Shown here: piece after piece, positions 1-64,000 of the stretch
How the letters are laid out: each line of letters opens with the position of its first letter
Position numbering within the stretch: the stretch's first letter is position 1
Assembly (NCBI RefSeq): GCF_018070025.1
Contig: NZ_JAGPYQ010000002.1
Span: forward strand, 682,001 to 746,000
From: Streptomyces liliiviolaceus
Lineage (GTDB): Bacteria; Actinomycetota; Actinomycetes; Streptomycetales; Streptomycetaceae
DNA length: 64,000 bases
Direction of reading: 5' to 3'
The notes under the pieces: generated by a model
What the model saw: only the letters and a program-made list of their open reading frames with translations
The model's database searches: none
What the model was told of the DNA's origin: nothing
Made by a program: the position numbers and the translations under genes

Positions 1-786
1 TCCGACGAGCGGGGCCGTGCAGGCCGCGGCCACCGGGATGAGGCCGGAGAAGAGCGTCGCGCGCTCCGCGCCGATGCGCTGCATGGCCATGTACCAGCAG
101 ACGAAGCCGACGACCGTGACGACCGCCGCCTGCCACAGCAGTGCGACGGCCTCGGTGGAGTCCGGGGTCCGCAGCCAGGCACGGCCGTCGAGGACGATCC
201 CGGCAAGCGCCGACTCGGCCGCCGCGAGCCCGCACACCGTCGCCGAGAGCAGCCGCGGTCCGAGCGGCCGCAGGACGGGCACGGCGAGCACCGCGAAGCC
301 GATCTCGCCGACGAGCGCGCACAGGGAGAAGGCGATTCCCGCCCCGTCGGTACGCCCCCAGCCCTGGACCGTGAAGGCGCCGCCCGCCACCAGCAACGCC
401 CCGTACAGGACGATCCGCTGGGGCCGGCGGCCCTCCAGGAGGGGGACGAGAACGGCGACGGCGACCGGGGCGCAGCCTACGAAGACACCCGGTATCGCGG
501 GTTCCGCGGTGTGTTCCGCGGCGATGACGGCGAGGTTGAAGCCGACCATGCCGACGGCCGCGAGCAGCGCCAGACGTGCCCATCGGCGGGGTGTCAGCGT
601 GCGCAGGGGGGCCGCGCCGCCCCGGCCGACCAGCGGCAGGAGCAGCAGACAGGCGAGGCCGTACCGCACGAACTGGCCGCCCGCGTACGGGTAGTGGCCG
701 AGGACGCTGTTGGCGGTGAAGGAGCCGCCGACGAGGACCGCGGCGAGGGCCGCGAGCAGGGTCCCGCGCGTGCTGGTGGCGTTCAT
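1..786 (-). CDS. DMT/EamA-family transporter (C-terminus beyond the window)
   Basis: Reading leftward from an ATG at 786, an open frame of 262 codons runs off the window. It encodes a chain of hydrophobic helices typical of the drug/metabolite transporter superfamily: an N-terminal helix, a GGQFVRYGLACLLLLPL segment, AEPAIPGVFVGCAPV, and a second half with LVGEIGFAVLAVPVL and CWYMAMQRIGAERATLFSGL, the usual EamA repeat ending. Such proteins export or import small metabolites across the cytoplasmic membrane. It is divergent from a MocR-type regulator with 47 bp between the starts, so the regulator probably controls it. The substrate cannot be told. About two to three helices of the usual ten are missing because of the window edge. 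Confidence 0.88.
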   Translation of the reverse strand, partial: MNATSTRGTLLAALAAVLVGGSFTANSVLGHYPYAGGQFVRYGLACLLLLPLVGRGGAAPLRTLTPRRWARLALLAAVGMVGFNLAVIAAEHTAEPAIPGVFVGCAPVAVAVLVPLLEGRRPQRIVLYGALLVAGGAFTVQGWGRTDGAGIAFSLCALVGEIGFAVLAVPVLRPLGPRLLSATVCGLAAAESALAGIVLDGRAWLRTPDSTEAVALLWQAAVVTVVGFVCWYMAMQRIGAERATLFSGLIPVAAACTAPLVG

Positions 787-833
787 GGAAGTGACGCTAT
801 GCAGGACGGCGGTCCGGTTTAAGGTCCACTTCC

Positions 834-2306
834 ATGACGTCATCGGGGACCAATCCGGACACGCCACCGGCGGCGGGCCGGTCCGGTGCCGCGGGCCGGT
901 CCGGTGCCTGGGAGACGCTGCTGCCCGCCGTCTCGGCACCGGCACGCGCGCGTGGCCGCGCCCTGCAGGCCGCGCTGCGGGAGGCGGTCCGCTCGGGCCG
1001 CTTCGCGCCCGGCACCCGGCTGCCGTCCAGCCGCGAACTGGCCGCCGATCTCGGGGTGTCCCGGGGGCTGGTCACGGAGGCGTACGAGCAGTTGACCGCG
1101 GAGGGCTATCTGCGCAGCGGCCGGGGTGCCGGGACGTGGGTCGGCGGGGCCGCCCGGGCGGCCCTTCCCCGCGTACGGGACCTCGCGCCCCGCTCCCCCG
1201 GCGCCGTGGCGGACTTCCTGCCCGGCACGCCCGACCTGTCGCTGTTCCCGCGTGCGGCCTGGTCCGCCGCGCAGCGTGGTGTGCTCGCCGAGCTGCCCCA
1301 CCACACGCTGGGCTACCCGGATCCGCGCGGGCTGCCCCGGCTGCGTACCGCCCTCGCCGAACTACTGACCCGGCGCAGGGGGGTGGTCGCGGATCCGGAG
1401 CGGGTGGTGGTCGTGTCCGGGGTGGCCCAGGCGACCACACTGCTCGGATTCGTGCTCCACGCGCGCGGGGTGCGTGCCGTGGGCGTGGAGGACCCCGGCA
1501 GCCCCGAGCACGAGACCCTGTACGCGTCGGCCGGCCTCGACGCCGTGCCGCTGCCGCTGGACGACGAGGGGCTGGACCTTTCGGCGCTGCGTGCGTCGGG
1601 GGTGCGGGCCGTGGTGACGACGCCCGCGCACCAGTTCCCGACGGGGATCGCCTACTCCGCGCGGCGGCGCGCGGAACTGCTCGACTGGGCGCGCGCGGTG
1701 GACGGGCTCGTGGTGGAGGACGACTACGACGGGGACTTCCGTTACGACCGGGCGCCGGTGGGCGCGCTTCAGGGGCTCGATCCGGAGCATGTCGCGTACA
1801 CGGGTTCCGTCAGCAAGTCGCTGGCTCCGGGGCTGCGGCTCGGGTGGCTGCTGGTACCGGCGTCGATGGCCGAGGAGGTCGTCGAACGCAAGCGCACGAT
1901 GGATCTCGGCAATCCTGTGATCGACCAGGCGCTGCTCGCGCGGTTCGTGGAGCGCGGCGACTACGACCGGCAGCTGCGGCGTTGCCGGCGCGAGTACCGG
2001 GTGCGTCGTGACGCGCTGGTCGCGGCGCTGGCGGAGCACTTTCCCGGCACGGAGGTCTCCGGCGTCGCCGCCGGGTTGCACGCCATTGCCGCGCTTCCGG
2101 GGCGGTACGGGCCGGCGGGCCCCTTTCTGGCCTCCGCGGAGGCTGCGGGGGTCGCTGTGCGCGCGCTGACGTCGTACACGCGGGTCCCGTCCCCGGACGA
2201 CGTGGTCCGCCTCGTTCTGGGCTACGCGCATGTCTCTCCGAGCGGTATCCGGGAGGGTGTCCGCGCGCTGGCGCTGGCGACGGCGAGGCCCCACGGGGGC
2301 GCTTGA
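834..2306 (+). CDS. MocR-family PLP-dependent transcriptional regulator
   Basis: The 490-aa product has a GntR-type winged helix at about residues 40-105 (LPSSRELAADLGVSRGLVTEAY). A fold-type-I aminotransferase domain follows, with the DDYDGDFRYD aspartate motif and the PLP lysine in SVSKSLAPG (about K328). That fusion defines the MocR/PdxR class, in which PLP binding controls DNA binding instead of catalysis. Family members often regulate vitamin B6 or amino-acid genes and neighbouring transporters. The divergent DMT transporter gene 47 bp away is the natural target. The alternative that it is an active aminotransferase is less likely but not excluded. Confidence 0.9.
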   Translation: MTSSGTNPDTPPAAGRSGAAGRSGAWETLLPAVSAPARARGRALQAALREAVRSGRFAPGTRLPSSRELAADLGVSRGLVTEAYEQLTAEGYLRSGRGAGTWVGGAARAALPRVRDLAPRSPGAVADFLPGTPDLSLFPRAAWSAAQRGVLAELPHHTLGYPDPRGLPRLRTALAELLTRRRGVVADPERVVVVSGVAQATTLLGFVLHARGVRAVGVEDPGSPEHETLYASAGLDAVPLPLDDEGLDLSALRASGVRAVVTTPAHQFPTGIAYSARRRAELLDWARAVDGLVVEDDYDGDFRYDRAPVGALQGLDPEHVAYTGSVSKSLAPGLRLGWLLVPASMAEEVVERKRTMDLGNPVIDQALLARFVERGDYDRQLRRCRREYRVRRDALVAALAEHFPGTEVSGVAAGLHAIAALPGRYGPAGPFLASAEAAGVAVRALTSYTRVPSPDDVVRLVLGYAHVSPSGIREGVRALALATARPHGGA

Positions 2307-2831
2307 ACCGGTCCGGACGTCGTCTGCGGGTCCGGTGGGGGTGGCCCGCGCAGTTCCCCGCGCCCCTAAAAGCAGCAAGGCCCGCCCCCATCAAGGGGCG
2401 CGGGAAACTGCGCAGTCTTCTGCCTTCAGGGGCGCGAGGAACGGCGCGGGCCACCCCCACCCACGCGCACCCGACATCCGTCCGATCCCCTCAAAGGGGC
2501 GCGGGGAACGGCGCAATCTTTTGCCTTCAGGGGCACGGGGAACTGCGCAGTCTTCTGCCTTTAGGGGCGCGGGGAACGGCGCAGTCTTTTGCCTTTAGGG
2601 CGCGGGGAACTGCGCGACCAGCCCCCACCGGGGCCGCAGACGACGTCCGACCGCTCCCCCAAGGGGCGCGGGCCCTCCACCGGCCCGCACCCGACATCCG
2701 CACACCCCCCACGGGCCAAACCCACCGCCCCCAGCAATGCGCGTTGTTCACTTGTGGTTTGCGCGTGCGCTGCGGCACACCAGTAGGTGTAGCCGTGCAC
2801 ACGTAGCCGGACCCGCCCCAGGAGGCGCCCC
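2307..2831. repeat. Intergenic array of a GC-rich palindromic repeat
   Basis: This 525-bp gap has no convincing gene. It holds one reverse copy (2348-2367) and six forward copies of the 20-bp core AGGGGCGCGGGGAACTGCGC or a close variant, at 2394, 2428, 2495, 2529, 2563 and 2597. The last three copies are spaced 34 bp apart and share the linker GCAGTCTTNTGCCTT. The reverse copy and the first forward copy can pair into a long hairpin just after the MocR stop. The same family recurs at five other places in the window. The last 90 bp hold the promoter side and AGGAGG ribosome site of the next gene. GTTCACTTGTG near 2745 resembles a single PHO half-box, but that is weak. Confidence 0.85.
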
Positions 2832-4421
2832 ATGTCACTCAGCCCGCCGAGCCCGCTCCCCGGCCGCCGCAGCGTCCTGCGCGGCTCGCTCGCCGCGTCG
2901 GCGGCACTCGCCCTGCCCTCCGCCCTCGGCGCGGTCGGCGCGGCCCCGGCGTTCGCGCTGTCGGGACGGCCCCAGGCGCAGTGGGGCGTACAGGCCGGGG
3001 ACGTGACCACGGACTCCGGTCTGGTGTGGGTCCGCTCCGACCGCCCCGCCCGCATGATCGTGGAGACCTCCGCGACCGAGTCCTTCCACAGGTCGCGAAA
3101 ATGGCACGGCCCCCTCCTGGGTGCCGACACGGACTTCACGGGTACGGTCCCGCTGCGCGGCCTGCCGTCCGGGGAGCAGATCCACTACCGGGTGACGCTG
3201 GCCGACCCGGACGACCACCGCCGCACCGGCGAACCCGTACCGGGCACGTTCAGGACCGCACCCTCAAAGCGCCGCCAGGACGTGCGCTTCCTGTGGTCCG
3301 GCGACATCGTGGGCCAGGGCTGGGGCATCAACCCGGACATCGGCGGCCTGTACGCGTACGAGGAGATGCGCCGCCGGAACCCCGACTTCTTCCTGTGCAG
3401 CGGCGACACGATCTACGCGGACGGCCCCCTCTCGTCGTCCGTGACGCTCCCGGACGGCCGGGTCTGGCGGAACGTCACCACCGAGGAGAAGTCCAAGGTC
3501 GCGGAGACCCTGGCCGAGTACCGCGGCAACTTCCGCTACTCGCTGCTCGACGAGAACGTACGCCGGTTCAACGCGCAGGTCCCCACGATCACCCAGTGGG
3601 ACGACCACGAGGTCCTCAACAACTGGTACCCGGGGGAGATCCTCACCGACGCCCGCTACACGGTGAAGGACGTCGACACGCTCGCCGCCCGCGCCCGCAA
3701 GGCCTTCAGCGAGTACTTCCCGATCTCCACCCTGCCCGCCACCGGCGAGGAGGGCAGGATCCACCGGGTCGTACGCCACGGTCCGCTGCTGGACGTCTTC
3801 GTGCTCGACATGCGTACGTTCCGCAACGCCAACTCCCCCGACCGGCAGCCCGACGACACCGTCGGCATCCTGGGCGCGGAGCAGCTGGTCTGGCTGAAGC
3901 GGGAACTGGCGCGTTCACGGGCGGTGTGGAAGGTGATCGCCTCCGACATGCCGCTCGGCCTGGTCGTGCCGGACGGCTCGACGGACATCGAGGCCGTCGC
4001 GCAGGGCGACCCGGGCGCGCCGCTGGGCCGCGAGCTGCAGATCGCGGAGCTGCTGCGGTTCGTCAAGCACCGCCGGATCACCGGCACGGTGTGGCTGACG
4101 GCGGACGTGCACTACACCTCGGCGCAGCACTACGACCCGTCGCGCGCCGCCTTCAAGGACTTCGCGCCGTTCTGGGAGTTCGTCTCCGGTCCGCTCGCCG
4201 CGGGTGGTTTCCAGGCGAACGCGCTGGACGGCACGTTCGGTCCGGACCGGGTCTTCGTCCAGGCACCCGACAGGGCGAACGTCTCACCCATGGAGTCGCC
4301 CCAGTACTTCGGCGAGGTCGACATCGACGGGCAGAGCGGCGAGCTGACGGTCCGCCTGCGGGCGACCGGCGGGGCCGTGCTGTTCACGAAGGTGCTGCAA
4401 CCGGGGCGCGTGGGGCAGTAG
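2832..4421 (+). CDS. PhoD-family alkaline phosphatase/phosphodiesterase, Tat-exported
   Basis: The 529-aa protein starts with a twin-arginine signal (R12-R13 in GRRSVLRGSL, then an alanine-rich hydrophobic stretch to about residue 45). An N-terminal PhoD beta domain and a calcineurin-like PhoD domain follow. Metal-site motifs are present: CSGDTIYADG, QWDDHEVLNNW and LTADVHYTSAQHY. PhoD enzymes release phosphate from mono- and diesters, including teichoic acids, outside the cell, using Ca and Fe. An AGGAGG site lies 7-8 bp before the ATG. In Streptomyces such genes belong to the PhoR-PhoP phosphate-starvation response. Only one weak PHO-like half-site is seen here, so that control is inferred. 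Confidence 0.93.
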   Translation: MSLSPPSPLPGRRSVLRGSLAASAALALPSALGAVGAAPAFALSGRPQAQWGVQAGDVTTDSGLVWVRSDRPARMIVETSATESFHRSRKWHGPLLGADTDFTGTVPLRGLPSGEQIHYRVTLADPDDHRRTGEPVPGTFRTAPSKRRQDVRFLWSGDIVGQGWGINPDIGGLYAYEEMRRRNPDFFLCSGDTIYADGPLSSSVTLPDGRVWRNVTTEEKSKVAETLAEYRGNFRYSLLDENVRRFNAQVPTITQWDDHEVLNNWYPGEILTDARYTVKDVDTLAARARKAFSEYFPISTLPATGEEGRIHRVVRHGPLLDVFVLDMRTFRNANSPDRQPDDTVGILGAEQLVWLKRELARSRAVWKVIASDMPLGLVVPDGSTDIEAVAQGDPGAPLGRELQIAELLRFVKHRRITGTVWLTADVHYTSAQHYDPSRAAFKDFAPFWEFVSGPLAAGGFQANALDGTFGPDRVFVQAPDRANVSPMESPQYFGEVDIDGQSGELTVRLRATGGAVLFTKVLQPGRVGQ

Positions 4422-4509
4422 TTCACCGACGGGTCTGCGGTTTCACCGGCGGGGCGATGGCTTCGCCGAGGTCATCCGACGGGCTCCGGCTCCCGTAATC
4501 TTCTGCCTC

Positions 4510-4546
4510 GTGCCGCGTACCGGCGTCATCCCCCGGTACGCGGCAC
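4510..4546. terminator. Hairpin after the PhoD gene
   Basis: A perfect 14-bp inverted repeat (GTGCCGCGTACCGG at 4510-4523 and its complement at 4533-4546, 9-base loop) lies 90 bp after the phosphatase stop and before the SWIM gene. Streptomyces terminators often lack a U-tract, so this is a plausible factor-independent terminator. Confidence 0.6.
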
Positions 4547-4627
4547 GTCGGGTTGCCCAAGTCTCCGGAAATTCGCGCGTCTCCGCAGGTCAGAGCGATT
4601 GTCAGTGGTCGCCTCTACGGTTTTTCC

Positions 4628-6031
4628 ATGACGCGATCTTTGCAGGCCGTGGCCTACACCCGATCCTCCACGCTGGAGTCCGCACCGGACGGCCGGCGCC
4701 TGGGACTTGAGACCTCGCGGGGCACTACGCCCCGCGGTGTCGAGGACCATCCCCGCTTCTTCGCGGGCTTCCTGACGTCGCCTCAGGTGGCGTCGGCGGG
4801 GCTGCTCGCGGTGGCCGACGTGGCGGGGGCGCGCTACTACCAGCAGCAGCTGCGCTCGTCCCTGGACCCGGTGGTCACGGGCAACGGCGACCGGCTGCGC
4901 TTCGAGTCCTTCTCCGGCTGCGGCGGGGTGTACGCCCGGCTGGACGTGCTGGCGGCGGGCCTCGACGGCGGCGAGGTGGGACACGGCACGACGAACGTCG
5001 ACGTCAACAACCCCCTGCGCGACGCGCTGTCGAGGATCGGCTCCGACGACCCGCTGCACATGCGCGTCGGTCCGGACGAGATGGCCGTGACCACCCTGGA
5101 CGGTCCGGTCGTGGAGAAGAAGGTGCCCCTGCCGGACCGCTGGCTGCGGGGCTTCGCCGAGGCGCAGGTGACGGCGGCCGGTTTCGATCTGCGTGCCGAA
5201 CTTCCCGCGGCCGAGGCCGTGCGGTTCCTGCGCTCGCTGCCGCGTTCGGGTGCGCGCGGCTCCTCCCGGGGTGTGCAGTGGGTGGTGCCCGCAGGGCGCG
5301 TCCTGCGGCCGACGACCCGGCCGGTGCCCGGAGCGGTCTGCCTCCCCGGCCCGGAGCGGCTGGTCGCCCTCCAGCGGGTCCTCCGCCACGCCTCGGCCCT
5401 GCGGGTGTACGGTCCCGCGCTCAGCGGGACCGCCGCGGCGGCCAGCGCCTGGGAGGTCGTCCTGCCCGGTATGCGGCTCACGCTGACACTGTCGCCCGAG
5501 GCCTCCCGGGGCTTCTCCGGTGAGGGCGGAGTGCTCGACGCGCTGGCCACCGACGAGGCGGCCGAGGACGCGGAGCTGATCTCGGTGCTGCTGGCGTGGG
5601 AGCCCCGGATCGATGTCGGTGATCTGTCCGCCGCCTCGGGACTGCCCGCCGAGCGGGTGCGGGCGGCCCTCGTCCGGCTGGGCACCTCGGGGCGCGTGGG
5701 GTACGACACCGCGGAGGCCGCCTACTTCCACCGTGAACTCCCCTACGACGCCGAGCGCGTGGAGCGGCACAACCCGCGCCTGCGGGCCGCCCGGGACCTC
5801 GTCAGCGCGGGCGCGGTGGTCCTGGACGGCACCCTCGGCACGGTGACCGCGCAGGACGGGCACGCGCACCGGGTGCGCGACGACGCGGGAGTGCTGAGCT
5901 GCACCTGCCTGTGGTGGGCCAAGTACCGCGGCGGACGCGGCCCGTGCAAGCACGCGCTGGCGGTACGGATGGTCCGCCGCGGCGCGGTGTCCGGGCGGGC
6001 GGAGGTTCTGGTCGACGGGGGTGCGCGATGA
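4628..6031 (+). CDS. SWIM zinc-finger protein
   Basis: I place the start at the ATG at 4628 (MTRSLQAVAYTRSS, 467 aa), because the 25 codons upstream look like intergenic sequence. Near the C-terminus are C425-x-C427 and C440-x-H442, the CxC...CxH zinc ligands of a SWIM domain. SWIM domains bind DNA or proteins. The rest has no recognised catalytic motif. The stop overlaps the start of the next gene (ATGA), so the two are translationally coupled. SWIM proteins of this kind are known next to MoxR-ATPase and VWA-domain genes, as in the E. coli yeh cluster. No such partners are seen here. Confidence 0.88.
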   Translation: MTRSLQAVAYTRSSTLESAPDGRRLGLETSRGTTPRGVEDHPRFFAGFLTSPQVASAGLLAVADVAGARYYQQQLRSSLDPVVTGNGDRLRFESFSGCGGVYARLDVLAAGLDGGEVGHGTTNVDVNNPLRDALSRIGSDDPLHMRVGPDEMAVTTLDGPVVEKKVPLPDRWLRGFAEAQVTAAGFDLRAELPAAEAVRFLRSLPRSGARGSSRGVQWVVPAGRVLRPTTRPVPGAVCLPGPERLVALQRVLRHASALRVYGPALSGTAAAASAWEVVLPGMRLTLTLSPEASRGFSGEGGVLDALATDEAAEDAELISVLLAWEPRIDVGDLSAASGLPAERVRAALVRLGTSGRVGYDTAEAAYFHRELPYDAERVERHNPRLRAARDLVSAGAVVLDGTLGTVTAQDGHAHRVRDDAGVLSCTCLWWAKYRGGRGPCKHALAVRMVRRGAVSGRAEVLVDGGAR

Positions 6032-8775
6032 GCGGGGCGATGTCGGTGGTGCGTGAAGCGGTGTCGAGGAAAGGGGCGGTTGCGGTGAGCGGGGTGGCGG
6101 CGGTGAACGAGGCGGTGTCGGTGAGCGACGCGTTGCTGAGGGCCGTGCGGGCGGGGCGGACGGGTGAGGCCGCGGGCCTGCTCGACGGGATGACGGATCC
6201 CGAGCGGCGGCTCTGTCTGCCGGCGCTCAAGGAGCTGCGCAAGGAGTTGCGCACCGAGCCCTGGAACTCCACGGCCCGCAAGGCGTATCCCACGCTGCAC
6301 GCGGCCGGCGCGGCCTGCCACACCGGAGCGGCCGGTACGGCGACCTGGGTCACGGCGGCCGACATGCGCTGGTCCCAGGCGTCTCCCGCGGTCCTGCTCC
6401 ATGTGCTGGGCGACCGCGACCGGGACTGGCTGGGCGACCTCGCGCAGCGACTCGCGGACCGCCCGTCGGCCTCGCAGGTGCCCTACGAGCTGATGGCCGG
6501 GCTGGTCCGGCTGTCCGGCTGCCCCGTGCCGACGACCGAGACCTATGTGGTCGGCTGGGTCGAGCAGATCGGCAGCCTCTGGCAGCGCGGTGACTCCGTC
6601 CTGGACCGGCTGCGCCAGGATCCGTACACGGCGCGGCTCGTGGCCGGCCTCTTCGAGATCCCGGACATCGGCGGCCAGCTGGACTGGCTGTTCGGTGACG
6701 GCCCCGAGAGCTGGATCAGCGCTCTGGCGAGGCTCACCGAGGAAGGCGTCCTCGACCGCAAGACCATGATCGACGCCTGTGTCGCCCGGCTGCTGCGCGG
6801 TGTCGCGGCGTCCGACTGCCGGGTCTTCCTCAGGCTGCTGACCGCGCTCGCGCCGACCGGGGAGGAGGAGCGGGAGCGCGTGGCGGACTGGCTGGCGCTC
6901 GCCTCCCACCCGGCCTCCACCGTGGCCTCGCACGCCCGGTCGGTGCTGGGTTCGCTGGCGCTGGCCGGCGAGATCACGCATCGGCAGCTCGCCGAGATGT
7001 CCGCGGTCGTGCTGTTCCGCACGGAGAAGAAGCTGGTGCGCGCCCAGCTCGTGCTCCTCGGGAAGGTGCTCCGGCGCGACCCGTCGAGCGCGGCGGAGCT
7101 GCTGCCCGCGGTGGCGCACGCCTTCGGACACGAGGACACGGACGTACAGGAGCGGGCGCTGAAGCTGGTGGAGCGGTTCATCGGCGGGATCGGCACGGCG
7201 AACGCGCAGGCGCGCGACGAAGTGGCCGCCGGCGCGGCCCTGTTGAGCGCCGGACTGCGCGCACGTGCGATCGCGGCCCTGGGACTGGACGCGGACGAGC
7301 TCGCGCCGCAGCCGCACCTGGAGCTGCTGCCGCCCGCGCCGGAGCCGTCCCGGCTCGCGCCCGCGCCGGACTCGGTGATCGAGCTGGCCGAGGAGGTCGG
7401 AGCCCTGATGGTGTCCGCCGACACCGACATGGCGGTGTTCGAGCGCACCCTGGACGGCCTGGTGCGGCACGCGTACCTCCGTCAGGAGGAGCTGGCCGAG
7501 GCCCTGAAGCCGACGCTCACCCGCACCTGGTGGATGGGCACCGACCGCCCTCACCACTCGTCGGACGAATACTTCCGGCGCGATCCGTACGGCCTTGAGG
7601 TGGTGCTCGCGGCCCTGCTGGACCGGGTGCGCACGTCCACGCTGCACAAGGCCCATCAGCACGGTCCGCTGTCGGACCCCTGTGTGCACACCGCGCTGTC
7701 CGCCGTCTTCAACGCGCGTCTGTGGGAGGCGGCCTACCGGGTGCGGACCGACCCGATGCCGTTCCTGCTGGCCACGCCCACCTGGTCGTCGGGGTTCCTG
7801 GAGCCCGACGAGCTGGTGACCCGTCTCGCCGAGTACCACCGGCTCGGCGCCCGGCCCGGCGAGGCCGACTTCACCCAGGCGCTGCTCCGGGTGCGCCGCG
7901 ACGACCGGGCGGTGAGCGAGGCCGCCGCCGGACGGGCCGCCGCGCTCGGCACGGTGGAGGGTGAGCGGCTGGCCCGCCGCCTCCTGGGCGAGAGCCCGAC
8001 GCCCCCCACGAGCACTCGCCGCGTCTCGGCGGAGCGCATCGTGCTCGAACTCGGCGAGCTCGACGGGCTGCCGGAGGAACTGCCCCTGGCGTTCCGCAGG
8101 CTCGGCATGCCCATGAGCGCCTTCGAGGCACGCAGGTACTGCCCCCACTACTGGACCCAGGTCGAGCGGCAGCACTGGCTGGCCGTGGTGCCCGGGCAGC
8201 GGGAGGTGGTGGCCGCGCGTCTGGTGCGCGAGGTCTCCTCGGTCGCGGTGGAGGACATCCGGGGCGGGGCCGCGGTCCTGCCGCTGCTCGCCGAGGCGGA
8301 GGGCGAAGCGGGCGAGGCCGTGCACCTGTGCCTCGCGTACGGGCTGGGCGCGCGTCACCCGGAGGACCGGCTCAGCGCGGTGGACGCCCTGCTGGTGCTC
8401 GCCGCCCGGGGGCAGTTGGACGCCGAGGCGCTCGGCAGGGATCTGGGACAGCTGGTGCGCAAGGGTGCGGTGAAGCCGCTGCGGCTCGCCGAGTCCGTAC
8501 GGACCGCGGCGACGACCGGGGCGTACGCCACCGTCTGGTCGATACTCGGGGCCGCGCTGCCCGCCCTGCTCGCCGGCCTCGCCGCGGACGGCGCCGCTCC
8601 GGCCACCCGCGGGACGGGCGAACTGCTGGCCGTCGCCGCCGAATGCGCCGAGCGGACCGGCGCGCACGGCGAGGTGGAGCATCTCGCCCAGGTGGCGGAG
8701 CGGAGCGGTTCGTCGCGGCTCGTGGCCCAGGCCCGCCGGCTGCGTGCCACGCTGGAGCAGGGGGTGGCCGCCTGA
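6028..8775 (+). CDS. DUF6493-type large helical protein, partner of the SWIM protein
   Basis: The 915-aa product begins at the ATG overlapping the SWIM stop (MSGAMSVVREAV). It is rich in leucine and alanine helices, with repeated blocks such as LLRRDPSSAAELLPAVAHAFGH and ALKLVERFIGG that look like HEAT/armadillo-type alpha solenoids. No signal peptide, membrane helix or catalytic motif is visible. Its position behind a SWIM gene matches the Streptomyces family annotated DUF6493. The role is unknown. A scaffold function in a SWIM-containing complex is a reasonable inference. The family assignment is from memory of context and length, so it is less certain than the gene itself. Confidence 0.82.
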   Translation: MSGAMSVVREAVSRKGAVAVSGVAAVNEAVSVSDALLRAVRAGRTGEAAGLLDGMTDPERRLCLPALKELRKELRTEPWNSTARKAYPTLHAAGAACHTGAAGTATWVTAADMRWSQASPAVLLHVLGDRDRDWLGDLAQRLADRPSASQVPYELMAGLVRLSGCPVPTTETYVVGWVEQIGSLWQRGDSVLDRLRQDPYTARLVAGLFEIPDIGGQLDWLFGDGPESWISALARLTEEGVLDRKTMIDACVARLLRGVAASDCRVFLRLLTALAPTGEEERERVADWLALASHPASTVASHARSVLGSLALAGEITHRQLAEMSAVVLFRTEKKLVRAQLVLLGKVLRRDPSSAAELLPAVAHAFGHEDTDVQERALKLVERFIGGIGTANAQARDEVAAGAALLSAGLRARAIAALGLDADELAPQPHLELLPPAPEPSRLAPAPDSVIELAEEVGALMVSADTDMAVFERTLDGLVRHAYLRQEELAEALKPTLTRTWWMGTDRPHHSSDEYFRRDPYGLEVVLAALLDRVRTSTLHKAHQHGPLSDPCVHTALSAVFNARLWEAAYRVRTDPMPFLLATPTWSSGFLEPDELVTRLAEYHRLGARPGEADFTQALLRVRRDDRAVSEAAAGRAAALGTVEGERLARRLLGESPTPPTSTRRVSAERIVLELGELDGLPEELPLAFRRLGMPMSAFEARRYCPHYWTQVERQHWLAVVPGQREVVAARLVREVSSVAVEDIRGGAAVLPLLAEAEGEAGEAVHLCLAYGLGARHPEDRLSAVDALLVLAARGQLDAEALGRDLGQLVRKGAVKPLRLAESVRTAATTGAYATVWSILGAALPALLAGLAADGAAPATRGTGELLAVAAECAERTGAHGEVEHLAQVAERSGSSRLVAQARRLRATLEQGVAA

Positions 8776-8821
8776 CCCGGACAGCCCTGGCCGACCAGGC
8801 CGTTCAGCCGGGCGGGCGAAT

Positions 8822-8928
8822 CGCGTAGAAGGATCGTAAAAAATGCAACAAAGAAGACAGATGCATACTTAACCGATCAGTCACAAAGCGTTCGCGATCA
8901 CGCAACACCCGTACTTCACAGTGACTGT
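8822..8928 (+). promoter_or_regulatory. Unusually AT-rich promoter region
   Basis: Between the DUF6493 stop and the GNAT gene lies a stretch that is far richer in A/T than its surroundings, including GATCGTAAAAAATGCAACAA at 8832-8851 and ATGCATACTTAACCGATC. No Shine-Dalgarno sequence precedes the downstream ATG at 8929, so transcription may start close to the ATG. No specific regulator site is recognised. Confidence 0.4.
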
Positions 8929-10410
8929 ATGACTCAGGACATGTGTGATGTGACGCGTGCGAAAAACGGCCGGCCGGTCCACCACTGGCGCAGGGACCTC
9001 GTCGAACTGGCCGCTCTGTTCACGGCGGTGGCGGTCGCCGACGCCGTGGCGAACCTGATCGGGCACGGTCCCGACGGGCCCGCCCTCCTCGCTATCTCGG
9101 CGGTCGCCCTGATCGCCACGGCGGGCTTCCACACCTGGTGGTCACGCCGCCACGGTCACGCGCCGCCGACAGACGATACCGGCGCCCGGCCGACCGCGTC
9201 CGTGCGGTCGGCCGGGACGGCCGGGGGCGGCCCGGGCGCACCGGAAGCCGATGCCGATGCCGACGACGGCAACGGCTCAGGAACGGGGTCGGGCTCAGGC
9301 TCGGGCGAGACCGTGCTGTGGCGGATGCGGACCACCGTGCGGGACGAGCCGGGTTCGCTGGCCGCGCTGTGCATGGCTCTGGCGGAGCTGCGGGTCGACA
9401 TCCTGAGCCTGCAGACGCATCCGCTGGCCGAGGGCACGGTGGACGAGTTCCTGCTGCGCGCCCCCGCGCCGGTAGCGGCGTCCGAGGTCACGCGGGCGGT
9501 GTCGCTGTCGGGTGGCTTCGGCACCTGGATCGAGCGGGCCGACGCGCACGACCTCGTGGACGCGCCCACCCGGGTACTGGGCCTGGCCACCCGCACGGCG
9601 CTCGACGCGGCTGAACTACCCTTGGCACTCAGGCAGTTGCTGGGGCGGTGCACGATCCGTTCGCTGCCCGCCACATCGGTGCGCGGGGATCGTCCGGAGG
9701 CGGGGGCGCCCGTCGAAGGGGCGCTGGAGGACACGGTGATGCGGTTGCGCGCACCGGAAGGTGGAGTGATCACTGTGGAGCGGCCGTATCTGCCGTTCAC
9801 GCCGACGGAGTTCGCCCGGGCGAGGGCGCTGGTCGAACTGGACGCCCGGCTGGGCCCGCGGGTCCCGCGCAGCCGGGACGTACTGACGCTGCCGCAGGGC
9901 AAGGACATCATCGTGCGCCGTGCCGACGCCGGTGACGTCGAGGCGGCGAAGGCCATGCACGAGCGGTGCTCGCAGCGGACGTTGAGCATGCGGTACCACG
10001 GGCCCGTCGGCGACGCGGACAAGTACCTCAAGCACCTTCTGAGCCCGCACTTCGGGCGCACGCTCGCCGTGCAGACCGCGTCGGGGCGCGTCGTCGGGCT
10101 CGGGCATCTCCTGTGGGACGGCGACGAGACCGAGATCGCCCTGCTGGTGGAGGACGACTGGCAGCGGCGCGGGATCGGCGGTGAACTGCTCCGCCGGCTG
10201 GTGGCGATGGCCGTCGAGGCCGGCTGCGACAGCGTGTACGCGGTCACGCAGGCGGCCAACACCGGCATGGTCGCCGCGATGCGCGGTCTCGACCTCCCCC
10301 TCGACTACCAGATCGAGGAGGGCACCCTCGTCATCACGGCCCGCCTGGAGACGGCGTCGCCGCACGCGGAGACCGCCGGGCACGAGCGCGAGCACTCCGT
10401 GCGTGACTGA
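8929..10410 (+). CDS. Membrane-anchored ACT-GNAT fusion protein
   Basis: The 493-aa protein has two predicted membrane helices at about residues 24-65 (LVELAALFTAVAVADAVANL and ALLAISAVALIATAGFHTW) and a Gly/Ser/Asp-rich linker. An ACT-like domain starts near residue 129 (VRDEPGSLAALCMALAELRV, the fold that binds amino acids). A middle part of about 145 residues is unassigned. A GNAT acetyltransferase domain begins near residue 327, with the acetyl-CoA loop QRRGIGG at 412-418. Family knowledge suggests an amino-acid-sensing protein acetyltransferase, but no substrate is shown. There is no clear ribosome site at 8929. An ATG at 8941 is an alternative start. Confidence 0.85.
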   Translation: MTQDMCDVTRAKNGRPVHHWRRDLVELAALFTAVAVADAVANLIGHGPDGPALLAISAVALIATAGFHTWWSRRHGHAPPTDDTGARPTASVRSAGTAGGGPGAPEADADADDGNGSGTGSGSGSGETVLWRMRTTVRDEPGSLAALCMALAELRVDILSLQTHPLAEGTVDEFLLRAPAPVAASEVTRAVSLSGGFGTWIERADAHDLVDAPTRVLGLATRTALDAAELPLALRQLLGRCTIRSLPATSVRGDRPEAGAPVEGALEDTVMRLRAPEGGVITVERPYLPFTPTEFARARALVELDARLGPRVPRSRDVLTLPQGKDIIVRRADAGDVEAAKAMHERCSQRTLSMRYHGPVGDADKYLKHLLSPHFGRTLAVQTASGRVVGLGHLLWDGDETEIALLVEDDWQRRGIGGELLRRLVAMAVEAGCDSVYAVTQAANTGMVAAMRGLDLPLDYQIEEGTLVITARLETASPHAETAGHEREHSVRD

Positions 10411-10434
10411 CGGGACAGGACAGCCCACGCGCGC

Positions 10435-10481
10435 GTGACGGCGGCGGGCCCGGCACAGATGCCGGGCCCCGCCGCCGTCAC
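10435..10481. terminator. Strong bidirectional hairpin between convergent genes
   Basis: A 20-bp stem (10435-10454 with 10461-10481, one bulged C, loop ACAGAT) sits between the GNAT gene and the convergent PLP-lyase gene. It begins GTGACGGCGGCGGGCCCGGC and can end transcripts from both sides. Confidence 0.8.
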
Positions 10482-10508
10482 AGGTTCACGTCAGACGTTC
10501 GGCGTCCG

Positions 10509-11765
10509 TCAGACGCTCGTGCTCACGCCGGCGTTCTCAGCAGGCAACGAACCACGCCCCACCGCCGCCCCCAACGCCCCGTCCAGGTCCCGCCAGAGGT
10601 CCTCCACGTCCTCCAGGCCCACCGACAGCCGCAGCAGCCGGTCGCTGACGCCGCTCCCCCGCCGGTCCTCCGCGTCCACGACGCGATGGCTGATCGAGGC
10701 GGGGTGCTGGATCAGCGTGTCGACGCTGCCGAGGCTGACCGCCGGGGTGACCAGCCGGACCGCGGAGATCACCTCGTGCGGGTCGCCATGGACCTCGAAC
10801 GCGATCATGGCGCCGCCGATCCGCGGATAGTGGACGCGGGCGACCCGTGGGTCGGCGGACAGCCGCCGGGCCAGTTCCGCGGCGTTCGCGGAGGCGGCGC
10901 GCACCCGCACCGGCAGCGTCGACAGTCCGCGCAGCAGCAGATAGCCGGCGAGCGGATGCAGCACGCCTCCCGTGGCGAAGCGGATCTGCCGCAGCCGTCC
11001 GGCGAACTCCTCGTCGCAGGCCACCACTCCGGCCATCACGTCACCGTGCCCGCCCAGGTACTTGGTGGCGCTGTGGAGCACGAGCCGCGCCCCCTGTTCG
11101 ACGGGCCGCTGCAGCACGGGGGTGGCGAAGGTGTTGTCGGCGAGCAGCGGAACGCTCCCGCAGGCGTGGGCGATCGCCCGCAGATCGAGTTCGGCGAGCG
11201 TCGGATTGGCCGGTGACTCGACCAGGACCAGACCGGTGTCAGGGCGCAGGGCGTCCTGGATGCCGGCGGGGTCGACCCACGTCACCTCGGAGCCGAGGAG
11301 GCCGGCCGTCAGCAGGTGATCGCTGCAGCCGTAGAGGGGCCGCACGGCCACGACATGGCGCAGTCCCATGGAGTTGCGGACGAGGAGTACCGCGCTCAGC
11401 GCGGCCATGCCGCTCGCGAAGGCGACGGCGCTCTGCGTGCCCTCCAGCCGGGCGAGCGCCGTCTCGAAGCGGGCGACGGTCGGGTTGCCGAGCCGGCCGT
11501 AGACCGGCGGGCCGTCCGGCTGGGCCCCGTCGGTGGCGAAGGCGTCGATGCGGGCCGCCTCGCCCCGGCTGTCGTACGACGGATAGGTCGTGGACAGATC
11601 GATCGGCACGGCGTGCAGGCCCTGCCGGGCGAGATCGTCCCGCCCCGCGTGCACGGCTTCGGTGTCCAGGGCCCGTACACCGGGCCACGCCCCCTTGGCC
11701 GCCTCGTCCGCTGAGTCCGCCGTGTCGTCGTACACGTCGCGTATGTCGGTGCTGCCGAGATCCAT
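10509..11765 (-). CDS. Cys/Met-metabolism PLP lyase (cystathionine or methionine gamma-lyase type)
   Basis: The 418-aa product starts at the ATG at 11765 (MDLGSTDIRDVYDD). Longer readings would run through the divergent regulator. It carries the family signature with the PLP lysine in SATKYLGGHGDVMAG (about K235), the PVYGRLGNPTVARFE segment and FASGMAALSAVLLV. Enzymes of this fold break or form C-S bonds in cystathionine, homocysteine or methionine. The exact reaction cannot be read from sequence. It is divergent from an Lrp/AsnC regulator with 60 bp between them. This is a common pairing in which the regulator controls the lyase gene in response to an amino acid. Confidence 0.92.
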   Translation of the reverse strand: MDLGSTDIRDVYDDTADSADEAAKGAWPGVRALDTEAVHAGRDDLARQGLHAVPIDLSTTYPSYDSRGEAARIDAFATDGAQPDGPPVYGRLGNPTVARFETALARLEGTQSAVAFASGMAALSAVLLVRNSMGLRHVVAVRPLYGCSDHLLTAGLLGSEVTWVDPAGIQDALRPDTGLVLVESPANPTLAELDLRAIAHACGSVPLLADNTFATPVLQRPVEQGARLVLHSATKYLGGHGDVMAGVVACDEEFAGRLRQIRFATGGVLHPLAGYLLLRGLSTLPVRVRAASANAAELARRLSADPRVARVHYPRIGGAMIAFEVHGDPHEVISAVRLVTPAVSLGSVDTLIQHPASISHRVVDAEDRRGSGVSDRLLRLSVGLEDVEDLWRDLDGALGAAVGRGSLPAENAGVSTSV

Positions 11766-11825
11766 GCACGGCAGCCTGAACAACAGCCGGGGCGATGGCG
11801 CCGAACACCGTGTTACGTTCGCCAT

Positions 11826-12392
11826 ATGGCCGAATCCGTCGTACTGGACCCGGTGGACCTGCATCTTCTGCGGCTTCTGCAGAACGACGCCCGGACCACG
11901 TACCGGGATCTCGCCGCGCAGATCGGGGTGGCGCCCTCGACCTGTCTGGACCGGGTGACGCGGCTGCGGCGCTCGGGAGTGATCCTCGGCCATCAGCTGC
12001 GGCTCGATCCGGCGAAGCTGGGACGGGGTCTGGAGGCACTGCTGTCCGTGCAGGTCAGGCCGCATCGGCGGGAGTTGGTCGGGCCGTTCGTGGAGCGGAT
12101 CAGATCGCTGCCGGAGTCGCGTACGGTCTTCCATCTCACCGGGCCCGACGACTATCTGGTGCACGTCGCGGTCGCCGACATGGCGGATCTGCAGCGGCTG
12201 GTGCTCGACGGTTTCACCGCGCACCGGGAGGTGGCGCGCGTCGAGACGCGGCTGATCTTCCAGCAGTGGGACTGCGGCCCGCTGCTGCCGCCCGACCCGC
12301 AGGGCGCCACCGCTTCGGGTGTCACAGCGTCGGGTGCCACGGCTCCGATTGCCGCGACTCCGGGCGCCACGCCCTCGGCGAAATCGGGCTGA
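11826..12392 (+). CDS. Lrp/AsnC-family transcriptional regulator
   Basis: The 188-aa protein has an N-terminal helix-turn-helix (LDPVDLHLLRLLQNDARTTY, then STCLDRVTRLRRSGVI) and a C-terminal RAM-type effector domain (VFHLTGPDDYLVHVAVADM). The extra C-terminal tail of about 30 residues is a Thr/Ala/Ser-rich run with a repeated GAT/GVT pattern. There is no Shine-Dalgarno sequence. TTACGTT, which could serve as a -10, ends about 10 bp before the ATG, so the mRNA may be leaderless. It is divergent from the Cys/Met lyase and probably binds the shared 60-bp region. Confidence 0.92.
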   Translation: MAESVVLDPVDLHLLRLLQNDARTTYRDLAAQIGVAPSTCLDRVTRLRRSGVILGHQLRLDPAKLGRGLEALLSVQVRPHRRELVGPFVERIRSLPESRTVFHLTGPDDYLVHVAVADMADLQRLVLDGFTAHREVARVETRLIFQQWDCGPLLPPDPQGATASGVTASGATAPIAATPGATPSAKSG

Positions 12393-12454
12393 CCCGGCAA
12401 AAGGCCTGGAAAACCGGGCTGACGCGGCGGCCGTCCGCGTATGAGGATGGCTGT

Positions 12455-14146
12455 ATGTCACAGACGAAGAACCCGCTGCCCCGTGAGGTCGCCGACACCT
12501 ACGTCGACGAGCTCGTCGCCCTCGACCCGGTCACCGGTACGTACCTCGGCGTGAAGGAGAGTTCCAGCAGGCTGCCCGACACCTCGCCCGGCGGACAGGA
12601 GGCGCTCGCGCAACTGGCGAGGACGACGCTGGCCCGGCTCGACGAGGCGGAGCGGCAGCCGGGCGCGGACAGTGACATCGAGCGCCGGTGCGCGCGCCTG
12701 CTGCGCGAGCGCCTCACCGCCGAACTCGGCGTGCACGACGCCGAGGAGGGCCTGCGCGCCGTCGGCAACATGCACACGGCCGTGCACGCGGTGCGCGAGG
12801 TGTTCACCGTGACGCCGACGGACACCGACGAGGACTGGGCCGCGATCGCCGAGCGGCTGCGCGCGGTGCCGACGGCCCTCGACGGCTATCGCGAGTGCCT
12901 CTCCCTCGGCCTGGAGCGCAAGCTGTACGCCGGCCCGCGCCCGACCGCGACCTTCGTCGGGCAGCTCACCGAGTGGTCGGACACGGACGGTTCGGGCCGC
13001 GGCTGGTTCGAGGACTTTGCGTCGAACGGACCGCAGACCCGGCGCACCGAACTCGACGAGGCCGCCCGGAAGGCGACCGCCTCCGTGGTCGCGCTGCGCG
13101 ACTGGATGCGTGACGTGTACGCGCCCGCGATCGAGGGCGCGCCGAACACGGTGGGCCGCGAGCGGTACGCACGCTGGTCGCGCTACTTCAACGGTACGGA
13201 TCTCGATCTGGACGAGGCGTACGCGTACGGCTGGGCCGAGTACCACCGGCTGTTCGCCGAGATGAAGAAGGAGGCCGAGAAGGTACTGCCCGGCGCCGCG
13301 ACGCCCTGGGTGGCGCTCGCCCATCTCGACGAGCACGGCAGGCACATCGAGGGCGTCGACGAGGTCCGCGAGTGGCTGCAGAACCTGATGGACCAGGCGA
13401 TCGAGCAACTGGACGGCACCCACTTCGAACTCGCCGAGCGGGTACGGAAGGTGGAGTCCCACATCGCCCCGCCCGGCGGCGCCGCCGCCCCGTACTACTC
13501 GGCACCGTCGGAGGACTTCTCCCGCCCCGGCCGTACGTGGCTGCCGACGATGGGACAGACCCGCTTCCCGGTGTACGACCTGGTGTCGACCTGGTACCAC
13601 GAGGGCGTCCCCGGCCATCACCTCCAGCTCGCCCAGTGGGTCCACGTCGCCGAGAACCTCTCCCGCTACCAGGCGACCGTCGGTGGAGTCAGCGCCAACG
13701 CCGAGGGCTGGGCCCTGTACGCGGAACGGCTCATGGACGAACTCGGCTACCTCAAGGACGCCGAGGAGCGGCTCGGTTATCTGGACGCGCAGATGATGCG
13801 CGCGGCCCGTGTCATCGTCGACATCGGCATGCACCTGGAGCTGGAGATTCCGGCGGAGTCGCCCTTCCACCCGGGCGAGCGCTGGACCCCGGAGCTGGCC
13901 CAGGAGTTCTTCGGCGCGCACAGCAGCCGCCCCGCGGACTTCGTGGAGAGCGAGCTGACCCGGTACCTCTCCATCCCCGGCCAGGCCATCGGCTACAAGC
14001 TCGGCGAGCGCGCCTGGCTGCTGGGCCGGGAGAACGCGCGCAAGCGGCACGGGGACGCCTTCGACGCGAAGGCCTGGCACATGGCCGCGCTGTCCCAGGG
14101 GTCGCTGGGCCTGGACGACCTGGTGGACGAACTGTCCCGGCTCTGA
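12455..14146 (+). CDS. DUF885-family putative metallopeptidase
   Basis: The 563-aa protein (start MSQTKNPLPREV at 12455) belongs to the DUF885 family of M3-like, mostly helical zinc peptidases. It carries the family motif HEGVPGHH at about residues 382-389 in WYHEGVPGHHLQLAQ. A downstream glutamate in NAEGWALYAERL probably completes the zinc site. There is no signal peptide, so a cytoplasmic peptidase is expected. It follows the Lrp gene by 62 bp and may be cotranscribed. Its substrate is unknown. Confidence 0.9.
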   Translation: MSQTKNPLPREVADTYVDELVALDPVTGTYLGVKESSSRLPDTSPGGQEALAQLARTTLARLDEAERQPGADSDIERRCARLLRERLTAELGVHDAEEGLRAVGNMHTAVHAVREVFTVTPTDTDEDWAAIAERLRAVPTALDGYRECLSLGLERKLYAGPRPTATFVGQLTEWSDTDGSGRGWFEDFASNGPQTRRTELDEAARKATASVVALRDWMRDVYAPAIEGAPNTVGRERYARWSRYFNGTDLDLDEAYAYGWAEYHRLFAEMKKEAEKVLPGAATPWVALAHLDEHGRHIEGVDEVREWLQNLMDQAIEQLDGTHFELAERVRKVESHIAPPGGAAAPYYSAPSEDFSRPGRTWLPTMGQTRFPVYDLVSTWYHEGVPGHHLQLAQWVHVAENLSRYQATVGGVSANAEGWALYAERLMDELGYLKDAEERLGYLDAQMMRAARVIVDIGMHLELEIPAESPFHPGERWTPELAQEFFGAHSSRPADFVESELTRYLSIPGQAIGYKLGERAWLLGRENARKRHGDAFDAKAWHMAALSQGSLGLDDLVDELSRL

Positions 14147-14180
14147 CGGGACAGCTCACGCGGCGCCCGGCGCACGGCAC

Positions 14181-14215
14181 GCGGCGCACAGCGGCGATTC
14201 GGCCGCTGTGCGCCG
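14181..14215. terminator. Hairpin between convergent genes
   Basis: GGCGCACAGCGGC pairs perfectly with GCCGCTGTGCGCC around a short loop. Weaker pairing extends further into the flanks. It lies between the DUF885 gene and the convergent peptidase gene and fits a bidirectional terminator. Confidence 0.65.
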
Positions 14216-14228
14216 TGCGCCGTGCACG

Positions 14229-15392
14229 TCAGGACCGGCGGCCGATGACCACGGCCCCGCGGAAGCCCTCCGCCACCGGTTCCACCGGCTCCGCCGAGGC
14301 GGTCGAGGCGGTCGACAAGCTCGACATCGTGTCGAGCGACCGGTCGGACACCGGCAGCAGGTGGGCGTCCACCCAGGTGTCCCCCGTCGCCGCGTCGGCC
14401 CACGGGTCGTCGATCACGACGGCGCCGGGTACGACGCCGTGGCAGAGCACCCAGTGCGGTACGTCGAATCCCTGCATCGCGGCGAGCGAGACGAGGAGCA
14501 GCACATGCTCCCGTCGCCCGATCGCGTCCTGGATCGCGGTCAGGGAGAGGCGGTCCGGGGCGATCGGCACACCGGTCCGCCCGGCCTCCGTGCGGGAGGT
14601 GCGTTGGAGCAGGGCACGCCACTCCCGCTCGTTCTCCGGGTAGTGGTCGAGCAGCACGGGCCGGTCCGTGTCGAGGTGGACCGTGACGGGGGACGACGGC
14701 CACGCCCGGCGTACGGCGACGCCGAGCCCGACGGGTTCGCACGCGGGGAAGTTGGTCGCGCCGCGCCACAGCGTCAGCTCCGCCTCGCGGTCGAGTTCCT
14801 CCCGCGCCAGCGTCCCCGCGTGCGCCAGCGCGACCAGGGCGGTGACGGCACCGCACGTGAAGTGCGTGGACTGCCCGTAGTACGGAGGGTCGGAGTACCC
14901 GTCGTGGTGCGCGGGGCCGGTCACCGGGTCGTCGTCGTGCAGCCAGCGGACGTAACCGGCGGTTGGGCCCGCCGCGCCCTCCGACTGTGCGAGCGGAGGC
15001 CGCAGTGGCGTGAAGCCGGCGGCAGCGGCGGCCTCCGGGGTCGCCGTCCACCCCTCCCACTTGACCTGCGCGAGCCCGCGCTCGCGTGCGTGGTCGAGGA
15101 CGGCCCGGACGGCTGCCGGTACGTCGCCGACGGCGTCGACGATCTTCCAGTAGGCCGTTCCCGGGCGGGCCGTCACTAGGGCGGCGGCGGTCCGGCCCTT
15201 CCCGTCGGCACCCGGCACCGCCACGAGGTGGGGGGCGTGGGCGGAACGGTCGACCGTGTGCCAGCGCTCCGGCACGTCCAGGTCTCCGAGCGGCGGGTTC
15301 GCCGTGTCGCGCTCGAACGGGACGACGACACTCTTCACGGACATCTCCTGCTGTTGCGTCACGACGGTGGTCCCCAGTCGGCCCGGCGTCAT
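14229..15392 (-). CDS. C39-like cysteine peptidase with acetyltransferase-like N-terminal half
   Basis: The 387-aa product has two parts. Residues about 17-150 resemble a GNAT fold (VVVPFERDTANP, then a WKIVDAV...RERGLAQVKWEGW core). Residues about 165-387 look like a papain/C39 peptidase, with the likely nucleophile C180 in QSTHFTCGAVTA, H313 in VPHWVLCHG and an acid at D328-D329. The ATG at 15392 overlaps the permease stop (ATGA), and GGAAG lies 8 bp upstream, which supports this start over the internal MSVKSV at 15344. It is the last gene of a siderophore-uptake operon. A role in processing the imported peptide siderophore is an inference. Confidence 0.8.
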   Translation of the reverse strand: MTPGRLGTTVVTQQQEMSVKSVVVPFERDTANPPLGDLDVPERWHTVDRSAHAPHLVAVPGADGKGRTAAALVTARPGTAYWKIVDAVGDVPAAVRAVLDHARERGLAQVKWEGWTATPEAAAAAGFTPLRPPLAQSEGAAGPTAGYVRWLHDDDPVTGPAHHDGYSDPPYYGQSTHFTCGAVTALVALAHAGTLAREELDREAELTLWRGATNFPACEPVGLGVAVRRAWPSSPVTVHLDTDRPVLLDHYPENEREWRALLQRTSRTEAGRTGVPIAPDRLSLTAIQDAIGRREHVLLLVSLAAMQGFDVPHWVLCHGVVPGAVVIDDPWADAATGDTWVDAHLLPVSDRSLDTMSSLSTASTASAEPVEPVAEGFRGAVVIGRRS

Positions 15393-17494
15393 GCGCGGGA
15401 CTTCCGGAGCACCCAGATGAAGTACGGGCCGCCGACCAGGGCGATCATGAGGCCCGCCGGTACCTGGGCGGGTGCGACGACCGTGCGGCCGAGGGCGTCG
15501 GCCACGCAGACCAGCAGTCCGCCGAGGAGCATCGCGACCGGGATCGCGCGGCCGTGCCGGGCGCCCACCAGCGACCGGGCGAGGTGCGGGGCGACGAGCC
15601 CCACGAAACCGACGACTCCGACGGCGATCACGCTGAGCGCCGCGAGCACCGCGGCGATCGCCAGGGCCGCGAACCGTGTACGGACCGGCCTGACGCCGAC
15701 GATGCGCGGCGTGTCCTCGTCGACGGCGAGCAGGTCGAGCCGGTCACGCATGGCGAGCAGCGCGGGGAGGGCGATCGCCAGGGCCACCGCGACCGGTACG
15801 ACGTCGGGGAACGTGCGCCCGTACGTCGTACCGGAGAGCCAGGTGAAGATCCGGGGCGTGTTGTACGGGTCGGCGCGCAGCAGCAGGAACGTGGTGACGG
15901 CGCTGAGGCCGTACCCGCAGCCGATGCCGATCAGGACGAACCGGTCGGGCAGGAAGCCGCCCCGCCAGGACAGCAGGGCGATCACCGCGAACGTGGCGAG
16001 CCCCGCCGTGACCGCGACCACGATGAGCACCGGCCGTCCGCCGGACAGGCCCGAGGTGGCGACGGCCGCCGCCCCGAGCCCGGCGCCGGCCGTGATGCCG
16101 AGCACGCCCGGTTCCGCCAGCGGGTTGCGTACCGCGCTCTGCACGACGCAGCCGGCCAGTCCGAGGGCCGCGCCGGCGAGGATCGCGGCGAGTACGCGCG
16201 GGATCCGGTCGTCGAGTGCCTGTCCGATCAGGTCGGGGGCGGCGCCCTGGGCCCACAGCACGAGGTCCCCCGTACGCAGCCAGAGGCTTCCCGCCAGGAC
16301 CGCCACGAGGGCCGTCGCCGCCAGGAGCGTCACCGCGCCGAGCACCACGAGGAGGTATGCGCGGCGCGAGCGTGCGGCGACCCGGGCGTGCGGCGGCTGC
16401 CGGAGCGCGCCCGTGTCGCGCAGGCGCAGCGCGAGGACCACGATCACGACCGCGCCGAGCAGTGCGGTGGGCACGCCGGTGGGAATGGAGGCGGCCCCGT
16501 CCGCGCCCTGTACGGCGCGCAGGGTCGCGTCCGCGAGCAGGATGAGCAGCGCGCCGAGCAGCCCGGCCGCGGGCACCAGGAGCAGGTGCGGGCGCAGCGC
16601 CCGGACCCGTCCGGCGATCAGGCGGGCCAGGACGGGGGCGCCGAGGCCGACGAAGGCGATCGGGCCCGCGAGGGTGACCGCCGTGCCGGTCAGGAGCACC
16701 GCGCAGACCACGGCGGTGACGCGGGTGGTGCGGATCGGCACGCCGAGGGTGGCCGCGGCGTCGTCGCCGAGGTTCATCACGTCGAGCCGCCGGGACAGCG
16801 CCAGGGCGACGCACACTACGAGGGCCACCAGGGGCAGGGCGCGTACCGACGCGTCGATGTTCAGTTGGGCGAGCGAACCGCTCCCCCAGGCGAAGAGGCC
16901 GGTGGTGTTCTGCTTGAACAGGATGAGCAGCATCCCGCTCGCCGCGTCCAGGGCCATCGCCGTCGCCGAGCCGGCGAGGACGAGACGGGTACCGGTGGTG
17001 CCCGCGGCCCGGCCCGCGAGGAGCAGGACGAGCGCCGCCGCGACCAGACCGCCGGCGAAGGCGACGGCGCCCGACGCCCAGAGCGGGACGGAGAGCCCGA
17101 AGGCCGCGACGAGCGTGAGCGTGAAGTAGGAGCCGGCCGTGACCGCGAGGGTGTCGGGTGAGGCGAGCGTGTTGTGCGTGACGGACTGCAGCAGCGCGCC
17201 GGCGCAGCCGAGGGCGAAGCCCACGGCCACGCCCGCGAACAGCCGCGGCAGGCGCGAGCCGATGAGGATCTCGCTGACCGCGGCCCCGCCGTTGTCCGCC
17301 CGTTCCCCGGTGAAGTACCGCACGAGGTCGCCGACGCCGACGCCCGACGTTCCCTGCGTGAGATGCCACATGCCCACCAGGACGGTCACGACGAGCAGGA
17401 GTGCCAGGACGGCCACCCCGGAGGGGCCGCCGCCACGCTCGACGCGCGGCAGCACGGCTTCCTTCCGGGGTGCCGATGTCTGCGTCGTGCTCAC
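15389..17494 (-). CDS. Fused double FecCD/FhuB-type siderophore permease
   Basis: This 701-aa membrane protein contains two FecCD permease halves joined in one chain (about residues 20-345 and 350-701), as in E. coli FhuB. Each half has the family signatures: RLPRLFAGVAVGFALGCAGA and IPRVLAAILAGAALGLAGC near the start, and GPIAFVGLGAPVLARL and GVVGFVGLVAPHLARSL near the end. It should form the whole membrane channel with an ATPase dimer. The start is a GTG that overlaps the upstream TGA by 4 bases (GTGA). The downstream peptidase gene also overlaps it, so the three genes form a tight operon. Confidence 0.93.
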   Translation of the reverse strand: MSTTQTSAPRKEAVLPRVERGGGPSGVAVLALLLVVTVLVGMWHLTQGTSGVGVGDLVRYFTGERADNGGAAVSEILIGSRLPRLFAGVAVGFALGCAGALLQSVTHNTLASPDTLAVTAGSYFTLTLVAAFGLSVPLWASGAVAFAGGLVAAALVLLLAGRAAGTTGTRLVLAGSATAMALDAASGMLLILFKQNTTGLFAWGSGSLAQLNIDASVRALPLVALVVCVALALSRRLDVMNLGDDAAATLGVPIRTTRVTAVVCAVLLTGTAVTLAGPIAFVGLGAPVLARLIAGRVRALRPHLLLVPAAGLLGALLILLADATLRAVQGADGAASIPTGVPTALLGAVVIVVLALRLRDTGALRQPPHARVAARSRRAYLLVVLGAVTLLAATALVAVLAGSLWLRTGDLVLWAQGAAPDLIGQALDDRIPRVLAAILAGAALGLAGCVVQSAVRNPLAEPGVLGITAGAGLGAAAVATSGLSGGRPVLIVVAVTAGLATFAVIALLSWRGGFLPDRFVLIGIGCGYGLSAVTTFLLLRADPYNTPRIFTWLSGTTYGRTFPDVVPVAVALAIALPALLAMRDRLDLLAVDEDTPRIVGVRPVRTRFAALAIAAVLAALSVIAVGVVGFVGLVAPHLARSLVGARHGRAIPVAMLLGGLLVCVADALGRTVVAPAQVPAGLMIALVGGPYFIWVLRKSRA

Positions 17495-18558
17495 TTCTTG
17501 TCGAGTACGTCGACGTAGGCGTCGATCGCCTGCGTGCAGGAACGCGGGCCGCCGGCGCCCCACACCCGTGCCGGGAACGCGTGCGCGCGGCCTTCCTTGA
17601 CGGCCGGCATGGACTTCCAGAGCGGGTTCTTCTCCAGGGCGGCGACGTATCCGCCGGCGCCCTCGTCGTTGGCGTAGAAGAGGTTGGCGTCGCCCACGGA
17701 GGTGAGTCCCTCGACGTCGGTCTGCGCCAGGCCGTAGGACTTGTCGACGCCCCCGTCGCCGTGGGCCTTGTTGACGTCGGCGGTCCACGCGGGGTTCATG
17801 CCGAGCTCCTTGCCTATCTCGGTGAACAGGGCGCCGTCGCTGTACGGGCGGACCGTGAGGTTGCCTCCCTCCAGCCAGCCGTCGAAGAACAGGAAGTCCT
17901 TGGTCGGCAGGTCGGCGTCGGTGACCTGCTTCTTCGCCGTCGCGAGGTGGTCGTCGAACTCCTTGAGGACCTGGTCGGCCCGCTCGGTGCGGCCCGTCGC
18001 CTCGCCGATCATGCTGAACACGTCGCGCATGTTCCCGATCGGGTCCTTCGGGTACGCGCCGCGCGTGGCCATCACGGGGACGCCGCGCTTCTCCAGCTTC
18101 TTGAGGGTCTCGTCGTCGGCGTCGAACGCCTCCACGACGATGAGGTCGGGCTTCGCCGCGTAGAGGGTGTCGAGGTCGGGCTCCTCACGGGTGCCGATGT
18201 CGGTCACGCCGCTGGGCAGCTTCTCGGCGCTGACCCAGGTGCTGTACCCCTTCGCGTCGGAGACCGCGGTGGGGGTGACGCACAGGGTGAGCGCGTCCTC
18301 GACCTGCTGCCATTCCAGGACCGCGATCCGCTTGGCGGGCTTGTCGAGCTTCACCTGCCGGCCGACGCCGTCCTTGAAGGAGACCGGCTTCGTCGAGGTG
18401 GCCGTGGTGTCGTCGGCACAGCTCTGCGACGCGGGCGACGCGCTCGCGCTGCTGCCTGCGTCGGCCTTGTCGTCGACGTCGGTCGTGCCGCAGGCCGTTG
18501 CGGCGAGGACGATGAGTCCGGTGGAGGCCGATGCCGCCAGGCGACGGGCACGGTTCAT
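17491..18558 (-). CDS. Iron-siderophore ABC transporter substrate-binding lipoprotein
   Basis: The 355-aa protein starts at the ATG at 18558 after an AGAGGA ribosome site. Its signal peptide ends in LAATAC with the lipidation cysteine at C23, followed by a Ser/Asp-rich tether. The rest is a class III helical-backbone binding protein of the FecB/FhuD type (RIAVLEWQQVEDALTL, YAAKPDLIVVEAFDAD, GDANLFYANDEGAGG). It should capture a ferric siderophore outside the membrane and pass it to the fused permease. An open frame continues 36 codons upstream, but those codons only read through the short tandem repeats in the leader. Confidence 0.92.
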   Translation of the reverse strand: MNRARRLAASASTGLIVLAATACGTTDVDDKADAGSSASASPASQSCADDTTATSTKPVSFKDGVGRQVKLDKPAKRIAVLEWQQVEDALTLCVTPTAVSDAKGYSTWVSAEKLPSGVTDIGTREEPDLDTLYAAKPDLIVVEAFDADDETLKKLEKRGVPVMATRGAYPKDPIGNMRDVFSMIGEATGRTERADQVLKEFDDHLATAKKQVTDADLPTKDFLFFDGWLEGGNLTVRPYSDGALFTEIGKELGMNPAWTADVNKAHGDGGVDKSYGLAQTDVEGLTSVGDANLFYANDEGAGGYVAALEKNPLWKSMPAVKEGRAHAFPARVWGAGGPRSCTQAIDAYVDVLDKK

Positions 18559-18569
18559 GAGGGGTCCTC

Positions 18570-18651
18570 TTTCTGGTTGTTCGCGACGGGTTTCTTGTCG
18601 CTTGCGACGGATTTCTTGTTGCTCGCGACGGTTTCTTGTCGTTCGCGGCGG
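18570..18651. repeat. Four tandem 20-21 bp hairpin-forming repeats in the lipoprotein leader
   Basis: On the plus strand, four units of the type TTTCTTGTCGCTTGCGACGG follow each other at about 18570, 18591, 18612 and 18632. Each unit has an internal small palindrome (GTCGC-TT-GCGAC in the best unit). They lie 12-93 bp upstream of the lipoprotein start, in its probable 5' untranslated region. Their role is unknown. Binding sites or an RNA structure are possible. Confidence 0.75.
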
Positions 18652-18770
18652 GGCGCGTCGCGGCATGGATGTGCCGCGACGCGAGGAGGCGTACCGCGCG
18701 GTACGGCGTGCGGTGCGGCGGCGGACGTGCCGCCGTGATGGGCTGTCCTACAGGAGTTCAGGCGACGGGC

Positions 18771-19634
18771 TCAGGCGGGATGGCGGCCGAGCGGGTCGAT
18801 ACGGAGACGGCCGGTGCGGGGGTCGACGCCGACCTCGACCCGGATGTCGTAGACCTCGCCGATGTTCTCGGCGGTGAGGACGTCGGCGGGTTTGCCCGCC
18901 GCGTGGACGCGGCCGGAGCGCATCAGGACCAGCGTGTCCGCGACGCGGGACGCCTGGTCGAGGTCGTGCAGGACGACCCCGACCGCGATGCCGTGCTCCT
19001 CGACGAGATCGCGGATCAGGTCGAGGGTCTCGATCTGATAGCGCAGGTCCAGGTGGTTGGTCGGTTCGTCGAGCAGCACCACGCCGGTGTCCTGGGCCAG
19101 GCAGGCGGCGAGCCAGACCCGCTGCATCTCCCCGCCGGAGAGTTCCCCGACCGGCCGGCCCGCCATCTCCCGTACGCCGGTGACGCCCATGGCGTGGTCG
19201 ATGGCGTCGCGGTCCTCGGCGGTCGGTCCGGCGAAGCCGCGCCGGTACGGGTGCCGCCCGAACGCGACGACCTCCGAGACCGTCAGGCCCTGGGGCGCGG
19301 GCCGCGACTGCGAGAACAGCGTGACCTCGCGGGCGAACCGGCGGGCGCTGAGCAGGGCCGCGTCACGCTCGTGCTCCCCGTCGGGGGCGCCGAGCGTCAG
19401 CAGGCCGCCGTCCATGCGGTGCAGTCGGGAGAGGGCGCGCAGCAGCGTGGACTTCCCGCTCCCGTTCGGCCCCACCAGGGCGGTGGCGCGGCCGGGTGCC
19501 AGGGACAGCGAGACACCGTGGACGACCGGTGTGCCGCCGTACCGCAGGACCAGGTCGTGCCCGTTGAGGGCGGCCACCGGCAGGGCGGGGTCGGCCACGG
19601 GACGACCGGCGCGCCGGAGGGGGCTTGTGAACAT
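18771..19634 (-). CDS. Siderophore ABC transporter ATP-binding protein (FecE/FhuC type)
   Basis: The 287-aa protein has Walker A GPNGSGKST at residues 55-63, the ABC signature LSGGEMQR at 165-172 and Walker B VVLLDEPTNHLD from 185. This fits the iron-siderophore ATPase group. It probably powers the fused permease encoded downstream, from which it is separated by a 212-bp gap with the tandem repeats and two small hairpins (18690-18705, 18717-18734). It therefore has its own transcript end and the uptake operon has its own leader. An iron-box-like site lies about 65-80 bp upstream of its start. Confidence 0.92.
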   Translation of the reverse strand: MFTSPLRRAGRPVADPALPVAALNGHDLVLRYGGTPVVHGVSLSLAPGRATALVGPNGSGKSTLLRALSRLHRMDGGLLTLGAPDGEHERDAALLSARRFAREVTLFSQSRPAPQGLTVSEVVAFGRHPYRRGFAGPTAEDRDAIDHAMGVTGVREMAGRPVGELSGGEMQRVWLAACLAQDTGVVLLDEPTNHLDLRYQIETLDLIRDLVEEHGIAVGVVLHDLDQASRVADTLVLMRSGRVHAAGKPADVLTAENIGEVYDIRVEVGVDPRTGRLRIDPLGRHPA

Positions 19635-19697
19635 CAGTGGGTCCGGACGCTCGGAGAGGCAGGGGATACGGCAGTGCCCCGTCCGGCGTTCACCGAA

Positions 19698-19712
19698 CTA
19701 AGGGTTGCCTAA
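19698..19712 (-). promoter_or_regulatory. Possible iron box (DmdR/IdeR-type operator)
   Basis: CTAAGGGTTGCCTAA, read on the minus strand as TTAGGCAACCCTTAG, resembles part of the DmdR/IdeR iron box (TTAGG...CCTAA halves). It is placed in the promoter region of the siderophore ATPase gene. The match is partial, so this is a candidate only. Confidence 0.45.
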
Positions 19713-19749
19713 CTCCGAGAAGAGTATGTTCCGCTTCCGATGTCGGCAA

Positions 19750-20652
19750 TCAGGAGTTTTGGACAGCCGGTACGGGATTCCGGACACCTCCGGCAGGGCC
19801 GGGAGTTCCGTGGGCCGTGCCGAAGAACGCGCCCGGTGTGGTGCCCATGACCCGCCGGAACGAGGCGATGAAGGTGCTGGGCTGGGCGTAGCCGAGCGTC
19901 TCGGAGACGGTCGTCACGTCGAACCCCTCGGCGAGGAGCGTCAGCGCCCGGTGGACGCGCAGCACCTGTCGCCACTGCGCGAAGGACAGACCTGTCGCCT
20001 GGCGGAACGCGCGGGTGATCGTGCGGTCGCTGATCCCCAGACAGCGCGCCCAATCCTCCAGGGAGCGGTGGTCGGCGGGATCGTCCAGCAGGGCTTCGGC
20101 GATCGCGTCGATCCGCGCGTCGCCGGGCAGTTGCAGCGCGAACCGGGGTTCCGAGGGCTGGAGCACGTCGAACACGACCGCCTCGGCGCGCTCCCTGGCC
20201 GCCGTGTCGAGATCCGTGCGGGACAGATGGGTGAGCAGCGACTCCAGCAACGGCGTCATCGCGATCGCCGTCGGCTCCTCGACCGCGAAGGCGGAGGCGA
20301 ACGCGAGCGGCGCGCGGTCGGGGGCGAAGAAGGCCTCGTAGAACTTCGCGCCCGCGGTGGCCCGGCCGCCGTGCACCACTCCGGCGGGCATCCACAGCCC
20401 GTGCCCCTCGGACACGGTGAAGACGCGGTCCGCCACCCGGGACGTCAGCGTGCCGCCGCGGACCCAGACGAGTTCGTGCCGGGGGTGTGCGTGGGGCGCC
20501 CACTCGGTGGGGACGCTGGGCACCTGCAGTCCGGCGATGATGGCGAAAGGAGCCACCGCCTGCTCCGGGAACGGCGGGACCCGGAGCACCACGGTGCCCG
20601 CCTCGCGCCGCCACATCCCGGGGCTCGCGTCACCACGGGACGATCGGACCAT
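19750..20652 (-). CDS. AraC-family regulator with N-terminal cupin domain
   Basis: The 300-aa product (start MVRSSRGDASPG at 20652) has a cupin-like sensor domain (HAHPRHELVWVRGGTLTSRV, HGLWMPAGVVHGG). A C-terminal AraC double helix-turn-helix follows at about residues 200-285 (SLEDWARCLGISDRTITRAF, then TTVSETLGYAQPSTFIASFR). It lies on the same strand upstream of the siderophore ATPase with about 115 bp between. Regulation of the uptake locus is a fair guess from position. The start was chosen because upstream codons run into GC-rich repeat sequence. Confidence 0.88.
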   Translation of the reverse strand: MVRSSRGDASPGMWRREAGTVVLRVPPFPEQAVAPFAIIAGLQVPSVPTEWAPHAHPRHELVWVRGGTLTSRVADRVFTVSEGHGLWMPAGVVHGGRATAGAKFYEAFFAPDRAPLAFASAFAVEEPTAIAMTPLLESLLTHLSRTDLDTAARERAEAVVFDVLQPSEPRFALQLPGDARIDAIAEALLDDPADHRSLEDWARCLGISDRTITRAFRQATGLSFAQWRQVLRVHRALTLLAEGFDVTTVSETLGYAQPSTFIASFRRVMGTTPGAFFGTAHGTPGPAGGVRNPVPAVQNS

Positions 20653-20673
20653 GCGGCCGAGTCTATCCGCGGC

Positions 20674-20788
20674 CCGCGGCGGCGCCCCGCGCACGTCCCG
20701 TGGCCGCCCCGCGCACATCACGTGGCCGTCCCGTGCGCGTGCATCCCGTGGCCGTCCCGTAGCCCGCGACGGCGCCCCGCGCACGTCC
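20674..20788. repeat. Degenerate GC-rich direct repeats between the SDR and AraC genes
   Basis: GGCGCCCCGCGCACGTCC occurs at the start and, about 91 bp later, at the end of this stretch. In between are related units such as CCCGTGGCCGTCCCGT (two copies) and CCGCGCACATCACGTGG. No gene is seen. The block separates the SDR stop from the AraC start and may be structural or a set of binding sites. Confidence 0.5.
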
Positions 20789-20792
20789 GGCC

Positions 20793-21707
20793 TCAGCGGC
20801 GGAAGCCGCCCTCCGAGTCGATGACCTGGCCGGTGATCCACCGGGCCTCGTCCGTGGCGAGCCAGGCGATGAGGCGGGCCGGGTCGTCAGGCATGCCCCA
20901 GCGTCCGGCCGGGAACATCGAGGCGACGGCCCCGTACGCCTCCCCGGTCAGGTAGCCGGTGTCGACCGGACCCGGATTGACGGTGTTCACCGTGACGGCG
21001 TGCTCGGCGAGCGTGGTCGCCAGGGAGCGGGTGACCGAGGCGAGGGCGCCCTTCTGCAGGGCGTACGCGATCTCTCCCGGCATGCCGCCCGCGATGTCCT
21101 GACCGGAGGTCATCATCATGACGCGCCCGCCCGGGGCGCCCGCCGGCACCATGGCACGCAGCCGGGCGTACGCCTGGACGAGCAGGATCACCGACCGGGT
21201 GTCGACGGCCCAGTGCGCGTCGAGCATCGCCGCGTCGATCGCGTCGAGCGGCCCGTCCGAACCGCTGAGCGCGTGGTTGGCGACGAGGATGTCGATCCGC
21301 CCGCCGAGCGCGTCGGCCGCTCGGGCGATCAGTTCGGCCGGGGCGCCCGGCCCGGAGAGGTCGCCCGGCCCGTGGACGACCCGGGCGCCGGGGTCACCGA
21401 GCGCTTCGCGCACTCCGGCGGCCACCGCCTCCGGACGGTCCGCGCCCCAGGGCATCGCGGCGTCGTGCGGCACGTGGTGGTGCAGATAGACGCTCGCTCC
21501 GTACGCGGCCAGGCGCCGGGCCACGGCGTAGCCGATCCCCGCGCGGCGGCCGGCCCCGGTGACGAGAGCGGTACGCCCGCGCAGCGGCAGCGGCTCGCGG
21601 CGCAGGTCTTCGACCGCGGGCGCGAGTTCCTCGGCCGCGGGCGCGGCTTCTTCGACCGCCGGCGCGAGTTCTTCGGATGTCGGTGCGGAGGGCGGGAGTT
21701 GAGGCAT
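20793..21707 (-). CDS. Short-chain dehydrogenase/reductase
   Basis: The 304-aa protein has the SDR cofactor loop TGAGRRAGIG at residues 50-59 and the catalytic set S201, Y215 and K219 (in MMTSGQDIAG and YALQK). It is an NAD(P)-dependent oxidoreductase of unknown substrate. Residues about 11-35 form an odd low-complexity repeat (EELAPAVEE, EELAPAVED) before the domain, caused by a short tandem DNA repeat at about 21612-21675. The start at 21707 precedes this repeat. A later start nearer residue 35 cannot be ruled out. Confidence 0.9.
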   Translation of the reverse strand: MPQLPPSAPTSEELAPAVEEAAPAAEELAPAVEDLRREPLPLRGRTALVTGAGRRAGIGYAVARRLAAYGASVYLHHHVPHDAAMPWGADRPEAVAAGVREALGDPGARVVHGPGDLSGPGAPAELIARAADALGGRIDILVANHALSGSDGPLDAIDAAMLDAHWAVDTRSVILLVQAYARLRAMVPAGAPGGRVMMMTSGQDIAGGMPGEIAYALQKGALASVTRSLATTLAEHAVTVNTVNPGPVDTGYLTGEAYGAVASMFPAGRWGMPDDPARLIAWLATDEARWITGQVIDSEGGFRR

Positions 21708-21813
21708 GGCGGACCATGATGGGCGGCGGACGGACCGCGCGCACGTCATTTTCCGCGCCGGGGCCCATCGGCCGGTTCACCGGCCGCGCCCACCACCCTC
21801 GATCAGCCCGCGA

Positions 21814-22347
21814 TCAGCGCTGCAGCAGCCGCAGTTGGACGAGTCCGATCCATGTCTCCGGGCCCGGTTCGGCGTGCGCCGCGCGGACCGCGTACCGGCC
21901 CGGTTCGAGGGCGATCCGCAGATGCCCCTCCCTCGTGGCCCCGCCTCCCGGCCACGCCGCGTCGAACAGCACGACGGCCCCGGGGACCTGCCAGTGCACC
22001 TCGCGCCCCCACGTCGCGCCGGCGAGCGCGTCCGGCACCCCGGCCAGCAGCTCGCGCTCCGAGTCGCCCGCGGACCACCGTACGAACGTGCCGTGTTCGG
22101 GCAGGTAGGCGGTGGCGGCCGGTTCGTCGCCGAGGACGAGGGCCGTGGTGTTGCCGACGGGCAGCAGACCGATCAGGCCCTCCACCTCGCACGCCCGGTC
22201 GTAGTCGGAGGCCAGCTCGTCGCCGTCGGCCCCCGTCCAGAACGGCAGCACCACTTCCGGGATCGCTATGAGCGGCCCACCGCCGGACTCGACCCACTCC
22301 ACCTGTTCGACCCGCTCGACCGAACCGGGGTCCGCATAACTCGCCAT
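21814..22347 (-). CDS. Imm21-family immunity-like protein
   Basis: The 177-aa protein carries segments I recognise from the Imm21 family (WVESGGGPLIAIPEVVLPFW, GLLPVGNTTALVLGDEPA, VVLFDAAWPGG, GRYAVRAAHAEPGPETWIGL). Imm21 proteins were defined as predicted immunity proteins in polymorphic-toxin loci. No toxin gene is adjacent here, so it is an orphan. In Streptomyces such orphans are common and their function is unproven. Signal peptide and membrane segments are absent. Confidence 0.75.
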   Translation of the reverse strand: MASYADPGSVERVEQVEWVESGGGPLIAIPEVVLPFWTGADGDELASDYDRACEVEGLIGLLPVGNTTALVLGDEPAATAYLPEHGTFVRWSAGDSERELLAGVPDALAGATWGREVHWQVPGAVVLFDAAWPGGGATREGHLRIALEPGRYAVRAAHAEPGPETWIGLVQLRLLQR

Positions 22348-22435
22348 GGGCAGAAACTACACGCCCGGACGGACCGTAATTGACGATTCCTTTGCCCGGC
22401 GGCCGAGCTGATACGCGACTGAGTCCGTACGCCCC

Positions 22436-22972
22436 TCAGCAACCGCAGTCCGCGGCCCCGACCGGTGCCGTCAACGGGTCCGCGGCACGCCGCTCGCGCC
22501 CCTCCCAGGTCTCGAACTCGAAGCCCTCGCGCACCCAGTACTCGAACCCGCCGAGCATCTCCTTGACCTGGTAACCGAGTTCGGCGAGGGCGAGGGCGGC
22601 GCGGGTCGCGCCGTCGCAGCCGGGGCCCCAGCAGTAGGTGACGACCGGGACCGCACGGTCCAGGAGTTGCCCGGCCTGTTCGGGGATCAGGGCGGTGGGC
22701 AGATGGATCGCGCCGGGTACATGCCCCTGGTCCCAGGACTCCGTGGAGCGGGAGTCGACGACGACGAAACCGGGGTCACCGTCGCGGTCACGGTCGCTGT
22801 CGCCGCCGTCGGCCGCCAGCGCGGCGGCGACGTCGGACACGTCGGCGTGGAAGGCGAGACTCGCCGAGAAGTGGGCGACGGCCGCCGCGGGCGATGCGGG
22901 GGCGACGCGCAGTACGGGGTTACGGGTGCTCAGGGCATTCCGGGTGTTCCGGGTGACGGCGCTGCTCTTCAT
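22436..22972 (-). CDS. Rhodanese-domain sulfurtransferase
   Basis: The 178-aa single-domain rhodanese has DSRSTESWDQGHVPGAIHLP at residues 73-92 and an active-site loop starting at C114 (TYCWGPGCDG). The loop carries a second cysteine, C119, and the protein ends in ADCGC. It probably moves a sulfane sulfur or senses persulfide. It is divergent from an Lrp/AsnC-type regulator whose start lies 94 bp away, and this regulator is the likely controller. An Asp/Arg-rich insert (about residues 56-67) precedes the core. Confidence 0.88.
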   Translation of the reverse strand: MKSSAVTRNTRNALSTRNPVLRVAPASPAAAVAHFSASLAFHADVSDVAAALAADGGDSDRDRDGDPGFVVVDSRSTESWDQGHVPGAIHLPTALIPEQAGQLLDRAVPVVTYCWGPGCDGATRAALALAELGYQVKEMLGGFEYWVREGFEFETWEGRERRAADPLTAPVGAADCGC

Positions 22973-23066
22973 GCCCCGAATCTACGACCGGTGACACCTC
23001 TCCCAGAAGGTACGATCCCCGGCCCCGGGCTTGATCGGCCGGGGATTCCCCTGCTATTCCTCGGTC

Positions 23067-23513
23067 ATGACCGCGTATTCCCCGGACGCCACCGACTGGC
23101 GCATTCTCGAAGTCCTACAGCGCGAGGGCCGCACCGGTTTCGCCGAGCTGGCCCGGGCCGTCTCCATGTCCGCGAGCGCGGTCACCGAGCGGGTGCGGCG
23201 CCTGGAGGAGGCGGGCGTCATCCAGGGGTACGCGGCGGTGGTGGACCCGGAGAGCCTCGGCCTGCCGATTCTCGCCTTCGTGCGGCTGCGCTACCCGAAC
23301 GGAAACTACAAGCCGTTCCACGACCTGATCGCGGCCACCCCCGAGATCCTGGAGGCGCACCACGTCACGGGCGACGACTGCTTCGTGATCAAGGTCGCGA
23401 CCCGTTCGATGAGCCACCTTGAGGAGGTCTCGGGCCGGATCGGCACACTCGGCTCGGTGACGACGAGCGTCGTGTACTCGTCGCCCCTGCCGCGGCGCCC
23501 TCTCGGCCGCTGA
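23067..23513 (+). CDS. Lrp/AsnC-family regulator next to the rhodanese gene
   Basis: The 148-aa protein begins at the ATG at 23067 (MTAYSPDATDW). It has an AsnC helix-turn-helix (FAELARAVSMSASAVTERVR) and a RAM effector domain (HVTGDDCFVIKVATRSMSHL). It is divergent from the rhodanese gene and convergent with sbcC. There is no strong ribosome site before the ATG. The 12 upstream codons in frame lack coding character. The effector ligand is unknown. Confidence 0.9.
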   Translation: MTAYSPDATDWRILEVLQREGRTGFAELARAVSMSASAVTERVRRLEEAGVIQGYAAVVDPESLGLPILAFVRLRYPNGNYKPFHDLIAATPEILEAHHVTGDDCFVIKVATRSMSHLEEVSGRIGTLGSVTTSVVYSSPLPRRPLGR

Positions 23514-23560
23514 GCCCTCGAACGGCCGCAACAGCGACAGCCGCCCGACGGCCGCGTACC

Positions 23561-26557
23561 TCAGCCGCCGTCGCCGCCCCGCTGCCGGACGACCGACCCC
23601 GAGCGGCCCTTCACGACCTCCAGTTGGGCGTGGATCCGGCGCCGCAGATCCGCGACATGGCTGACGATGCCGACGCTGCGGTCCCGCTCCCGCAGCGAGT
23701 CCAGGACGTCCAGGACCTCGTCGAGCGTCTGGTCGTCGAGGCTGCCGAAGCCCTCGTCGATGAAGAGCGTGTCGAGCCGGACGCCGCCAGCCTCGTCGGT
23801 GACCACGTCCGCGAGGCCCAGCGCGAGCGCGAGGGAGGCGAAGAACGTCTCGCCGCCGGAGAGCGTCGCCGTGTCGCGCTCGCGCCCGGTCCAGGCGTCG
23901 ACGACGTGCAGTCCGAGCCCGCTTCGGCCCCGCCCGGCCCGGTCGTCGGAGTGGACGAGGGTGTAACGGCCCGAGGACATGCGCTGCAGCCGTGCGCTGG
24001 CCGCCGCCGCGACCTGTTCGAGACGGGCGGCGAGGACGTACGACTCCAGGCGCATCCTGCGTTCGTTGTCCGCGGAGGTGCCGGCCGCGAGGGTCGCGAG
24101 GCGGGCCACACGGTCGTACTCCTCGCGCAGCGGCCCCAGCCGGCGCACGGACGCGGTGGCCCGGTGGGAGAGCCGGTCCAGTTCGCTGCAGCGGCGGGCC
24201 GCCGCGTCGCGCGCGGAGGCGGCTTCGCGCATGCGCCGCACGGCCACGGCGGCGCTCTGTTCGGCGGTGCGGACGTCGGCGGGCGGCCGGTCCGCGGCGG
24301 CGGCCGTCTCGGTCTCCGCGAGCACCGCGCGGACCGTCGCCTCCTCCTGCTGCCAGGCGTCGAGCCGCCGTTGCAGCTCCCGGTGGGCGGTGTCGTCGAG
24401 GAGGGCCGCGGCGGCGGCCTGCGGCGTGTCGAACCCGGCGCGGAAGGCCGCGTCGGCGAGTCGCGCGTCGGCGTCCTTGAGCCGCTGGGCGGTGTCCGCC
24501 GCGACGCGTGCGGTGTCCGCGGCCTCGGTGAGCGTCGAGACCTGCCGCTCCAGCTGGGCGGCCCGCTCGGCCACGCTGCCCGCCGATCCTCTGGCCTGCG
24601 CCAACTCCTCTTCCAGGGTGGCCGTTTCACGGGCGAGGGCGTCCCGGCGCGCACTGCGTGACGCGCCGCGCACCGCGGCCTCCTGGTGCGCGGCGAGCCG
24701 GCGCTCGTGCTCGTGCTCGGCCCGCCGGAGCGCCTCCCCGGCGGCGTGCAGCCCGGAGGCGGCGCCCCGCGCCTCGGTGTGGCGACGCTCCAACTCCTCG
24801 GCCTGCTCGGCGAGTCGGCCGGTCGGGGTGTCGCCCGCCTCCGCGGTCGCGGCGGCCAGCGCCTCGCGCACCACTCCGAGCCGGCGCTCCGCCTCCGCAC
24901 GCCGCTCGTCGGCGCTCTGGTACGCGGCGAGCGCGGCGTCCTCGGCCCGCTGGTCGACGTGTCCGTCGACCTTCCGGGCGGGAGCGGGGTGCTCGGTGGC
25001 GCCGCAGACGGCGCAGGCCGCACCGTCCACGAGGTTCGCGGCGAGTTCCGCGGCGATGCCCTTGAGCCGCTGCTCCTTGAGGTCCAGCCAGTGGGTGCGG
25101 GCGTCCGCCGCCTGTTCGCGCGCGGCGAGCACGCGCGCGTGGGCCTCGTCGGTGTCCCCGGCGAGCTGGTCGCGGAGCCGGGCCGCCCCGAGCCGTGCCT
25201 GGGCCGGCTCGCGCTGCACGGCGAGCTGTTCGGCGCGGGTGGCGGCCTCCTGGGCCGTCTCGATCCGGGTCTGGAGCCCGGCCCTGGTCGCCTCCCACTC
25301 GGAGAGCCACTGCTCGGCGTCGTGGAGCACGTCCTCGTCGGCGCGCTCCTGGCGGTCCAACTTGGTCCGCTCGGTGGCGAGTTCGGTGAGTCGCTGCTCG
25401 CCGCGGCGGGCCGACTCAAGGCCGCCCAGCTCTTCGGCGGCCTTGCGGGCGGCGGCCGCGAGCCCCGCGGCCCCGGCCTCGGAGAAGGTTTCGGAGAGCT
25501 GTGCACGCGCGCGGGTCTCGGCGCCGGCCGCCCGCCGGTGTTCGGTCTCGGTCGCCTCGCGCAACCCGAGCGCGGGCGCCACCGCCTCGGCCTTGCGGCC
25601 CCGCTCCATGCGCGCCCGGTCCTCCTGGTGGGCCCCGGAGCGCTCCTCCAGCCGGGCGGCCCGCTCCCCGGCCTCGGCGAACCGCCGCTGCAGCCGCGCC
25701 ACTTCTCGTACGTCGTCCAGTACGCGGGCCGCGGCGGCCTGCGCCGACTCGGTGGCGGCCTGGGCGCGGTGGGCGATCGTGAACCACTCGCGGGCCGTAC
25801 TCCTGTTGATCGCCGCCCACTCCAGCACGGCCTCGGCCAGCCCCGGTTCGCCGGGGGCGAGTTCGGGCAGCGGCAGTTCGGCGAGGTCGCCGACCGCCTG
25901 CTGCATCCGGTGGGCGCCGGCGAGCAGGTCGGCGTCCCCGGCGCGTACCTGTGTCTCGGCCGTGCGCCTGCGCTCGGCCAGTCGCTGCTCGACGGCGGCG
26001 AAGCGCCGGGTGTCGAAGAGGCGGCCGAGGAGCCTGCCGCGGGCCTCGGCGTCGGCCCGCAGGAAGCGCGCGAAGTCGCCCTGGGGCAGCAGCACGACCT
26101 GGCAGAACTGCTCGCGGCTCATCCCGAGAAGCTGGGTGATCTCCTCGCCGATCTCCTGGTGGGAGCGGCTGAGGTCCTTCCAGGAGCCCGCGGGCGCGTG
26201 GTACTCGCGCAGCCAGCTCTGCGCCTTCTCCGTCGTGGTGCCCGTGCCGCGCTTCTTGGGACGTGCGAAGGGCGGCTGCCGGGTGATCTCCAACCGGCGC
26301 CCGGACACGGTGAGTTCGAGCGTCACCTCGGTGCGGACGTCGGGGAGGGCGTGGTCGCTGCGCAGCGAACCGCCCTGGCGTGCGCCCGGTACGGACCCGT
26401 ACAGCGCGAAGCAGACGGCGTCCAGGACGGAGGTCTTGCCCGCGCCGGTCGGTCCGTGCAGCAGGAAGAGTCCGGCGGTCGACAGGTCGTCGAAGTCGAC
26501 CTCCTGGGCCCCGCCGAAGGGCCCGAAGGCGGTGATGTGCAGCCGGTGCAGCCTCAT
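23561..26557 (-). CDS. sbcC: SbcC nuclease subunit (Rad50-like ATPase)
   Basis: The 998-aa SMC-like protein has Walker A GPTGAGKTS at residues 35-43. Long Arg/Glu/Ala-rich coiled coils lead to a zinc hook C515-x-x-C518 (CAVCGATEHPAP). A C-terminal half carries the ABC signature in ATLSGGETFFASL and Walker B LFIDEGFGSLDD near residue 930. With SbcD it forms the complex that opens and degrades hairpins and processes DNA ends. The start at 26557 is the ATG of MRLHRLHITAFGPFGG. The gene follows sbcD by 55 bp on the same strand, so they form an operon. Confidence 0.96.
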   Translation of the reverse strand: MRLHRLHITAFGPFGGAQEVDFDDLSTAGLFLLHGPTGAGKTSVLDAVCFALYGSVPGARQGGSLRSDHALPDVRTEVTLELTVSGRRLEITRQPPFARPKKRGTGTTTEKAQSWLREYHAPAGSWKDLSRSHQEIGEEITQLLGMSREQFCQVVLLPQGDFARFLRADAEARGRLLGRLFDTRRFAAVEQRLAERRRTAETQVRAGDADLLAGAHRMQQAVGDLAELPLPELAPGEPGLAEAVLEWAAINRSTAREWFTIAHRAQAATESAQAAAARVLDDVREVARLQRRFAEAGERAARLEERSGAHQEDRARMERGRKAEAVAPALGLREATETEHRRAAGAETRARAQLSETFSEAGAAGLAAAARKAAEELGGLESARRGEQRLTELATERTKLDRQERADEDVLHDAEQWLSEWEATRAGLQTRIETAQEAATRAEQLAVQREPAQARLGAARLRDQLAGDTDEAHARVLAAREQAADARTHWLDLKEQRLKGIAAELAANLVDGAACAVCGATEHPAPARKVDGHVDQRAEDAALAAYQSADERRAEAERRLGVVREALAAATAEAGDTPTGRLAEQAEELERRHTEARGAASGLHAAGEALRRAEHEHERRLAAHQEAAVRGASRSARRDALARETATLEEELAQARGSAGSVAERAAQLERQVSTLTEAADTARVAADTAQRLKDADARLADAAFRAGFDTPQAAAAALLDDTAHRELQRRLDAWQQEEATVRAVLAETETAAAADRPPADVRTAEQSAAVAVRRMREAASARDAAARRCSELDRLSHRATASVRRLGPLREEYDRVARLATLAAGTSADNERRMRLESYVLAARLEQVAAAASARLQRMSSGRYTLVHSDDRAGRGRSGLGLHVVDAWTGRERDTATLSGGETFFASLALALGLADVVTDEAGGVRLDTLFIDEGFGSLDDQTLDEVLDVLDSLRERDRSVGIVSHVADLRRRIHAQLEVVKGRSGSVVRQRGGDGG

Positions 26558-26612
26558 CGGGTCCTCCCGAGGCGCACCGCGCGGCCCGGACCGTTCCGGT
26601 GGTGCAGGGCGT

Positions 26613-27776
26613 TCACCGGGCGACCTCGCCGACCGTGTCGTCGGCGCGGACGGTGTCGAACGCGTCCTGGAGCACGGCCTGTTCGCGCTCGTCGGGGCCG
26701 GCGCCGCGCACATGGGCCACGAAGTCCTCCGCGATCTGCTGGTCGCTGCGGCCCGCGAGCCGCCGCGCGTACGAGACGTCCGGGTCGTCGGGTGCCCGTT
26801 CGGGTTCGAAGACGAGGCTGAGCGTGTGCGGGAACCGCTCGGTGAGCCGGGCCATGGGGTCGGCGGGCCGCACCGGGTCGGTGAGGGTCGCCTCGACCCA
26901 CGCCTCCTCGTGGCGCGCCAGCTCCGGATCGGCGAGCAGCTCCTCCAGCCCGCCCCGGATCCGGGCCAGCGCGCGCGGTACGGGGCAGTCGAGGCGCTCG
27001 GCCTCCACCGAGCCGTCGGCTCCCAGGTCGACCAGCCACACGCTCTTGCGGTGGTCGGTCTCCGAGAAGGAGTACGGCAGCGGGGAGCCGGAGTAGCGCA
27101 CACGCCCGGTGATCCGCTGGCTGCCGTGGAGATGGCCGAGCGCCACGTAGTCGACTCCGTCGAAGACCCCGGCGGGGACGGCGGCGACCCCGCCCACGGT
27201 GATGTCCCGCTCACTGTCGCTGGCCTCGCCGCCCGTGACGAAGGCATGGGCGAGGACGACGGAACGGGTGCCCTGCGCGCGCGTGGCGAGGTCGGCGCGC
27301 ACCCGGTCCATGGCAGCGGCGAGCACGTGCTCGTGGCCCGCCTTCTCCACCCCGAACTCGTCCTTCACCAGGGCCGGTTCGAGATACGGCAGCCCGTAGA
27401 AGGCCACGTCCCCGAAGGCGTCCTCCAGCAGCACCGGTGTGCCGCAGGCCGCGGGCTCGGTCCGCAGGTGGATGCCCGCGCGGTCGATGAGTCCGGCGCC
27501 GACGCCGAGCCGGCGCGCGGAGTCGTGGTTCCCGGAGATCATCACCGTGGGCACACCGAGGTCGGCGAGGCGGTGCAGCACGTCGTCGAAGAGCTCGACC
27601 GCGGCCAGCGGGGGCACGGCCCGGTCGTACACGTCCCCCGACACGACCACGGCGTCCACCTCGCGCTCGCGCACGGTCGCGACGAGGTGACCGATGAAAT
27701 CGGCCTGGGCCCCGAGCATGTTCACGCGGTGGAACGCCCGGCCCAGATGCCAGTCGGAAGTGTGCAGCAGCCTCAT
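26613..27776 (-). CDS. sbcD: SbcD nuclease subunit (Mre11-like)
   Basis: The 387-aa metallophosphoesterase has all four Mn-binding motifs: DWHLG (D8, H10), GDVYD at 47-51, GNHD at 82-85 and GHLH at 214-217, with LAHAF at 175-179. It supplies the exo- and endonuclease activity of the SbcCD complex. It is the first gene of the sbcD-sbcC pair, and its length is normal for the family. Confidence 0.96.
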   Translation of the reverse strand: MRLLHTSDWHLGRAFHRVNMLGAQADFIGHLVATVREREVDAVVVSGDVYDRAVPPLAAVELFDDVLHRLADLGVPTVMISGNHDSARRLGVGAGLIDRAGIHLRTEPAACGTPVLLEDAFGDVAFYGLPYLEPALVKDEFGVEKAGHEHVLAAAMDRVRADLATRAQGTRSVVLAHAFVTGGEASDSERDITVGGVAAVPAGVFDGVDYVALGHLHGSQRITGRVRYSGSPLPYSFSETDHRKSVWLVDLGADGSVEAERLDCPVPRALARIRGGLEELLADPELARHEEAWVEATLTDPVRPADPMARLTERFPHTLSLVFEPERAPDDPDVSYARRLAGRSDQQIAEDFVAHVRGAGPDEREQAVLQDAFDTVRADDTVGEVAR

Positions 27777-27844
27777 GATCCCCGAGACTAACGGCCGGGT
27801 CGGACATCACGGGCGGCTACTCCCGTAACAGACCGATGTGCGGC

Positions 27845-28471
27845 TTATGCGTCCCCGTACGCCTCTCCGCCCAGCTCGAACCCCGCGGTCCCCGCCGTGC
27901 TGTCGGCCAGCCAGCTCCGGAAGGCCTCCACCTCGGCGTCCGGCAGGCCGATCTCGATGGTGACGGCCTCTCCGTAGCGGACGTCACGCACCTCGCGGCC
28001 GGTGGAGCGCAGATCGTTCTGCACCTTGCCCGCCCGCTGGTGGTCGACGGTCACGGTCGCGAGGCGGAAGCGTCTGCGGGTGAGGGTGCCGAGGGTGTCC
28101 AGGGCCTCTCCCACCGCGCCGCCGTAGGCCCGGATGAGTCCGCCCGCGCCGAGTTTGACGCCTCCGTAGTAGCGGGTGACGACGGCGACGACGTACCGCA
28201 TGTCGCGGCGCAGCAGCATCTGGAGCATCGGGGCGCCCGCGGTGCCGCCCGGTTCGCCGTCGTCGCTCGCCCGCTGGACGGCGGCGTCGGCGCCGATGAC
28301 GTACGCGAAGCAGTTGTGCGACGCGTCCGCGTGCTCCTTGCGGACGCCCGCGACGAAGTCCTGAGCCTCCCGCTCGGTGGCCACCGGCGCCAGCGCGCAC
28401 AGAAACCGCGAGCGATTGATCTCGATCTCGTGCACCCCTGCACGGACCACGGTCCGATACTCGTCCTGCAT
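27845..28471 (-). CDS. YigZ/IMPACT-family protein
   Basis: The 208-aa protein begins at the ATG at 28471 (MQDEYRTVVRAGVHEIEINR). It contains the UPF0029 signature (DDGEPGGTAGAPMLQMLLRR followed by VVTRYYGGVKLGAGGLIRAYGGAV). YigZ proteins are widespread and related to eukaryotic IMPACT. Their role may concern translation control, but it is not settled. It stands alone, with repeats upstream and 68 bp to the sbcD start on the other side. A longer in-frame reading upstream only passes through the palindromic repeats and is not used. Confidence 0.9.
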   Translation of the reverse strand: MQDEYRTVVRAGVHEIEINRSRFLCALAPVATEREAQDFVAGVRKEHADASHNCFAYVIGADAAVQRASDDGEPGGTAGAPMLQMLLRRDMRYVVAVVTRYYGGVKLGAGGLIRAYGGAVGEALDTLGTLTRRRFRLATVTVDHQRAGKVQNDLRSTGREVRDVRYGEAVTIEIGLPDAEVEAFRSWLADSTAGTAGFELGGEAYGDA

Positions 28472-28528
28472 CCCCCCAGCGTATGCGCGCCACGCACACA
28501 AGTACGACCACCGACGGACGCCCCCTAA

Positions 28529-28686
28529 AGGGGCGCGGGGAACTGCGCAATCACGTACATCCGCCAAAACGACGCCGCACCCAACGACGCCCCCCCCAGG
28601 GGCGCGGGGAACTGCGCAATCGTGTACGCCCGCCACAACGACGCTGCACCCAGGAACGCACCCCCGCAGGGGCGCGCGCACCGCCC
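28529..28686. repeat. GC-rich palindromic repeat cluster
   Basis: Two full copies of AGGGGCGCGGGGAACTGCGC start at 28529 and 28598, and a truncated copy starts at 28668. They sit in units of about 70 bp that also share a linker of the type CGTNCGCCACAACGACGC. The block lies between the YigZ gene and the end of the phosphatase gene. The family is the same as at 2.3 and 60 kb. Confidence 0.85.
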
Positions 28687-28688
28687 GG

Positions 28689-29264
28689 CTATCGCCCCCG
28701 CCCGTGATGCCCCTTCTCCCCACGCGACTTCTTCCCCCGCGCCACGATCACATCCGTGAGCAGCGCCGCACCGGGCCCCAGGGACTCCCAGCCGAGGCCG
28801 TGCCAGGCGAGGATCGCGATCGCCGAGGTGGGGAACTTCATACGGACGTCGTCCAGCGCGTCGTCGAGGCTGTCACCCGCCAGCGTGAGGACCAGTTCCT
28901 CCAGCCCGGGGTTGTGCCCGATCAGCAGCAGCGTCTCGGCCTCCGCCGGAGCCTCACGCACCGCTTCGAGCAGGTCGGCCACCTCCGCCGCGTACAGCCG
29001 CCCGTCATGGCGCACCGGCGGCGGCGTGCCCCACTCGGCGGCAGCCAGCTCCCAGGTCTCCCGGGCGCGGACGGCGGTGGAGCAGAGCGCGAGGTCCGGC
29101 AGGCAGTCGGCGTCGGCGAGGACGCGTCCGGCGGCCGGAGCGTCCCGGCGCCCGCGCGACGCGAGCGGCCGCTCGTGGTCGGGAACGTCGTCCGGCCAGG
29201 CGGACTTGGCGTGCCGCAGCACGACGAGGCGGCGCAGCGGGCCCGCTCCGGCGCGCGCGATCAC
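28689..29264 (-). CDS. SixA-like histidine phosphatase
   Basis: The 191-aa protein has the RHG-type active site R17-H18 in VVLRHAKSAW and the second histidine at H117 in LLLIGHNPGLEE. The match is to the SixA/phosphohistidine phosphatase group of the histidine phosphatase family. Its target could be a phosphohistidine protein or a small phosphate ester. Its start overlaps the stop of the upstream 257-aa gene by 4 bases (ATGA), so the two are coupled. The C-terminal tail is basic (GKKSRGEKGHHGRGR). Confidence 0.9.
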   Translation of the reverse strand: MIARAGAGPLRRLVVLRHAKSAWPDDVPDHERPLASRGRRDAPAAGRVLADADCLPDLALCSTAVRARETWELAAAEWGTPPPVRHDGRLYAAEVADLLEAVREAPAEAETLLLIGHNPGLEELVLTLAGDSLDDALDDVRMKFPTSAIAILAWHGLGWESLGPGAALLTDVIVARGKKSRGEKGHHGRGR

Positions 29265-30034
29265 GCCGGAGCCCCGCGGCCGATGTCCCGGGTCAGCTCA
29301 AGGCCGAGCAGCCGGTCGGCGTAGGCGTACGTCTCGAAGCGGGCCCCGTCCGGAACGGTCCCCGACGTCTCCACCTTCCGCAGCACGCCCAGGACGGCGG
29401 GCACGTCGAGGTCGTCCTCCCAGGCGGCGCGCAGCTGTTCCCGCACGGGGTCGGGGATGGGACCCGAGGGCCGGGTGGCCCAGGTGGCGACAGCGCCCCG
29501 CCAGTGCTTCAACTGGTCCTCGGCGTCCGCGAGATCGGCGGCGTCGAGCCGCAGCTCCTCGGCCCGGGGTCGGGCGAGCAGGGCGAGGCGCAGGGCGGAC
29601 GCGCTCTCGTCGTCCTGTGCCACCGAGCTCCCGATGTCGGCCGGGGCGACCTCGACGCGCAGCACGCCCGCCGCCTCGTCGGCAGTGCTCGCACTGCCGG
29701 GCGGCCCGTCGGTCCGGGCGCGCACGCTCAGCACCTGAGCCTCGCCGAGGCCGAGACCGGGGCCGGGGCCGCTGTCCCGTTCGTCCTCGAACGGCCGGAT
29801 GCCGAGCGTCCGGGCCCGGGCGCGGAGGTCCGCGCGTCCCTCCGTACCGGTCAGCACGGTCCACACGGGCGTCCCGCCGATCTCCAGGGCCCGTACGAGG
29901 ACGTCGGCGGTCAGGAGCACGCGCAGGCCGGTGGCGTCGGGGCGCTCCACGCGCGCCTCGACGCGGGTCAGGCCCCGGCGGGCCGGGGTGGCGGTGACGG
30001 GGTCGCCTGTTCGGGCGTCGGTGATACGCAGCAC
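29261..30034 (-). CDS. CysRS-like protein without visible synthetase motifs
   Basis: I do not recognise a named family for this 257-aa protein. It starts at a GTG at 30034. Its beginning (MLRITDARTGDPV) is laid out like the start of cysteinyl-tRNA synthetases, and its C-terminal part (REQLRAAWEDDLDVPAVLGV, then ETYAYADRLLGLEL) resembles their helical domain. HIGH and KMSKS motifs and the zinc cysteines are absent, so it cannot be a normal synthetase. It is translationally coupled to the SixA-like phosphatase gene. A regulatory or degenerate role is inference. Confidence 0.65.
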   Translation of the reverse strand: MLRITDARTGDPVTATPARRGLTRVEARVERPDATGLRVLLTADVLVRALEIGGTPVWTVLTGTEGRADLRARARTLGIRPFEDERDSGPGPGLGLGEAQVLSVRARTDGPPGSASTADEAAGVLRVEVAPADIGSSVAQDDESASALRLALLARPRAEELRLDAADLADAEDQLKHWRGAVATWATRPSGPIPDPVREQLRAAWEDDLDVPAVLGVLRKVETSGTVPDGARFETYAYADRLLGLELTRDIGRGAPA

Positions 30035-30080
30035 GGGCTGAGCGTAGGCGTGCGAAGGGCCGCGCGCAGGGATGCCGCCA

Positions 30081-30968
30081 TCATTCCGGACACGCGTTCG
30101 CGAGTTCCTGGGGTGCGGGACGGCTCACGGTGCCCAGGAAACGCACGTGCGGCCGACCGCCGACGCCGTCGGCGCCGTCGCGGGTGACGGCGGTCCGTAC
30201 GCCGTACACCTCGGCGATGAGGTCCTCGGTGAGCACGTCGCCCGGTGTCCCGGCGGCCACCACGCGTCCCTCGCGCAGGACGACGAGCCGGTCGCAGTAC
30301 ATCGCCGCGAGGTTGAGGTCGTGCAGGGCGACGACGCTGGTGACCGGCAGCGAGGTGACGAGGTTCAGCAGGTCGAGCTGGTGCTGGATGTCGAGGTGGT
30401 TGGTCGGTTCGTCCAGGAGGAGTTCGCGGGGTTCCTGGGCGAGGGCGCGGGCGATCTGCACGCGTTGGCGTTCACCGCCGGAGAGGGTGTGCCAGGACTG
30501 GTGCGCGCGGTCGGCGAGGCCGGTGCGGTCGAGGGCGTCGCGTACGGCCTTCTCGTCGGCCGGTGACGGGGGTGTCCAGGCGCGGCGGTGCGGGGTGCGG
30601 CCGAGGCGTACGACGTCCAGGACGCTCAACTCGACCTGCGTGTCGACCTGTTGCTCGACCACGGCGATACGGCGGGCGATGTCGCGGCGGCCCAGTTCGC
30701 CGAGTGGACGGCCGTCGAGGGTGACCACGCCCGAGGCGGGGGCGAGGACGCCGGAGAGCAGGCGCAGGAGCGTGGACTTGCCGGAACCGTTGGGGCCGAG
30801 GAGGCCGACGGTGGTGCCGGGGGCGGGGCTGATGCTGACGCCGTCCAGGATGACGCGCCCGTCGGCGGTACGGGTGACACGGTCGGCCCGGAGGCCAGCA
30901 CCCTCGGCGGTCTCGGCGGTCTCGGCGGTCTTGACATGCTCGGTCGTCTCGACGTGCTCGGTCGTCAT
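30081..30968 (-). CDS. ABC transporter ATPase of the cobalamin-type uptake operon
   Basis: The 295-aa protein has Walker A GPNGSGKST at residues 58-66, LSGGERQR from 162 and Walker B LLLDEPTNHLD from 183. It is a FecE/BtuD-type ATPase. Residues 3-20 are a short Thr/Glu repeat (TTEHVETTEHVKTAETAET). Its ATG overlaps the permease stop by 4 bases. It is the third gene of a binding protein-permease-ATPase operon that sits behind a cobalamin riboswitch, so corrinoid uptake is the best assignment. Confidence 0.9.
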   Translation of the reverse strand: MTTEHVETTEHVKTAETAETAEGAGLRADRVTRTADGRVILDGVSISPAPGTTVGLLGPNGSGKSTLLRLLSGVLAPASGVVTLDGRPLGELGRRDIARRIAVVEQQVDTQVELSVLDVVRLGRTPHRRAWTPPSPADEKAVRDALDRTGLADRAHQSWHTLSGGERQRVQIARALAQEPRELLLDEPTNHLDIQHQLDLLNLVTSLPVTSVVALHDLNLAAMYCDRLVVLREGRVVAAGTPGDVLTEDLIAEVYGVRTAVTRDGADGVGGRPHVRFLGTVSRPAPQELANACPE

Positions 30969-31993
30969 CGTGTCCTCCGCGTCCGGTACAGCACCAGCAC
31001 GAACACCGGTACGCCGATGAGTGAGGTGACCACGCCCACGGGCACCTCCTGGGGGTCGAGCACGGTACGGGCCAGGGTGTCCACCCACACCAGGAACACC
31101 GCCCCGGCGAGGGCGGCGACCGGCAGCAGCCGGGCGTGGCCGGAACCCACCAACGCGCGGGCGGCGTGCGGCAGGACGAGACCGACGAAGCCGATCGCGC
31201 CCGCCGAGCTGACGAGCGCGGCCGTCAGCAGCGCGGTCACGCACAGCAGCACCAGCCGGGTGCGGGCCACGGACACCCCGAGGGTCGCGGCGGCGTCCTG
31301 GCCGAAGGCGAACGCGTCCAGCGTGCGCGCGTACGCCAGACAGACCGCCAGTGCGACCACCAGGACGGCGAGGCAGACCCAGACGTCCGTCCAGCCGACC
31401 CCGCCCAGTGAGCCGAGCAGCCAGAACAGCACCCCTCGGGTGGTCTCGGCGTCGGCGGCGGTCATCACCACGAAGGAGGTGAGCGCGGAGAAGAGCTGCA
31501 TCGCGGCGACACCGCTGAGCACCACCCGGTCCGTCGTCCCGCCGAGGGTGTGGCTGAGCAGCAGCACGAGCCCGAACGACAGCAGCGCGCCGAGGAACGC
31601 GCCCGCCGAGACCGACACCAGGCCGCCGCCCGCGCCGAGGACGACCACGACGACCGCGCCGGTCGAGGCACCGGAGGACACCCCGAGGACGAAGGGGTCG
31701 GCGAGCGGGTTGCGCAGCAAGGACTGCATGACCGCGCCGCACACGGCGAGTCCGGCCCCGCAGACGGCGGCCAGCAGGGTGCGCGGCAGGCGCAGCTGCC
31801 AGACGATCCCGTCGCGGATGGGGCTCAGTTCCGTACTCCCCCACCCCAGATGGGAGGCGACCACGGACCAGACGTCGGCGACGCGGATGTCCGCGGGACC
31901 GATGGTGATCGCGACGGCGACGGAGGCGACGAGCAGTGCGGTGCCGGCCGCGCAGAGCAGTCCCACGCCCGGCCGTGCGATACGGCGGGTCAC
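30965..31993 (-). CDS. FecCD-family permease of the cobalamin-type uptake operon
   Basis: The 342-aa membrane protein starts at a GTG at 31993 that overlaps the binding-protein stop (GTGA). It has the family signatures RLPRTLLAAVCGAGLAVCGAV, NPLADPFVLGVSSGAS and GAIGFVGLVLPHAARALVG, and about ten membrane helices. A homodimer of such BtuC/FecCD proteins forms the channel. The longer open frame upstream runs inside the binding-protein gene and is not coding. Confidence 0.92.
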   Translation of the reverse strand: MTRRIARPGVGLLCAAGTALLVASVAVAITIGPADIRVADVWSVVASHLGWGSTELSPIRDGIVWQLRLPRTLLAAVCGAGLAVCGAVMQSLLRNPLADPFVLGVSSGASTGAVVVVVLGAGGGLVSVSAGAFLGALLSFGLVLLLSHTLGGTTDRVVLSGVAAMQLFSALTSFVVMTAADAETTRGVLFWLLGSLGGVGWTDVWVCLAVLVVALAVCLAYARTLDAFAFGQDAAATLGVSVARTRLVLLCVTALLTAALVSSAGAIGFVGLVLPHAARALVGSGHARLLPVAALAGAVFLVWVDTLARTVLDPQEVPVGVVTSLIGVPVFVLVLYRTRRTR

Positions 31994-33030
31994 CCCTTGA
32001 GCCCGAACTCCCGCAGGGCGGCGGCCACTTGTTCGACGCCCTCGACGGTGCGGATGGTCGGGTTCATGGCCTGCCCGCTGAGCAGGACGTACCGCTTCTT
32101 CTTCACGGCGGTCATGTTCTTGGTGACCGGGTCGGACTCCAGGAACTCGATCTTCTTCTGCGCGGACTCGGCGGTCTGCGACTTGCGGGTCAGATCGCCG
32201 ATGACGAGGACGTCGGGGTCGCGGTCGGCGACCGTCTCCCAGTTGATCTGGGGCCATTCCTCGTGGGTGTCGTCGAAGACGTTCTTCGCGTCGAACGCCC
32301 GGGTGATGATGCCGGGGGCGCCGCAGCAGCCCGCCATGTAGGGCGACTCGGAGTTGGCGAACCAGTACAGGAGGGAGACGTCCGAGGCGTCGATGCCCGC
32401 GGTGGCCTTCTTCATACGCTGCTGGAGCTCGGCGACCAGCTTGTCGCCCCGCCCCTGCACGCCGAACACCGCGGCCAGGTCACGTATCTCGCCATAGATC
32501 GCGTCGATGCCGAGGGGCTTCTTGCGGGCGCCGTCGCCGTCCCCGGTGTTGTCCTTGCCCGCGCAGTCGGAGGGCGAGACGTACGCGGGTACGCCGAGCT
32601 TCTCGAACTGCTCGCGGGTGGCGACGCCTCCCTTGCCGAGCGTGGACACGAACGAGGCGGCGACGAAGTCGGGGTCGGCGTCCAGGACCCGTTCGAAGGA
32701 CGGGTTGTTGTCGGCGATCCGCTTCACCTGCGCGTCGGCCTTCTCCAGGCCCTTCATCACCGGGTCGGTCCAGGTGGCGCTGCCGGCCATCCGGTCGGCG
32801 AGGCCCAGCGAGAGCATGATCTCGGTGGTGCCCTGGTTGAGGGAGACGGCCTTGCGCGGCGGGGACTCCACGCGGACGGTGTGACCGCAGTTCTCCAGGG
32901 TGACGGCTGCCGCGGAGTCCTTGCCGGCCGAGCCGGTCGAGCCGGACGAGTCGGCGCCGCCGCAGCCGGTCAGCAGAATGACCCCGGAGACGAGCAGGGC
33001 GGCAGGGCGGGTGGGGCGTGCGATGGGCAC
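31990..33030 (-). CDS. ABC substrate-binding lipoprotein (BtuF-like, riboswitch-controlled)
   Basis: The 346-aa lipoprotein starts at a GTG at 33030 with GAGGAA 5 bp upstream. It has the lipobox ILLTGC (C23) and a Ser/Gly tether, followed by a FecB/BtuF-type class III fold (AVSLNQGTTEIMLSLGLADR, DPDFVAASF, WETVADRDPDVLVIGDL). An unusual NSESPYMAGCCGAPG stretch may lie near the ligand. It is the first gene after a cobalamin riboswitch. This points to uptake of B12, cobinamide or a related corrinoid rather than an iron siderophore. Confidence 0.9.
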   Translation of the reverse strand: MPIARPTRPAALLVSGVILLTGCGGADSSGSTGSAGKDSAAAVTLENCGHTVRVESPPRKAVSLNQGTTEIMLSLGLADRMAGSATWTDPVMKGLEKADAQVKRIADNNPSFERVLDADPDFVAASFVSTLGKGGVATREQFEKLGVPAYVSPSDCAGKDNTGDGDGARKKPLGIDAIYGEIRDLAAVFGVQGRGDKLVAELQQRMKKATAGIDASDVSLLYWFANSESPYMAGCCGAPGIITRAFDAKNVFDDTHEEWPQINWETVADRDPDVLVIGDLTRKSQTAESAQKKIEFLESDPVTKNMTAVKKKRYVLLSGQAMNPTIRTVEGVEQVAAALREFGLKG

Positions 33031-33104
33031 GGAAGTTCCTCAGACGTCGAGGGCTCGAACGCGGAGCCCGGTCGTACGGTGCTCCCCCGCCGTCTCGGGA
33101 CCGC

Positions 33105-33262
33105 GGAGGCCGCCAGCAGGTCTTCGGACTCGGGTTCACCCGGACGAGGCGCCTTCCCGGACCGTCGATCCGGTCCAGTGGCCGATGCCCCGCCCGTCAC
33201 CCTCACCGCTGCGCGTCAGCTCCGGATTTCCACCGGATTCCCTGACCCACGTACATGGGTTC
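33105..33262 (-). promoter_or_regulatory. Cobalamin riboswitch
   Basis: Read on the minus strand, the leader of the transporter operon begins GGTCAGGGAATCCGGTGGAA, continues AATCCGGAGCTGACGCGCAG with CGGTGAGGG, and later holds GAGTCCGAAGACCTGCTGG at 33112-33130. These are the conserved blocks of the B12 element, including the B12 box. The end lies about 75 bp before the GTG of the binding-protein gene. In known cases adenosylcobalamin binding turns the downstream transport genes off. The exact 5' edge is approximate. The rest of the 33031-33499 gap holds promoter sequence only. Confidence 0.92.
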
Positions 33263-33499
33263 GACTGGCTTTCGCAAGCTATCACGGCGGCTTTCACGGC
33301 CGTGCGGCAGTGCGGTGGGGGGCGGCGGGGGCTCGGTGAGGGCTCTACGGGGACGCGGCGGGGATGTCGGTCTCCGTCGCCCGTTTCGTACGTTTCTCCT
33401 GTTCCGGCGGTGTTCACGGCGGCGCCACGCCCCTGCCCCCGCGGACTGAATGAGTGGTTCCGTTCAGCGCGTCGCCCGCAGGCACCGGAGGACCGACCC

Positions 33500-35398
33500 A
33501 TGCCGCAGGACCAACCCACGACCGGAACCGCCGGAGGGGACACGGCCGAGGGGCACCTGTCCGCCGGGGAAGCCGCGGCCGCCGTCGACCGCCGTCGCTT
33601 GCTGCTCGTCTCCGGCACCCTCGCGCTGGCGGCGGGGGCGACGGCGGCAGCGGGAGCGGCGACCCTCGTCCCGCCGCGGCGCCCCGGCTCCCCCACCGCA
33701 CCCGTCGCCGCCGAGCAGGTCGTCCCGCGGGCGGCCCGCGCCACCCGGCGGCCGGCGCCTTACGCGGCCACCACGCTGGAGACGACCGCCCGGCTGAGCG
33801 GAAGCCCGCGCTCCGGCACCTACCGCCGACTGGTCCCGGGCCCCGGCCTGCCCCTGGTCGTACGGGAGGAACTCGCGCCCGCCGCCACCGGCCGTCCGGA
33901 CCGGCGGACCCCGCTCGCGTGCTTCGTCCAGTTCACCGACCTGCATCTGACCGATGTGCAGAACCCGCTGCGCACGGAGTTCCTGCGCTCGGGCGGAGCC
34001 GCCGCGTGGCGTGCCCAGGAGGCGCTGACCGTGGCGGGGGCGGTCGCGCTCGTGGAGCAGGTGAACGCGCTCGGCGAGGGCCCGCACACCGGTCTGCCGC
34101 CCGCGTTCGTGATGACCACCGGTGACAACGTCGACAACAACTCCGTGCTCGAACTCGACTGGTTCCTCACGCTGATGAGCGGAGGCCGGATCACCCCCGA
34201 CTCCGGCGACCCGACGGCGTACGAAGGCGTCCAGGACTCGGGGCTCCCCCTCTACTGGCATCCGGAGGAACCGGCCCTGCGCGACCTGGACAAGCGGCGC
34301 GGACTGCCCGCCGTCCCCGGCTTCCTCACGGCCGCGCGAAGGCCGGTGACCAGCCCGGGGCTCCGCATCCCCTGGTACTCGACGGTGGGCAACCACGACG
34401 ATCTGCCCGGCGGCTGCCTGTCGCCCGCGCTCGGCGACTTCGCGACGGGCTCCCGCAAGCTGCTGTCAGTCCCCGACACGGACAGGGCCGCCTACGCGAA
34501 GGCGCTGCGGACCGGCGACGACCCGAAGAGCGAGGTGCTCGAAGCGATCCTGCGACGGCACGCCCGCTCGGCGCGGACCGTGACGGCCGACGAGCGGCGC
34601 CGGCTGTGCAACCCGCACGAGTATCTGGCCGCGCACCTCGAACCCGGGCGGACGGGGGCGGGGCCGGTCGGTCACGGCTACACGCAGAACAGCCTGGACG
34701 GCGACCGGATGTACTACTCCTTCCGGATCGCCGAGAACGTCATCGGCGTCAGCATCGACACGACGTACCGCAGCGGGCACTACGAGGGATCACTGGACAC
34801 CGACCAGCTCCGCTGGCTGGAGCGGACCCTCGCCGCGCACAGCTCCCGGTCGTACGACGCCGACGGCCGCCTCGTACGCAACCCCGGGGCCGACGACGCC
34901 CATGTGCTGGTCTTCAGCCACCACCACAGCCCGAGCATGACCCGCCGTCCCGACGCGGCCCGTTCGGAAGAGCGGCGGCACGACGGCGCGGAGGTACTGG
35001 CGCTGCTCGGCAGGTTCCCGAACGTGGTGGCGTGGATCAACGGCCACAGCCACGTCAACCGCGTGACACCCCACCCGCATCCGACCCCGGCCCGCTCCTT
35101 CTGGGAGGTCAACACGGCGTCCCACCTGGACTATCCGCACCACGCCCGGCTGATCGAACTGACCGACAACGGGGACGGCACGCTGTCGCTGTTCACCACG
35201 CTTATCGAATCCGCGGCCCCGCACCGCACGTCCCCCGACTTCACGGACCTGTCGGCGGTGGGCCTGGCGTCCCTCTACCGAGAACTGGCCTACAACGCCC
35301 CGAACATGACGGAGACCACACGGCCCGACCCCCACACGGCCTGGGCGGGCACTCCCCAGGACCGCAACGTGGAGCTACTGCTGACCACCGCCCTTTAG
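33500..35398 (+). CDS. Tat-exported calcineurin-type metallophosphoesterase
   Basis: The 632-aa protein starts at the ATG at 33500 after GGAGG. A twin-arginine signal (RRRLLLVSG at 31-39, then an Ala/Gly hydrophobic run) precedes a metallophosphoesterase fold with QFTDLHLTD, TTGDNVDNN, STVGNHDDLPGG, VFSHHHSP and INGHSHVNR. This matches the long actinobacterial group of secreted or wall-linked phosphoesterases. It should act outside the membrane on an unknown phosphoester. It is divergent from the riboswitch operon and shares that intergenic region. Confidence 0.9.
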   Translation: MPQDQPTTGTAGGDTAEGHLSAGEAAAAVDRRRLLLVSGTLALAAGATAAAGAATLVPPRRPGSPTAPVAAEQVVPRAARATRRPAPYAATTLETTARLSGSPRSGTYRRLVPGPGLPLVVREELAPAATGRPDRRTPLACFVQFTDLHLTDVQNPLRTEFLRSGGAAAWRAQEALTVAGAVALVEQVNALGEGPHTGLPPAFVMTTGDNVDNNSVLELDWFLTLMSGGRITPDSGDPTAYEGVQDSGLPLYWHPEEPALRDLDKRRGLPAVPGFLTAARRPVTSPGLRIPWYSTVGNHDDLPGGCLSPALGDFATGSRKLLSVPDTDRAAYAKALRTGDDPKSEVLEAILRRHARSARTVTADERRRLCNPHEYLAAHLEPGRTGAGPVGHGYTQNSLDGDRMYYSFRIAENVIGVSIDTTYRSGHYEGSLDTDQLRWLERTLAAHSSRSYDADGRLVRNPGADDAHVLVFSHHHSPSMTRRPDAARSEERRHDGAEVLALLGRFPNVVAWINGHSHVNRVTPHPHPTPARSFWEVNTASHLDYPHHARLIELTDNGDGTLSLFTTLIESAAPHRTSPDFTDLSAVGLASLYRELAYNAPNMTETTRPDPHTAWAGTPQDRNVELLLTTAL

Positions 35399-35454
35399 TC
35401 TCAGCCTCGCGGGGGCTGCCGTCTCTCCCGGGGCCCGGCGAACAGCCTGCTTTC

Positions 35455-35474
35455 AGGGGCGCGGGGAACTGCGC
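35455..35474 (+). repeat. Single copy of the GC-rich palindromic repeat
   Basis: One exact AGGGGCGCGGGGAACTGCGC copy lies 57 bp after the phosphoesterase stop, in the 223-bp gap before the CoA-binding gene. The position after a gene end agrees with the other copies. Confidence 0.85.
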
Positions 35475-35621
35475 GAACGGCCCTCACCTGGCCGCACCCA
35501 CCCAGAACCCCGCAGCCCCACCCCCGTGAGGGGAATCCCCGACCCGCGCCGAACGTTGTCCGCCGCAGACAGACCGTAAACAGACCGCGGACAGACACAC
35601 CCCCACCCCAGGAGGCGACCC

Positions 35622-36029
35622 GTGTACGGCGACCCGGCAACGATCCGCAAGATCCTCACCGAGACCGGCGACACCTGGGCAGTCGTAGGCCTGTCGTCGA
35701 ACGAACGACGCGCCGCGTACGGCGTCGCGGACGTGCTGAAGCGCTACGGCAAGCGCGTGATCCCCGTCCACCCGAAGGCGGAGACGGTCCATGGGGAGAA
35801 GGGATACGCCTCCCTGGAGGACATCCCCTTCGACGTCGACGTGGTCGACGTGTTCGTCAACAGCGACCTCGCGGGCCCCGTCGCCGACGAGGCCGTCGCC
35901 ATCGGCGCCAAGGCCGTCTGGTTCCAGCTCGGTGTGATCGACGAGGCCGCGTACGAGCGCACCCGTGAGGCCGGCCTCGACATGGTCATGGACCGCTGCC
36001 CGGCGATCGAGATCCCCCGCCTGGGCTGA
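35622..36029 (+). CDS. CoA-binding domain protein (YccU type)
   Basis: The 135-aa protein starts at a GTG at 35622 with GGAGG 6-7 bp upstream. It is a single Rossmann-like CoA-binding domain (WAVVGLSSNERRAAYGVADV, KRVIPVHPKA, DVVDVFVNSDLAGPVADEAV, AVWFQLGVIDEAA). Such proteins are common, and their ligand and function are not settled. It stands alone and is convergent with the MHYT gene. Confidence 0.92.
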   Translation: MYGDPATIRKILTETGDTWAVVGLSSNERRAAYGVADVLKRYGKRVIPVHPKAETVHGEKGYASLEDIPFDVDVVDVFVNSDLAGPVADEAVAIGAKAVWFQLGVIDEAAYERTREAGLDMVMDRCPAIEIPRLG

Positions 36030-36071
36030 CCCGGCGGAAGTGAACCCGCACCACCGACGCACCCACCCCGC

Positions 36072-36953
36072 TCACCGCTCGCGGCGCCCGGGCCCCCCGG
36101 GTCGGTACGCGCTCCGGTCCGTCCTCGGCGGAGCCTCGAACGCCGAGCCCGTCCAGGCGGGCGGTTGCGTACGCGGGTCGGGCGCCCGGCGGCGGGACGC
36201 GGTCCGGTTCCAGTCGCCGTCCCCGAGGACGAGCATCGGGTCGAACATGACGACGACTCCCGCGAGCGCCAGGAAGAGGACCGGGCCGATGAGCATCGGC
36301 AGCAGCAACGAGTGGGCCGAGTCGCCCGAGTCCGGTGCGCCGGCCGCGCCGTGCAGGTGGACGCTGACGGCCGCCATCCCCGTGTAGTGCATCCCGGTCA
36401 CGGCGACGCCCATGACAAGGCTCGCCGCCAGGCTGGTCAGGAAGCCGCGGATCGCGACCGCCGCCCAGAGCGCGGCGGTCGCGGCGACGAGGGCGATCAG
36501 CACGGAGAGCGCGACGGTACGGACCTCGTACCGCAGGTCGCCGTTCAGACGGATGGCGGCCATGCCTATGTAGTGCATGGCCGCGACGCCGAGGCCGGTG
36601 AAGGTGCCCGCGATGAGCAGGTTCGTCGTGTTCGCGCCGCGATAGCCGACGGCGAAGACGCCGAGACCGACCACGGCGATCGCCACCGCGAGGCTGAGAA
36701 TCGTCAGGCCGACGTCGTAGCGGATACGGCTTTCCTCGACCTGGAATCCGATCATGGCGATGAAATGCATCGTCCAGATGCCGCAGCCGATCGACGCCGC
36801 CCCGAGGGCGAGCCAACCCGGTCTCCAGGACTGGTCGTTACGCAGGGACCGGGTGATGCAGCGCAGCCCCAGGGCGGCTCCCAGGCAGGCCATGACATAG
36901 GCGGCGAGCGGTGTGACCGTTCCATAGCTGAATCCGTCGACTGTGCCTTGCAT
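36072..36953 (-). CDS. MHYT-domain integral membrane sensor
   Basis: The 293-aa protein has seven predicted helices and three MHYT motifs: MHFI at 62-65, MHYI at 126-129 and MHYT at 188-191. MHYT domains are proposed to bind copper and to sense oxygen, CO or NO. No GGDEF, EAL or kinase domain is attached. The hydrophilic C-terminal tail (about residues 240-293) is Pro/Arg-rich. The 227-bp gap upstream (36954-37180) is locally A/T-richer and holds its promoter, but no other gene that I can see. Confidence 0.92.
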   Translation of the reverse strand: MQGTVDGFSYGTVTPLAAYVMACLGAALGLRCITRSLRNDQSWRPGWLALGAASIGCGIWTMHFIAMIGFQVEESRIRYDVGLTILSLAVAIAVVGLGVFAVGYRGANTTNLLIAGTFTGLGVAAMHYIGMAAIRLNGDLRYEVRTVALSVLIALVAATAALWAAVAIRGFLTSLAASLVMGVAVTGMHYTGMAAVSVHLHGAAGAPDSGDSAHSLLLPMLIGPVLFLALAGVVVMFDPMLVLGDGDWNRTASRRRAPDPRTQPPAWTGSAFEAPPRTDRSAYRPGGPGRRER

Positions 36954-37180
36954 ATGCCAACATCCCCCCGGAATACGACTGTTGCGGGGACATATGTACG
37001 TGCCACATCAGGGCGACAGCAAGGGGTTTCGTGCAATTGCAGCCAACGGAATTCCCTGTCGGCCACTTCCGGTCATGAAGAGGCCCTATCCAGCCGGAGG
37101 AAATCATTCTGGTGGCGCGGCCCACGACCGCGGCCCATGACCGCGGCCACCCGGCCCCGGATCCGGCCCCGGCCCCGCCT

Positions 37181-37978
37181 TCAGACCTGGGGCTTGGACG
37201 TCACCGTGAACTGCGCCCCGTCGGGATCCCGCAGCACCGCCTCCGTGGTGGTCGCGCCGTCCCGGACCGTACCGCCGTGCTCCAGCGCGGCACGGACGCA
37301 GGTCTCGACGTCCGCGACGGAGAAATGGACCTGCCAGTGGGGGCGGATCGTGGGATCGGGGGCGGCCTCCACCGCGCCGGAGTGGATACGGGCCACCACG
37401 TCGCCGTCGCTGCGCAGGACGACCTCGTCCCCGTCGTAGTGCACCTCGCAGCAGCCGGGACGCGAGGTCGCCCACTCCAGCACCTCGCCGTAGAACATCG
37501 CGGCGTCGAAGGCGTTGCGCGTGTGCAGTCGCAAGAAGGCGGGGGCGGCACGGCGCCAGGTCTCCCAGCCTGCGACGAGCTGGCCCTCCCAGATGCCGAA
37601 GACGGCTCCGTCGCGGTCGGCCAGCAGGGCCGCCCGGCCCGGCGGGAAGCCGATGGGCCCGACCGCCGCCGTGCCGCCGCGCTCCTGGCCCCGGGCCACC
37701 GCCTCGTCGGCGCTGTCCACGGCGAAGTACGGGGTCCAGGCGACGGCCATCTGCCACATCGTGGCCACCGCCGCGATGCCCGCGACCGGCACCCCGTCCG
37801 CGTAGGCGATCCGGAACCGGTCCATCAGCGCGGTCGTCCGGAACTGCCACCCCAGCACCGCCCGGTAGAAGTCCTCGGCGGCCTGCTGGTCGCGCGCCGT
37901 CAGGCTGACCCAGCACGGGGCTCCCGCGACCGAGTGGCTGGAGACGACGTCGTTGCGGACTCTTGCGTCGCTGTTCAT
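37181..37978 (-). CDS. VOC-family (glyoxalase/bleomycin-resistance fold) protein
   Basis: The 265-aa protein contains two VOC modules. The first is at about residues 20-130 (WVSLTARDQQAAEDFYRAVLGW) and the second at about 145-262 (AFDAAMFYGEVLEW, with HWQVHFSVADVETCVRAAL). This duplicated fold occurs in dioxygenases, glyoxalases and drug-binding proteins. Conserved metal ligands cannot be assigned safely. It lies alone between the MHYT and ArsR genes on the same strand. Confidence 0.88.
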   Translation of the reverse strand: MNSDARVRNDVVSSHSVAGAPCWVSLTARDQQAAEDFYRAVLGWQFRTTALMDRFRIAYADGVPVAGIAAVATMWQMAVAWTPYFAVDSADEAVARGQERGGTAAVGPIGFPPGRAALLADRDGAVFGIWEGQLVAGWETWRRAAPAFLRLHTRNAFDAAMFYGEVLEWATSRPGCCEVHYDGDEVVLRSDGDVVARIHSGAVEAAPDPTIRPHWQVHFSVADVETCVRAALEHGGTVRDGATTTEAVLRDPDGAQFTVTSKPQV

Positions 37979-38167
37979 GGCAGTACCGTTCCTGAGTCGT
38001 GCCGAGGGGGGTGGGCGGCACCCGGCAGCGTCGAGAGCGCAGGCCGGGCCGTGGTGCCGTCTTCCTCAGCATCCCCCGCCCGCGCCTCCTTCGCCCGGAG
38101 GTGGGTGGGGTCCCACGCCCCGAGTACCCGGCGCCCGGGCCCGAAACAGACGGGCGCCCAGGGCCGC

Positions 38168-38527
38168 TCAATCGTGCGCCGGCCTGTCGCGCAGCCGGTG
38201 GTCGGCCAGGTTCAGCGCCTCGTCGACGACCCGCCGCAGATGCCCGTCCCGCAGCGAATAGATCACCCGGCGGCCCTCCTTGCGTGTGTTGACGAGACCC
38301 GCGAGCCGCAGCCTCGCCAGGTGCTGGCTGACCGCCGGGCGGGCGGCCCCGCACCGCTCCGTGAGGGTCGTGACGTCCGCCTCGTCCTCGGCCAGGGCGT
38401 GCAGCAGGACGAGACGGGTGCGATCGCCCAGGAGGGCGAAGAGTTCGGCGGCGAGGGCGAACTGTTCCTCGCCGGGCGTGCGCGGATGCTCATCGTGCGC
38501 AGGTGACAGGTGCATGCGTGCGCTCAT
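38168..38527 (-). CDS. ArsR-family metal-sensing repressor
   Basis: The 119-aa winged-helix protein (start MSARMHLSPAHDE at 38527) has the recognition helix in CGAARPAVSQHLARL and a beta wing RKEGRRVIYSL. D94, H96 and H110 in its last helix match the spacing of the alpha-5 zinc or cobalt/nickel site of the CzrA type. C59 lies near the recognition helix. It is divergent from a CDF exporter gene 82 bp away and probably represses it until metal binds. A start 12 codons upstream is possible but would extend into the promoter region. Confidence 0.9.
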   Translation of the reverse strand: MSARMHLSPAHDEHPRTPGEEQFALAAELFALLGDRTRLVLLHALAEDEADVTTLTERCGAARPAVSQHLARLRLAGLVNTRKEGRRVIYSLRDGHLRRVVDEALNLADHRLRDRPAHD

Positions 38528-38609
38528 ACGCACATAATGGCTCGGTGGGGCGGTCAGGTCCACCTGGTCGGGTCCACCTCGTTCATGGACATCCCGGAAA
38601 GGGGATCAG

Positions 38610-39674
38610 GTGAGCACCGAGCACGGGCACGAACACGGGCATGAACACGGGCCTCGGCGTAAGCACGGGCACCGGCTGCGGCACCGGCTGCGGCACCGGC
38701 TGACCCACCTCCTCACCCCGCACTCCCACGCCACCACCGACAAGGTCGACTCCGCCCTGGAGTCCTCGGCCCGCGGTATCCGTACGCTCTGGATCTCGCT
38801 GGCCGTCCTCGGTGCGACCGCCGCGGCCCAGGCGGTCGTCGTCGCCCTCTCCGGCTCGGTGGCGCTGCTCGGCGACACCGTGCACAACGCGGGGGACGCG
38901 CTCACCGCCGTACCGCTCGGCATCGCGTTCGTCCTGGGCCGGCGGGCGGCCGACCGCCGGTTCACCTACGGCTACGGCCGGGCCGAGGACCTGGCGGGAC
39001 TCGTGATCGTGCTGACGATCGCGGCCTCCGCGGTCTTCGCGGGCTGGACGGCGATCGACCGGCTGCTCGACCCTCGCCCCGTCGAGCATCTGCCGGTGGT
39101 CGCCGCCGCGGCCGTCATCGGTTTCGTGGGCAACGAGTGGGTGGCCCGCTACCGCATCCGCGTCGGCCGCGAGATCGGCTCGGCCGCGCTGGTCGCGGAC
39201 GGACTCCACGCCCGGACGGACGGCTTCACCTCGCTCGCCGTGCTGCTGGGCGCGGGCGGCGCGGCGATCGGCTGGCAACTCGCGGACCCGGTGGTCGGGT
39301 TGGCGATCACGGCGGCCCTGCTGCTGGTGCTGCGGGACGCCGCGCGCGAGGTGTTCCGCCGGGTCATGGACGCGGTCGACCCGGCCCTGATCGACACGGC
39401 CGAGCGGGCGCTGGCGGACGTACCGGGTGTACACGGGGTCGGCGAGCTGCGGCTGCGCTGGATCGGCCACCGGCTGCGCGCCGAGGTGGCCGTGGTCGTC
39501 GACGGGGAGTCGAGCGTCCGGGCGGCCCACCGGGTGGCGGTCGCGGCCGAACACGCCCTGCTGCACGCCGTACCGGGTCTCACCGCGGCCTTGGTGCACG
39601 CCGACCCGTCACCCGCGCCGGGCGAGTCGGACCCCCACCTTGTGCTGGCCCATCACGCGGCGGGACCCGTCTGA
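38610..39674 (+). CDS. Cation diffusion facilitator metal exporter
   Basis: The 354-aa protein starts at a GTG at 38610 after GGAAAGGGG. A His-rich N-terminal tail (HGHEHGHEHGP, RLRHRLRHRL) precedes six helices. The two metal-site motifs of CDF exporters are HNAGD in helix 2 and HARTD in helix 5. A cytoplasmic C-terminal domain follows. It should exchange Zn, Co, Ni or a related ion for protons and is probably controlled by the divergent ArsR repressor. The His repeats likely bind metal at the cytoplasmic side. Confidence 0.93.
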   Translation: MSTEHGHEHGHEHGPRRKHGHRLRHRLRHRLTHLLTPHSHATTDKVDSALESSARGIRTLWISLAVLGATAAAQAVVVALSGSVALLGDTVHNAGDALTAVPLGIAFVLGRRAADRRFTYGYGRAEDLAGLVIVLTIAASAVFAGWTAIDRLLDPRPVEHLPVVAAAAVIGFVGNEWVARYRIRVGREIGSAALVADGLHARTDGFTSLAVLLGAGGAAIGWQLADPVVGLAITAALLLVLRDAAREVFRRVMDAVDPALIDTAERALADVPGVHGVGELRLRWIGHRLRAEVAVVVDGESSVRAAHRVAVAAEHALLHAVPGLTAALVHADPSPAPGESDPHLVLAHHAAGPV

Positions 39675-39678
39675 GCGG

Positions 39679-40236
39679 TCAGGCGCTCCCGAGTCCCTCC
39701 AGGACGACGGCGTTCGGCAGCTCGGCGAACGCCTTCCCGGGCACGAGCAGCTTTCCGCGCCGCCGGCCGCTGCCCACCAGCACGTACGGCAGGTCGACGA
39801 CGGCCGAGTCCACCAACACCGGCCAGTGGGCGGGCAGTCCGAGCGGGGTGATGCCGCCGTACTCCATGCCCGTCTCGCCGGTCGCCGTGTCCATCGCCGC
39901 GAACGACGCCTTGCGCGCGCCGAGTTGCCGCCGCACGACGCCGTTCACGTCGACGCGGGTGGCGGACAGCACCACGCACGCGGCGAGCGTGGTCTCCCCG
40001 CCGCGCTTGCCCGCGACGACCACGCAGTTCGCGGACCGGTCGAGGAGTTCCGGGCCGTAGTGCTCAAGAAAGGTGGCGGTGTCGGCCCACTCCGGCTCCG
40101 TGTCGACGTACACGATCTGCTCGGCGGGGACGCTGCCGCGCCAGTCGCGTACGGCGTCGGCGACCGGGCGGGTCAGCACGTCGAGGCGTTCGGTGGCGGG
40201 CGTGGCGTCGTCGAAGTGTCCGATGGGTGCGCGCAT
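39679..40236 (-). CDS. YbaK/ProXp-type aminoacyl-tRNA deacylase domain protein
   Basis: The 185-aa protein has the YbaK/EbsC fold, with NCVVVAGKRGGETTLAACVV, a basic-rich RRQLGARKASFA and the GGITPLGLP loop (GxxP). Members clear mischarged tRNAs such as Cys-tRNA(Pro) or Ala-tRNA(Pro). The lysine in AGKRGG may be the catalytic one. Its end is only 4 bp from the convergent CDF gene. It is likely cytoplasmic and constitutive. Confidence 0.88.
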   Translation of the reverse strand: MRAPIGHFDDATPATERLDVLTRPVADAVRDWRGSVPAEQIVYVDTEPEWADTATFLEHYGPELLDRSANCVVVAGKRGGETTLAACVVLSATRVDVNGVVRRQLGARKASFAAMDTATGETGMEYGGITPLGLPAHWPVLVDSAVVDLPYVLVGSGRRRGKLLVPGKAFAELPNAVVLEGLGSA

Positions 40237-40306
40237 GACGGCACGCTAACAGCCGCGCGGACGGCCCCCGCGGCGGGCTTGGGGGCCTGGGCGCGGGCCG
40301 TCGAAC

Positions 40307-40879
40307 TCAGTGCACGCCGGGGACCGACACCGCCATGACCATCTCCGCGGGTACGTCGCCCGCGTTGGCGTACGTGTGGGGGGTGTTGGCCTCGAAGGAG
40401 GCGCTCGAACCGGCCGGGACGCGGTACTCCGTGCCGTCGACGGTGAGCGCCAGCTCGCCCTTCGTGACGTGGATGAGTTCGACCGTGCCCATGGGGTGCG
40501 GGTCCGAGGGGCTGCCCTCGCCCGGCATCAGCCGCCAGTCCCACATCTCCAGGGGGCCGGGGGCCTCGGTGCCCGCGAGGAGGCGGTTGTAGCTGCCGGC
40601 GTCCGTGTGCCAGAGGCGTACGGCCTGTTCCGCCGGGACGATCCGGACCTTCGGGCCCTGCTCGTAGTCGAGCAGGGTGGTGATGCTGATGCCGAGCGCG
40701 TCGCCGATCTTGACGACGGTGCCGAGGCTGGGGTTGGTGCGGGCCTGCTCGATCTGGATGAGCATGCCGCGGCTGACCCCGGCGCGGGCGGCGAGGGCGT
40801 CGAGGGTGAAGCCGCGCTCGGTGCGCCAGCGCTTGACGTTGCGCGCCAGTGACTGGGTCAGGAGGTCGAGGTCCGACAC
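40307..40879 (-). CDS. XRE-family regulator with C-terminal cupin
   Basis: The 190-aa protein starts at a GTG at 40879. Residues about 10-65 form a Cro/C1-type helix-turn-helix (TLDALAARAGVSRGMLIQIE, then NPSLGTVVKIGDAL). Residues about 105-185 form a cupin (HPMGTVELIHVTKGELALTV, AGSSASFEANTPHTYAN). This class regulates catabolic or transport genes in response to a small ligand. The divergent EamA transporter, with 93 bp between, is the expected target. Confidence 0.92.
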   Translation of the reverse strand: MSDLDLLTQSLARNVKRWRTERGFTLDALAARAGVSRGMLIQIEQARTNPSLGTVVKIGDALGISITTLLDYEQGPKVRIVPAEQAVRLWHTDAGSYNRLLAGTEAPGPLEMWDWRLMPGEGSPSDPHPMGTVELIHVTKGELALTVDGTEYRVPAGSSASFEANTPHTYANAGDVPAEMVMAVSVPGVH

Positions 40880-40972
40880 ATTCCGTCCAATATTCTGAAT
40901 GACAGAGTCTAATGAACTGAACTACGGTGGGGTGCACCGGATTGTTCACCGAACTGTACTGCGAGGTACTTG
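40880..40972. promoter_or_regulatory. AT-rich divergent promoter between XRE-cupin and EamA genes
   Basis: This gap contains an A/T-rich run around 40889-40924 with the short palindrome ATTCTGAAT and the element CAATATTCTG, in a GC-rich genome. It is the likely operator of the XRE-cupin protein. GAGG at 40963-40966 is the ribosome site of the transporter. Confidence 0.45.
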
Positions 40973-41824
40973 ATGACAGCACTGTTCGCCCTGGCCACCA
41001 GCGTCCTGTGGGGGCTGGCCGACTTCGGCGGCGGTCTGCTGACACGGCGTACGCCCGCGCTGACGGTGGTGGTCGTCTCGCAGTCGATCGCCGCGGTGGT
41101 GCTGGGCGCGATCGTCCTCGTGACGGGTGCCTGGAGCGAGACGGGACCGCGGTTGTGGTTCGCGGTGGCGGCGGGGCTGGTCGGGCCCGTCGCGATGCTG
41201 GCCTTCTACAAGGCGCTCGCGCTCGGGCCGATGGGGGTCGTCTCTCCGCTCGGTTCGATCGGGGTCGCCGTGCCCGTGGGGGTCGGGCTCGTCCTCGGGG
41301 AGCGTCCCGGGCTGATGCAGTTCGTGGGCATCGCGGTCGCCGTCGCGGGGGTGGTACTGGCGGGTGGGCCGCAGTTCAGGGGGGCGCCCGTGCAGCGGCA
41401 GGCCGTGCTGCTCACGCTGCTCGCGGCGTTCGGGTTCGGGGCGGTGATGGCGCTGATCGCCGAGGCGTCGTCCACGCTGACCGGGCTGTTCCTGGCGCTG
41501 TTCGTGCAGCGCGTCACGAATGTCGTCGCCGGTGGGGCTGCGCTGTGCGTGTCCGTGCGGCGTGGGCGCGTGGCTCCGCCGCGGGTCGCCTGGCGGGCGG
41601 TGCCGGCCTTCGCGTTCGTGGGGCTCGCGGACGTGGCCGCCAACGGCACGTATTCGCTGGCCGCTCAGCGGGGGCCCGTTGCTGTGGCCGCGGTTCTCGC
41701 GTCGCTGTATCCGGTGGTTACGGCGCTGGCCGCGCGCGGGGTTCTCCGGGAGCGGTTGCGGGGTGTGCAGGCGGCGGGGGCGGGGCTTGCGTTGGTCGGG
41801 AGCGTGTTGCTCGCCACGGGGTGA
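40973..41824 (+). CDS. EamA-family transporter
   Basis: I chose the ATG at 40973, six bases after GAGG, over the TTG directly before it. The 283-aa protein has ten helices in two EamA repeats (SVLWGLADFGGGLLTRRTPA, PVAMLAFYKALALGPMGVVS, and AAQRGPVAVAAVLASLYPVV with GVLRERLRG). It is a drug/metabolite-type carrier of unknown substrate, probably controlled by the divergent XRE-cupin regulator. Confidence 0.92.
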   Translation: MTALFALATSVLWGLADFGGGLLTRRTPALTVVVVSQSIAAVVLGAIVLVTGAWSETGPRLWFAVAAGLVGPVAMLAFYKALALGPMGVVSPLGSIGVAVPVGVGLVLGERPGLMQFVGIAVAVAGVVLAGGPQFRGAPVQRQAVLLTLLAAFGFGAVMALIAEASSTLTGLFLALFVQRVTNVVAGGAALCVSVRRGRVAPPRVAWRAVPAFAFVGLADVAANGTYSLAAQRGPVAVAAVLASLYPVVTALAARGVLRERLRGVQAAGAGLALVGSVLLATG

Positions 41825-41890
41825 GGACGCTCTCCGGGCCTCCGCCCCCGCGGGGGCTGTGCGTCGGCTGCGGGTGCGTCGTGGCTGGTC

Positions 41891-42060
41891 GCGCCGTTCC
41901 CCGCGCCCCTTAGGGGGTGGGTGCCCGGGGATGCGTTTTGGCGCTCGCGTGCGTTGTGGCTGAGCGCGCCGTTCCCCGCGCCCCTCAGGGGGTGGGTGCC
42001 CGGGGATGCGTTTTGGCGCTCGCGTGCGTCGTGGCCGAGCGCGCCGTTCCCCGTGCCCCT
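41891..42060. repeat. Tandem 75-bp repeat with the palindrome core
   Basis: Three copies of GCGCCGTTCCCCGCGCCCCT (41891, 41966, 42041; the last has one change) lie in tandem units of 75 bp. The units share GGGTGCCCGGGGATGCG and TTTTGGCGCTCGCGTGCG. The block fills the space between the convergent EamA and acyltransferase genes. It is the reverse-orientation form of the dispersed repeat family. Confidence 0.85.
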
Positions 42061-42073
42061 TTCGGGGGGCCTT

Positions 42074-42838
42074 CTACGAGGCGTCCTCTATTGCTCTCAG
42101 GGCCTTGATGCTCTGTTCGTCCAGTTCTGACAGGGCCAGGAGTTGTTCCGGGGTGATGTCGGCGGGGATCGGGGTCGGGGCCGGGGTGCGCAGTGGGGGC
42201 TGCCAGCCGTCCGCCGGGGTCCAGCGGCGGACCACGCGGGCCGGCGCCCCCGCCACCACCGCGTGGTCGGGGACCGCGCCGCGCACCACCGCGCCGGCCG
42301 CCACCACCACGTTCCGGCCGATCCGCGCCCCCGGCAGGATCACCGCGCCCGTGCCGATCCAGCAGCCGGGGCCGATCTCCACAGGCTCCATCCGCGGCCA
42401 CTGCTTGCCGATGGGCATCTGCGGATCGTCGTACGAGTGGTTCGTGGACGTCACGTACACATAGGGCCCGAAGTAGCAGTCGCTGCCGATCGTGACCGTC
42501 GTGTCGGCGATGACATGGCTGCCCCGGCCGAGGACGACACCGTCGCCCAGCCGCAGTATGGGCTCCGCGCCGAGGTCGAGGTCGGGCATCAACCCGGCCG
42601 TCAGAGTGACCTGTTCGCCGATGATGCAGTGGTCGCCGAGGTGGATCCACGGTTCGCCGAACACCGTGCCCTGCGGGAAGGCCAGCCTGGTGCCCGTCCC
42701 CATCGCACCGAACCGCAGCCGTCCCGGCCGCTCGGCCGTCACCGCGCCCGTCCGCTGCACCCAGGCCCAGCCCGCGTGGACGGCCCGCTGGACGAGGCGG
42801 CTCCACCGGGACGAGAACGTGTTCTTGCTCTTGGGCAC
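42074..42838 (-). CDS. Left-handed beta-helix acyltransferase
   Basis: The 254-aa protein (GTG start at 42838, VPKSKNTFSSRW) has hexapeptide-repeat turns across most of its length (ILRLGDGVVLGRGSHVIADT, IGSDCYFGPYVYVTSTNHSY, IGTGAVILPGARIGRNVVVA). It matches the maltose/galactoside O-acetyltransferase class of acyl-CoA-dependent enzymes. The acceptor is unknown. An alternative ATG start at 42922 would add 28 residues and run into the conserved inverted repeat at 42919-42935. That argues for the shorter form. Confidence 0.85.
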   Translation of the reverse strand: MPKSKNTFSSRWSRLVQRAVHAGWAWVQRTGAVTAERPGRLRFGAMGTGTRLAFPQGTVFGEPWIHLGDHCIIGEQVTLTAGLMPDLDLGAEPILRLGDGVVLGRGSHVIADTTVTIGSDCYFGPYVYVTSTNHSYDDPQMPIGKQWPRMEPVEIGPGCWIGTGAVILPGARIGRNVVVAAGAVVRGAVPDHAVVAGAPARVVRRWTPADGWQPPLRTPAPTPIPADITPEQLLALSELDEQSIKALRAIEDAS

Positions 42839-42918
42839 CCGCTCACCGTACTCAGCGTCCCGCCCGCCCAGGAGCGCGTACCCCTGTGATCTTCGCCCCA
42901 CCGCCACCGACCTGCGGT

Positions 42919-42935
42919 TCACCCGCAGCGGATGA
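42919..42935. promoter_or_regulatory. Conserved inverted repeat, copy 1
   Basis: TCACC-CGCAGCG-GATGA. It is one of seven copies of the 17-bp motif TCACC-N7-GGTGA found only in divergent gene gaps of the 42.9-59.4 kb region. This copy lies 35 bp before the repeat-protein/RDD gene pair and has one mismatch in the second arm. Confidence 0.6.
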
Positions 42936-42969
42936 TGTGCCCGCGCCCCGTCGGGGGTGCGCTGGCGCC

Positions 42970-43416
42970 ATGACCCGGTACCGCGTTCCTCATCCCCTCG
43001 ATACGGCCGGACGCCTGGCGCGGTTCGCGCTGGGGGCCGCCGCCGACGTCACCGACACGGTGATCCGCAGGCTGACGGCCGCGGTCGTCGACCGGATGGA
43101 CCTGGACGAACTCGTGTCGCGCGTCGACGTGAACCGGATCGCCGAACGCGTCGACGTCGACCGGATCGCGGCCCGGCTGAATCTCGACGCCGTGCTCGAC
43201 CGTATCGATCTGGCCGTCCTCACCAAGGACGTGCTGGAGGAGATCGACCTCGGCCGTATCGTGCGCGACACCGGCGGCGGAATGGCCGACGAGACCGTCC
43301 ACGGGCTCCGGGCCCGGAGCATGCGGGCCGATCGGATGGTGGACCGGATCGCCGACCACCTGCTGCGCAGACCCGACACGTCGGTTTCCGAACCGCCCCA
43401 CCGGCAGACACCCTGA
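42970..43416 (+). CDS. Actinobacterial short-repeat protein, partner of RDD protein
   Basis: This 148-aa protein has no named family that I can give. It starts at the ATG at 42970. Residues about 35-110 are built of consecutive 7-9 residue units around a V/I/L-D pattern (MDLDELVSRVDVNRIAERVD, then VDRIAARLNLDAVLDRID, ending EEIDLGRIV). These would make an amphipathic repeat. No signal or membrane helix is clear. The next gene, for an RDD membrane protein, begins 12 bp later, so the two are an operon. In other actinobacteria I recall similar repeats joined to RDD domains. Confidence 0.78.
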   Translation: MTRYRVPHPLDTAGRLARFALGAAADVTDTVIRRLTAAVVDRMDLDELVSRVDVNRIAERVDVDRIAARLNLDAVLDRIDLAVLTKDVLEEIDLGRIVRDTGGGMADETVHGLRARSMRADRMVDRIADHLLRRPDTSVSEPPHRQTP

Positions 43417-43428
43417 CGGGGGCGCACC

Positions 43429-43878
43429 GTGACGGGGGCGGAGCGGGCCGAAGGTCCGCCGGGGGAAGCCGCAGGACTCGTGTCGCGGGCCCTGGCGGGC
43501 CTGGTCGACGCGTTCGTGGTCGCCGGGCTCGGGCTCGCCGTGCAGCTCGGGGCAGGCGCCCTGCGGCTGCTCGTCAGCGGGCCGCCGTTCCGGCTGCCGG
43601 ACCCACCGGTCTGGCTGTCCGGTCTGTGCGGCTGGAGCATCGCCCTGCTCTATCTCGCGGCCGGCTGGGTCGTGACCGGCAGCACCGTGGGCGGCCGGCT
43701 TTTGGGCCTGCGCGTCACCGGCCGCTCGGGCAGGCTGCCGGGTGTCCTGCGCGCCCTCGCGCGTGCCGCGCTGTGCCTGCTGTTCCCCCTCGGCCTGCTG
43801 TGGATCCCGGTGAGCAGGCGCCGTGCGTCGGTCCAGGATCTCGTCCTGGCCACCACCGTCCACTACGACAGGATGTGA
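43429..43878 (+). CDS. RDD-family membrane protein
   Basis: The 149-aa protein starts at a GTG at 43429. It has an RDD domain with three to four helices (SRALAGLVDAFVVAGLGLAV, WLSGLCGWSIALLYLAAGWV, GSTVGGRLLGLRVTG and ALCLLFPLGLLWIPVSRRRA). RDD proteins are small integral membrane proteins. Some function in Na+/H+ antiport and many are uncharacterised. It is translated right after the short-repeat protein and is convergent with the MFS gene. Confidence 0.88.
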   Translation: MTGAERAEGPPGEAAGLVSRALAGLVDAFVVAGLGLAVQLGAGALRLLVSGPPFRLPDPPVWLSGLCGWSIALLYLAAGWVVTGSTVGGRLLGLRVTGRSGRLPGVLRALARAALCLLFPLGLLWIPVSRRRASVQDLVLATTVHYDRM

Positions 43879-43895
43879 CGGTCCGTCACCACTGT

Positions 43896-45299
43896 TCACG
43901 CGCCGGGCTGTTGCCTGGGCAGCATGGCCGCGGCGGCGAGTCCGCCCAGGCCGACGACGGCCAGGACGCCCAGAGCCACCGCGTACGGTCCCGCGGCGGG
44001 GTCGGCGACGAGGATCGTGCCCGCGATCGCCGTGCCGAGCGACGAGCCGAGGTTCGACACACTGCGGGAGAGCCCCGAGATCTCGCCCTGCCGCTCCTCG
44101 CCGAAGCTCGACTGGACGACATTGACCGACGGGGTGAGCATCACGCCGAGTCCGAGGCCGATGAGGAGCAGTCCGGGGGTGAAGGCCCAGACGCTCGGCG
44201 AGCCGGAGGCCATCACGATGAGCAGGGCGATCCCGCAGATCGTGACGCCGAAGCCCACGAGGATGAGCGTGCGCTGCGGCCACCGCTGCACCAGACGCTC
44301 GGCGGCGAGCGAGGCCGCGAGGATGCCGAGGGTGGCCGCGGTGAAGATCGCCCCGGTCTCGATGGCGTCGTACCCGCGTACGACCTGGAGATACGCGGCC
44401 ACCACGAACGACACCCCCATCAGCATCAGCCACTGGGCGTGCTGGGTGACGAGCCCGAGGTTGGACGTGCGGTCGTGGAACAGGCTCGTCGAGAACAGCG
44501 GTTCCCGGCCGGACCGTTCCTTCGCGCGCACCCAGCGGAAGAGCCACACCAGGACGAGCGCGCCGAGCAGCAGCAGGCCCGCCATCAGCCAGCCGTTGTC
44601 GTCGGCGGCCAGGATGCCCATGACGACGAGGACCAGACCGACCGCCGACAGGACGGCGCCGCCCATGTCGAAGTGCCGCTCCGGCTCCGGCGGCAGGGGG
44701 TCCGGGACCTGGCGGCTCAGCACGATGATCAGGGCGACCACCGCCGCCTGGAAGACGAAGGCGGCCCGCCAGCCGATCGCCGAGGTGATGAGCCCGCCGA
44801 TCAGAGGCCCCGCGGCGGCGCCGATCCCGCCCAGCGCCATGACGGTCCCGAACGCGCGGGCCCGGGAGGTCACATCGGGGAACAGCAGCGTGGTGAGGAT
44901 GTAGACGGGCGGGATGAGCAGGGCCGTGCCGATCCCCTGGAGGATCGAGTAGCCGAGGCCGAGGATCGCGAGGCCCGGCGCGAGTGCGCTGAGCACGGCT
45001 CCCACCCCGTAGACGGTGAGGCCGGCGAGGAAGCAGCGTTTGCGGCCGTAGCGGTCGGTCAGCTTCCCGCCCGGGATCATCAGCGCCGCCATCGTCAGCA
45101 GGAAGACCGTGATGACGGTCTGCACGCCCTGGACGGTGGTGTCCAGGTCCTCGCTGATGTCGTTGATCATGACGTTCATGTTGGAGCCGGCGTAGCTGCA
45201 GATGAACTGGGCGAGCGCGAGCGGGGCCAGGACGCGTCGCGCGGGGCGCGCTGTCTGTCCCGGGGCCCTCGTTTCAGGGGGATTCGGTGGCATGGCCAT
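43896..45299 (-). CDS. MFS drug-efflux transporter (DHA2/EmrB-like)
   Basis: The 467-aa protein starts at the ATG at 45299, with GGGAG 5-6 bp upstream (MAMPPNPPETRAPGQ). It has 12-14 helices, motif A GGKLTDRYGRKR and the antiporter motif C in GGIGAAAGPLIGGLI. Proton-linked efflux of a toxic compound is the family role. It is divergent from the SulP gene, and the conserved inverted repeat lies between them. A long in-frame reading beyond 45299 runs antisense through the SulP gene and is not coding. Confidence 0.92.
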   Translation of the reverse strand: MAMPPNPPETRAPGQTARPARRVLAPLALAQFICSYAGSNMNVMINDISEDLDTTVQGVQTVITVFLLTMAALMIPGGKLTDRYGRKRCFLAGLTVYGVGAVLSALAPGLAILGLGYSILQGIGTALLIPPVYILTTLLFPDVTSRARAFGTVMALGGIGAAAGPLIGGLITSAIGWRAAFVFQAAVVALIIVLSRQVPDPLPPEPERHFDMGGAVLSAVGLVLVVMGILAADDNGWLMAGLLLLGALVLVWLFRWVRAKERSGREPLFSTSLFHDRTSNLGLVTQHAQWLMLMGVSFVVAAYLQVVRGYDAIETGAIFTAATLGILAASLAAERLVQRWPQRTLILVGFGVTICGIALLIVMASGSPSVWAFTPGLLLIGLGLGVMLTPSVNVVQSSFGEERQGEISGLSRSVSNLGSSLGTAIAGTILVADPAAGPYAVALGVLAVVGLGGLAAAAMLPRQQPGA

Positions 45300-45355
45300 G
45301 TCGGCTCCCGGACGTTCGGATGCGAACATCGTCCGTGGCCGCTGATCGCCCGTCA

Positions 45356-45372
45356 TCACCCTTGCGAGGTGA
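45356..45372. promoter_or_regulatory. Conserved inverted repeat, copy 2
   Basis: TCACC-CTTGCGA-GGTGA, with perfect 5-bp arms and a 7-base spacer, between the divergent MFS and SulP genes. In this copy GCG is one base earlier in the spacer than in the others. Confidence 0.7.
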
Positions 45373-45434
45373 CGACGGGTTCGTACGCCACGGAGTAGAT
45401 GTCGATGAGCGAGGGGACCGGGCGGAGGGCCGCG

Positions 45435-47177
45435 ATGCCAGGTGACAGGAAGAGCGCTTCGAGCGTCCCGCCCGGCCTGCGTACGCTCCTGGCCTACCGG
45501 CGGGAGTGGCTCGCCAAGGACGTCGTCGCGGGCGTCGTCCTCACCACGCTGCTCGTGCCGCAGGGCATGGCGTACGCGGAGCTGGCGGGACTGCCCGCGA
45601 TCACCGGGCTGTACACGTCCGTGCTCTGTCTGCTCGCCTACGCCGTGTTCGGCCCGTCCCGCATCCTGGTGCTCGGCCCGGACTCCTCGCTGGGCCCGAT
45701 GATCGCCGCCACGGTCCTGCCCCTGATCGTCGCGGGAGGGGACAGCGGGCGGGCCGTGGCGCTCGCCTCGATGCTCGCGCTCATGGTCGGGGCGATCACG
45801 ATCCTGGCGGGGGTGGCGAAGCTCGGCTTCATCGCCGACCTCATCTCCAAGCCCACGATGATCGGCTACATGAACGGCCTGGCGCTCACCATCCTGATCG
45901 GGCAGCTGCCGAAGCTGTTCGGCTTCAAGACGGACGCCGACGGGCTGCTCGCCGAGGTCGGGGACTTCTTCCAGGGACTGGCCGACGGGAAGGCGGTGCC
46001 CGCCGCCGTGGCGGTGGGCGTCACGGGGATCGTGCTGATCCTGGTCCTGCAGCGCTGGCTGCCGAAGGTGCCGGCGGTCCTCGTCATGGTGCTGCTGGCG
46101 ATCGCCGCGACCTCGCTCCTCGACCTGGGCCGGCACGGCGTCGGCCTGGTCGGTGAACTCCCCCGCGGTTTCCCGCCGCTGACCTGGCCCGACATCCGTT
46201 GGGACGACCTCGGTCCGCTCTTCGTCGGCGCGCTGGGCATCGCGCTCGTCTCGCTCGCCGACACCATCTCCAACGCCACGGCGTTCGCCACCCGCTCGGG
46301 CCAGGAGGTCCGCGGCAACGAGGAGATGGTCGCGATCGGCGCGGCGAACATGGCGGCCGGGCTGTTCCAGGGCTTCCCCGTCAGTACGAGCGGGTCGCGC
46401 ACGGCAGTGGCCGAACGGGCGGGCGCCCGGAGCCAGCTCACCGGGGTCGTCGGGGCCGGCCTGATCGTCCTCATGCTGGTGCTGCTCCCCGGGCTGTTCC
46501 GCAATCTGCCCCAGCCCGCGCTGGCCGCCGTGGTGATCACGGCGTCGCTGTCCCTGGCCGACCTCCCGGGGACGGTACGGCTGTGGCGTCAGCGCAGGAC
46601 GGAGTTTCTGCTGACGATCGCGGCCTTCCTCGGGGTGGCCCTGCTCGGTGTGCTGCCCGGGATCGCGGTCGCCGTCGGTCTGTCCATCCTCAATGTCTTC
46701 CGGCGGGCCTGGTGGCCGTACAACACCGTTCTGGGACGGGTGCCGGGTCTTGAGGGCTACCACGACGTCCGCTCGTACCCCGAGGCCGAGCATCTGCCCG
46801 GACTGGTGATCCACCGCTTCGACGGTCCGCTGTTCTTCGCCAACGCCAAGGCGTTCCGCAACGAGGTGACACGGCTGGCCCTCGGCGAACCGCAGCCCGT
46901 CTGGGTGCTGATCGCGGCCGAGCCGGTGACCGACGTGGACACCACGGCCGCCGACGAACTGGAGGAACTGGACGAGTCGCTCAACGAACGCGGCATCAGC
47001 CTGGTGTTCGCCGAACTGAAGGACCCGGTGCGACGCAAGATCGAGCAGTACGGACTGACCCGGACCATCGAGCCGGACCACTTCTTCCCCACCATCGAGG
47101 CCGCCGTCGCCGCCTACCGGGAGAAGACCGGCGCCCGGTGGGCGGCGACGGACCGGCCGGCGCCTCCTCAGGACTGA
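45435..47177 (+). CDS. SulP-family anion transporter with STAS domain
   Basis: The 580-aa protein has the SulP core (LLVPQGMAYAELAGLPAITG near the start, then FQGFPVSTSGSRTAVAERAG) and a C-terminal STAS domain (PGLVIHRFDGPLFFANAKAF, DVDTTAADELEELDESL). SulP carriers move sulfate, bicarbonate or dicarboxylates, often with Na+ or H+. I chose the ATG at 45435, six bases after GGAGGG. An ATG at 45399 would add 12 residues. It shares a promoter region holding the conserved repeat with the MFS gene. A gamma carbonic anhydrase with the same motif makes bicarbonate a sensible substrate guess. Confidence 0.9.
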   Translation: MPGDRKSASSVPPGLRTLLAYRREWLAKDVVAGVVLTTLLVPQGMAYAELAGLPAITGLYTSVLCLLAYAVFGPSRILVLGPDSSLGPMIAATVLPLIVAGGDSGRAVALASMLALMVGAITILAGVAKLGFIADLISKPTMIGYMNGLALTILIGQLPKLFGFKTDADGLLAEVGDFFQGLADGKAVPAAVAVGVTGIVLILVLQRWLPKVPAVLVMVLLAIAATSLLDLGRHGVGLVGELPRGFPPLTWPDIRWDDLGPLFVGALGIALVSLADTISNATAFATRSGQEVRGNEEMVAIGAANMAAGLFQGFPVSTSGSRTAVAERAGARSQLTGVVGAGLIVLMLVLLPGLFRNLPQPALAAVVITASLSLADLPGTVRLWRQRRTEFLLTIAAFLGVALLGVLPGIAVAVGLSILNVFRRAWWPYNTVLGRVPGLEGYHDVRSYPEAEHLPGLVIHRFDGPLFFANAKAFRNEVTRLALGEPQPVWVLIAAEPVTDVDTTAADELEELDESLNERGISLVFAELKDPVRRKIEQYGLTRTIEPDHFFPTIEAAVAAYREKTGARWAATDRPAPPQD

Positions 47178-47186
47178 ACCGGCGGC

Positions 47187-48655
47187 CTAGCCGACGGACA
47201 GGACGTGCGTGCCCCAGGCGTCCAGGTCCACGAAGAGTCCGGGACCGGTCAGTTCGGCGCCGGAGCGCGGGTACCGGACGGCGTCGAGCAGACTCGTCAA
47301 CGTCCTCTCCTCGGCGCCGAGTTCGGGCCACGGCAGGCGGATCCTCGCCTGGGCGCGGTGTCCGGAGAGGTTGACCACCGTCAGGAAACGGCCCGCCCCG
47401 CCCGACCAGCCCCAGGCGAGCAGATCGCGGTGGGAGGAGTTGTCGGGCCAGCCCTCGCAGGCGAGGAGCCGCCACTGTCCGGTGCGCATCCCGCTGCGGT
47501 GGACGGCGCCGAGCAGCGTCTCGTGGAAGGCGCGCAGCGCGAGGTCCGGTGTCTCGTCGGGCCGTCGGTCCAGGAAGACCGGCAGCTGGGTGCGGCGCCC
47601 GGTGAACTGCCCCTCGTGCCACAGGGTCGCCCCGGGCAGGGTGGCGATCATGACGGCCGCGGCCCGTTCCTTCGCCGGGTCCATCGTGTGCGCGGCCCGC
47701 GGCTCGTCGTGGTTCTCCAGGAACCGTACGAGCTTGCGCTGGTAGGTCTCGTCCGCCGTGAGGTGTCCGCGGACGGACCCGGGGCTCTCGTGCAGCAGCC
47801 GGTCGTAGAGCCGTTTGTCGTAGCAGAAGTCGAAGCCCTGCTGCTGGAGGTCGAACTCGCGGTCCCAGTACGCCTCGGCGGCGAAGACCATGTCGGGATG
47901 CGCGCGTCGTACGCCGGAGACGACGGTGGGCCAGAAGTCCTCCGCCGGCCGCTCCCCCGCGCGCTCGCCCCAGGTGCGGGCGAAGATGTCGTTCATCATG
48001 AGCATCGCCATGTCGCAGCGGACGCCGTCGCACTGGTCGCCGATCCGCATGAGGACGTCCGTGGTGGCCGCGCGCAGGGCGGGCTCGAAGGCGTTGAGCT
48101 GCACCACGTCCGGCCAGGGCGGGAAGAAGGGGTCGCGGCCACGGGCCAGGACCTGGCCCTCGACGGAGAGGTAGGCCGCCGGATCGCCGCGCAGGTCGTC
48201 CTCGCTCCCCCGGACGAAGTACTCGGGGTGCTCGGCCGTCCAGGGGCTGTCCGGCGCCACGTGGTTGGGCACGTAGTCGAGGAGCAGTCCGATGCCCCTG
48301 CCCGCCAGTTCGGCGCGCGCGGCGGCGAGTCCCGCGCTCCCGCCGAGGTCCGCGTCGACCTCGTAGCGGCGGATGCAGTACGGCGATCCGGCGATCTCCT
48401 CCTCGTGGAGGTCGGGCACGGCCCGGGTGAAGGCGGCGCGCAGGGACGGGTCCCGCAGCGCGATGTCCCGGCCCTGCGGGCTGCGCTCCCACACGCCCAT
48501 GAGCCATACGGCGTCGATGCCGTGCGGGGTGATCTCGTCCCAGGCGTCCTTGGGGACGTCGCCCAGTCCTCCGTGGCGGCCGGTCCGCCGCTGGAGCTCG
48601 CGGAGCCAGACACGGGTGTTGACCTCGTGGACGACGGGCTGTGCGGGGATCGGGC

Positions 48656-48659
<4 letters not shown>
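47187..48659 (-). CDS. GH13 alpha-amylase-family glycoside hydrolase
   Basis: The 490-aa protein has a TIM-barrel GH13 layout: GIGLLLDYVPNH, the nucleophile aspartate in DGVRCDMAML, the acid/base glutamate in FAAEAYWDREF and the transition-state aspartate in LENHDEP. No signal peptide is seen, so it should act inside the cell on an alpha-glucan or disaccharide. It begins at the ATG at 48659, which overlaps the GH63 stop (ATGA). Joint work with that enzyme is likely. A trehalose- or glycogen-type substrate cannot be read from sequence. Confidence 0.9.
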
Positions 48660-51382
<2,723 letters not shown>

Positions 51383-51446
51383 CCTGGCTCCCTGTCACAG
51401 GCCTACCGGGGCTGCGTCAGTCTGTCCGGCCCCCTCCGGCGGTGCC

Positions 51447-51463
51447 TCACCTGCCGCGGGTGA
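51447..51463. promoter_or_regulatory. Conserved inverted repeat, copy 3
   Basis: TCACC-TGCCGCG-GGTGA, with perfect arms, in the 176-bp divergent gap between the GH63 and DUF6325 genes. The spacer ends in GCG. It also forms a short hairpin (CCTCACC/GGTGAGG). Confidence 0.75.
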
Positions 51464-51484
51464 GGCCCCCGGCGGTCCGTCCCC

Positions 51485-51501
51485 TCACCTGTGGCGGGTG
51501 A
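51485..51501. promoter_or_regulatory. Conserved inverted repeat, copy 4
   Basis: TCACC-TGTGGCG-GGTGA, with perfect arms, 38 bp from copy 3 in the same divergent gap. Two sites at close to whole-turn spacing suit cooperative binding of dimers. Confidence 0.75.
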
Positions 51502-51558
51502 CGCGCACCGGGCCGGAAGGCGGCTGGATGGAGGCGGACCACATCGAAGGGAGCGGTC

Positions 51559-52113
51559 ATGGTCAGGATCGGACCTGTGCAACTGCTGACGGTCGAGTTC
51601 GGACCCGACGCGAAGTTCGAGGGAAGGATCATCGACGAGCTCGTGGCGCTCGACCGCAGCGGCCAAGTCCGCTTGCTGGACCTGCTCTTCGTACAGAAGG
51701 AGGCCGACGGAAGTCTCGTCACGCTCGACTACCAGGCCGAGGGCATGGGGCAGACCGTCGCCGCCCTGCTCGGCATCTCGCGCGAGGTGCTGGAGGGCGC
51801 GGAGGCGGAGTTCCCGTCGCTGGCCGAGGGGAACGCCTTCGGTCTCGCACCGGACGACATCCTGGGCCTGGCGGGGCAACTGACCCCGGGGACCGCCGCC
51901 GGCTTCGTCCTGCTGGAACACACCTGGGCCAGGGAACTGAGGGCGGCGATCCGCGACGCGGGCGGCGTGCCCGTCGCGGAGGGCTTCCTCACGGAGGAGT
52001 CCCTCGGCCTCGTGGTCGTGGAAATCACCGACGCCGTCGCGCGACTGGACGAGGCGGCCTCGGAACAAACCCGTAAGGGCCGGACGTCCGGCCGTGACAC
52101 CAGGAGGTCCTGA
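51559..52113 (+). CDS. DUF6325-family protein
   Basis: This 184-aa protein (MVRIGPVQLLTVEFG) matches the DUF6325 family of actinobacterial soluble proteins (ELVALDRSGQVRLLDLLFVQ, GTAAGFVLLEHTWARELRAA, GGVPVAEGFLTEESL). Biochemical function is unknown. The pattern of a ligand-free alpha/beta fold followed by a helical tail is shared with DUF1269 proteins. Its stop overlaps the next ATG by one base (TGATG), so it is an operon with the DUF1269 gene. Confidence 0.85.
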   Translation: MVRIGPVQLLTVEFGPDAKFEGRIIDELVALDRSGQVRLLDLLFVQKEADGSLVTLDYQAEGMGQTVAALLGISREVLEGAEAEFPSLAEGNAFGLAPDDILGLAGQLTPGTAAGFVLLEHTWARELRAAIRDAGGVPVAEGFLTEESLGLVVVEITDAVARLDEAASEQTRKGRTSGRDTRRS

Positions 52114-52595
52114 TGACCGATCTCGTCGTGCTCGGCTTCTCCGACAAGGAGAAGGCCGAATCCGTGCTGCGCCTCTCGAAGGACCTGTCCAAGCAGGAAC
52201 TTCTCGACCTGGAGGACGCGGCGCTCGCCTGGCGGACCCCGGACGGCAAGATCCATGTCCGCCAGTCCTTCAGCCCCACCGCGCACGGAGCCGCCGGGGG
52301 CGCCCTGTGGGGCACGCTCTTCGGCCTGCTCTTCCTGATGCCGGTGTTCGGTGCCGCGGTCGGCGCGGGCACGGGCGCGCTCGCCGGGAAGCTCACGGAC
52401 GTGGGCATCAACGACGCGTTCATCAAGGAGATCGCGGGCACGCTCGAACCGGGCCGGGCAGCCGTCTTCGCGCTCGTCCGGCGTTCGACGCCCGACCGGG
52501 TGCGCGAGGCGCTGCGTCCGTTCGGTCCCACCGTGCTGCGCACGTCGCTGACCAAGGAGCGCGAGGAGGAGCTGATCGCCACCCTGCAGCAGTGA
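52113..52595 (+). CDS. DUF1269-family membrane-associated protein
   Basis: The 160-aa protein has the DUF1269 layout: DLVVLGFSDKEKAESVLRLS, then a Gly-rich hydrophobic hairpin (GAAGGALWGTLFGLLFLMPV, FGAAVGAGTGALAGKLTD), then a soluble end (AVFALVRRSTPDRVREALRP). Members are small, probably membrane-bound proteins of unknown role, often near stress genes. It is translationally coupled to the DUF6325 gene and followed by a strong terminator-like hairpin. Confidence 0.88.
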   Translation: MTDLVVLGFSDKEKAESVLRLSKDLSKQELLDLEDAALAWRTPDGKIHVRQSFSPTAHGAAGGALWGTLFGLLFLMPVFGAAVGAGTGALAGKLTDVGINDAFIKEIAGTLEPGRAAVFALVRRSTPDRVREALRPFGPTVLRTSLTKEREEELIATLQQ

Positions 52596-52621
52596 AACCC
52601 GTCGACGCGCCCGGGCGAACT

Positions 52622-52633
52622 TCACCCGGGTGA
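52622..52633. promoter_or_regulatory. Short-spacer form of the conserved repeat
   Basis: TCACC-CG-GGTGA is the same arms with a 2-base spacer, about 90 bp before the LAL regulator gene. It may be a weak operator or only the base of the nearby hairpin. Confidence 0.35.
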
Positions 52634-52635
52634 GA

Positions 52636-52676
52636 TGTGGCCCGCACCGGTCCGCGGCTTCCCGGTGCGGGCCACA
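52636..52676 (+). terminator. Strong hairpin after the DUF1269 gene
   Basis: A perfect 15-bp stem (TGTGGCCCGCACCGG at 52636-52650 with its complement at 52662-52676) has an 11-base loop. It follows the DUF1269 stop by 40 bp and precedes the LAL gene, which fits a transcription terminator. Confidence 0.75.
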
Positions 52677-52722
52677 CTCTCGTCTGGCGGACGTCCACTG
52701 CGCTGGGAGCGAGGTACCACCG

Positions 52723-55458
52723 ATGGACGAGCGGACAGAACGACGGCGCCCGCCGGACCCGCCTGCCCCGCCCCCGCCGGCCCGCGTCGGGACCTCTGTG
52801 AGACGGCAGCACCGAGCGCCCCGCATGTCCCCGCCCGGTGTGCCACCGCTGCCGACGTGGCTGGTCCCCCGCCCCCGGCTGACGGACCGTCTCTCGCAGG
52901 GCGTACTGGGCCCGTTGACCGTGGTCGTGGGCCCTGTGGGAGCGGGCAAGTCGGCGCTGGCGGTGGAGTGGGCGCACACGCGGCGTGCGCCGGGTCCGGT
53001 GGCCTGGGTGACCTGCGACGGGGCGGAGGAGCAGCCCGACGTCTTCTGGCCGCGCGTCCTGGCGGCGCTGCGCGAGGCGGAGATAGACCTGCCGTCACTC
53101 GCCGCCCCACCCCTCACACCCCCGGGCTTCATCGTCCCGGCCCCCCAGCCGCCCTTGAAGGAGCGCGACAACGGCGAGCACACCCCCGAACAGGGCCCGC
53201 CACAGGCACCCCTCAAGGGGCGCGAGGAACTGCGCGACCAGCCCCCACCCACCCGCAGCAGCGAGCACACCCCGGAACAGGGCGCACCACAGGCGCCCCC
53301 CAAGGGGCGCGAGGAACTGCGCGACCAGCCCCCACCGGCCCGCAGCCGACAACCAACCGCCAACGGCACGCCCCGGAGCACAGGTCTGTACGCCGCCGCC
53401 CCCGACGCAGTCGGACTCCACGGCTTCCCGGCCGCAGCGGTGCCACCCGGCCCGTCAGCAGGACAGCCCATGCTCGTGGCCGCCCTCGCGGCCGACCTCG
53501 CCGCCCGCGAGGAGCCCGTCGTCCTCGTCCTGGACGACTTCCAGCCGGAGAGCGGCTCACCGGTCGCCGAGGGCATGGTCCGGCTCCTCCGGCACGCGAC
53601 CCCCGCCCTGCGGCTGGTCGTGGTCTCGCGCCGGGATCCGCCGCTGCATCTGCACCGGTACCGGCTGGCCGGCGACCTCACCGAACTGCGCACCGGGGAC
53701 CTCGCCTTCGACGACCGGGAGACGGCGGCGCTGCTGGCCCAGCACGGTGTCGAGGTGCCACGGCCGGTGGTGAAGACCCTGCGCGAGCGGGCGGACGGCT
53801 GGGCGGCCGGCCTGCGGCTGGCCGCGATGTCCATGCAGGGGCATCCCCACCCGGAGCGGTTCGTGGCACGGTTCGCGGGCGAGGACGAGGCGATCGTCAG
53901 CTACCTGGTCGAGGAGGTCCTGGACGGCCAGCCCCCGGCGATGCGCAGGCTCCTGCTGACGACCAGCGTGCTGGACCATCTGAACGCCGAACTGGCCACC
54001 CAGGTCGCGGGCCAGGAGGCCGGCCGGCACTTCGCGGCGCTCGTCGCGCAGAGCTCCTTCCTGCAGCACATCGGTCACGGGTGGTACCGGTGCCACCGGA
54101 TGTTCGCCGACGTCCTGCGGGTGCGGCTGCGCCACGAGGCACCGGACCTCGTGCCCGATCTGCACGGCCGGGCGGCCGAGTGGCTGGGCGAGCACGGACT
54201 CCTCGCCGAGGCGGTACGCCATGCCCTCGCCGCGGACGACCGCCGCTACGCCGACCGTCTCGTCGTGCATCAGCTGGCGATCGGGCAGGTCCTCGCCCTG
54301 ACGAGCACCCGGCTGCCCGGCGAACTGCTGACCCGGACGCCGCCCGCCGGCCCCACGGGGGCCGCCCGGAAGGCCCCCGGACCGGAGTCCGCGCTCGTCA
54401 CCTCGGCGGCGGCGCTCGCCCGGGGCGACGGGCCGGCCTGCACGGAGAGCCTCGCCCTCGCCGACCGGCTGATCGGGGAGCTGCCCGGGGGCGGCACCGA
54501 CCGGATCGCCCGGTGCCGGCTGGCGCACTCCGTGATCCGGATGACGAGGGACCGCCCCCGGCACCTCACGGCGGCGAGGGCCGCCGCGGCGGACGCCGAG
54601 CGGCTCTTCGCCCGGCTGCCGCGCGGCCTGCTGGAGGACCGACCCGAACTGGTGGCGCTGACCCTGTCGGTCCGTGGCCGCGCCGAGCTGCGGGAGGGCG
54701 ACCTCAAGGCGGCGGAGGCGTCCCTGACCACCGCCCTCAAGGCCGCCTCCGCGGCCGAGAACGGTGTCCTGCGCCGGGACTGCCTCTCCGAACTGGCGCT
54801 GCTTGAGGTGCTGCGCGGGCGGTTCCGGGCCGCGGACCAGTTCGCCGGGCACGCCCGGCACCCCGCACCGCAGGCCTCGTCGGAGCCGGACCCGTCCCTG
54901 GCCGCGCTGTACGTCGTACGGTCCTGGATCGGTCTGACGCGCCTCGACGTGCAGCGGGCACGGGGCGAACTCTCCCGGGCCCGTGCCACCCTGCGCCAGG
55001 TGCCCGACCCGTTCGTCACCGGCGTCGGCTCACTGGTCGCCAAACTCATGACCGCGGTGGAGACCGGCACGGCGCGACCCGAGACCCTGGACGCCATCCC
55101 CGACCTCACGGCGGACGGCTGGCTCGCCGAAGGGCTGCGGCAGTCGGTGCGGCACGCGTGCGCCGCCTCGCTCGACGAGGCACGCGCCCGCCGGCTCCCG
55201 GCGCGGTCGGTGTCCGGCGCGCGCGGCACGCCGGACCCCCTGCCGCGGGACGAGCGGGCCCCGGTCGAGTCGCTCAGCGCGCGCGAACGCGATGTCCTGC
55301 GTCATCTGGCGCAGATGATGACGACGGAGGAGATCGCCGACGAGCTGTACGTGTCGGTGAACACGGTGAAGACGCATCTCAAGAGCGTCTACCGCAAGCT
55401 CGCCGTGACCCGGCGTTCGGCGGCGGTACGGCGGGCCCGCGAACTCGAACTGCTGTAG
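52723..55458 (+). CDS. LAL/MalT-type LuxR regulator with in-frame repeat insertion
   Basis: This 911-aa regulator starts at the ATG at 52723. It has Walker A GPVGAGKS at residues 70-77 and Walker B VVLVLDD near 266-272. A winged-helix and helical-repeat middle follows (LAAMSMQGHPHPERFVARFA, WYRCHRMFADVLRVRLRHEA). A C-terminal LuxR HTH occupies about 845-905 (LSARERDVLRHLAQ, VNTVKTHLKSVYRKL). Such proteins switch on target genes when a ligand and ATP are bound. Between Walker A and Walker B, residues about 143-208 are a tandem 29-residue repeat rich in Pro, Glu and Arg, coming from the dispersed palindrome. The insertion keeps the frame. Whether the ATPase still works is unknown. Confidence 0.9.
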   Translation: MDERTERRRPPDPPAPPPPARVGTSVRRQHRAPRMSPPGVPPLPTWLVPRPRLTDRLSQGVLGPLTVVVGPVGAGKSALAVEWAHTRRAPGPVAWVTCDGAEEQPDVFWPRVLAALREAEIDLPSLAAPPLTPPGFIVPAPQPPLKERDNGEHTPEQGPPQAPLKGREELRDQPPPTRSSEHTPEQGAPQAPPKGREELRDQPPPARSRQPTANGTPRSTGLYAAAPDAVGLHGFPAAAVPPGPSAGQPMLVAALAADLAAREEPVVLVLDDFQPESGSPVAEGMVRLLRHATPALRLVVVSRRDPPLHLHRYRLAGDLTELRTGDLAFDDRETAALLAQHGVEVPRPVVKTLRERADGWAAGLRLAAMSMQGHPHPERFVARFAGEDEAIVSYLVEEVLDGQPPAMRRLLLTTSVLDHLNAELATQVAGQEAGRHFAALVAQSSFLQHIGHGWYRCHRMFADVLRVRLRHEAPDLVPDLHGRAAEWLGEHGLLAEAVRHALAADDRRYADRLVVHQLAIGQVLALTSTRLPGELLTRTPPAGPTGAARKAPGPESALVTSAAALARGDGPACTESLALADRLIGELPGGGTDRIARCRLAHSVIRMTRDRPRHLTAARAAAADAERLFARLPRGLLEDRPELVALTLSVRGRAELREGDLKAAEASLTTALKAASAAENGVLRRDCLSELALLEVLRGRFRAADQFAGHARHPAPQASSEPDPSLAALYVVRSWIGLTRLDVQRARGELSRARATLRQVPDPFVTGVGSLVAKLMTAVETGTARPETLDAIPDLTADGWLAEGLRQSVRHACAASLDEARARRLPARSVSGARGTPDPLPRDERAPVESLSARERDVLRHLAQMMTTEEIADELYVSVNTVKTHLKSVYRKLAVTRRSAAVRRARELELL
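53149..53346 (+). repeat. In-frame 87-bp tandem repeats inside the LAL regulator gene
   Basis: Two full 87-bp units and a third partial unit each hold the core AAGGGGCGCGAGGAACTGCG, starting at 53215 and 53302. The first, more diverged, unit starts near 53149 (PLKERDNGEHTPEQ). They encode PLKGREELRDQPPP at residues 163 and 192. 87 bp is 29 codons, so the repeat count can change without a frameshift. The extended repeat matches the one at 2597-2640 in the MocR-PhoD gap. Confidence 0.9.
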
Positions 55459-55481
55459 AGCGAGCGCCCGCTGACGGTGTC

Positions 55482-55964
55482 TCAGACAAGCCCCAGTTGC
55501 CTCGCGCGGGCGACGGCGCCCGTGCGCGACGAGACCCTGAGTTTGCGGTAGACGGCCCGCACATGGCTCTTCACCGTGTTGTGCGAGATGAAGAGTTCCG
55601 AGCCGATCTGCCGCAGCGGCACGTCCTCCTGGAGCCGGACGAGCACCGCGTGCTCGCGTTCCGTCAGGAGGCCGGCCGGCGTCGCGGGATCCGGACGCCC
55701 GGCGTCGCCGGAGGGCACGGCGGCCAGCGCGGCCGACGCCTCGTCCAGCAACAGATGCGTACTGCGCGGGTCGCCCGACTCGGCGGCGATGTCCATGAGC
55801 GCGTCGGCGACCCACACCAGACACGCGGCCACCACGGTGTCCGTGTCCTCGGCAGCCCGGTCCAGAGCCCGTAACTGCCCCCTCAGCACGGAGACCCGCA
55901 CGAAATCCGGCCCGTCGAAGTGCCCTTGCCTTCCTCCCCGTTCGGCCTTCAGGACGGTAGGCAT
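55482..55964 (-). CDS. Short LuxR-family regulator
   Basis: The 160-aa protein starts at the ATG at 55964 after a perfect GGAGGTGAG ribosome site. A long upstream in-frame extension lacks one. Residues about 95-155 are a LuxR HTH (LTEREHAVLVRLQEDVPLRQ, then SHNTVKSHVRAVYRKLRVSS) closely like that of the LAL gene. The front part (about 20-80) is a helical region with no known effector fold. It is convergent with the LAL gene, with 23 bp between stops. It could modify the same target set. Confidence 0.88.
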   Translation of the reverse strand: MPTVLKAERGGRQGHFDGPDFVRVSVLRGQLRALDRAAEDTDTVVAACLVWVADALMDIAAESGDPRSTHLLLDEASAALAAVPSGDAGRPDPATPAGLLTEREHAVLVRLQEDVPLRQIGSELFISHNTVKSHVRAVYRKLRVSSRTGAVARARQLGLV

Positions 55965-56075
55965 ACGACTCACCTCCTCGACAGAGAGCGAAGGGCGGTA
56001 CACAGCAACCGTGCGGGCTGGATCTTGGGACGGGAAGGGGACTTAGGACCAATTCACCCAGATGCCGGACGGCGT

Positions 56076-56372
56076 CTACAACGCGTTGGGGGAGGCGGGA
56101 TCCGTACCGGGACCGCGTCCCTCGGGCAATCGGCGCACTTCGACCAGCTCCAGTCCGAGGGCCTGAATGCGGTCCAGGATTCCGTACAGCGCCGCCTGGT
56201 CGAGCCGGGCGCCGTGCAGGACGGTCTCCGGCGGACTGACCGTGACGGTCAGCTCGGCGAAGGCGGAGCGGAAGGCCTGGGAGACCCTGCCCTTGATCCG
56301 GATCTCGAAATCCCCGCCCACGGGCCGCGCCTCGCCCCGCTCGGGTCCAGGACGTTCCTCCGCCGTTCCCAT
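56076..56372 (-). CDS. Conserved 98-aa protein of unknown function
   Basis: A small but real gene: the core FEIRIKGRVSQAFRSAFAEL with TVLHGARLDQAALYGILDRI and GLELVEVRRLPEGRG is a pattern I remember as conserved in actinobacterial genomes. It looks like a ferredoxin-like or ACT-like alpha/beta sandwich of unknown ligand. The first 20 residues are polar and Arg/Glu-rich. It is divergent from the DUF7144 gene, with two copies of the conserved repeat between them. Confidence 0.8.
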   Translation of the reverse strand: MGTAEERPGPERGEARPVGGDFEIRIKGRVSQAFRSAFAELTVTVSPPETVLHGARLDQAALYGILDRIQALGLELVEVRRLPEGRGPGTDPASPNAL

Positions 56373-56439
56373 GCCGCGTCACCTCCGCTGCCCGGGGCCG
56401 GGTCACGTCTCCATTCTCACAGGCCGTGCGAAGGACACA

Positions 56440-56456
56440 TCACACAGCGGGGGTGA
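56440..56456. promoter_or_regulatory. Conserved inverted repeat, copy 5
   Basis: TCACA-CAGCGGG-GGTGA, with one mismatch in the first arm, in the gap between the 98-aa gene and the DUF7144 gene, on the side nearer the 98-aa start. Confidence 0.6.
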
Positions 56457-56494
56457 CGGAGACGGCCGGTCCGGTCCGCACACGGCTCCGACAC

Positions 56495-56511
56495 TCATCC
56501 ACAGCGGGTGA
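56495..56511. promoter_or_regulatory. Conserved inverted repeat, copy 6
   Basis: TCATC-CACAGCG-GGTGA, with one mismatch in the first arm and GCG at the spacer end, 55 bp from copy 5 and 57 bp before the DUF7144 start codon. Confidence 0.65.
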
Positions 56512-56567
56512 AGCTCAGCCCCCGGAATCAGCGGGATGCTCCTGCTCCCGACAAGGAGGTACCCGAC

Positions 56568-57029
56568 ATGGCTGAGCAGACCTCGGCAGGGCAGACCCGG
56601 CAGGGCCGGCCCCCGCAGGAACCCCGGATCAAGCCACTGATGGTCGGCGGGGTCGTCTTCGCCGTCTGCATGATGGCCATCGTGGGCGCGTACCAGGTGT
56701 TCGTCGGCATGGGCGCGTTGATGGAGGACAACTTCTACACCCGGGCGAACGACTACCCGTACGACCTCAACATCAATGTGTGGGGCTGGGTCCACCTGAT
56801 CTCCGGGATCGTCATCGTGGCCGCCGCCTTCAGCGTGTTCAAGGGCAAGACCTGGGCGCGGGTCGTCGGCATCACGGTCGCCGCGCTGAGCGCGATGGAG
56901 AACTTCTTCTTCACCCCGTACTACCCGCTCTGGTCGATCGTGATCATCGCGTTCGACGTGCTGATCATCTGGTCCCTGGCCAGCTACGGCCACGCACAGG
57001 CCCACAAGGTCTACGGGGCGCCGATGTAG
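56568..57029 (+). CDS. DUF7144-family four-helix membrane protein
   Basis: The 153-aa protein starts at the ATG at 56568, 8 bp after AAGGAGGT. It has four membrane helices (MVGGVVFAVCMMAIVGAYQV, WVHLISGIVIVAAAFSVF, WARVVGITVAALSAME and WSIVIIAFDVLIIWSLASY). The short tail KVYGAPM is cytoplasmic by charge. This is the layout of the actinobacterial family annotated DUF7144 (formerly a DoxX-like group). Function is unknown. The strong ribosome site suggests high expression. Confidence 0.88.
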   Translation: MAEQTSAGQTRQGRPPQEPRIKPLMVGGVVFAVCMMAIVGAYQVFVGMGALMEDNFYTRANDYPYDLNINVWGWVHLISGIVIVAAAFSVFKGKTWARVVGITVAALSAMENFFFTPYYPLWSIVIIAFDVLIIWSLASYGHAQAHKVYGAPM

Positions 57030-57063
57030 CCCGGCACCGTCCGGCCGACCCGGCTCGTGCGGC

Positions 57064-59295
57064 TCATGCGCCGGGCTCCGCCGGCCGTGCCGCCGTCGGG
57101 CGTGCGTGTCCGCGGGCCGACGGCAGGGCCAGCCGGGCGATCCGGGACCAGTCGAGCCTGGGCAGCGGCGAGCGCGTCCCCGGACGCTCGCGCGGCACCA
57201 GCACACGCAGCGCACCCGGCCGTGCCTCGCAGCGCACGGGGACGGTCAGGTTCAGTGCCTCCCCGTCGACGCCGACCGGGATCCGCTCCCGGTCGGCGTC
57301 GACGACCACCTCCCGCGCGGTGACCCGGGTCAGACCGGTGGCACGGCGTCCGCGCAGAAGTCCGGCGGCCTGGGCGGCACTGGCCACGTCGACCCCGACG
57401 ACCCCCAACTCACCGCCGTCGAGGCGGGGTCGGCGGCCCAGCCCGGCGATGTCGCCCGTGCCGTAGGGGTTGTTGCTCACCAACAGCGCCTGCGGTGCCT
57501 CGAAGTCCGCCTCGCCGGCCCGGGCGGCGAGCCGCGCGCCGCGATGGCCCACGAGCAGGTCGGGGAGGAGTTCCAGGGTCGTACGGGTCTTGCCGTCGCG
57601 GTAGGCCGGGCTCTGCACCACCTCGGCGTACGCCCCGAACGACACGTTGTTGACGAAGGGGTGACCGGCCGCGCGGCCCAGGTCGACGCGGAGCAGCACC
57701 CCGTCGGTCAGGGCGTCGAGCGCCTTCGCCGGATCCTCGCGGTCGAGCCCCAGGTCGAGGGCGAAGTGGTTGCGGGTGCCGGCCGGCACCACCAGGAAGG
57801 GGAGGTCGAGCGAGGCGGCGACATCGGCCACCAGCGCCTGGGTGCCGTCCCCGCCCGCGACGCCGAGCAGATCGGCGCCCTCGCTCGCGGCCTTGCGCGC
57901 GAGTTCGGCGACGTCGGTGTCGCCCGGCCCCTCCAGGAGGAGGACCTGCGCGCCCAGTGCCTCGGCCTTCTCCCGCAGCCCGAACCGTTCCACCTTGCCG
58001 CCGCCCGAGCGCGGATTCATGATCAGGACGGGGTGCCGCACCCGCGGGGCGGGGTGCTCCGGTGTCCGGGCCGGTCCGTCGGCGCCGACGAGGGCTCTGC
58101 GGCCCGCGCCGACCGCGAACATCGACAGTGCCCCGGCCACGGCGACGACCCACGCCAGATGGGCCCGGGTGTACGCGACGACGATCCACACCGGTGCGGC
58201 GACGGCCAGCACGGCGGCGAGCAGCCGCCCTACGCTCCGTCGCGTGAGCACCCACCAGAGTGCCGCCGCCGTGACCGCCAGACCGGCCAGTCCCACAGCC
58301 AGCAGGGCGAAAGTCCGCAGTCCCGCGAACACGCCCAGCACCAGTACCGCCGCCGCGGCCGCCGCCAGCGCTCCGCGCGCCGACCACCGCTGCCCCCGCG
58401 TAGTGGGTTCCATGGCGTGACGATCGTTCGTGCCCGGCGGGGGCGCATCACCCCCGGCAGGGGATCCGCCCGTGGTTCCGCCCTTTCCTGGTTCCGTCAG
58501 TCCCAGCCAGGGACTGAGGAGGGCGTCGTGGGCCAGTACGTACCCGATCGCGATGCCGCCCGCGACGATCGCGAAGAAGAAGATGAGCCACGACAGCACC
58601 GTGAAGACGGAGCCGAGCGGCCCGTACCGGTCGACGCTCAGCTCCAGTGAGCGCGGCAGCCAGAGCCCGGACACGGCGGAGTACAGGACGACCCCGATCC
58701 CGGTGAGCAGGGCGCCCGGCAGCAGCGGCAGCCACGCCACCCGCCCGGCGAGCAGCAGGTGCTGCGTCCACCACCACATGAGGACCGCGGCGATCAGCTG
58801 AAGGGGGAACCCCAGGGCGGTCCCGACGCCGAATCCGTCGCGCAGGGTTCCCTGGGACACCAGCACGGTGACCCAGACCAGGAGCCACACGCCCCAGCGC
58901 CACACCACGGTCCGCAGTCCGGCGCGCGGCAGGTGCCAGGCGCGCTCGCACAGCCGTTGCAGTGCCCGGCTGAAGGCGGTCGCGGACAGGAGTGCCACCA
59001 GCACCCCGATCGCGCCCCAGGTCTCCAGCGAATCGGCGGCGCCCCGGTAGACCTCGTCCACCTGGGTCAGGACCGGTCCCGTGGTGCCCAGCTGGGTGCG
59101 CAGCGTGCCCACCAGTTCGCGGCGGATCGCGGGCGGAGTGAAGGACGCGATGGCGAAGAGCATCGGCAGCGCGGCCAGAAAGGCCTGCGCGGCGAGACGG
59201 GTCGCCATGTCCAGGATGCTCACGCTGACGAGCTGTCGGCCGACGGGGACCCCGATACGGCCCGTCATCGCCCGGGCGAGCCTCGTGAACACCAT
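57064..59295 (-). CDS. BrkB/YihY membrane protein fused to a diacylglycerol/lipid kinase domain
   Basis: One 743-aa frame (ATG at 59295 after GGGAGG) joins two proteins. Residues about 1-285 are a YihY/BrkB six-helix membrane domain (VSVSILDMATRLAAQAFLAA, VFTVLSWLIFFFAIVAGGIA). About 300-425 are four more helices, and about 430-735 form a lipid-kinase domain with NPRSGGGK, VAGGDGT and VVPAGTRNHFALDLGLDRED. These kinases phosphorylate diacylglycerol or related lipids. A start at an internal ATG (58413, residue 295) is possible, but no ribosome site precedes it. The fusion is the simpler reading. It is divergent from the carbonic anhydrase gene. Confidence 0.85.
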   Translation of the reverse strand: MVFTRLARAMTGRIGVPVGRQLVSVSILDMATRLAAQAFLAALPMLFAIASFTPPAIRRELVGTLRTQLGTTGPVLTQVDEVYRGAADSLETWGAIGVLVALLSATAFSRALQRLCERAWHLPRAGLRTVVWRWGVWLLVWVTVLVSQGTLRDGFGVGTALGFPLQLIAAVLMWWWTQHLLLAGRVAWLPLLPGALLTGIGVVLYSAVSGLWLPRSLELSVDRYGPLGSVFTVLSWLIFFFAIVAGGIAIGYVLAHDALLSPWLGLTEPGKGGTTGGSPAGGDAPPPGTNDRHAMEPTTRGQRWSARGALAAAAAAVLVLGVFAGLRTFALLAVGLAGLAVTAAALWWVLTRRSVGRLLAAVLAVAAPVWIVVAYTRAHLAWVVAVAGALSMFAVGAGRRALVGADGPARTPEHPAPRVRHPVLIMNPRSGGGKVERFGLREKAEALGAQVLLLEGPGDTDVAELARKAASEGADLLGVAGGDGTQALVADVAASLDLPFLVVPAGTRNHFALDLGLDREDPAKALDALTDGVLLRVDLGRAAGHPFVNNVSFGAYAEVVQSPAYRDGKTRTTLELLPDLLVGHRGARLAARAGEADFEAPQALLVSNNPYGTGDIAGLGRRPRLDGGELGVVGVDVASAAQAAGLLRGRRATGLTRVTAREVVVDADRERIPVGVDGEALNLTVPVRCEARPGALRVLVPRERPGTRSPLPRLDWSRIARLALPSARGHARPTAARPAEPGA

Positions 59296-59363
59296 GCCCG
59301 TGCCCTCCCGGCCCCCGGAAACCTGTCGGCACGTCACCCTCTTCCCCGCCGGGCCGACGCGCC

Positions 59364-59380
59364 TCGCCCGGGGCGGGTGA
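59364..59380. promoter_or_regulatory. Conserved inverted repeat, copy 7
   Basis: TCGCC-CGGGGCG-GGTGA, with one mismatch in the first arm and GCG at the spacer end, in the 156-bp divergent gap between the BrkB-kinase and carbonic anhydrase genes. Confidence 0.6.
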
Positions 59381-59451
59381 CACGGACCCGCGGGGCCGGG
59401 CCTGCGGTCCATCGCCTACGGTGCCGGTGTACCGACGACGAGGAGACGGTG

Positions 59452-59982
59452 ATGACGCACGAGGCGCTGGTCATGGGGATCGGCGGCAAGGATCCGCAGC
59501 TGGACCCGGAGGCGTTCGTGGCGCCCACGTCCGTGGTCATCGGGGACGTCACCCTGCGGCCGGGCGCGAGCGTCTGGTACGGCGCGGTGCTGCGCGCGGA
59601 CTGCGGTCCGATCGTGATCGGGGCCGACAGCAACGTCCAGGACAACTGCACGCTCCATGTCGACCCGGGGTTTCCGATCAGCATCGGGGAGCGGGTGTCC
59701 ATCGGGCACAACGCCGTGGTGCACGGGGCGGTCGTCGAGGACGACTGTCTGGTGGGGATGGGGGCGACGGTCCTCAACGGGGCGGTGATCGGGGCGGGGT
59801 CGCTGGTCGCCGCGCAGGCGTTGGTGCCGCAGGGTATGCGGGTCCCTCCGGGGGTGCTCGTCGCAGGTGTTCCGGCGAAGGTCAAGCGCGAACTCAGCGC
59901 GGAGGAGCGGGAGGGGGTCTCCCTGAACGGGGTGTTCTACGTCGAACTGGCGAAGGCCCACCGGGACGCGCACGGGGGGTAG
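59452..59982 (+). CDS. Gamma-class carbonic anhydrase
   Basis: The 176-aa protein is a left-handed beta helix (IGDVTLRPGASVWYGAVLRA, NVQDNCTLHVDPG, ISIGERVSIGHNAVVHGAVV). H69, H86 and H91 have the spacing of the zinc-binding histidines of the gamma class (H, then 17 and 22 residues on). It would interconvert CO2 and bicarbonate in the cytoplasm. The ATG at 59452 follows AGGAGACG. An upstream in-frame reading overlaps the BrkB-kinase gene and is not used. Some homologues lack activity, so this is a family call. Confidence 0.9.
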   Translation: MTHEALVMGIGGKDPQLDPEAFVAPTSVVIGDVTLRPGASVWYGAVLRADCGPIVIGADSNVQDNCTLHVDPGFPISIGERVSIGHNAVVHGAVVEDDCLVGMGATVLNGAVIGAGSLVAAQALVPQGMRVPPGVLVAGVPAKVKRELSAEEREGVSLNGVFYVELAKAHRDAHGG

Positions 59983-60024
59983 GGCGGGGGCCGGTCGTTG
60001 TCTGCGGGTCCACTGTGGCTGATC

Positions 60025-60345
60025 GCGCAGTTCCCCGCGCCCCTGAAAAACCCCGCCCACGACGGGCAGCCCCTTCAGGGGCGCGGGGAACTGCGCGGCC
60101 CACCCCCACCGACCCGCAGAGAACAGCCGGAGCCTGGGGGCCGTACGCCAAGTGCGGGACCGTTGTGGCTGGGCGCGCCGTTCCCCGCGCCCCTGATAAA
60201 CACCGCCCACGACAGGCAGCCCCTTCAGGGGCGCGGGGAACTGCGCGGCCCACCCCCACCGGCCCGCAGACAACAGCCGGAGCCCTGGGGGCCGTACGCC
60301 AAGTGCGGGACCGTTGTGGCTGGGCGCGCCGTTCCCCGCGCCCCT
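60025..60345. repeat. Tandem 150-bp palindrome units
   Basis: Three left arms (60025-60047, 60175, 60326) and two right arms (60074-60096, 60227) of the GC-rich palindrome lie in tandem units of 150 bp. The first unit pairs GCGCAGTTCCCCGCGCCCCT plus GAA with its exact complement over 23 bp, giving one of the strongest hairpins in the window. The units share AGCCGGAGCC and CCGTACGCCAAGTGCGGGAC. The block separates the carbonic anhydrase and DedA genes, which are convergent. No gene is seen in the 381-bp gap. Confidence 0.9.
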
Positions 60346-60363
60346 ACAGGGCCCCTTGCGGGG

Positions 60364-61011
60364 CTAGTCGGTCGCCGGGACCGGGTCCGCCGTCGGCTCC
60401 GCCTCCGCCGTCATCTTCTTTGCCTTGCGCTTCATGATCAGCATGGACGTGATGCCGATGAGGACGGCCAGCACCAGGCCCAGCCAGGAGAAGCGCTTGA
60501 GCCAGGATTCGGCCACCACGCCCACGTAGTAGATGACCGCCGTGGTGCCGCCCGCCCAGACGATGCCGCCGAGGACGTTGGCGATCAGGAACTTCCAGTA
60601 CGGCATGCGCAGCACACCCGCGAGCGGGCCCGCGAAGATGCGCAGCAGGGCGATGAAGCGGCCGAAGAAGACGGCCCACATGCCCCACTTCTCGAAGGAC
60701 CGCTCGGCGGTGGCGATATGCCCCTCGCCGAAGTGCTTGGGGAACTTCGCGCCGAGCCAGGCCAGCAGCGGGCGCCCGCCCTTGCGGCCGATGGCGTACC
60801 CGATGGAGTCACCGATGATCGCGCCGGCCGTCGCGCAGGCGCCGAGGATGACGGGGTTGATGTCACCGTGCTGGGAGGCGAGCAGCGCCGAGGAGACGAG
60901 GATGATCTCGCCCGGCAGCGGGATGCCCAGGCTCTCCAGGCCGATGACCAGGCCCACCAGCGCGTAGATGCTGACCGCAGGCACGGTCTCTAGCCATTCC
61001 TGGACGTGCAA
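60364..61011 (-). CDS. DedA-family membrane protein
   Basis: The 215-aa protein starts at a TTG at 61011 with GGGGAGGAAC 8 bp upstream. It has the DedA/SNARE-associated fold (LESLGIPLPGEIILVSSALL, GDSIGYAIGRKGGRPLL, GRFIALLRIFAGPLAGVLRM). DedA proteins move or flip undecaprenyl phosphate or phospholipids across the membrane. The C-terminal tail (RKAKKMTAEAEPTADPVP) is charged and faces the cytoplasm. Confidence 0.92.
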   Translation of the reverse strand: MHVQEWLETVPAVSIYALVGLVIGLESLGIPLPGEIILVSSALLASQHGDINPVILGACATAGAIIGDSIGYAIGRKGGRPLLAWLGAKFPKHFGEGHIATAERSFEKWGMWAVFFGRFIALLRIFAGPLAGVLRMPYWKFLIANVLGGIVWAGGTTAVIYYVGVVAESWLKRFSWLGLVLAVLIGITSMLIMKRKAKKMTAEAEPTADPVPATD

Positions 61012-61047
61012 CGCCGGTTCCTCCCCATCACCGCGGTCCGGGCCGGG

Positions 61048-61079
61048 CCCGGCGTGCGCTCGGTCGCGCGCACGCCGGG
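61048..61079 (-). terminator. Hairpin after the GH3 gene
   Basis: CCCGGCGTGCGC at 61048-61059 pairs with its exact complement at 61068-61079 (12 bp, 8-base loop). It lies 45 bp after the GH3 stop and before the DedA start on the minus strand. Confidence 0.65.
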
Positions 61080-61123
61080 AAGCCTACCGGTTCACGCCCC
61101 CTGTCCGACGGCCCGCCGGGCGC

Positions 61124-63601
61124 TCACACGGCCACCGTCGTACGCAGCCGCAGGTCACGCGAGGAGGCCCCGATCCATACGGTCCGCCGTCCGGTGCCGA
61201 GCACCCAGCCGTGCCGCCGCGGGTCCCACGAGGACAGCGTGCGTTCGTCGACGCGCACGGTGATCCTGCGCGACTCCCCCGCCTTGAGCCCGAGCCGCCG
61301 GTAGCCGCTCAGCACGCGGACGGCGCGCTCGACGCGCAGGTCCGGCGAGGGGCCCACGTACACCTGCGGGATGTCGACGCCGTCCCGCCGCCCGGTGTTG
61401 CGCACGGTGAGGACGACGTCCAGCCCGTCCCCGGTCCGTTCCACCGCCAGGTCCTCGTAGGCGAAGGAGGTGTACGAGAGTCCGTGCCCGAAGGGGAACA
61501 GCGGCCGCACGCCCTTGGCGTCGTACCAGCGGTAGCCGGCGTGGATGCCCTCGGAGTACTCCTCGACGCCGCTCACGCCCGGGTAGCGGCGCGGTTCGCC
61601 GGCGACGGGGTGGCTCTCGTCGTCGGCCGGGAAGGACTGGGTGAGCCGTCCGCCGGGGTCGCAGTCGCCGAACAGGACGGCCGCGGTGGCCGCCGCGCCC
61701 TCCTGGCCGGGGTAGTACATCTGCAGCACGGCGGCGGTGCGCTCCAGCCAGGGCATCGCGGTCGAGGAGGAGGTGTTGAGGACGACGGTGGTGCGCGGGT
61801 TGGCCGCGGTCACCGCCTCGATCAGGGCCGGCTGGTGGCCGGGGAGCGCGAGGGTCGTGCGGTCCTGGTTCTCGGTGGCGTCCTCGTAGGCGAAGAGGAC
61901 GACGCTGTGCGCGGCGGACGCGGCCCGCACGGCCTCGGCCACGTCCTGGCCGCGGGACGCGCCGGTGACGCGCCGCAGCCGGAACGTCTGTCCCGTGTCC
62001 CCGCCCTTCGCGGTGATCTCAATCCGGTGACCGCCGGGGGTGAGGTCGAGCGTCTTGCGCCGTACCGCCATGCCGTCGGGGGCGGCCGACACGAGGCCGC
62101 CGGCGAACTGCTCGGCGAGCCCGGCCACCACGGGGAAGAGTTCCGTGCCGTCCAGGAGCACCTTGGGCCGCGTACCGGAGTAGTGGATGACGAAGGTCCA
62201 CTCGTCGGTGTCCTCGACGGTGAGGGTGCCGTCGTAAGTCCAGGTCTTCCCCGCGGCGACGCGCTGTGCCTCGGGGGTGATGCCTGCCGAGAGGGCGTTC
62301 GTCGGGAGAGGCTTGCCGTACAGGTCCTCGCCGAGTGCGTACGCGACCCGGGCGTCCTCGCCCGCGCGGGATCTGATGGCTTTCAGGGGGCTGTCGGCGT
62401 GGTCGGGGACGACGTGGGCGCTGCCGCCGCCGCTGACGAACGGGAGGGAGCCGGTGGGGCCGATGACGGCGATGCTGCGGGCGGCCTCGCCGGTGAGGGG
62501 CAGTGCGGCGTTCTTGTTGTGCAGGAGGGTGGCGCCCGCCTTGGCGACCTCCAGGGCGACGGCGGCGCCCGCCGCGGGATCCCGGCGCGGGCGGGGCGGG
62601 GCGCTGCCGTCGAGGAGGCCGAAGTCGTCCATCGCGGTGAGGACGCGGCGTACGGACCGGTCGACGTACTCCTCGGAGACGCCGCCGTCGTGGACCGCGG
62701 TCTTCAGCGCGGCCCCGAAGTACCTGCTGTTCGGCATCTCCATGTCGAGGCCCGCGGTGAGCGAGGCGACGGTGCTGTGGGCGGCGTACCAGTCGGTCAT
62801 CACCCAGCCCTCGAAGCCCCAGCGGTCGCGCAGGATGTCGGTGAGGAGTTCCTTGTTCTCGCAGGCGTAGACGCCGTTGACCTTGTTGTAGGCGCCCATG
62901 GCCGCGCGGGCTCCGGCGCCGACGGCGGCCTCGAAGCCGCGTAGTTCGACCTCGTTGAGGGTCTGCTCGTCAACCCGGACGTCGACGGTCTCGCGGTCCT
63001 TCTCCTGGTTGTTCATCGCGTAGTGCTTGACGGTCGCGATGAGTCCTTCGCCCTGGATGCCCTTGATCTCCTCGGCGACGAGGTCGGCGGAGAGCAGCGG
63101 GTCCTCGCTGAAGGTCTCGAAGTTGCGGCCCGCGTACGGGGTGCGGACGAGGTTGACCATCGGGGAGAGCAGCACGTCCTGGCCCAGCGCGCGGCCCTCG
63201 TGGCCGATGACCCGGCCGTAGCGGCGGGCGAGGTCCGGGTCGAAGGCGGAGGCGAGCAGGACGGGTGCGGGCAGGGCGGTGGCACGCCGCTTGACGCGGA
63301 CTCCGGCGGGGCCGTCGGCGAGGCGCAGGGGCGGGATGCCGAGCCGTGGCACGCCGGGGACGTAACCGGCCTGGCCGAGGGCCTTCGGGTCGGTGGCGCC
63401 GTGCAGCAGGGAGATCTTCTCGTCCAGGGTGAGCCGGGCGAGCAGGCTCTCGACGCGGGGGCCCGCGGCCGGTTCCCGTACGGCCGCACGGGCGGACGCG
63501 GGAGTGCCGGTGGTCGCGGCGAGGGCCACGGCGGTCGCGCCGCCCAGCAGGCGCAGGACGGACCGGCGGGACACGGGCCGCCGGGAGACGGGGTCGGACA
63601 T
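61124..63601 (-). CDS. GH3 beta-glucosidase, Tat-exported
   Basis: The 825-aa protein has a twin-arginine signal (R12-R13 in SRRSVLRLLGGATAV). A GH3 N-terminal barrel holds the substrate motif VKHYAMNN (K192-H193) and the nucleophile D270 in WVMTDWYAAHS. A PA14-like insert (about residues 395-530, TWTYDGTLTVEDTDEW) interrupts the second GH3 domain, and a fibronectin-III-like domain ends the chain. It is a secreted or wall-associated beta-glucosidase or related enzyme. The start is the ATG at 63601 with GAGGAG upstream. A TTTTGTC/CATAGTG promoter-like pair lies about 90 bp upstream. Confidence 0.93.
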   Translation of the reverse strand: MSDPVSRRPVSRRSVLRLLGGATAVALAATTGTPASARAAVREPAAGPRVESLLARLTLDEKISLLHGATDPKALGQAGYVPGVPRLGIPPLRLADGPAGVRVKRRATALPAPVLLASAFDPDLARRYGRVIGHEGRALGQDVLLSPMVNLVRTPYAGRNFETFSEDPLLSADLVAEEIKGIQGEGLIATVKHYAMNNQEKDRETVDVRVDEQTLNEVELRGFEAAVGAGARAAMGAYNKVNGVYACENKELLTDILRDRWGFEGWVMTDWYAAHSTVASLTAGLDMEMPNSRYFGAALKTAVHDGGVSEEYVDRSVRRVLTAMDDFGLLDGSAPPRPRRDPAAGAAVALEVAKAGATLLHNKNAALPLTGEAARSIAVIGPTGSLPFVSGGGSAHVVPDHADSPLKAIRSRAGEDARVAYALGEDLYGKPLPTNALSAGITPEAQRVAAGKTWTYDGTLTVEDTDEWTFVIHYSGTRPKVLLDGTELFPVVAGLAEQFAGGLVSAAPDGMAVRRKTLDLTPGGHRIEITAKGGDTGQTFRLRRVTGASRGQDVAEAVRAASAAHSVVLFAYEDATENQDRTTLALPGHQPALIEAVTAANPRTTVVLNTSSSTAMPWLERTAAVLQMYYPGQEGAAATAAVLFGDCDPGGRLTQSFPADDESHPVAGEPRRYPGVSGVEEYSEGIHAGYRWYDAKGVRPLFPFGHGLSYTSFAYEDLAVERTGDGLDVVLTVRNTGRRDGVDIPQVYVGPSPDLRVERAVRVLSGYRRLGLKAGESRRITVRVDERTLSSWDPRRHGWVLGTGRRTVWIGASSRDLRLRTTVAV

Positions 63602-63760
63602 GAGGCGTCACTCCTCGTTGGGTGCGGGCACGAGGAGGTGAACCGCGGGGCGCGCGGGCGGCCGTGCTGGTTCGCCCTCCGGACGCACTATGCGACAAAA
63701 GGGACTTTCCACAGTGTTAGGCGCCACCGTCACAGCAGAAAATATGACCGCACCGGTCGG

Positions 63761-64000
63761 TCAGAACGTCGGGCCGGCCAGGGACTGTTCCGTCCAGATG
63801 ATCTTGCCGTCCTGGGTGTAGCGGGTCCCCCAGCGCTGTGTGCACCGGGAGACCAGGAAGAGACCCCGGCCGCCCTCGTCGGTCGTCTTCGGATGGCGCA
63901 GGTGCGGGGCCGTCGGGCTGGCGTCCCACACCTCGCAGAACAGGGTCCTCGACATGATCAGCCGCAGCCTGATGGGGCCGTCCGCATGCCGGATCGCGTT
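63761..64000 (-). CDS. C-terminal part of a GHKL ATPase (anti-sigma or SpoIIE-linked), cut by the window
   Basis: The last 79 residues of a protein whose start lies beyond the window. They show the N-box remnant NAIRHADGPIRLRL, then EVWDASPTAPHLRHPKTTDE and the G-box GGRGLFLVSRCTQRWGTRYT. This is the ATP-binding fold of RsbW/SpoIIAB-type serine kinases, also found at the end of Streptomyces SpoIIE-family phosphatases. Which of the two it is cannot be told. An ATG at 63955 within the frame lies in the middle of this domain and is not a likely start. Confidence 0.85.
   Translation of the reverse strand, partial: NAIRHADGPIRLRLIMSRTLFCEVWDASPTAPHLRHPKTTDEGGRGLFLVSRCTQRWGTRYTQDGKIIWTEQSLAGPTF

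Follow-up and report, generated by a model that had tools for sequence, protein, structure and literature searches.

Seven copies of a 17-bp inverted repeat lie in intergenic DNA of the window (the whole 64,000-nt stretch of Streptomyces liliiviolaceus DNA analysed here), and we consider it quite probable, judging from sequence comparisons, that TCACCC-N5-GGGTGA serves a single regulon as its operator, bound by a dimer of a MalT-like LAL protein that would activate from a class II position. The proposal of a single regulon with a shared operator had been made in the first-pass annotation and is now strongly supported, having withstood comparisons with both random gaps and orthologous promoters.

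All seven copies of TCACC-N7-GGTGA were recovered where the first-pass annotation had placed them and with the arms it had described, three of them perfect (45356, 51447 and 51485) and four with one mismatch (42919, 56440, 56495 and 59364). Its further claims on placing and spacing held as well: the copies occupy five of the ten divergent gaps of the window, none is found in the remaining five divergent and 22 tandem gaps longer than 40 bp, and the spacer of 7 is strict, with at most two copies for any alternative spacer between 0 and 20 in the intergenic DNA of the window. Copy 1 (TCACCCGCAGCGGATGA, 42919..42935) precedes the genes of p148 (148 aa, upstream of RDD; 42970..43416, +) and an RDD family protein (43480..43878, +, with a longer start possible at 43429), and has a -10-like T at +28 on its plus side only. 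The perfect copy 2 (45356..45372) is a single palindrome between the genes of an MFS transporter (43896..45299, -) and a SulP-type transporter with a STAS domain (45435..47177, +); the T at 28 is present on both sides, and the -10 elements are predicted at 45328..45333 (-) for MFS and at 45395..45400 (GTAGAT, +) for SulP, whose start is probably 45435 since this predicted -10 overlaps the ATG at 45399. Copies 3 (51447..51463) and 4 (51485..51501), both perfect and both with the T at 28, lie closest to a GH63-GH13 pair on the minus strand (MGH1-like/GH63 glycoside hydrolase, 48656..51382; GH13-like alpha-amylase fold protein, 47187..48659) and to the plus-strand DUF6325-DUF1269 pair (51559..52113 and 52113..52595), respectively. 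The predicted -10 of the DUF6325 promoter is CTGGAT (51524..51529, +), and copy 4 is conserved at the DUF6325 orthologues of three genomes (G001, G059 and G081). Copies 5 (56440..56456) and 6 (56495..56511), each with one mismatch, are closest to p98 (56076..56372, -), a conserved actinomycete protein without a Pfam family, and to the DUF7144 gene (56568..57029, +), with the -10-like T at 27 instead of 28 and at 26, respectively. Copy 7 (59364..59380, one mismatch) separates a BrkB-DAGK fusion (diacylglycerol kinase-like; 57064..59295, -) from a gamma carbonic anhydrase-like hexapeptide protein (59452..59982, +), again with the T at 28 on both sides. The gene names assigned earlier hold apart from DUF6325, as that protein has no Pfam match. 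The GH63 and GH15-like proteins found no relative among solved structures at the thresholds used, so that linking them to glucosylglycerate or trehalose is guesswork. A repeated mobile element as the source of the copies is disfavoured, the flanks differing from copy to copy.

The perfect bare pattern occurs at 16 places in the genome itself and at 1-25 in each of 100 other Streptomyces. These overlapping raw counts mean that genome counts cannot separate regulon carriers, and the signal therefore resides in how the copies cluster, in their location between genes and in their constant distance to the -10. Such background matches are what speaks for mere chance, that is, for GC-rich palindromes of a compact genome, a reading to which we give practically no credence, as it is already refuted by simulation, by the strict spacer and by the conserved orthologous promoters. 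At up to one mismatch, the window contains 11 matches against 2.55 expected (100 shuffles, largest 9), and the four matches besides the operators (7517, 38490, 39609 and 58448) are intragenic by the gene calls used, which came from a simple coding-score caller with several wrong starts; some genes were missed by it or lay at contig ends (e.g. DUF6325 in G059 and LuxR in G168). Between 42 and 60 kb, where intergenic DNA amounts to 1611 bases, the seven copies compare with a Markov null mean of 0.056, and none of 5000 simulations of this DNA reached seven; the random-gap check suggested by the first-pass annotation thus left the regulon reading standing. Pooling of 37 regions gave 89 perfect intergenic copies with spacer 7 (154 at up to one mismatch); spacer 2 gave 17, and each of the remaining spacers between 0 and 20 gave 0-3. 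The 17-bp palindrome is also found at two further places in the same genome outside the window, a second cluster (C1: 5.85 Mb) and a site at C3: 74 kb being candidate members of the regulon.

In 15 other Streptomyces islands, orthologous genes are again preceded by the palindrome, so the orthologous-promoter check proposed earlier did not refute the regulon either. Leaving out genes below 45% identity to the reference (35% in SHOCT clusters), a site within 250 bp upstream was found in the islands for DUF6325 (10/10), GH63 (12/12), p98 (13/13), DUF7144 (13/13), MFS (11/12) and the gamma carbonic anhydrase-like gene (4/4), and for none of the adjacent VTT (0/4) and GH3 (0/3) genes. Weaker results were obtained for HexapepT (3/5), p148 (8/11) and SulP (6/11, with four more by operon), while RDD (0/11) and the small LuxR (0/13) had no direct site and were reached by operon in six cases and one case, respectively. 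SHOCT genes carry the operator upstream in 23 of 30 loci, including all of the closest 20 and three of the ten lower-ranked ones (L247-L256); in these clusters, a 173-aa gene had no direct site (0/12, three by operon) and b455 had one in six. The 20 SHOCT stretches, which comprise the 19 best-scoring matches outside the genome itself and one (G058) added after its site had been seen, are included in the pooled spacer, profile and promoter counts. Among 25 loci of distant DUF6325 homologues (L156-L180), eight match anywhere at up to one mismatch and none with perfect arms, and G048 has a perfect operator in its island at C55 and none at the DUF6325 homologue located at C14.

The first-pass annotation had pointed to two LuxR regulators in this region; for the 17-mer, the LAL is the likeliest candidate, and the smaller protein may instead serve a shorter palindrome. 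The LAL gene (52723..55458, +; start codon chosen by eye from conservation) encodes a MalT-like ATPase with a C-terminal GerE helix-turn-helix, and its 911 aa, GerE domain at 849-905 and MalT structure match at 250-517 agree with the LAL class, which is defined by large size, an ATPase at the N-terminus and a GerE helix-turn-helix at the C-terminus; an AAA_16 match stays under the Pfam cut-off. Among sampled Streptomyces, 71/101 have a SHOCT relative and 34/101 a LAL relative. The closest LAL matches (at least 54% identity) occur in 19 of 100 other genomes, a set identical to the 19 that rank highest in SHOCT score, and the SHOCT loci of all 19 have a perfect site; G038, next in SHOCT score (70% identity), lacks both the site and a LAL match. 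Over the 30 SHOCT loci, the 23 that carry a site are all from LAL genomes and five of the seven siteless ones from LAL-less genomes (Fisher p 1.5e-4, with the present genome and G048 scored LAL-positive through an island LAL that is itself below the E cut-off of the LAL search). The two other siteless SHOCT genes belong to G048, with its island LAL, and to G025, in whose cluster perfect sites occur at other positions. Linkage of the two genes accounts for part of the agreement between LAL and SHOCT; they are clearly apart only in G000, G026 and G058. An unbiased inverted-repeat count in 15 other LAL neighbourhoods (12 taken first, three missing ones added, all counted; the SHOCT loci of G018, G025, G034 and G058 had been seen before this choice) ranked TCACC-N7 first, with 27 copies in 12 of the 15 regions against nine for the best unrelated repeat. 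Island and SHOCT-cluster LALs are 78% identical in the GerE domain and 34% in the rest, and a p98 homologue is found near the LAL in most clusters. An N7 site no more than 250 bp from the called start of the LAL itself was present in 3/15 islands and in none of the 11 SHOCT clusters counted.

In 124 of 189 promoters, the palindrome is followed by a -10-like ANNNT with its T placed 28 nt past the repeat (T28), compared with a background of 12%; a non-redundant set gave 71/111 (p 4e-38), and sites screened by a nearer intervening one gave 1/36. T28 is absent from the other 65 promoters and from three of ten in the window. The 225 promoter rows consist of 189 nearest and 36 screened ones, and sites more than 200 bp from a gene start or too near a sequence end yielded none. 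Class II activators bind at a site centred near -41.5, at a fixed distance from the -10. Given the fixed T28 distance, the operator would be centred at about -43, which together with that distance resembles class II, and transcription is predicted to start 34-36 nt past the 17-mer. No TTGAC was found at the usual spacing, and a -35 remnant at 20-base spacing could be contained in the right arm, in the form of its TGA; a sigma-factor promoter with GGGTGA as its -35 is disfavoured, as the -10-like hexamer begins 23 bases past the arm. We infer that a LAL dimer would place one GerE helix-turn-helix on each half-site of TCACCC-N5-GGGTGA and contact RNA polymerase from the class II position, compensating for a poor or absent -35. 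A single palindrome between divergent genes may serve both, and in gaps with two palindromes each would serve its nearest promoter. Only 127 bp separate the LAL gene from the preceding DUF6325-DUF1269 pair, which is under the operator, so that read-through might make the switch self-reinforcing. The signal might be a small solute of sugar-like nature connected with envelope or osmotic stress, by analogy with MalT, which responds to maltotriose, and with mycobacterial IniR, for which trehalose is reported; an envelope, osmotic or bicarbonate role of the regulon is a guess.

The small LuxR (160 aa, GerE helix-turn-helix; 55482..55964, -) is very unlikely to bind the 17-bp operators. The islands fetched around it are rich in operators, and its recognition helix is similar to that of the LAL; however, close relatives (E<=1e-18) occur in just 16 of 392 Streptomyces, 19 genomes without one carry operators and LAL, and it associates better with a 12-bp palindrome (TCACCCGGGTGA, 52622..52633), which has the arms of the 17-mer with a spacer of 2 and lies 89 bp before the LAL start. 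This element is exact in 15 of 16 LuxR-bearing islands and has one mismatch in the 16th (G123), whereas none was found in the 20 SHOCT-cluster stretches; all 17 perfect intergenic spacer-2 copies of the 37 regions are this LAL-promoter element, which in the present window alone is not significant (31/100 shuffles). Perhaps, then, the small LuxR acts at the 12-bp palindrome before the LAL gene. We likewise find it rather implausible that the 17-bp site is a repressor operator, as a single fixed -10 distance and the apparent lack of a well-spaced -35 suit an activator, and repressor sites usually vary in place. Position by itself is nevertheless no proof of activation, and for one LAL, SCO6993, a repressor function has been reported (PMC9628970).

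It is also unlikely, though a little less so, that the sites belong to BldM, a protein with a LuxR-type DNA-binding domain whose homodimer would have to tolerate a seventh spacer base, and that the genes fall under the developmental Group I regulon of BldM. To our knowledge, BldM is general to the genus Streptomyces, whereas the N7 sites track LAL presence. The arms are identical to those of the Group I consensus (TCACcCgnncGgGTGA, spacer 6) of S. venezuelae, where BldM is mainly an activator and footprints on the Group I site, according to the accessible part of that report (PMC4125116). Yet against the spacer-7 copies, the 37 regions hold no perfect intergenic spacer-6 palindrome (eight at up to one mismatch), and although the genome has 64 perfect N6 places, the window and L188 contain none. 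Returning to activation by the LAL, we regard it as possible, though only tentatively, that the LuxR-type BldM, the LAL and the small LuxR share the half-site TCACCC/GGGTGA and are separated only by spacings of 6, 7 and 2, with the small LuxR switching on the LAL. If so, spacing alone would define regulon identity (6, development through BldM; 7, a stress-type regulon; 2, the LAL promoter), and the LAL might feed back on both its own gene and that of the small LuxR.

A scan for the exact 17-mer in Streptomyces and beyond hit at least 118 stretches, so that its counts describe a sample, with taxon groups assigned manually from record titles. Among the matches listed, the 17-mer is intergenic in 21/22 cases from Streptomyces, 35/45 from other Actinomycetota and 31/51 from other phyla, T28 is present in 17/30, 13/35 and 3/11, and a LAL-similar protein accompanies 9, 11 and 2 loci, respectively. 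An intergenic site was found in 5 of 21 LAL neighbourhoods outside the genus, TCACC-N7 not being top of the repeat count there, so that the case for a class-wide extension of the operator-LAL pairing is weak. For several genes whose role is unknown (DUF7144, SHOCT, DUF2252, HdeD-like, p98 and BrkB-DAGK), the results propose an operator, a promoter geometry and a regulator that can all be tested, and they raise the specificity question of how two activators with one half-site are told apart by a single base pair of spacing.

Apart from MalT and the antibiotic-cluster regulators, no LAL clade is known to us for which both a consensus operator and a regulon have been defined. The LAL resembles MalT in its NCBIfam MalT match (235 bits), its similarity to the MalT structure 8bob (E 3e-34) and its C-terminal GerE domain, but its 234.8 bits are far under the 537-bit equivalog cut-off, and it differs from MalT and other LAL activators in the genes it would control. 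The palindromic operator near -43 also contrasts with the short MalT boxes described in the accessible text of PMC9628970. IniR of mycobacteria is likewise an ATPase with a LuxR-like domain linked to envelope stress and a sugar signal, reported as trehalose; its genes differ from those of this regulon, and the accessible text gives no IniR operator (PMC5760070). The IniR model NF038181 did not match the LAL at E<=0.001 and covered only residues 73-150 of the small LuxR, with 33 of 750 bits. The Streptomyces LALs SCO6993, SCO0877 and SCO7173 are of the same protein class, with antibiotic and phosphate control as their reported roles (accessible parts of PMC9628970 and PMC3282765), and SCO6993 binds short palindromes for which no consensus could be given there (PMC9628970). 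A literature search, with most subscription papers, bioRxiv preprints and supplements outside its scope, did not find the 17-bp operator or a regulon of this gene set. The description of the regulon as new consequently holds, within the scope of that search, for the 17-bp version and the gene set and fails for the half-site, already published within the 16-bp BldM Group I site. The profile of the 189 promoters agrees with that consensus in the half-site TCACCCG/CGGGTGA, and the BldM site is a palindrome for a dimer upstream of activated genes, as the present one is proposed to be, the two differing in spacer, 6 for BldM and 7 here, so that only the spacing, the gene set and the probable regulator are new.

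The first-pass annotation had placed seven copies of TCACC-N7-GGTGA between 42.9 and 59.4 kb, spread over five divergent gaps, and all were found: three have perfect arms (45356, 51447 and 51485) and four have one mismatch (42919, 56440, 56495 and 59364). With gene boundaries called from codon usage, these operators occupy five of the ten divergent gaps of the window and are absent from the other five and from 22 tandem gaps longer than 40 bp; four more one-mismatch matches are intragenic. The stretch from 42 to 60 kb has 1611 intergenic bases, for which a Markov null predicts 0.056 operators; seven were reached in 0/5000 runs. Spacer length is strictly kept: pooling 37 regions (136 kb of intergenic DNA) gives 89 perfect copies at spacer 7 and 154 at one mismatch or fewer, and the other spacers from 0 to 20 give 0-3 perfect copies each, save spacer 2 with 17.

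In three other Streptomyces, a perfect-arm operator ends 68-72 bp before the DUF6325 orthologue (61-74% identity), with flanks that are otherwise dissimilar; the orthologue of genome G048 (58% identity) has no perfect-arm operator at the corresponding position. Close relatives of the small LuxR protein (160 aa, 55482-55964, minus strand) occur in 16 of 392 sampled Streptomyces, own genome counted. Each of the 15 other islands, fetched around these relatives, contains a LAL (large MalT-like LuxR protein) beside the small LuxR and rearranged parts of the same island, and most of their operons are preceded by the palindrome. Within 250 bp upstream, a site was found for DUF6325 (10/10), GH63 (12/12), the 98-aa protein p98 (13/13), DUF7144 (13/13), a second DUF7144 (8/8), the gamma carbonic anhydrase-like gene (4/4), MFS (11/12), DUF2252 (7/8), BrkB-DAGK (12/15), the 148-aa protein (8/11), HexapepT (3/5) and SulP (6/11, plus 4 by operon), and for none of the neighbouring VTT (0/4) and GH3 (0/3) genes. 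Distant DUF6325 homologues (L156-L180) and lower-ranked SHOCT matches (L247-L256) mostly lack the operator, so belonging to the gene family does not by itself make a gene part of the regulon.

Elsewhere in the own genome, perfect operators at 5847772 and 5850202 of contig C1 lie upstream of a SHOCT-DUF7144 operon, an HdeD-like (DUF308) gene and DUF2252, and two one-mismatch copies in this cluster precede a 173-aa protein and a GH15 gene. On a third contig (C3, locus L285), a perfect operator at 74084, with a -10-like T lying 28 nt beyond the palindrome towards the downstream gene (T28), is found 80 bp before DUF7144. Downstream of that DUF7144 gene come a PPK2 polyphosphate kinase and what, by inspection, we read as a P-type ATPase-like fragment. 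Among 30 SHOCT loci from 101 genomes, 23 have an operator within 300 bp upstream; it is perfect at all 20 best-scoring loci (own included), 19 of which have it 78-116 bp and the twentieth 248 bp from the matched SHOCT start, and present at three of the other ten. The best matches lie in a compact cluster (LAL, MFS, 173-aa protein, 65-aa p98 homologue, DUF2252, HdeD, SHOCT, DUF7144), the gene content of which varies by genome, with operators in many of its gaps. Beyond the genus the operator/LAL picture is mixed: exact 17-mers occur near DUF7144-, SHOCT-, HdeD- or LAL-like genes, for example in Nocardia, Lentzea, Arthrobacter, Jiangella and Nocardioides, and only 5/21 short LAL neighbourhoods from other genera contain an intergenic operator. 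At one non-Streptomyces locus of 3.4 kb (L346), a LAL-like gene is accompanied by three intergenic operators, two of them perfect and one with a single mismatch.

When nearest-site promoters were aligned towards the downstream gene, 124/189 had T28, against a mean T of 12% from +10 to +59, and 92/189 had A at position 24. T28 is present in 71 of 111 non-redundant promoters (p 4e-38) and drops to 1/36 where another operator stands nearer the gene. We take A(24)-NNN-T(28) to be -11 and -7 of the TANNNT -10 consensus; read as a -10, it puts the palindrome centre near -43. A TTGAC-like -35 was not found at the usual spacing in operator promoters, and the TGA of the operator arm could be the remnant of a -35 at 20-base spacing. 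T28 occurs on both sides of 20 single-operator divergent gaps, on one side of 24 and on neither side of two (n=46). Seven of the ten promoter directions in the window have it, the exceptions being T at 27 for 56440, T at 26 for 56495 and the minus side of 42919, where T28 is missing. This geometry is read as that of a putative class II activator site.

Four lines of sequence evidence point to the LAL of the window (911 aa, 52723-55458, plus strand; start placed by the conserved GAGCGAGGTnCC...ATG context) as the probable regulator of the 17-bp operator. It reaches 235 bits of the 537 needed for NCBIfam MalT, matches MalT structure 8bob at E 3e-34 and has its GerE domain at residues 849-905. 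First, although LAL played no part in the SHOCT search, a full LAL is present in 15 of the 20 stretches that were fetched and a truncated LAL end in one; the genomes behind the other four match LAL at some other locus. Second, of 100 other genomes, 19 have the closest LAL match (at least 54% identity to the C-terminal query), and precisely these 19 have the best-scoring SHOCT matches, each SHOCT locus carrying a perfect operator; the next match by score, in G038 (70% identity), has neither operator nor LAL match at E<=1e-25. Over the 30 SHOCT loci, 23 with operator are LAL-positive and 0 negative, versus 2 and 5 without operator (p 1.5e-4), own genome and G048 being entered as positive on the strength of their island LALs. 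Gene linkage accounts for part of the LAL/SHOCT concordance; in G000 (own genome), G026 and G058 the two genes are on different contigs or far apart. Third, an unbiased inverted-repeat count in the 15 remaining LAL neighbourhoods ranked TCACC-N7 first, with 27 copies in 12/15 regions (24 in 10 of the first 12); ranks two and three went to segments from within this palindrome, and the top unrelated repeat reached 9 copies. Fourth, island and SHOCT-cluster LALs are 78% identical in the GerE domain, where the helix SVNTVKTHLKS.YRKL is near-constant, versus 34% in the rest.

The 17 perfect intergenic sites with spacer 2 all read TCACCCGGGTGA and stand before a LAL gene, at 52622-52633 in the window and at the LAL promoters of L181-L185 and L205-L226 in other islands. 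This 12-bp palindrome is exact in 15/16 islands with the small LuxR (two copies each in G048 and G337), has one mismatch in the 16th and occurs in 0/20 SHOCT-cluster stretches; the T of a CACACT-like element follows 45 nt beyond it in 10/15 islands and 46-47 nt in the other five. Because the islands share ancestry, the association of this palindrome with the small LuxR is no more than suggestive. The p98 protein (56076-56372; 65-aa homologues in L257-L275), for which a Pfam match was not found, has 392 homologues at E<=0.001 and 17 invariant columns in an alignment of 46 sequences; a homologue lies close to LAL in most clusters, and the operator precedes 16/18 copies in SHOCT clusters, as it does 13/13 in islands. 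At 59983-60345, in the gap that separates the carbonic anhydrase-like gene from VTT, a 150-nt unit occurs twice in tandem (copies 87% identical) and a third time in part, with long internal inverted repeats; the stretch looks like a REP-type element.

MalT is inactive until ligand and ATP permit multimerisation, and a solute-sensing LAL may be held inactive in the same manner. Once bound to the 17-mer at -43, it would recruit polymerase at about 15 promoters of the own genome, the products of which would include transporters (SulP, MFS) and membrane-type proteins (DUF7144, RDD, BrkB-DAGK, HdeD-like), while the glycoside hydrolases of the regulon might remove its ligand; signal, ligand and direction of control are what we infer here.

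The main rival to LAL as binder of the N7 operators is BldM. To our knowledge BldM occurs throughout the genus, whereas the spread of N7 goes with LAL, and this speaks against BldM. The own genome has 64 perfect spacer-6 (N6) places, none within the window or L188; of 14 inspected, 10 are intragenic in called genes and neither whiB nor ssgR was met, and many are probably background. What speaks for BldM is the half-site, identical to that of TCACcCgnncGgGTGA, footprinted by the BldM homodimer at Group I promoters of S. venezuelae, with a spacer of 6 there versus 7 here (PMC4125116). The operator set, which the first-pass annotation had called an undescribed regulon, is real and conserved according to the simulations and orthologous promoters, and new in spacing and gene set, with LAL as its probable regulator; its general kind, a LuxR-type activator, is known. 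As for other LALs, the available portion of the SCO0877/SCO7173 paper names no LAL operator (PMC3282765), and SCO6993 is described as binding short palindromes with no consensus (PMC9628970). In mycobacteria, the ATPase IniR, which has a LuxR-like domain, reportedly responds to trehalose in envelope stress (PMC5760070).
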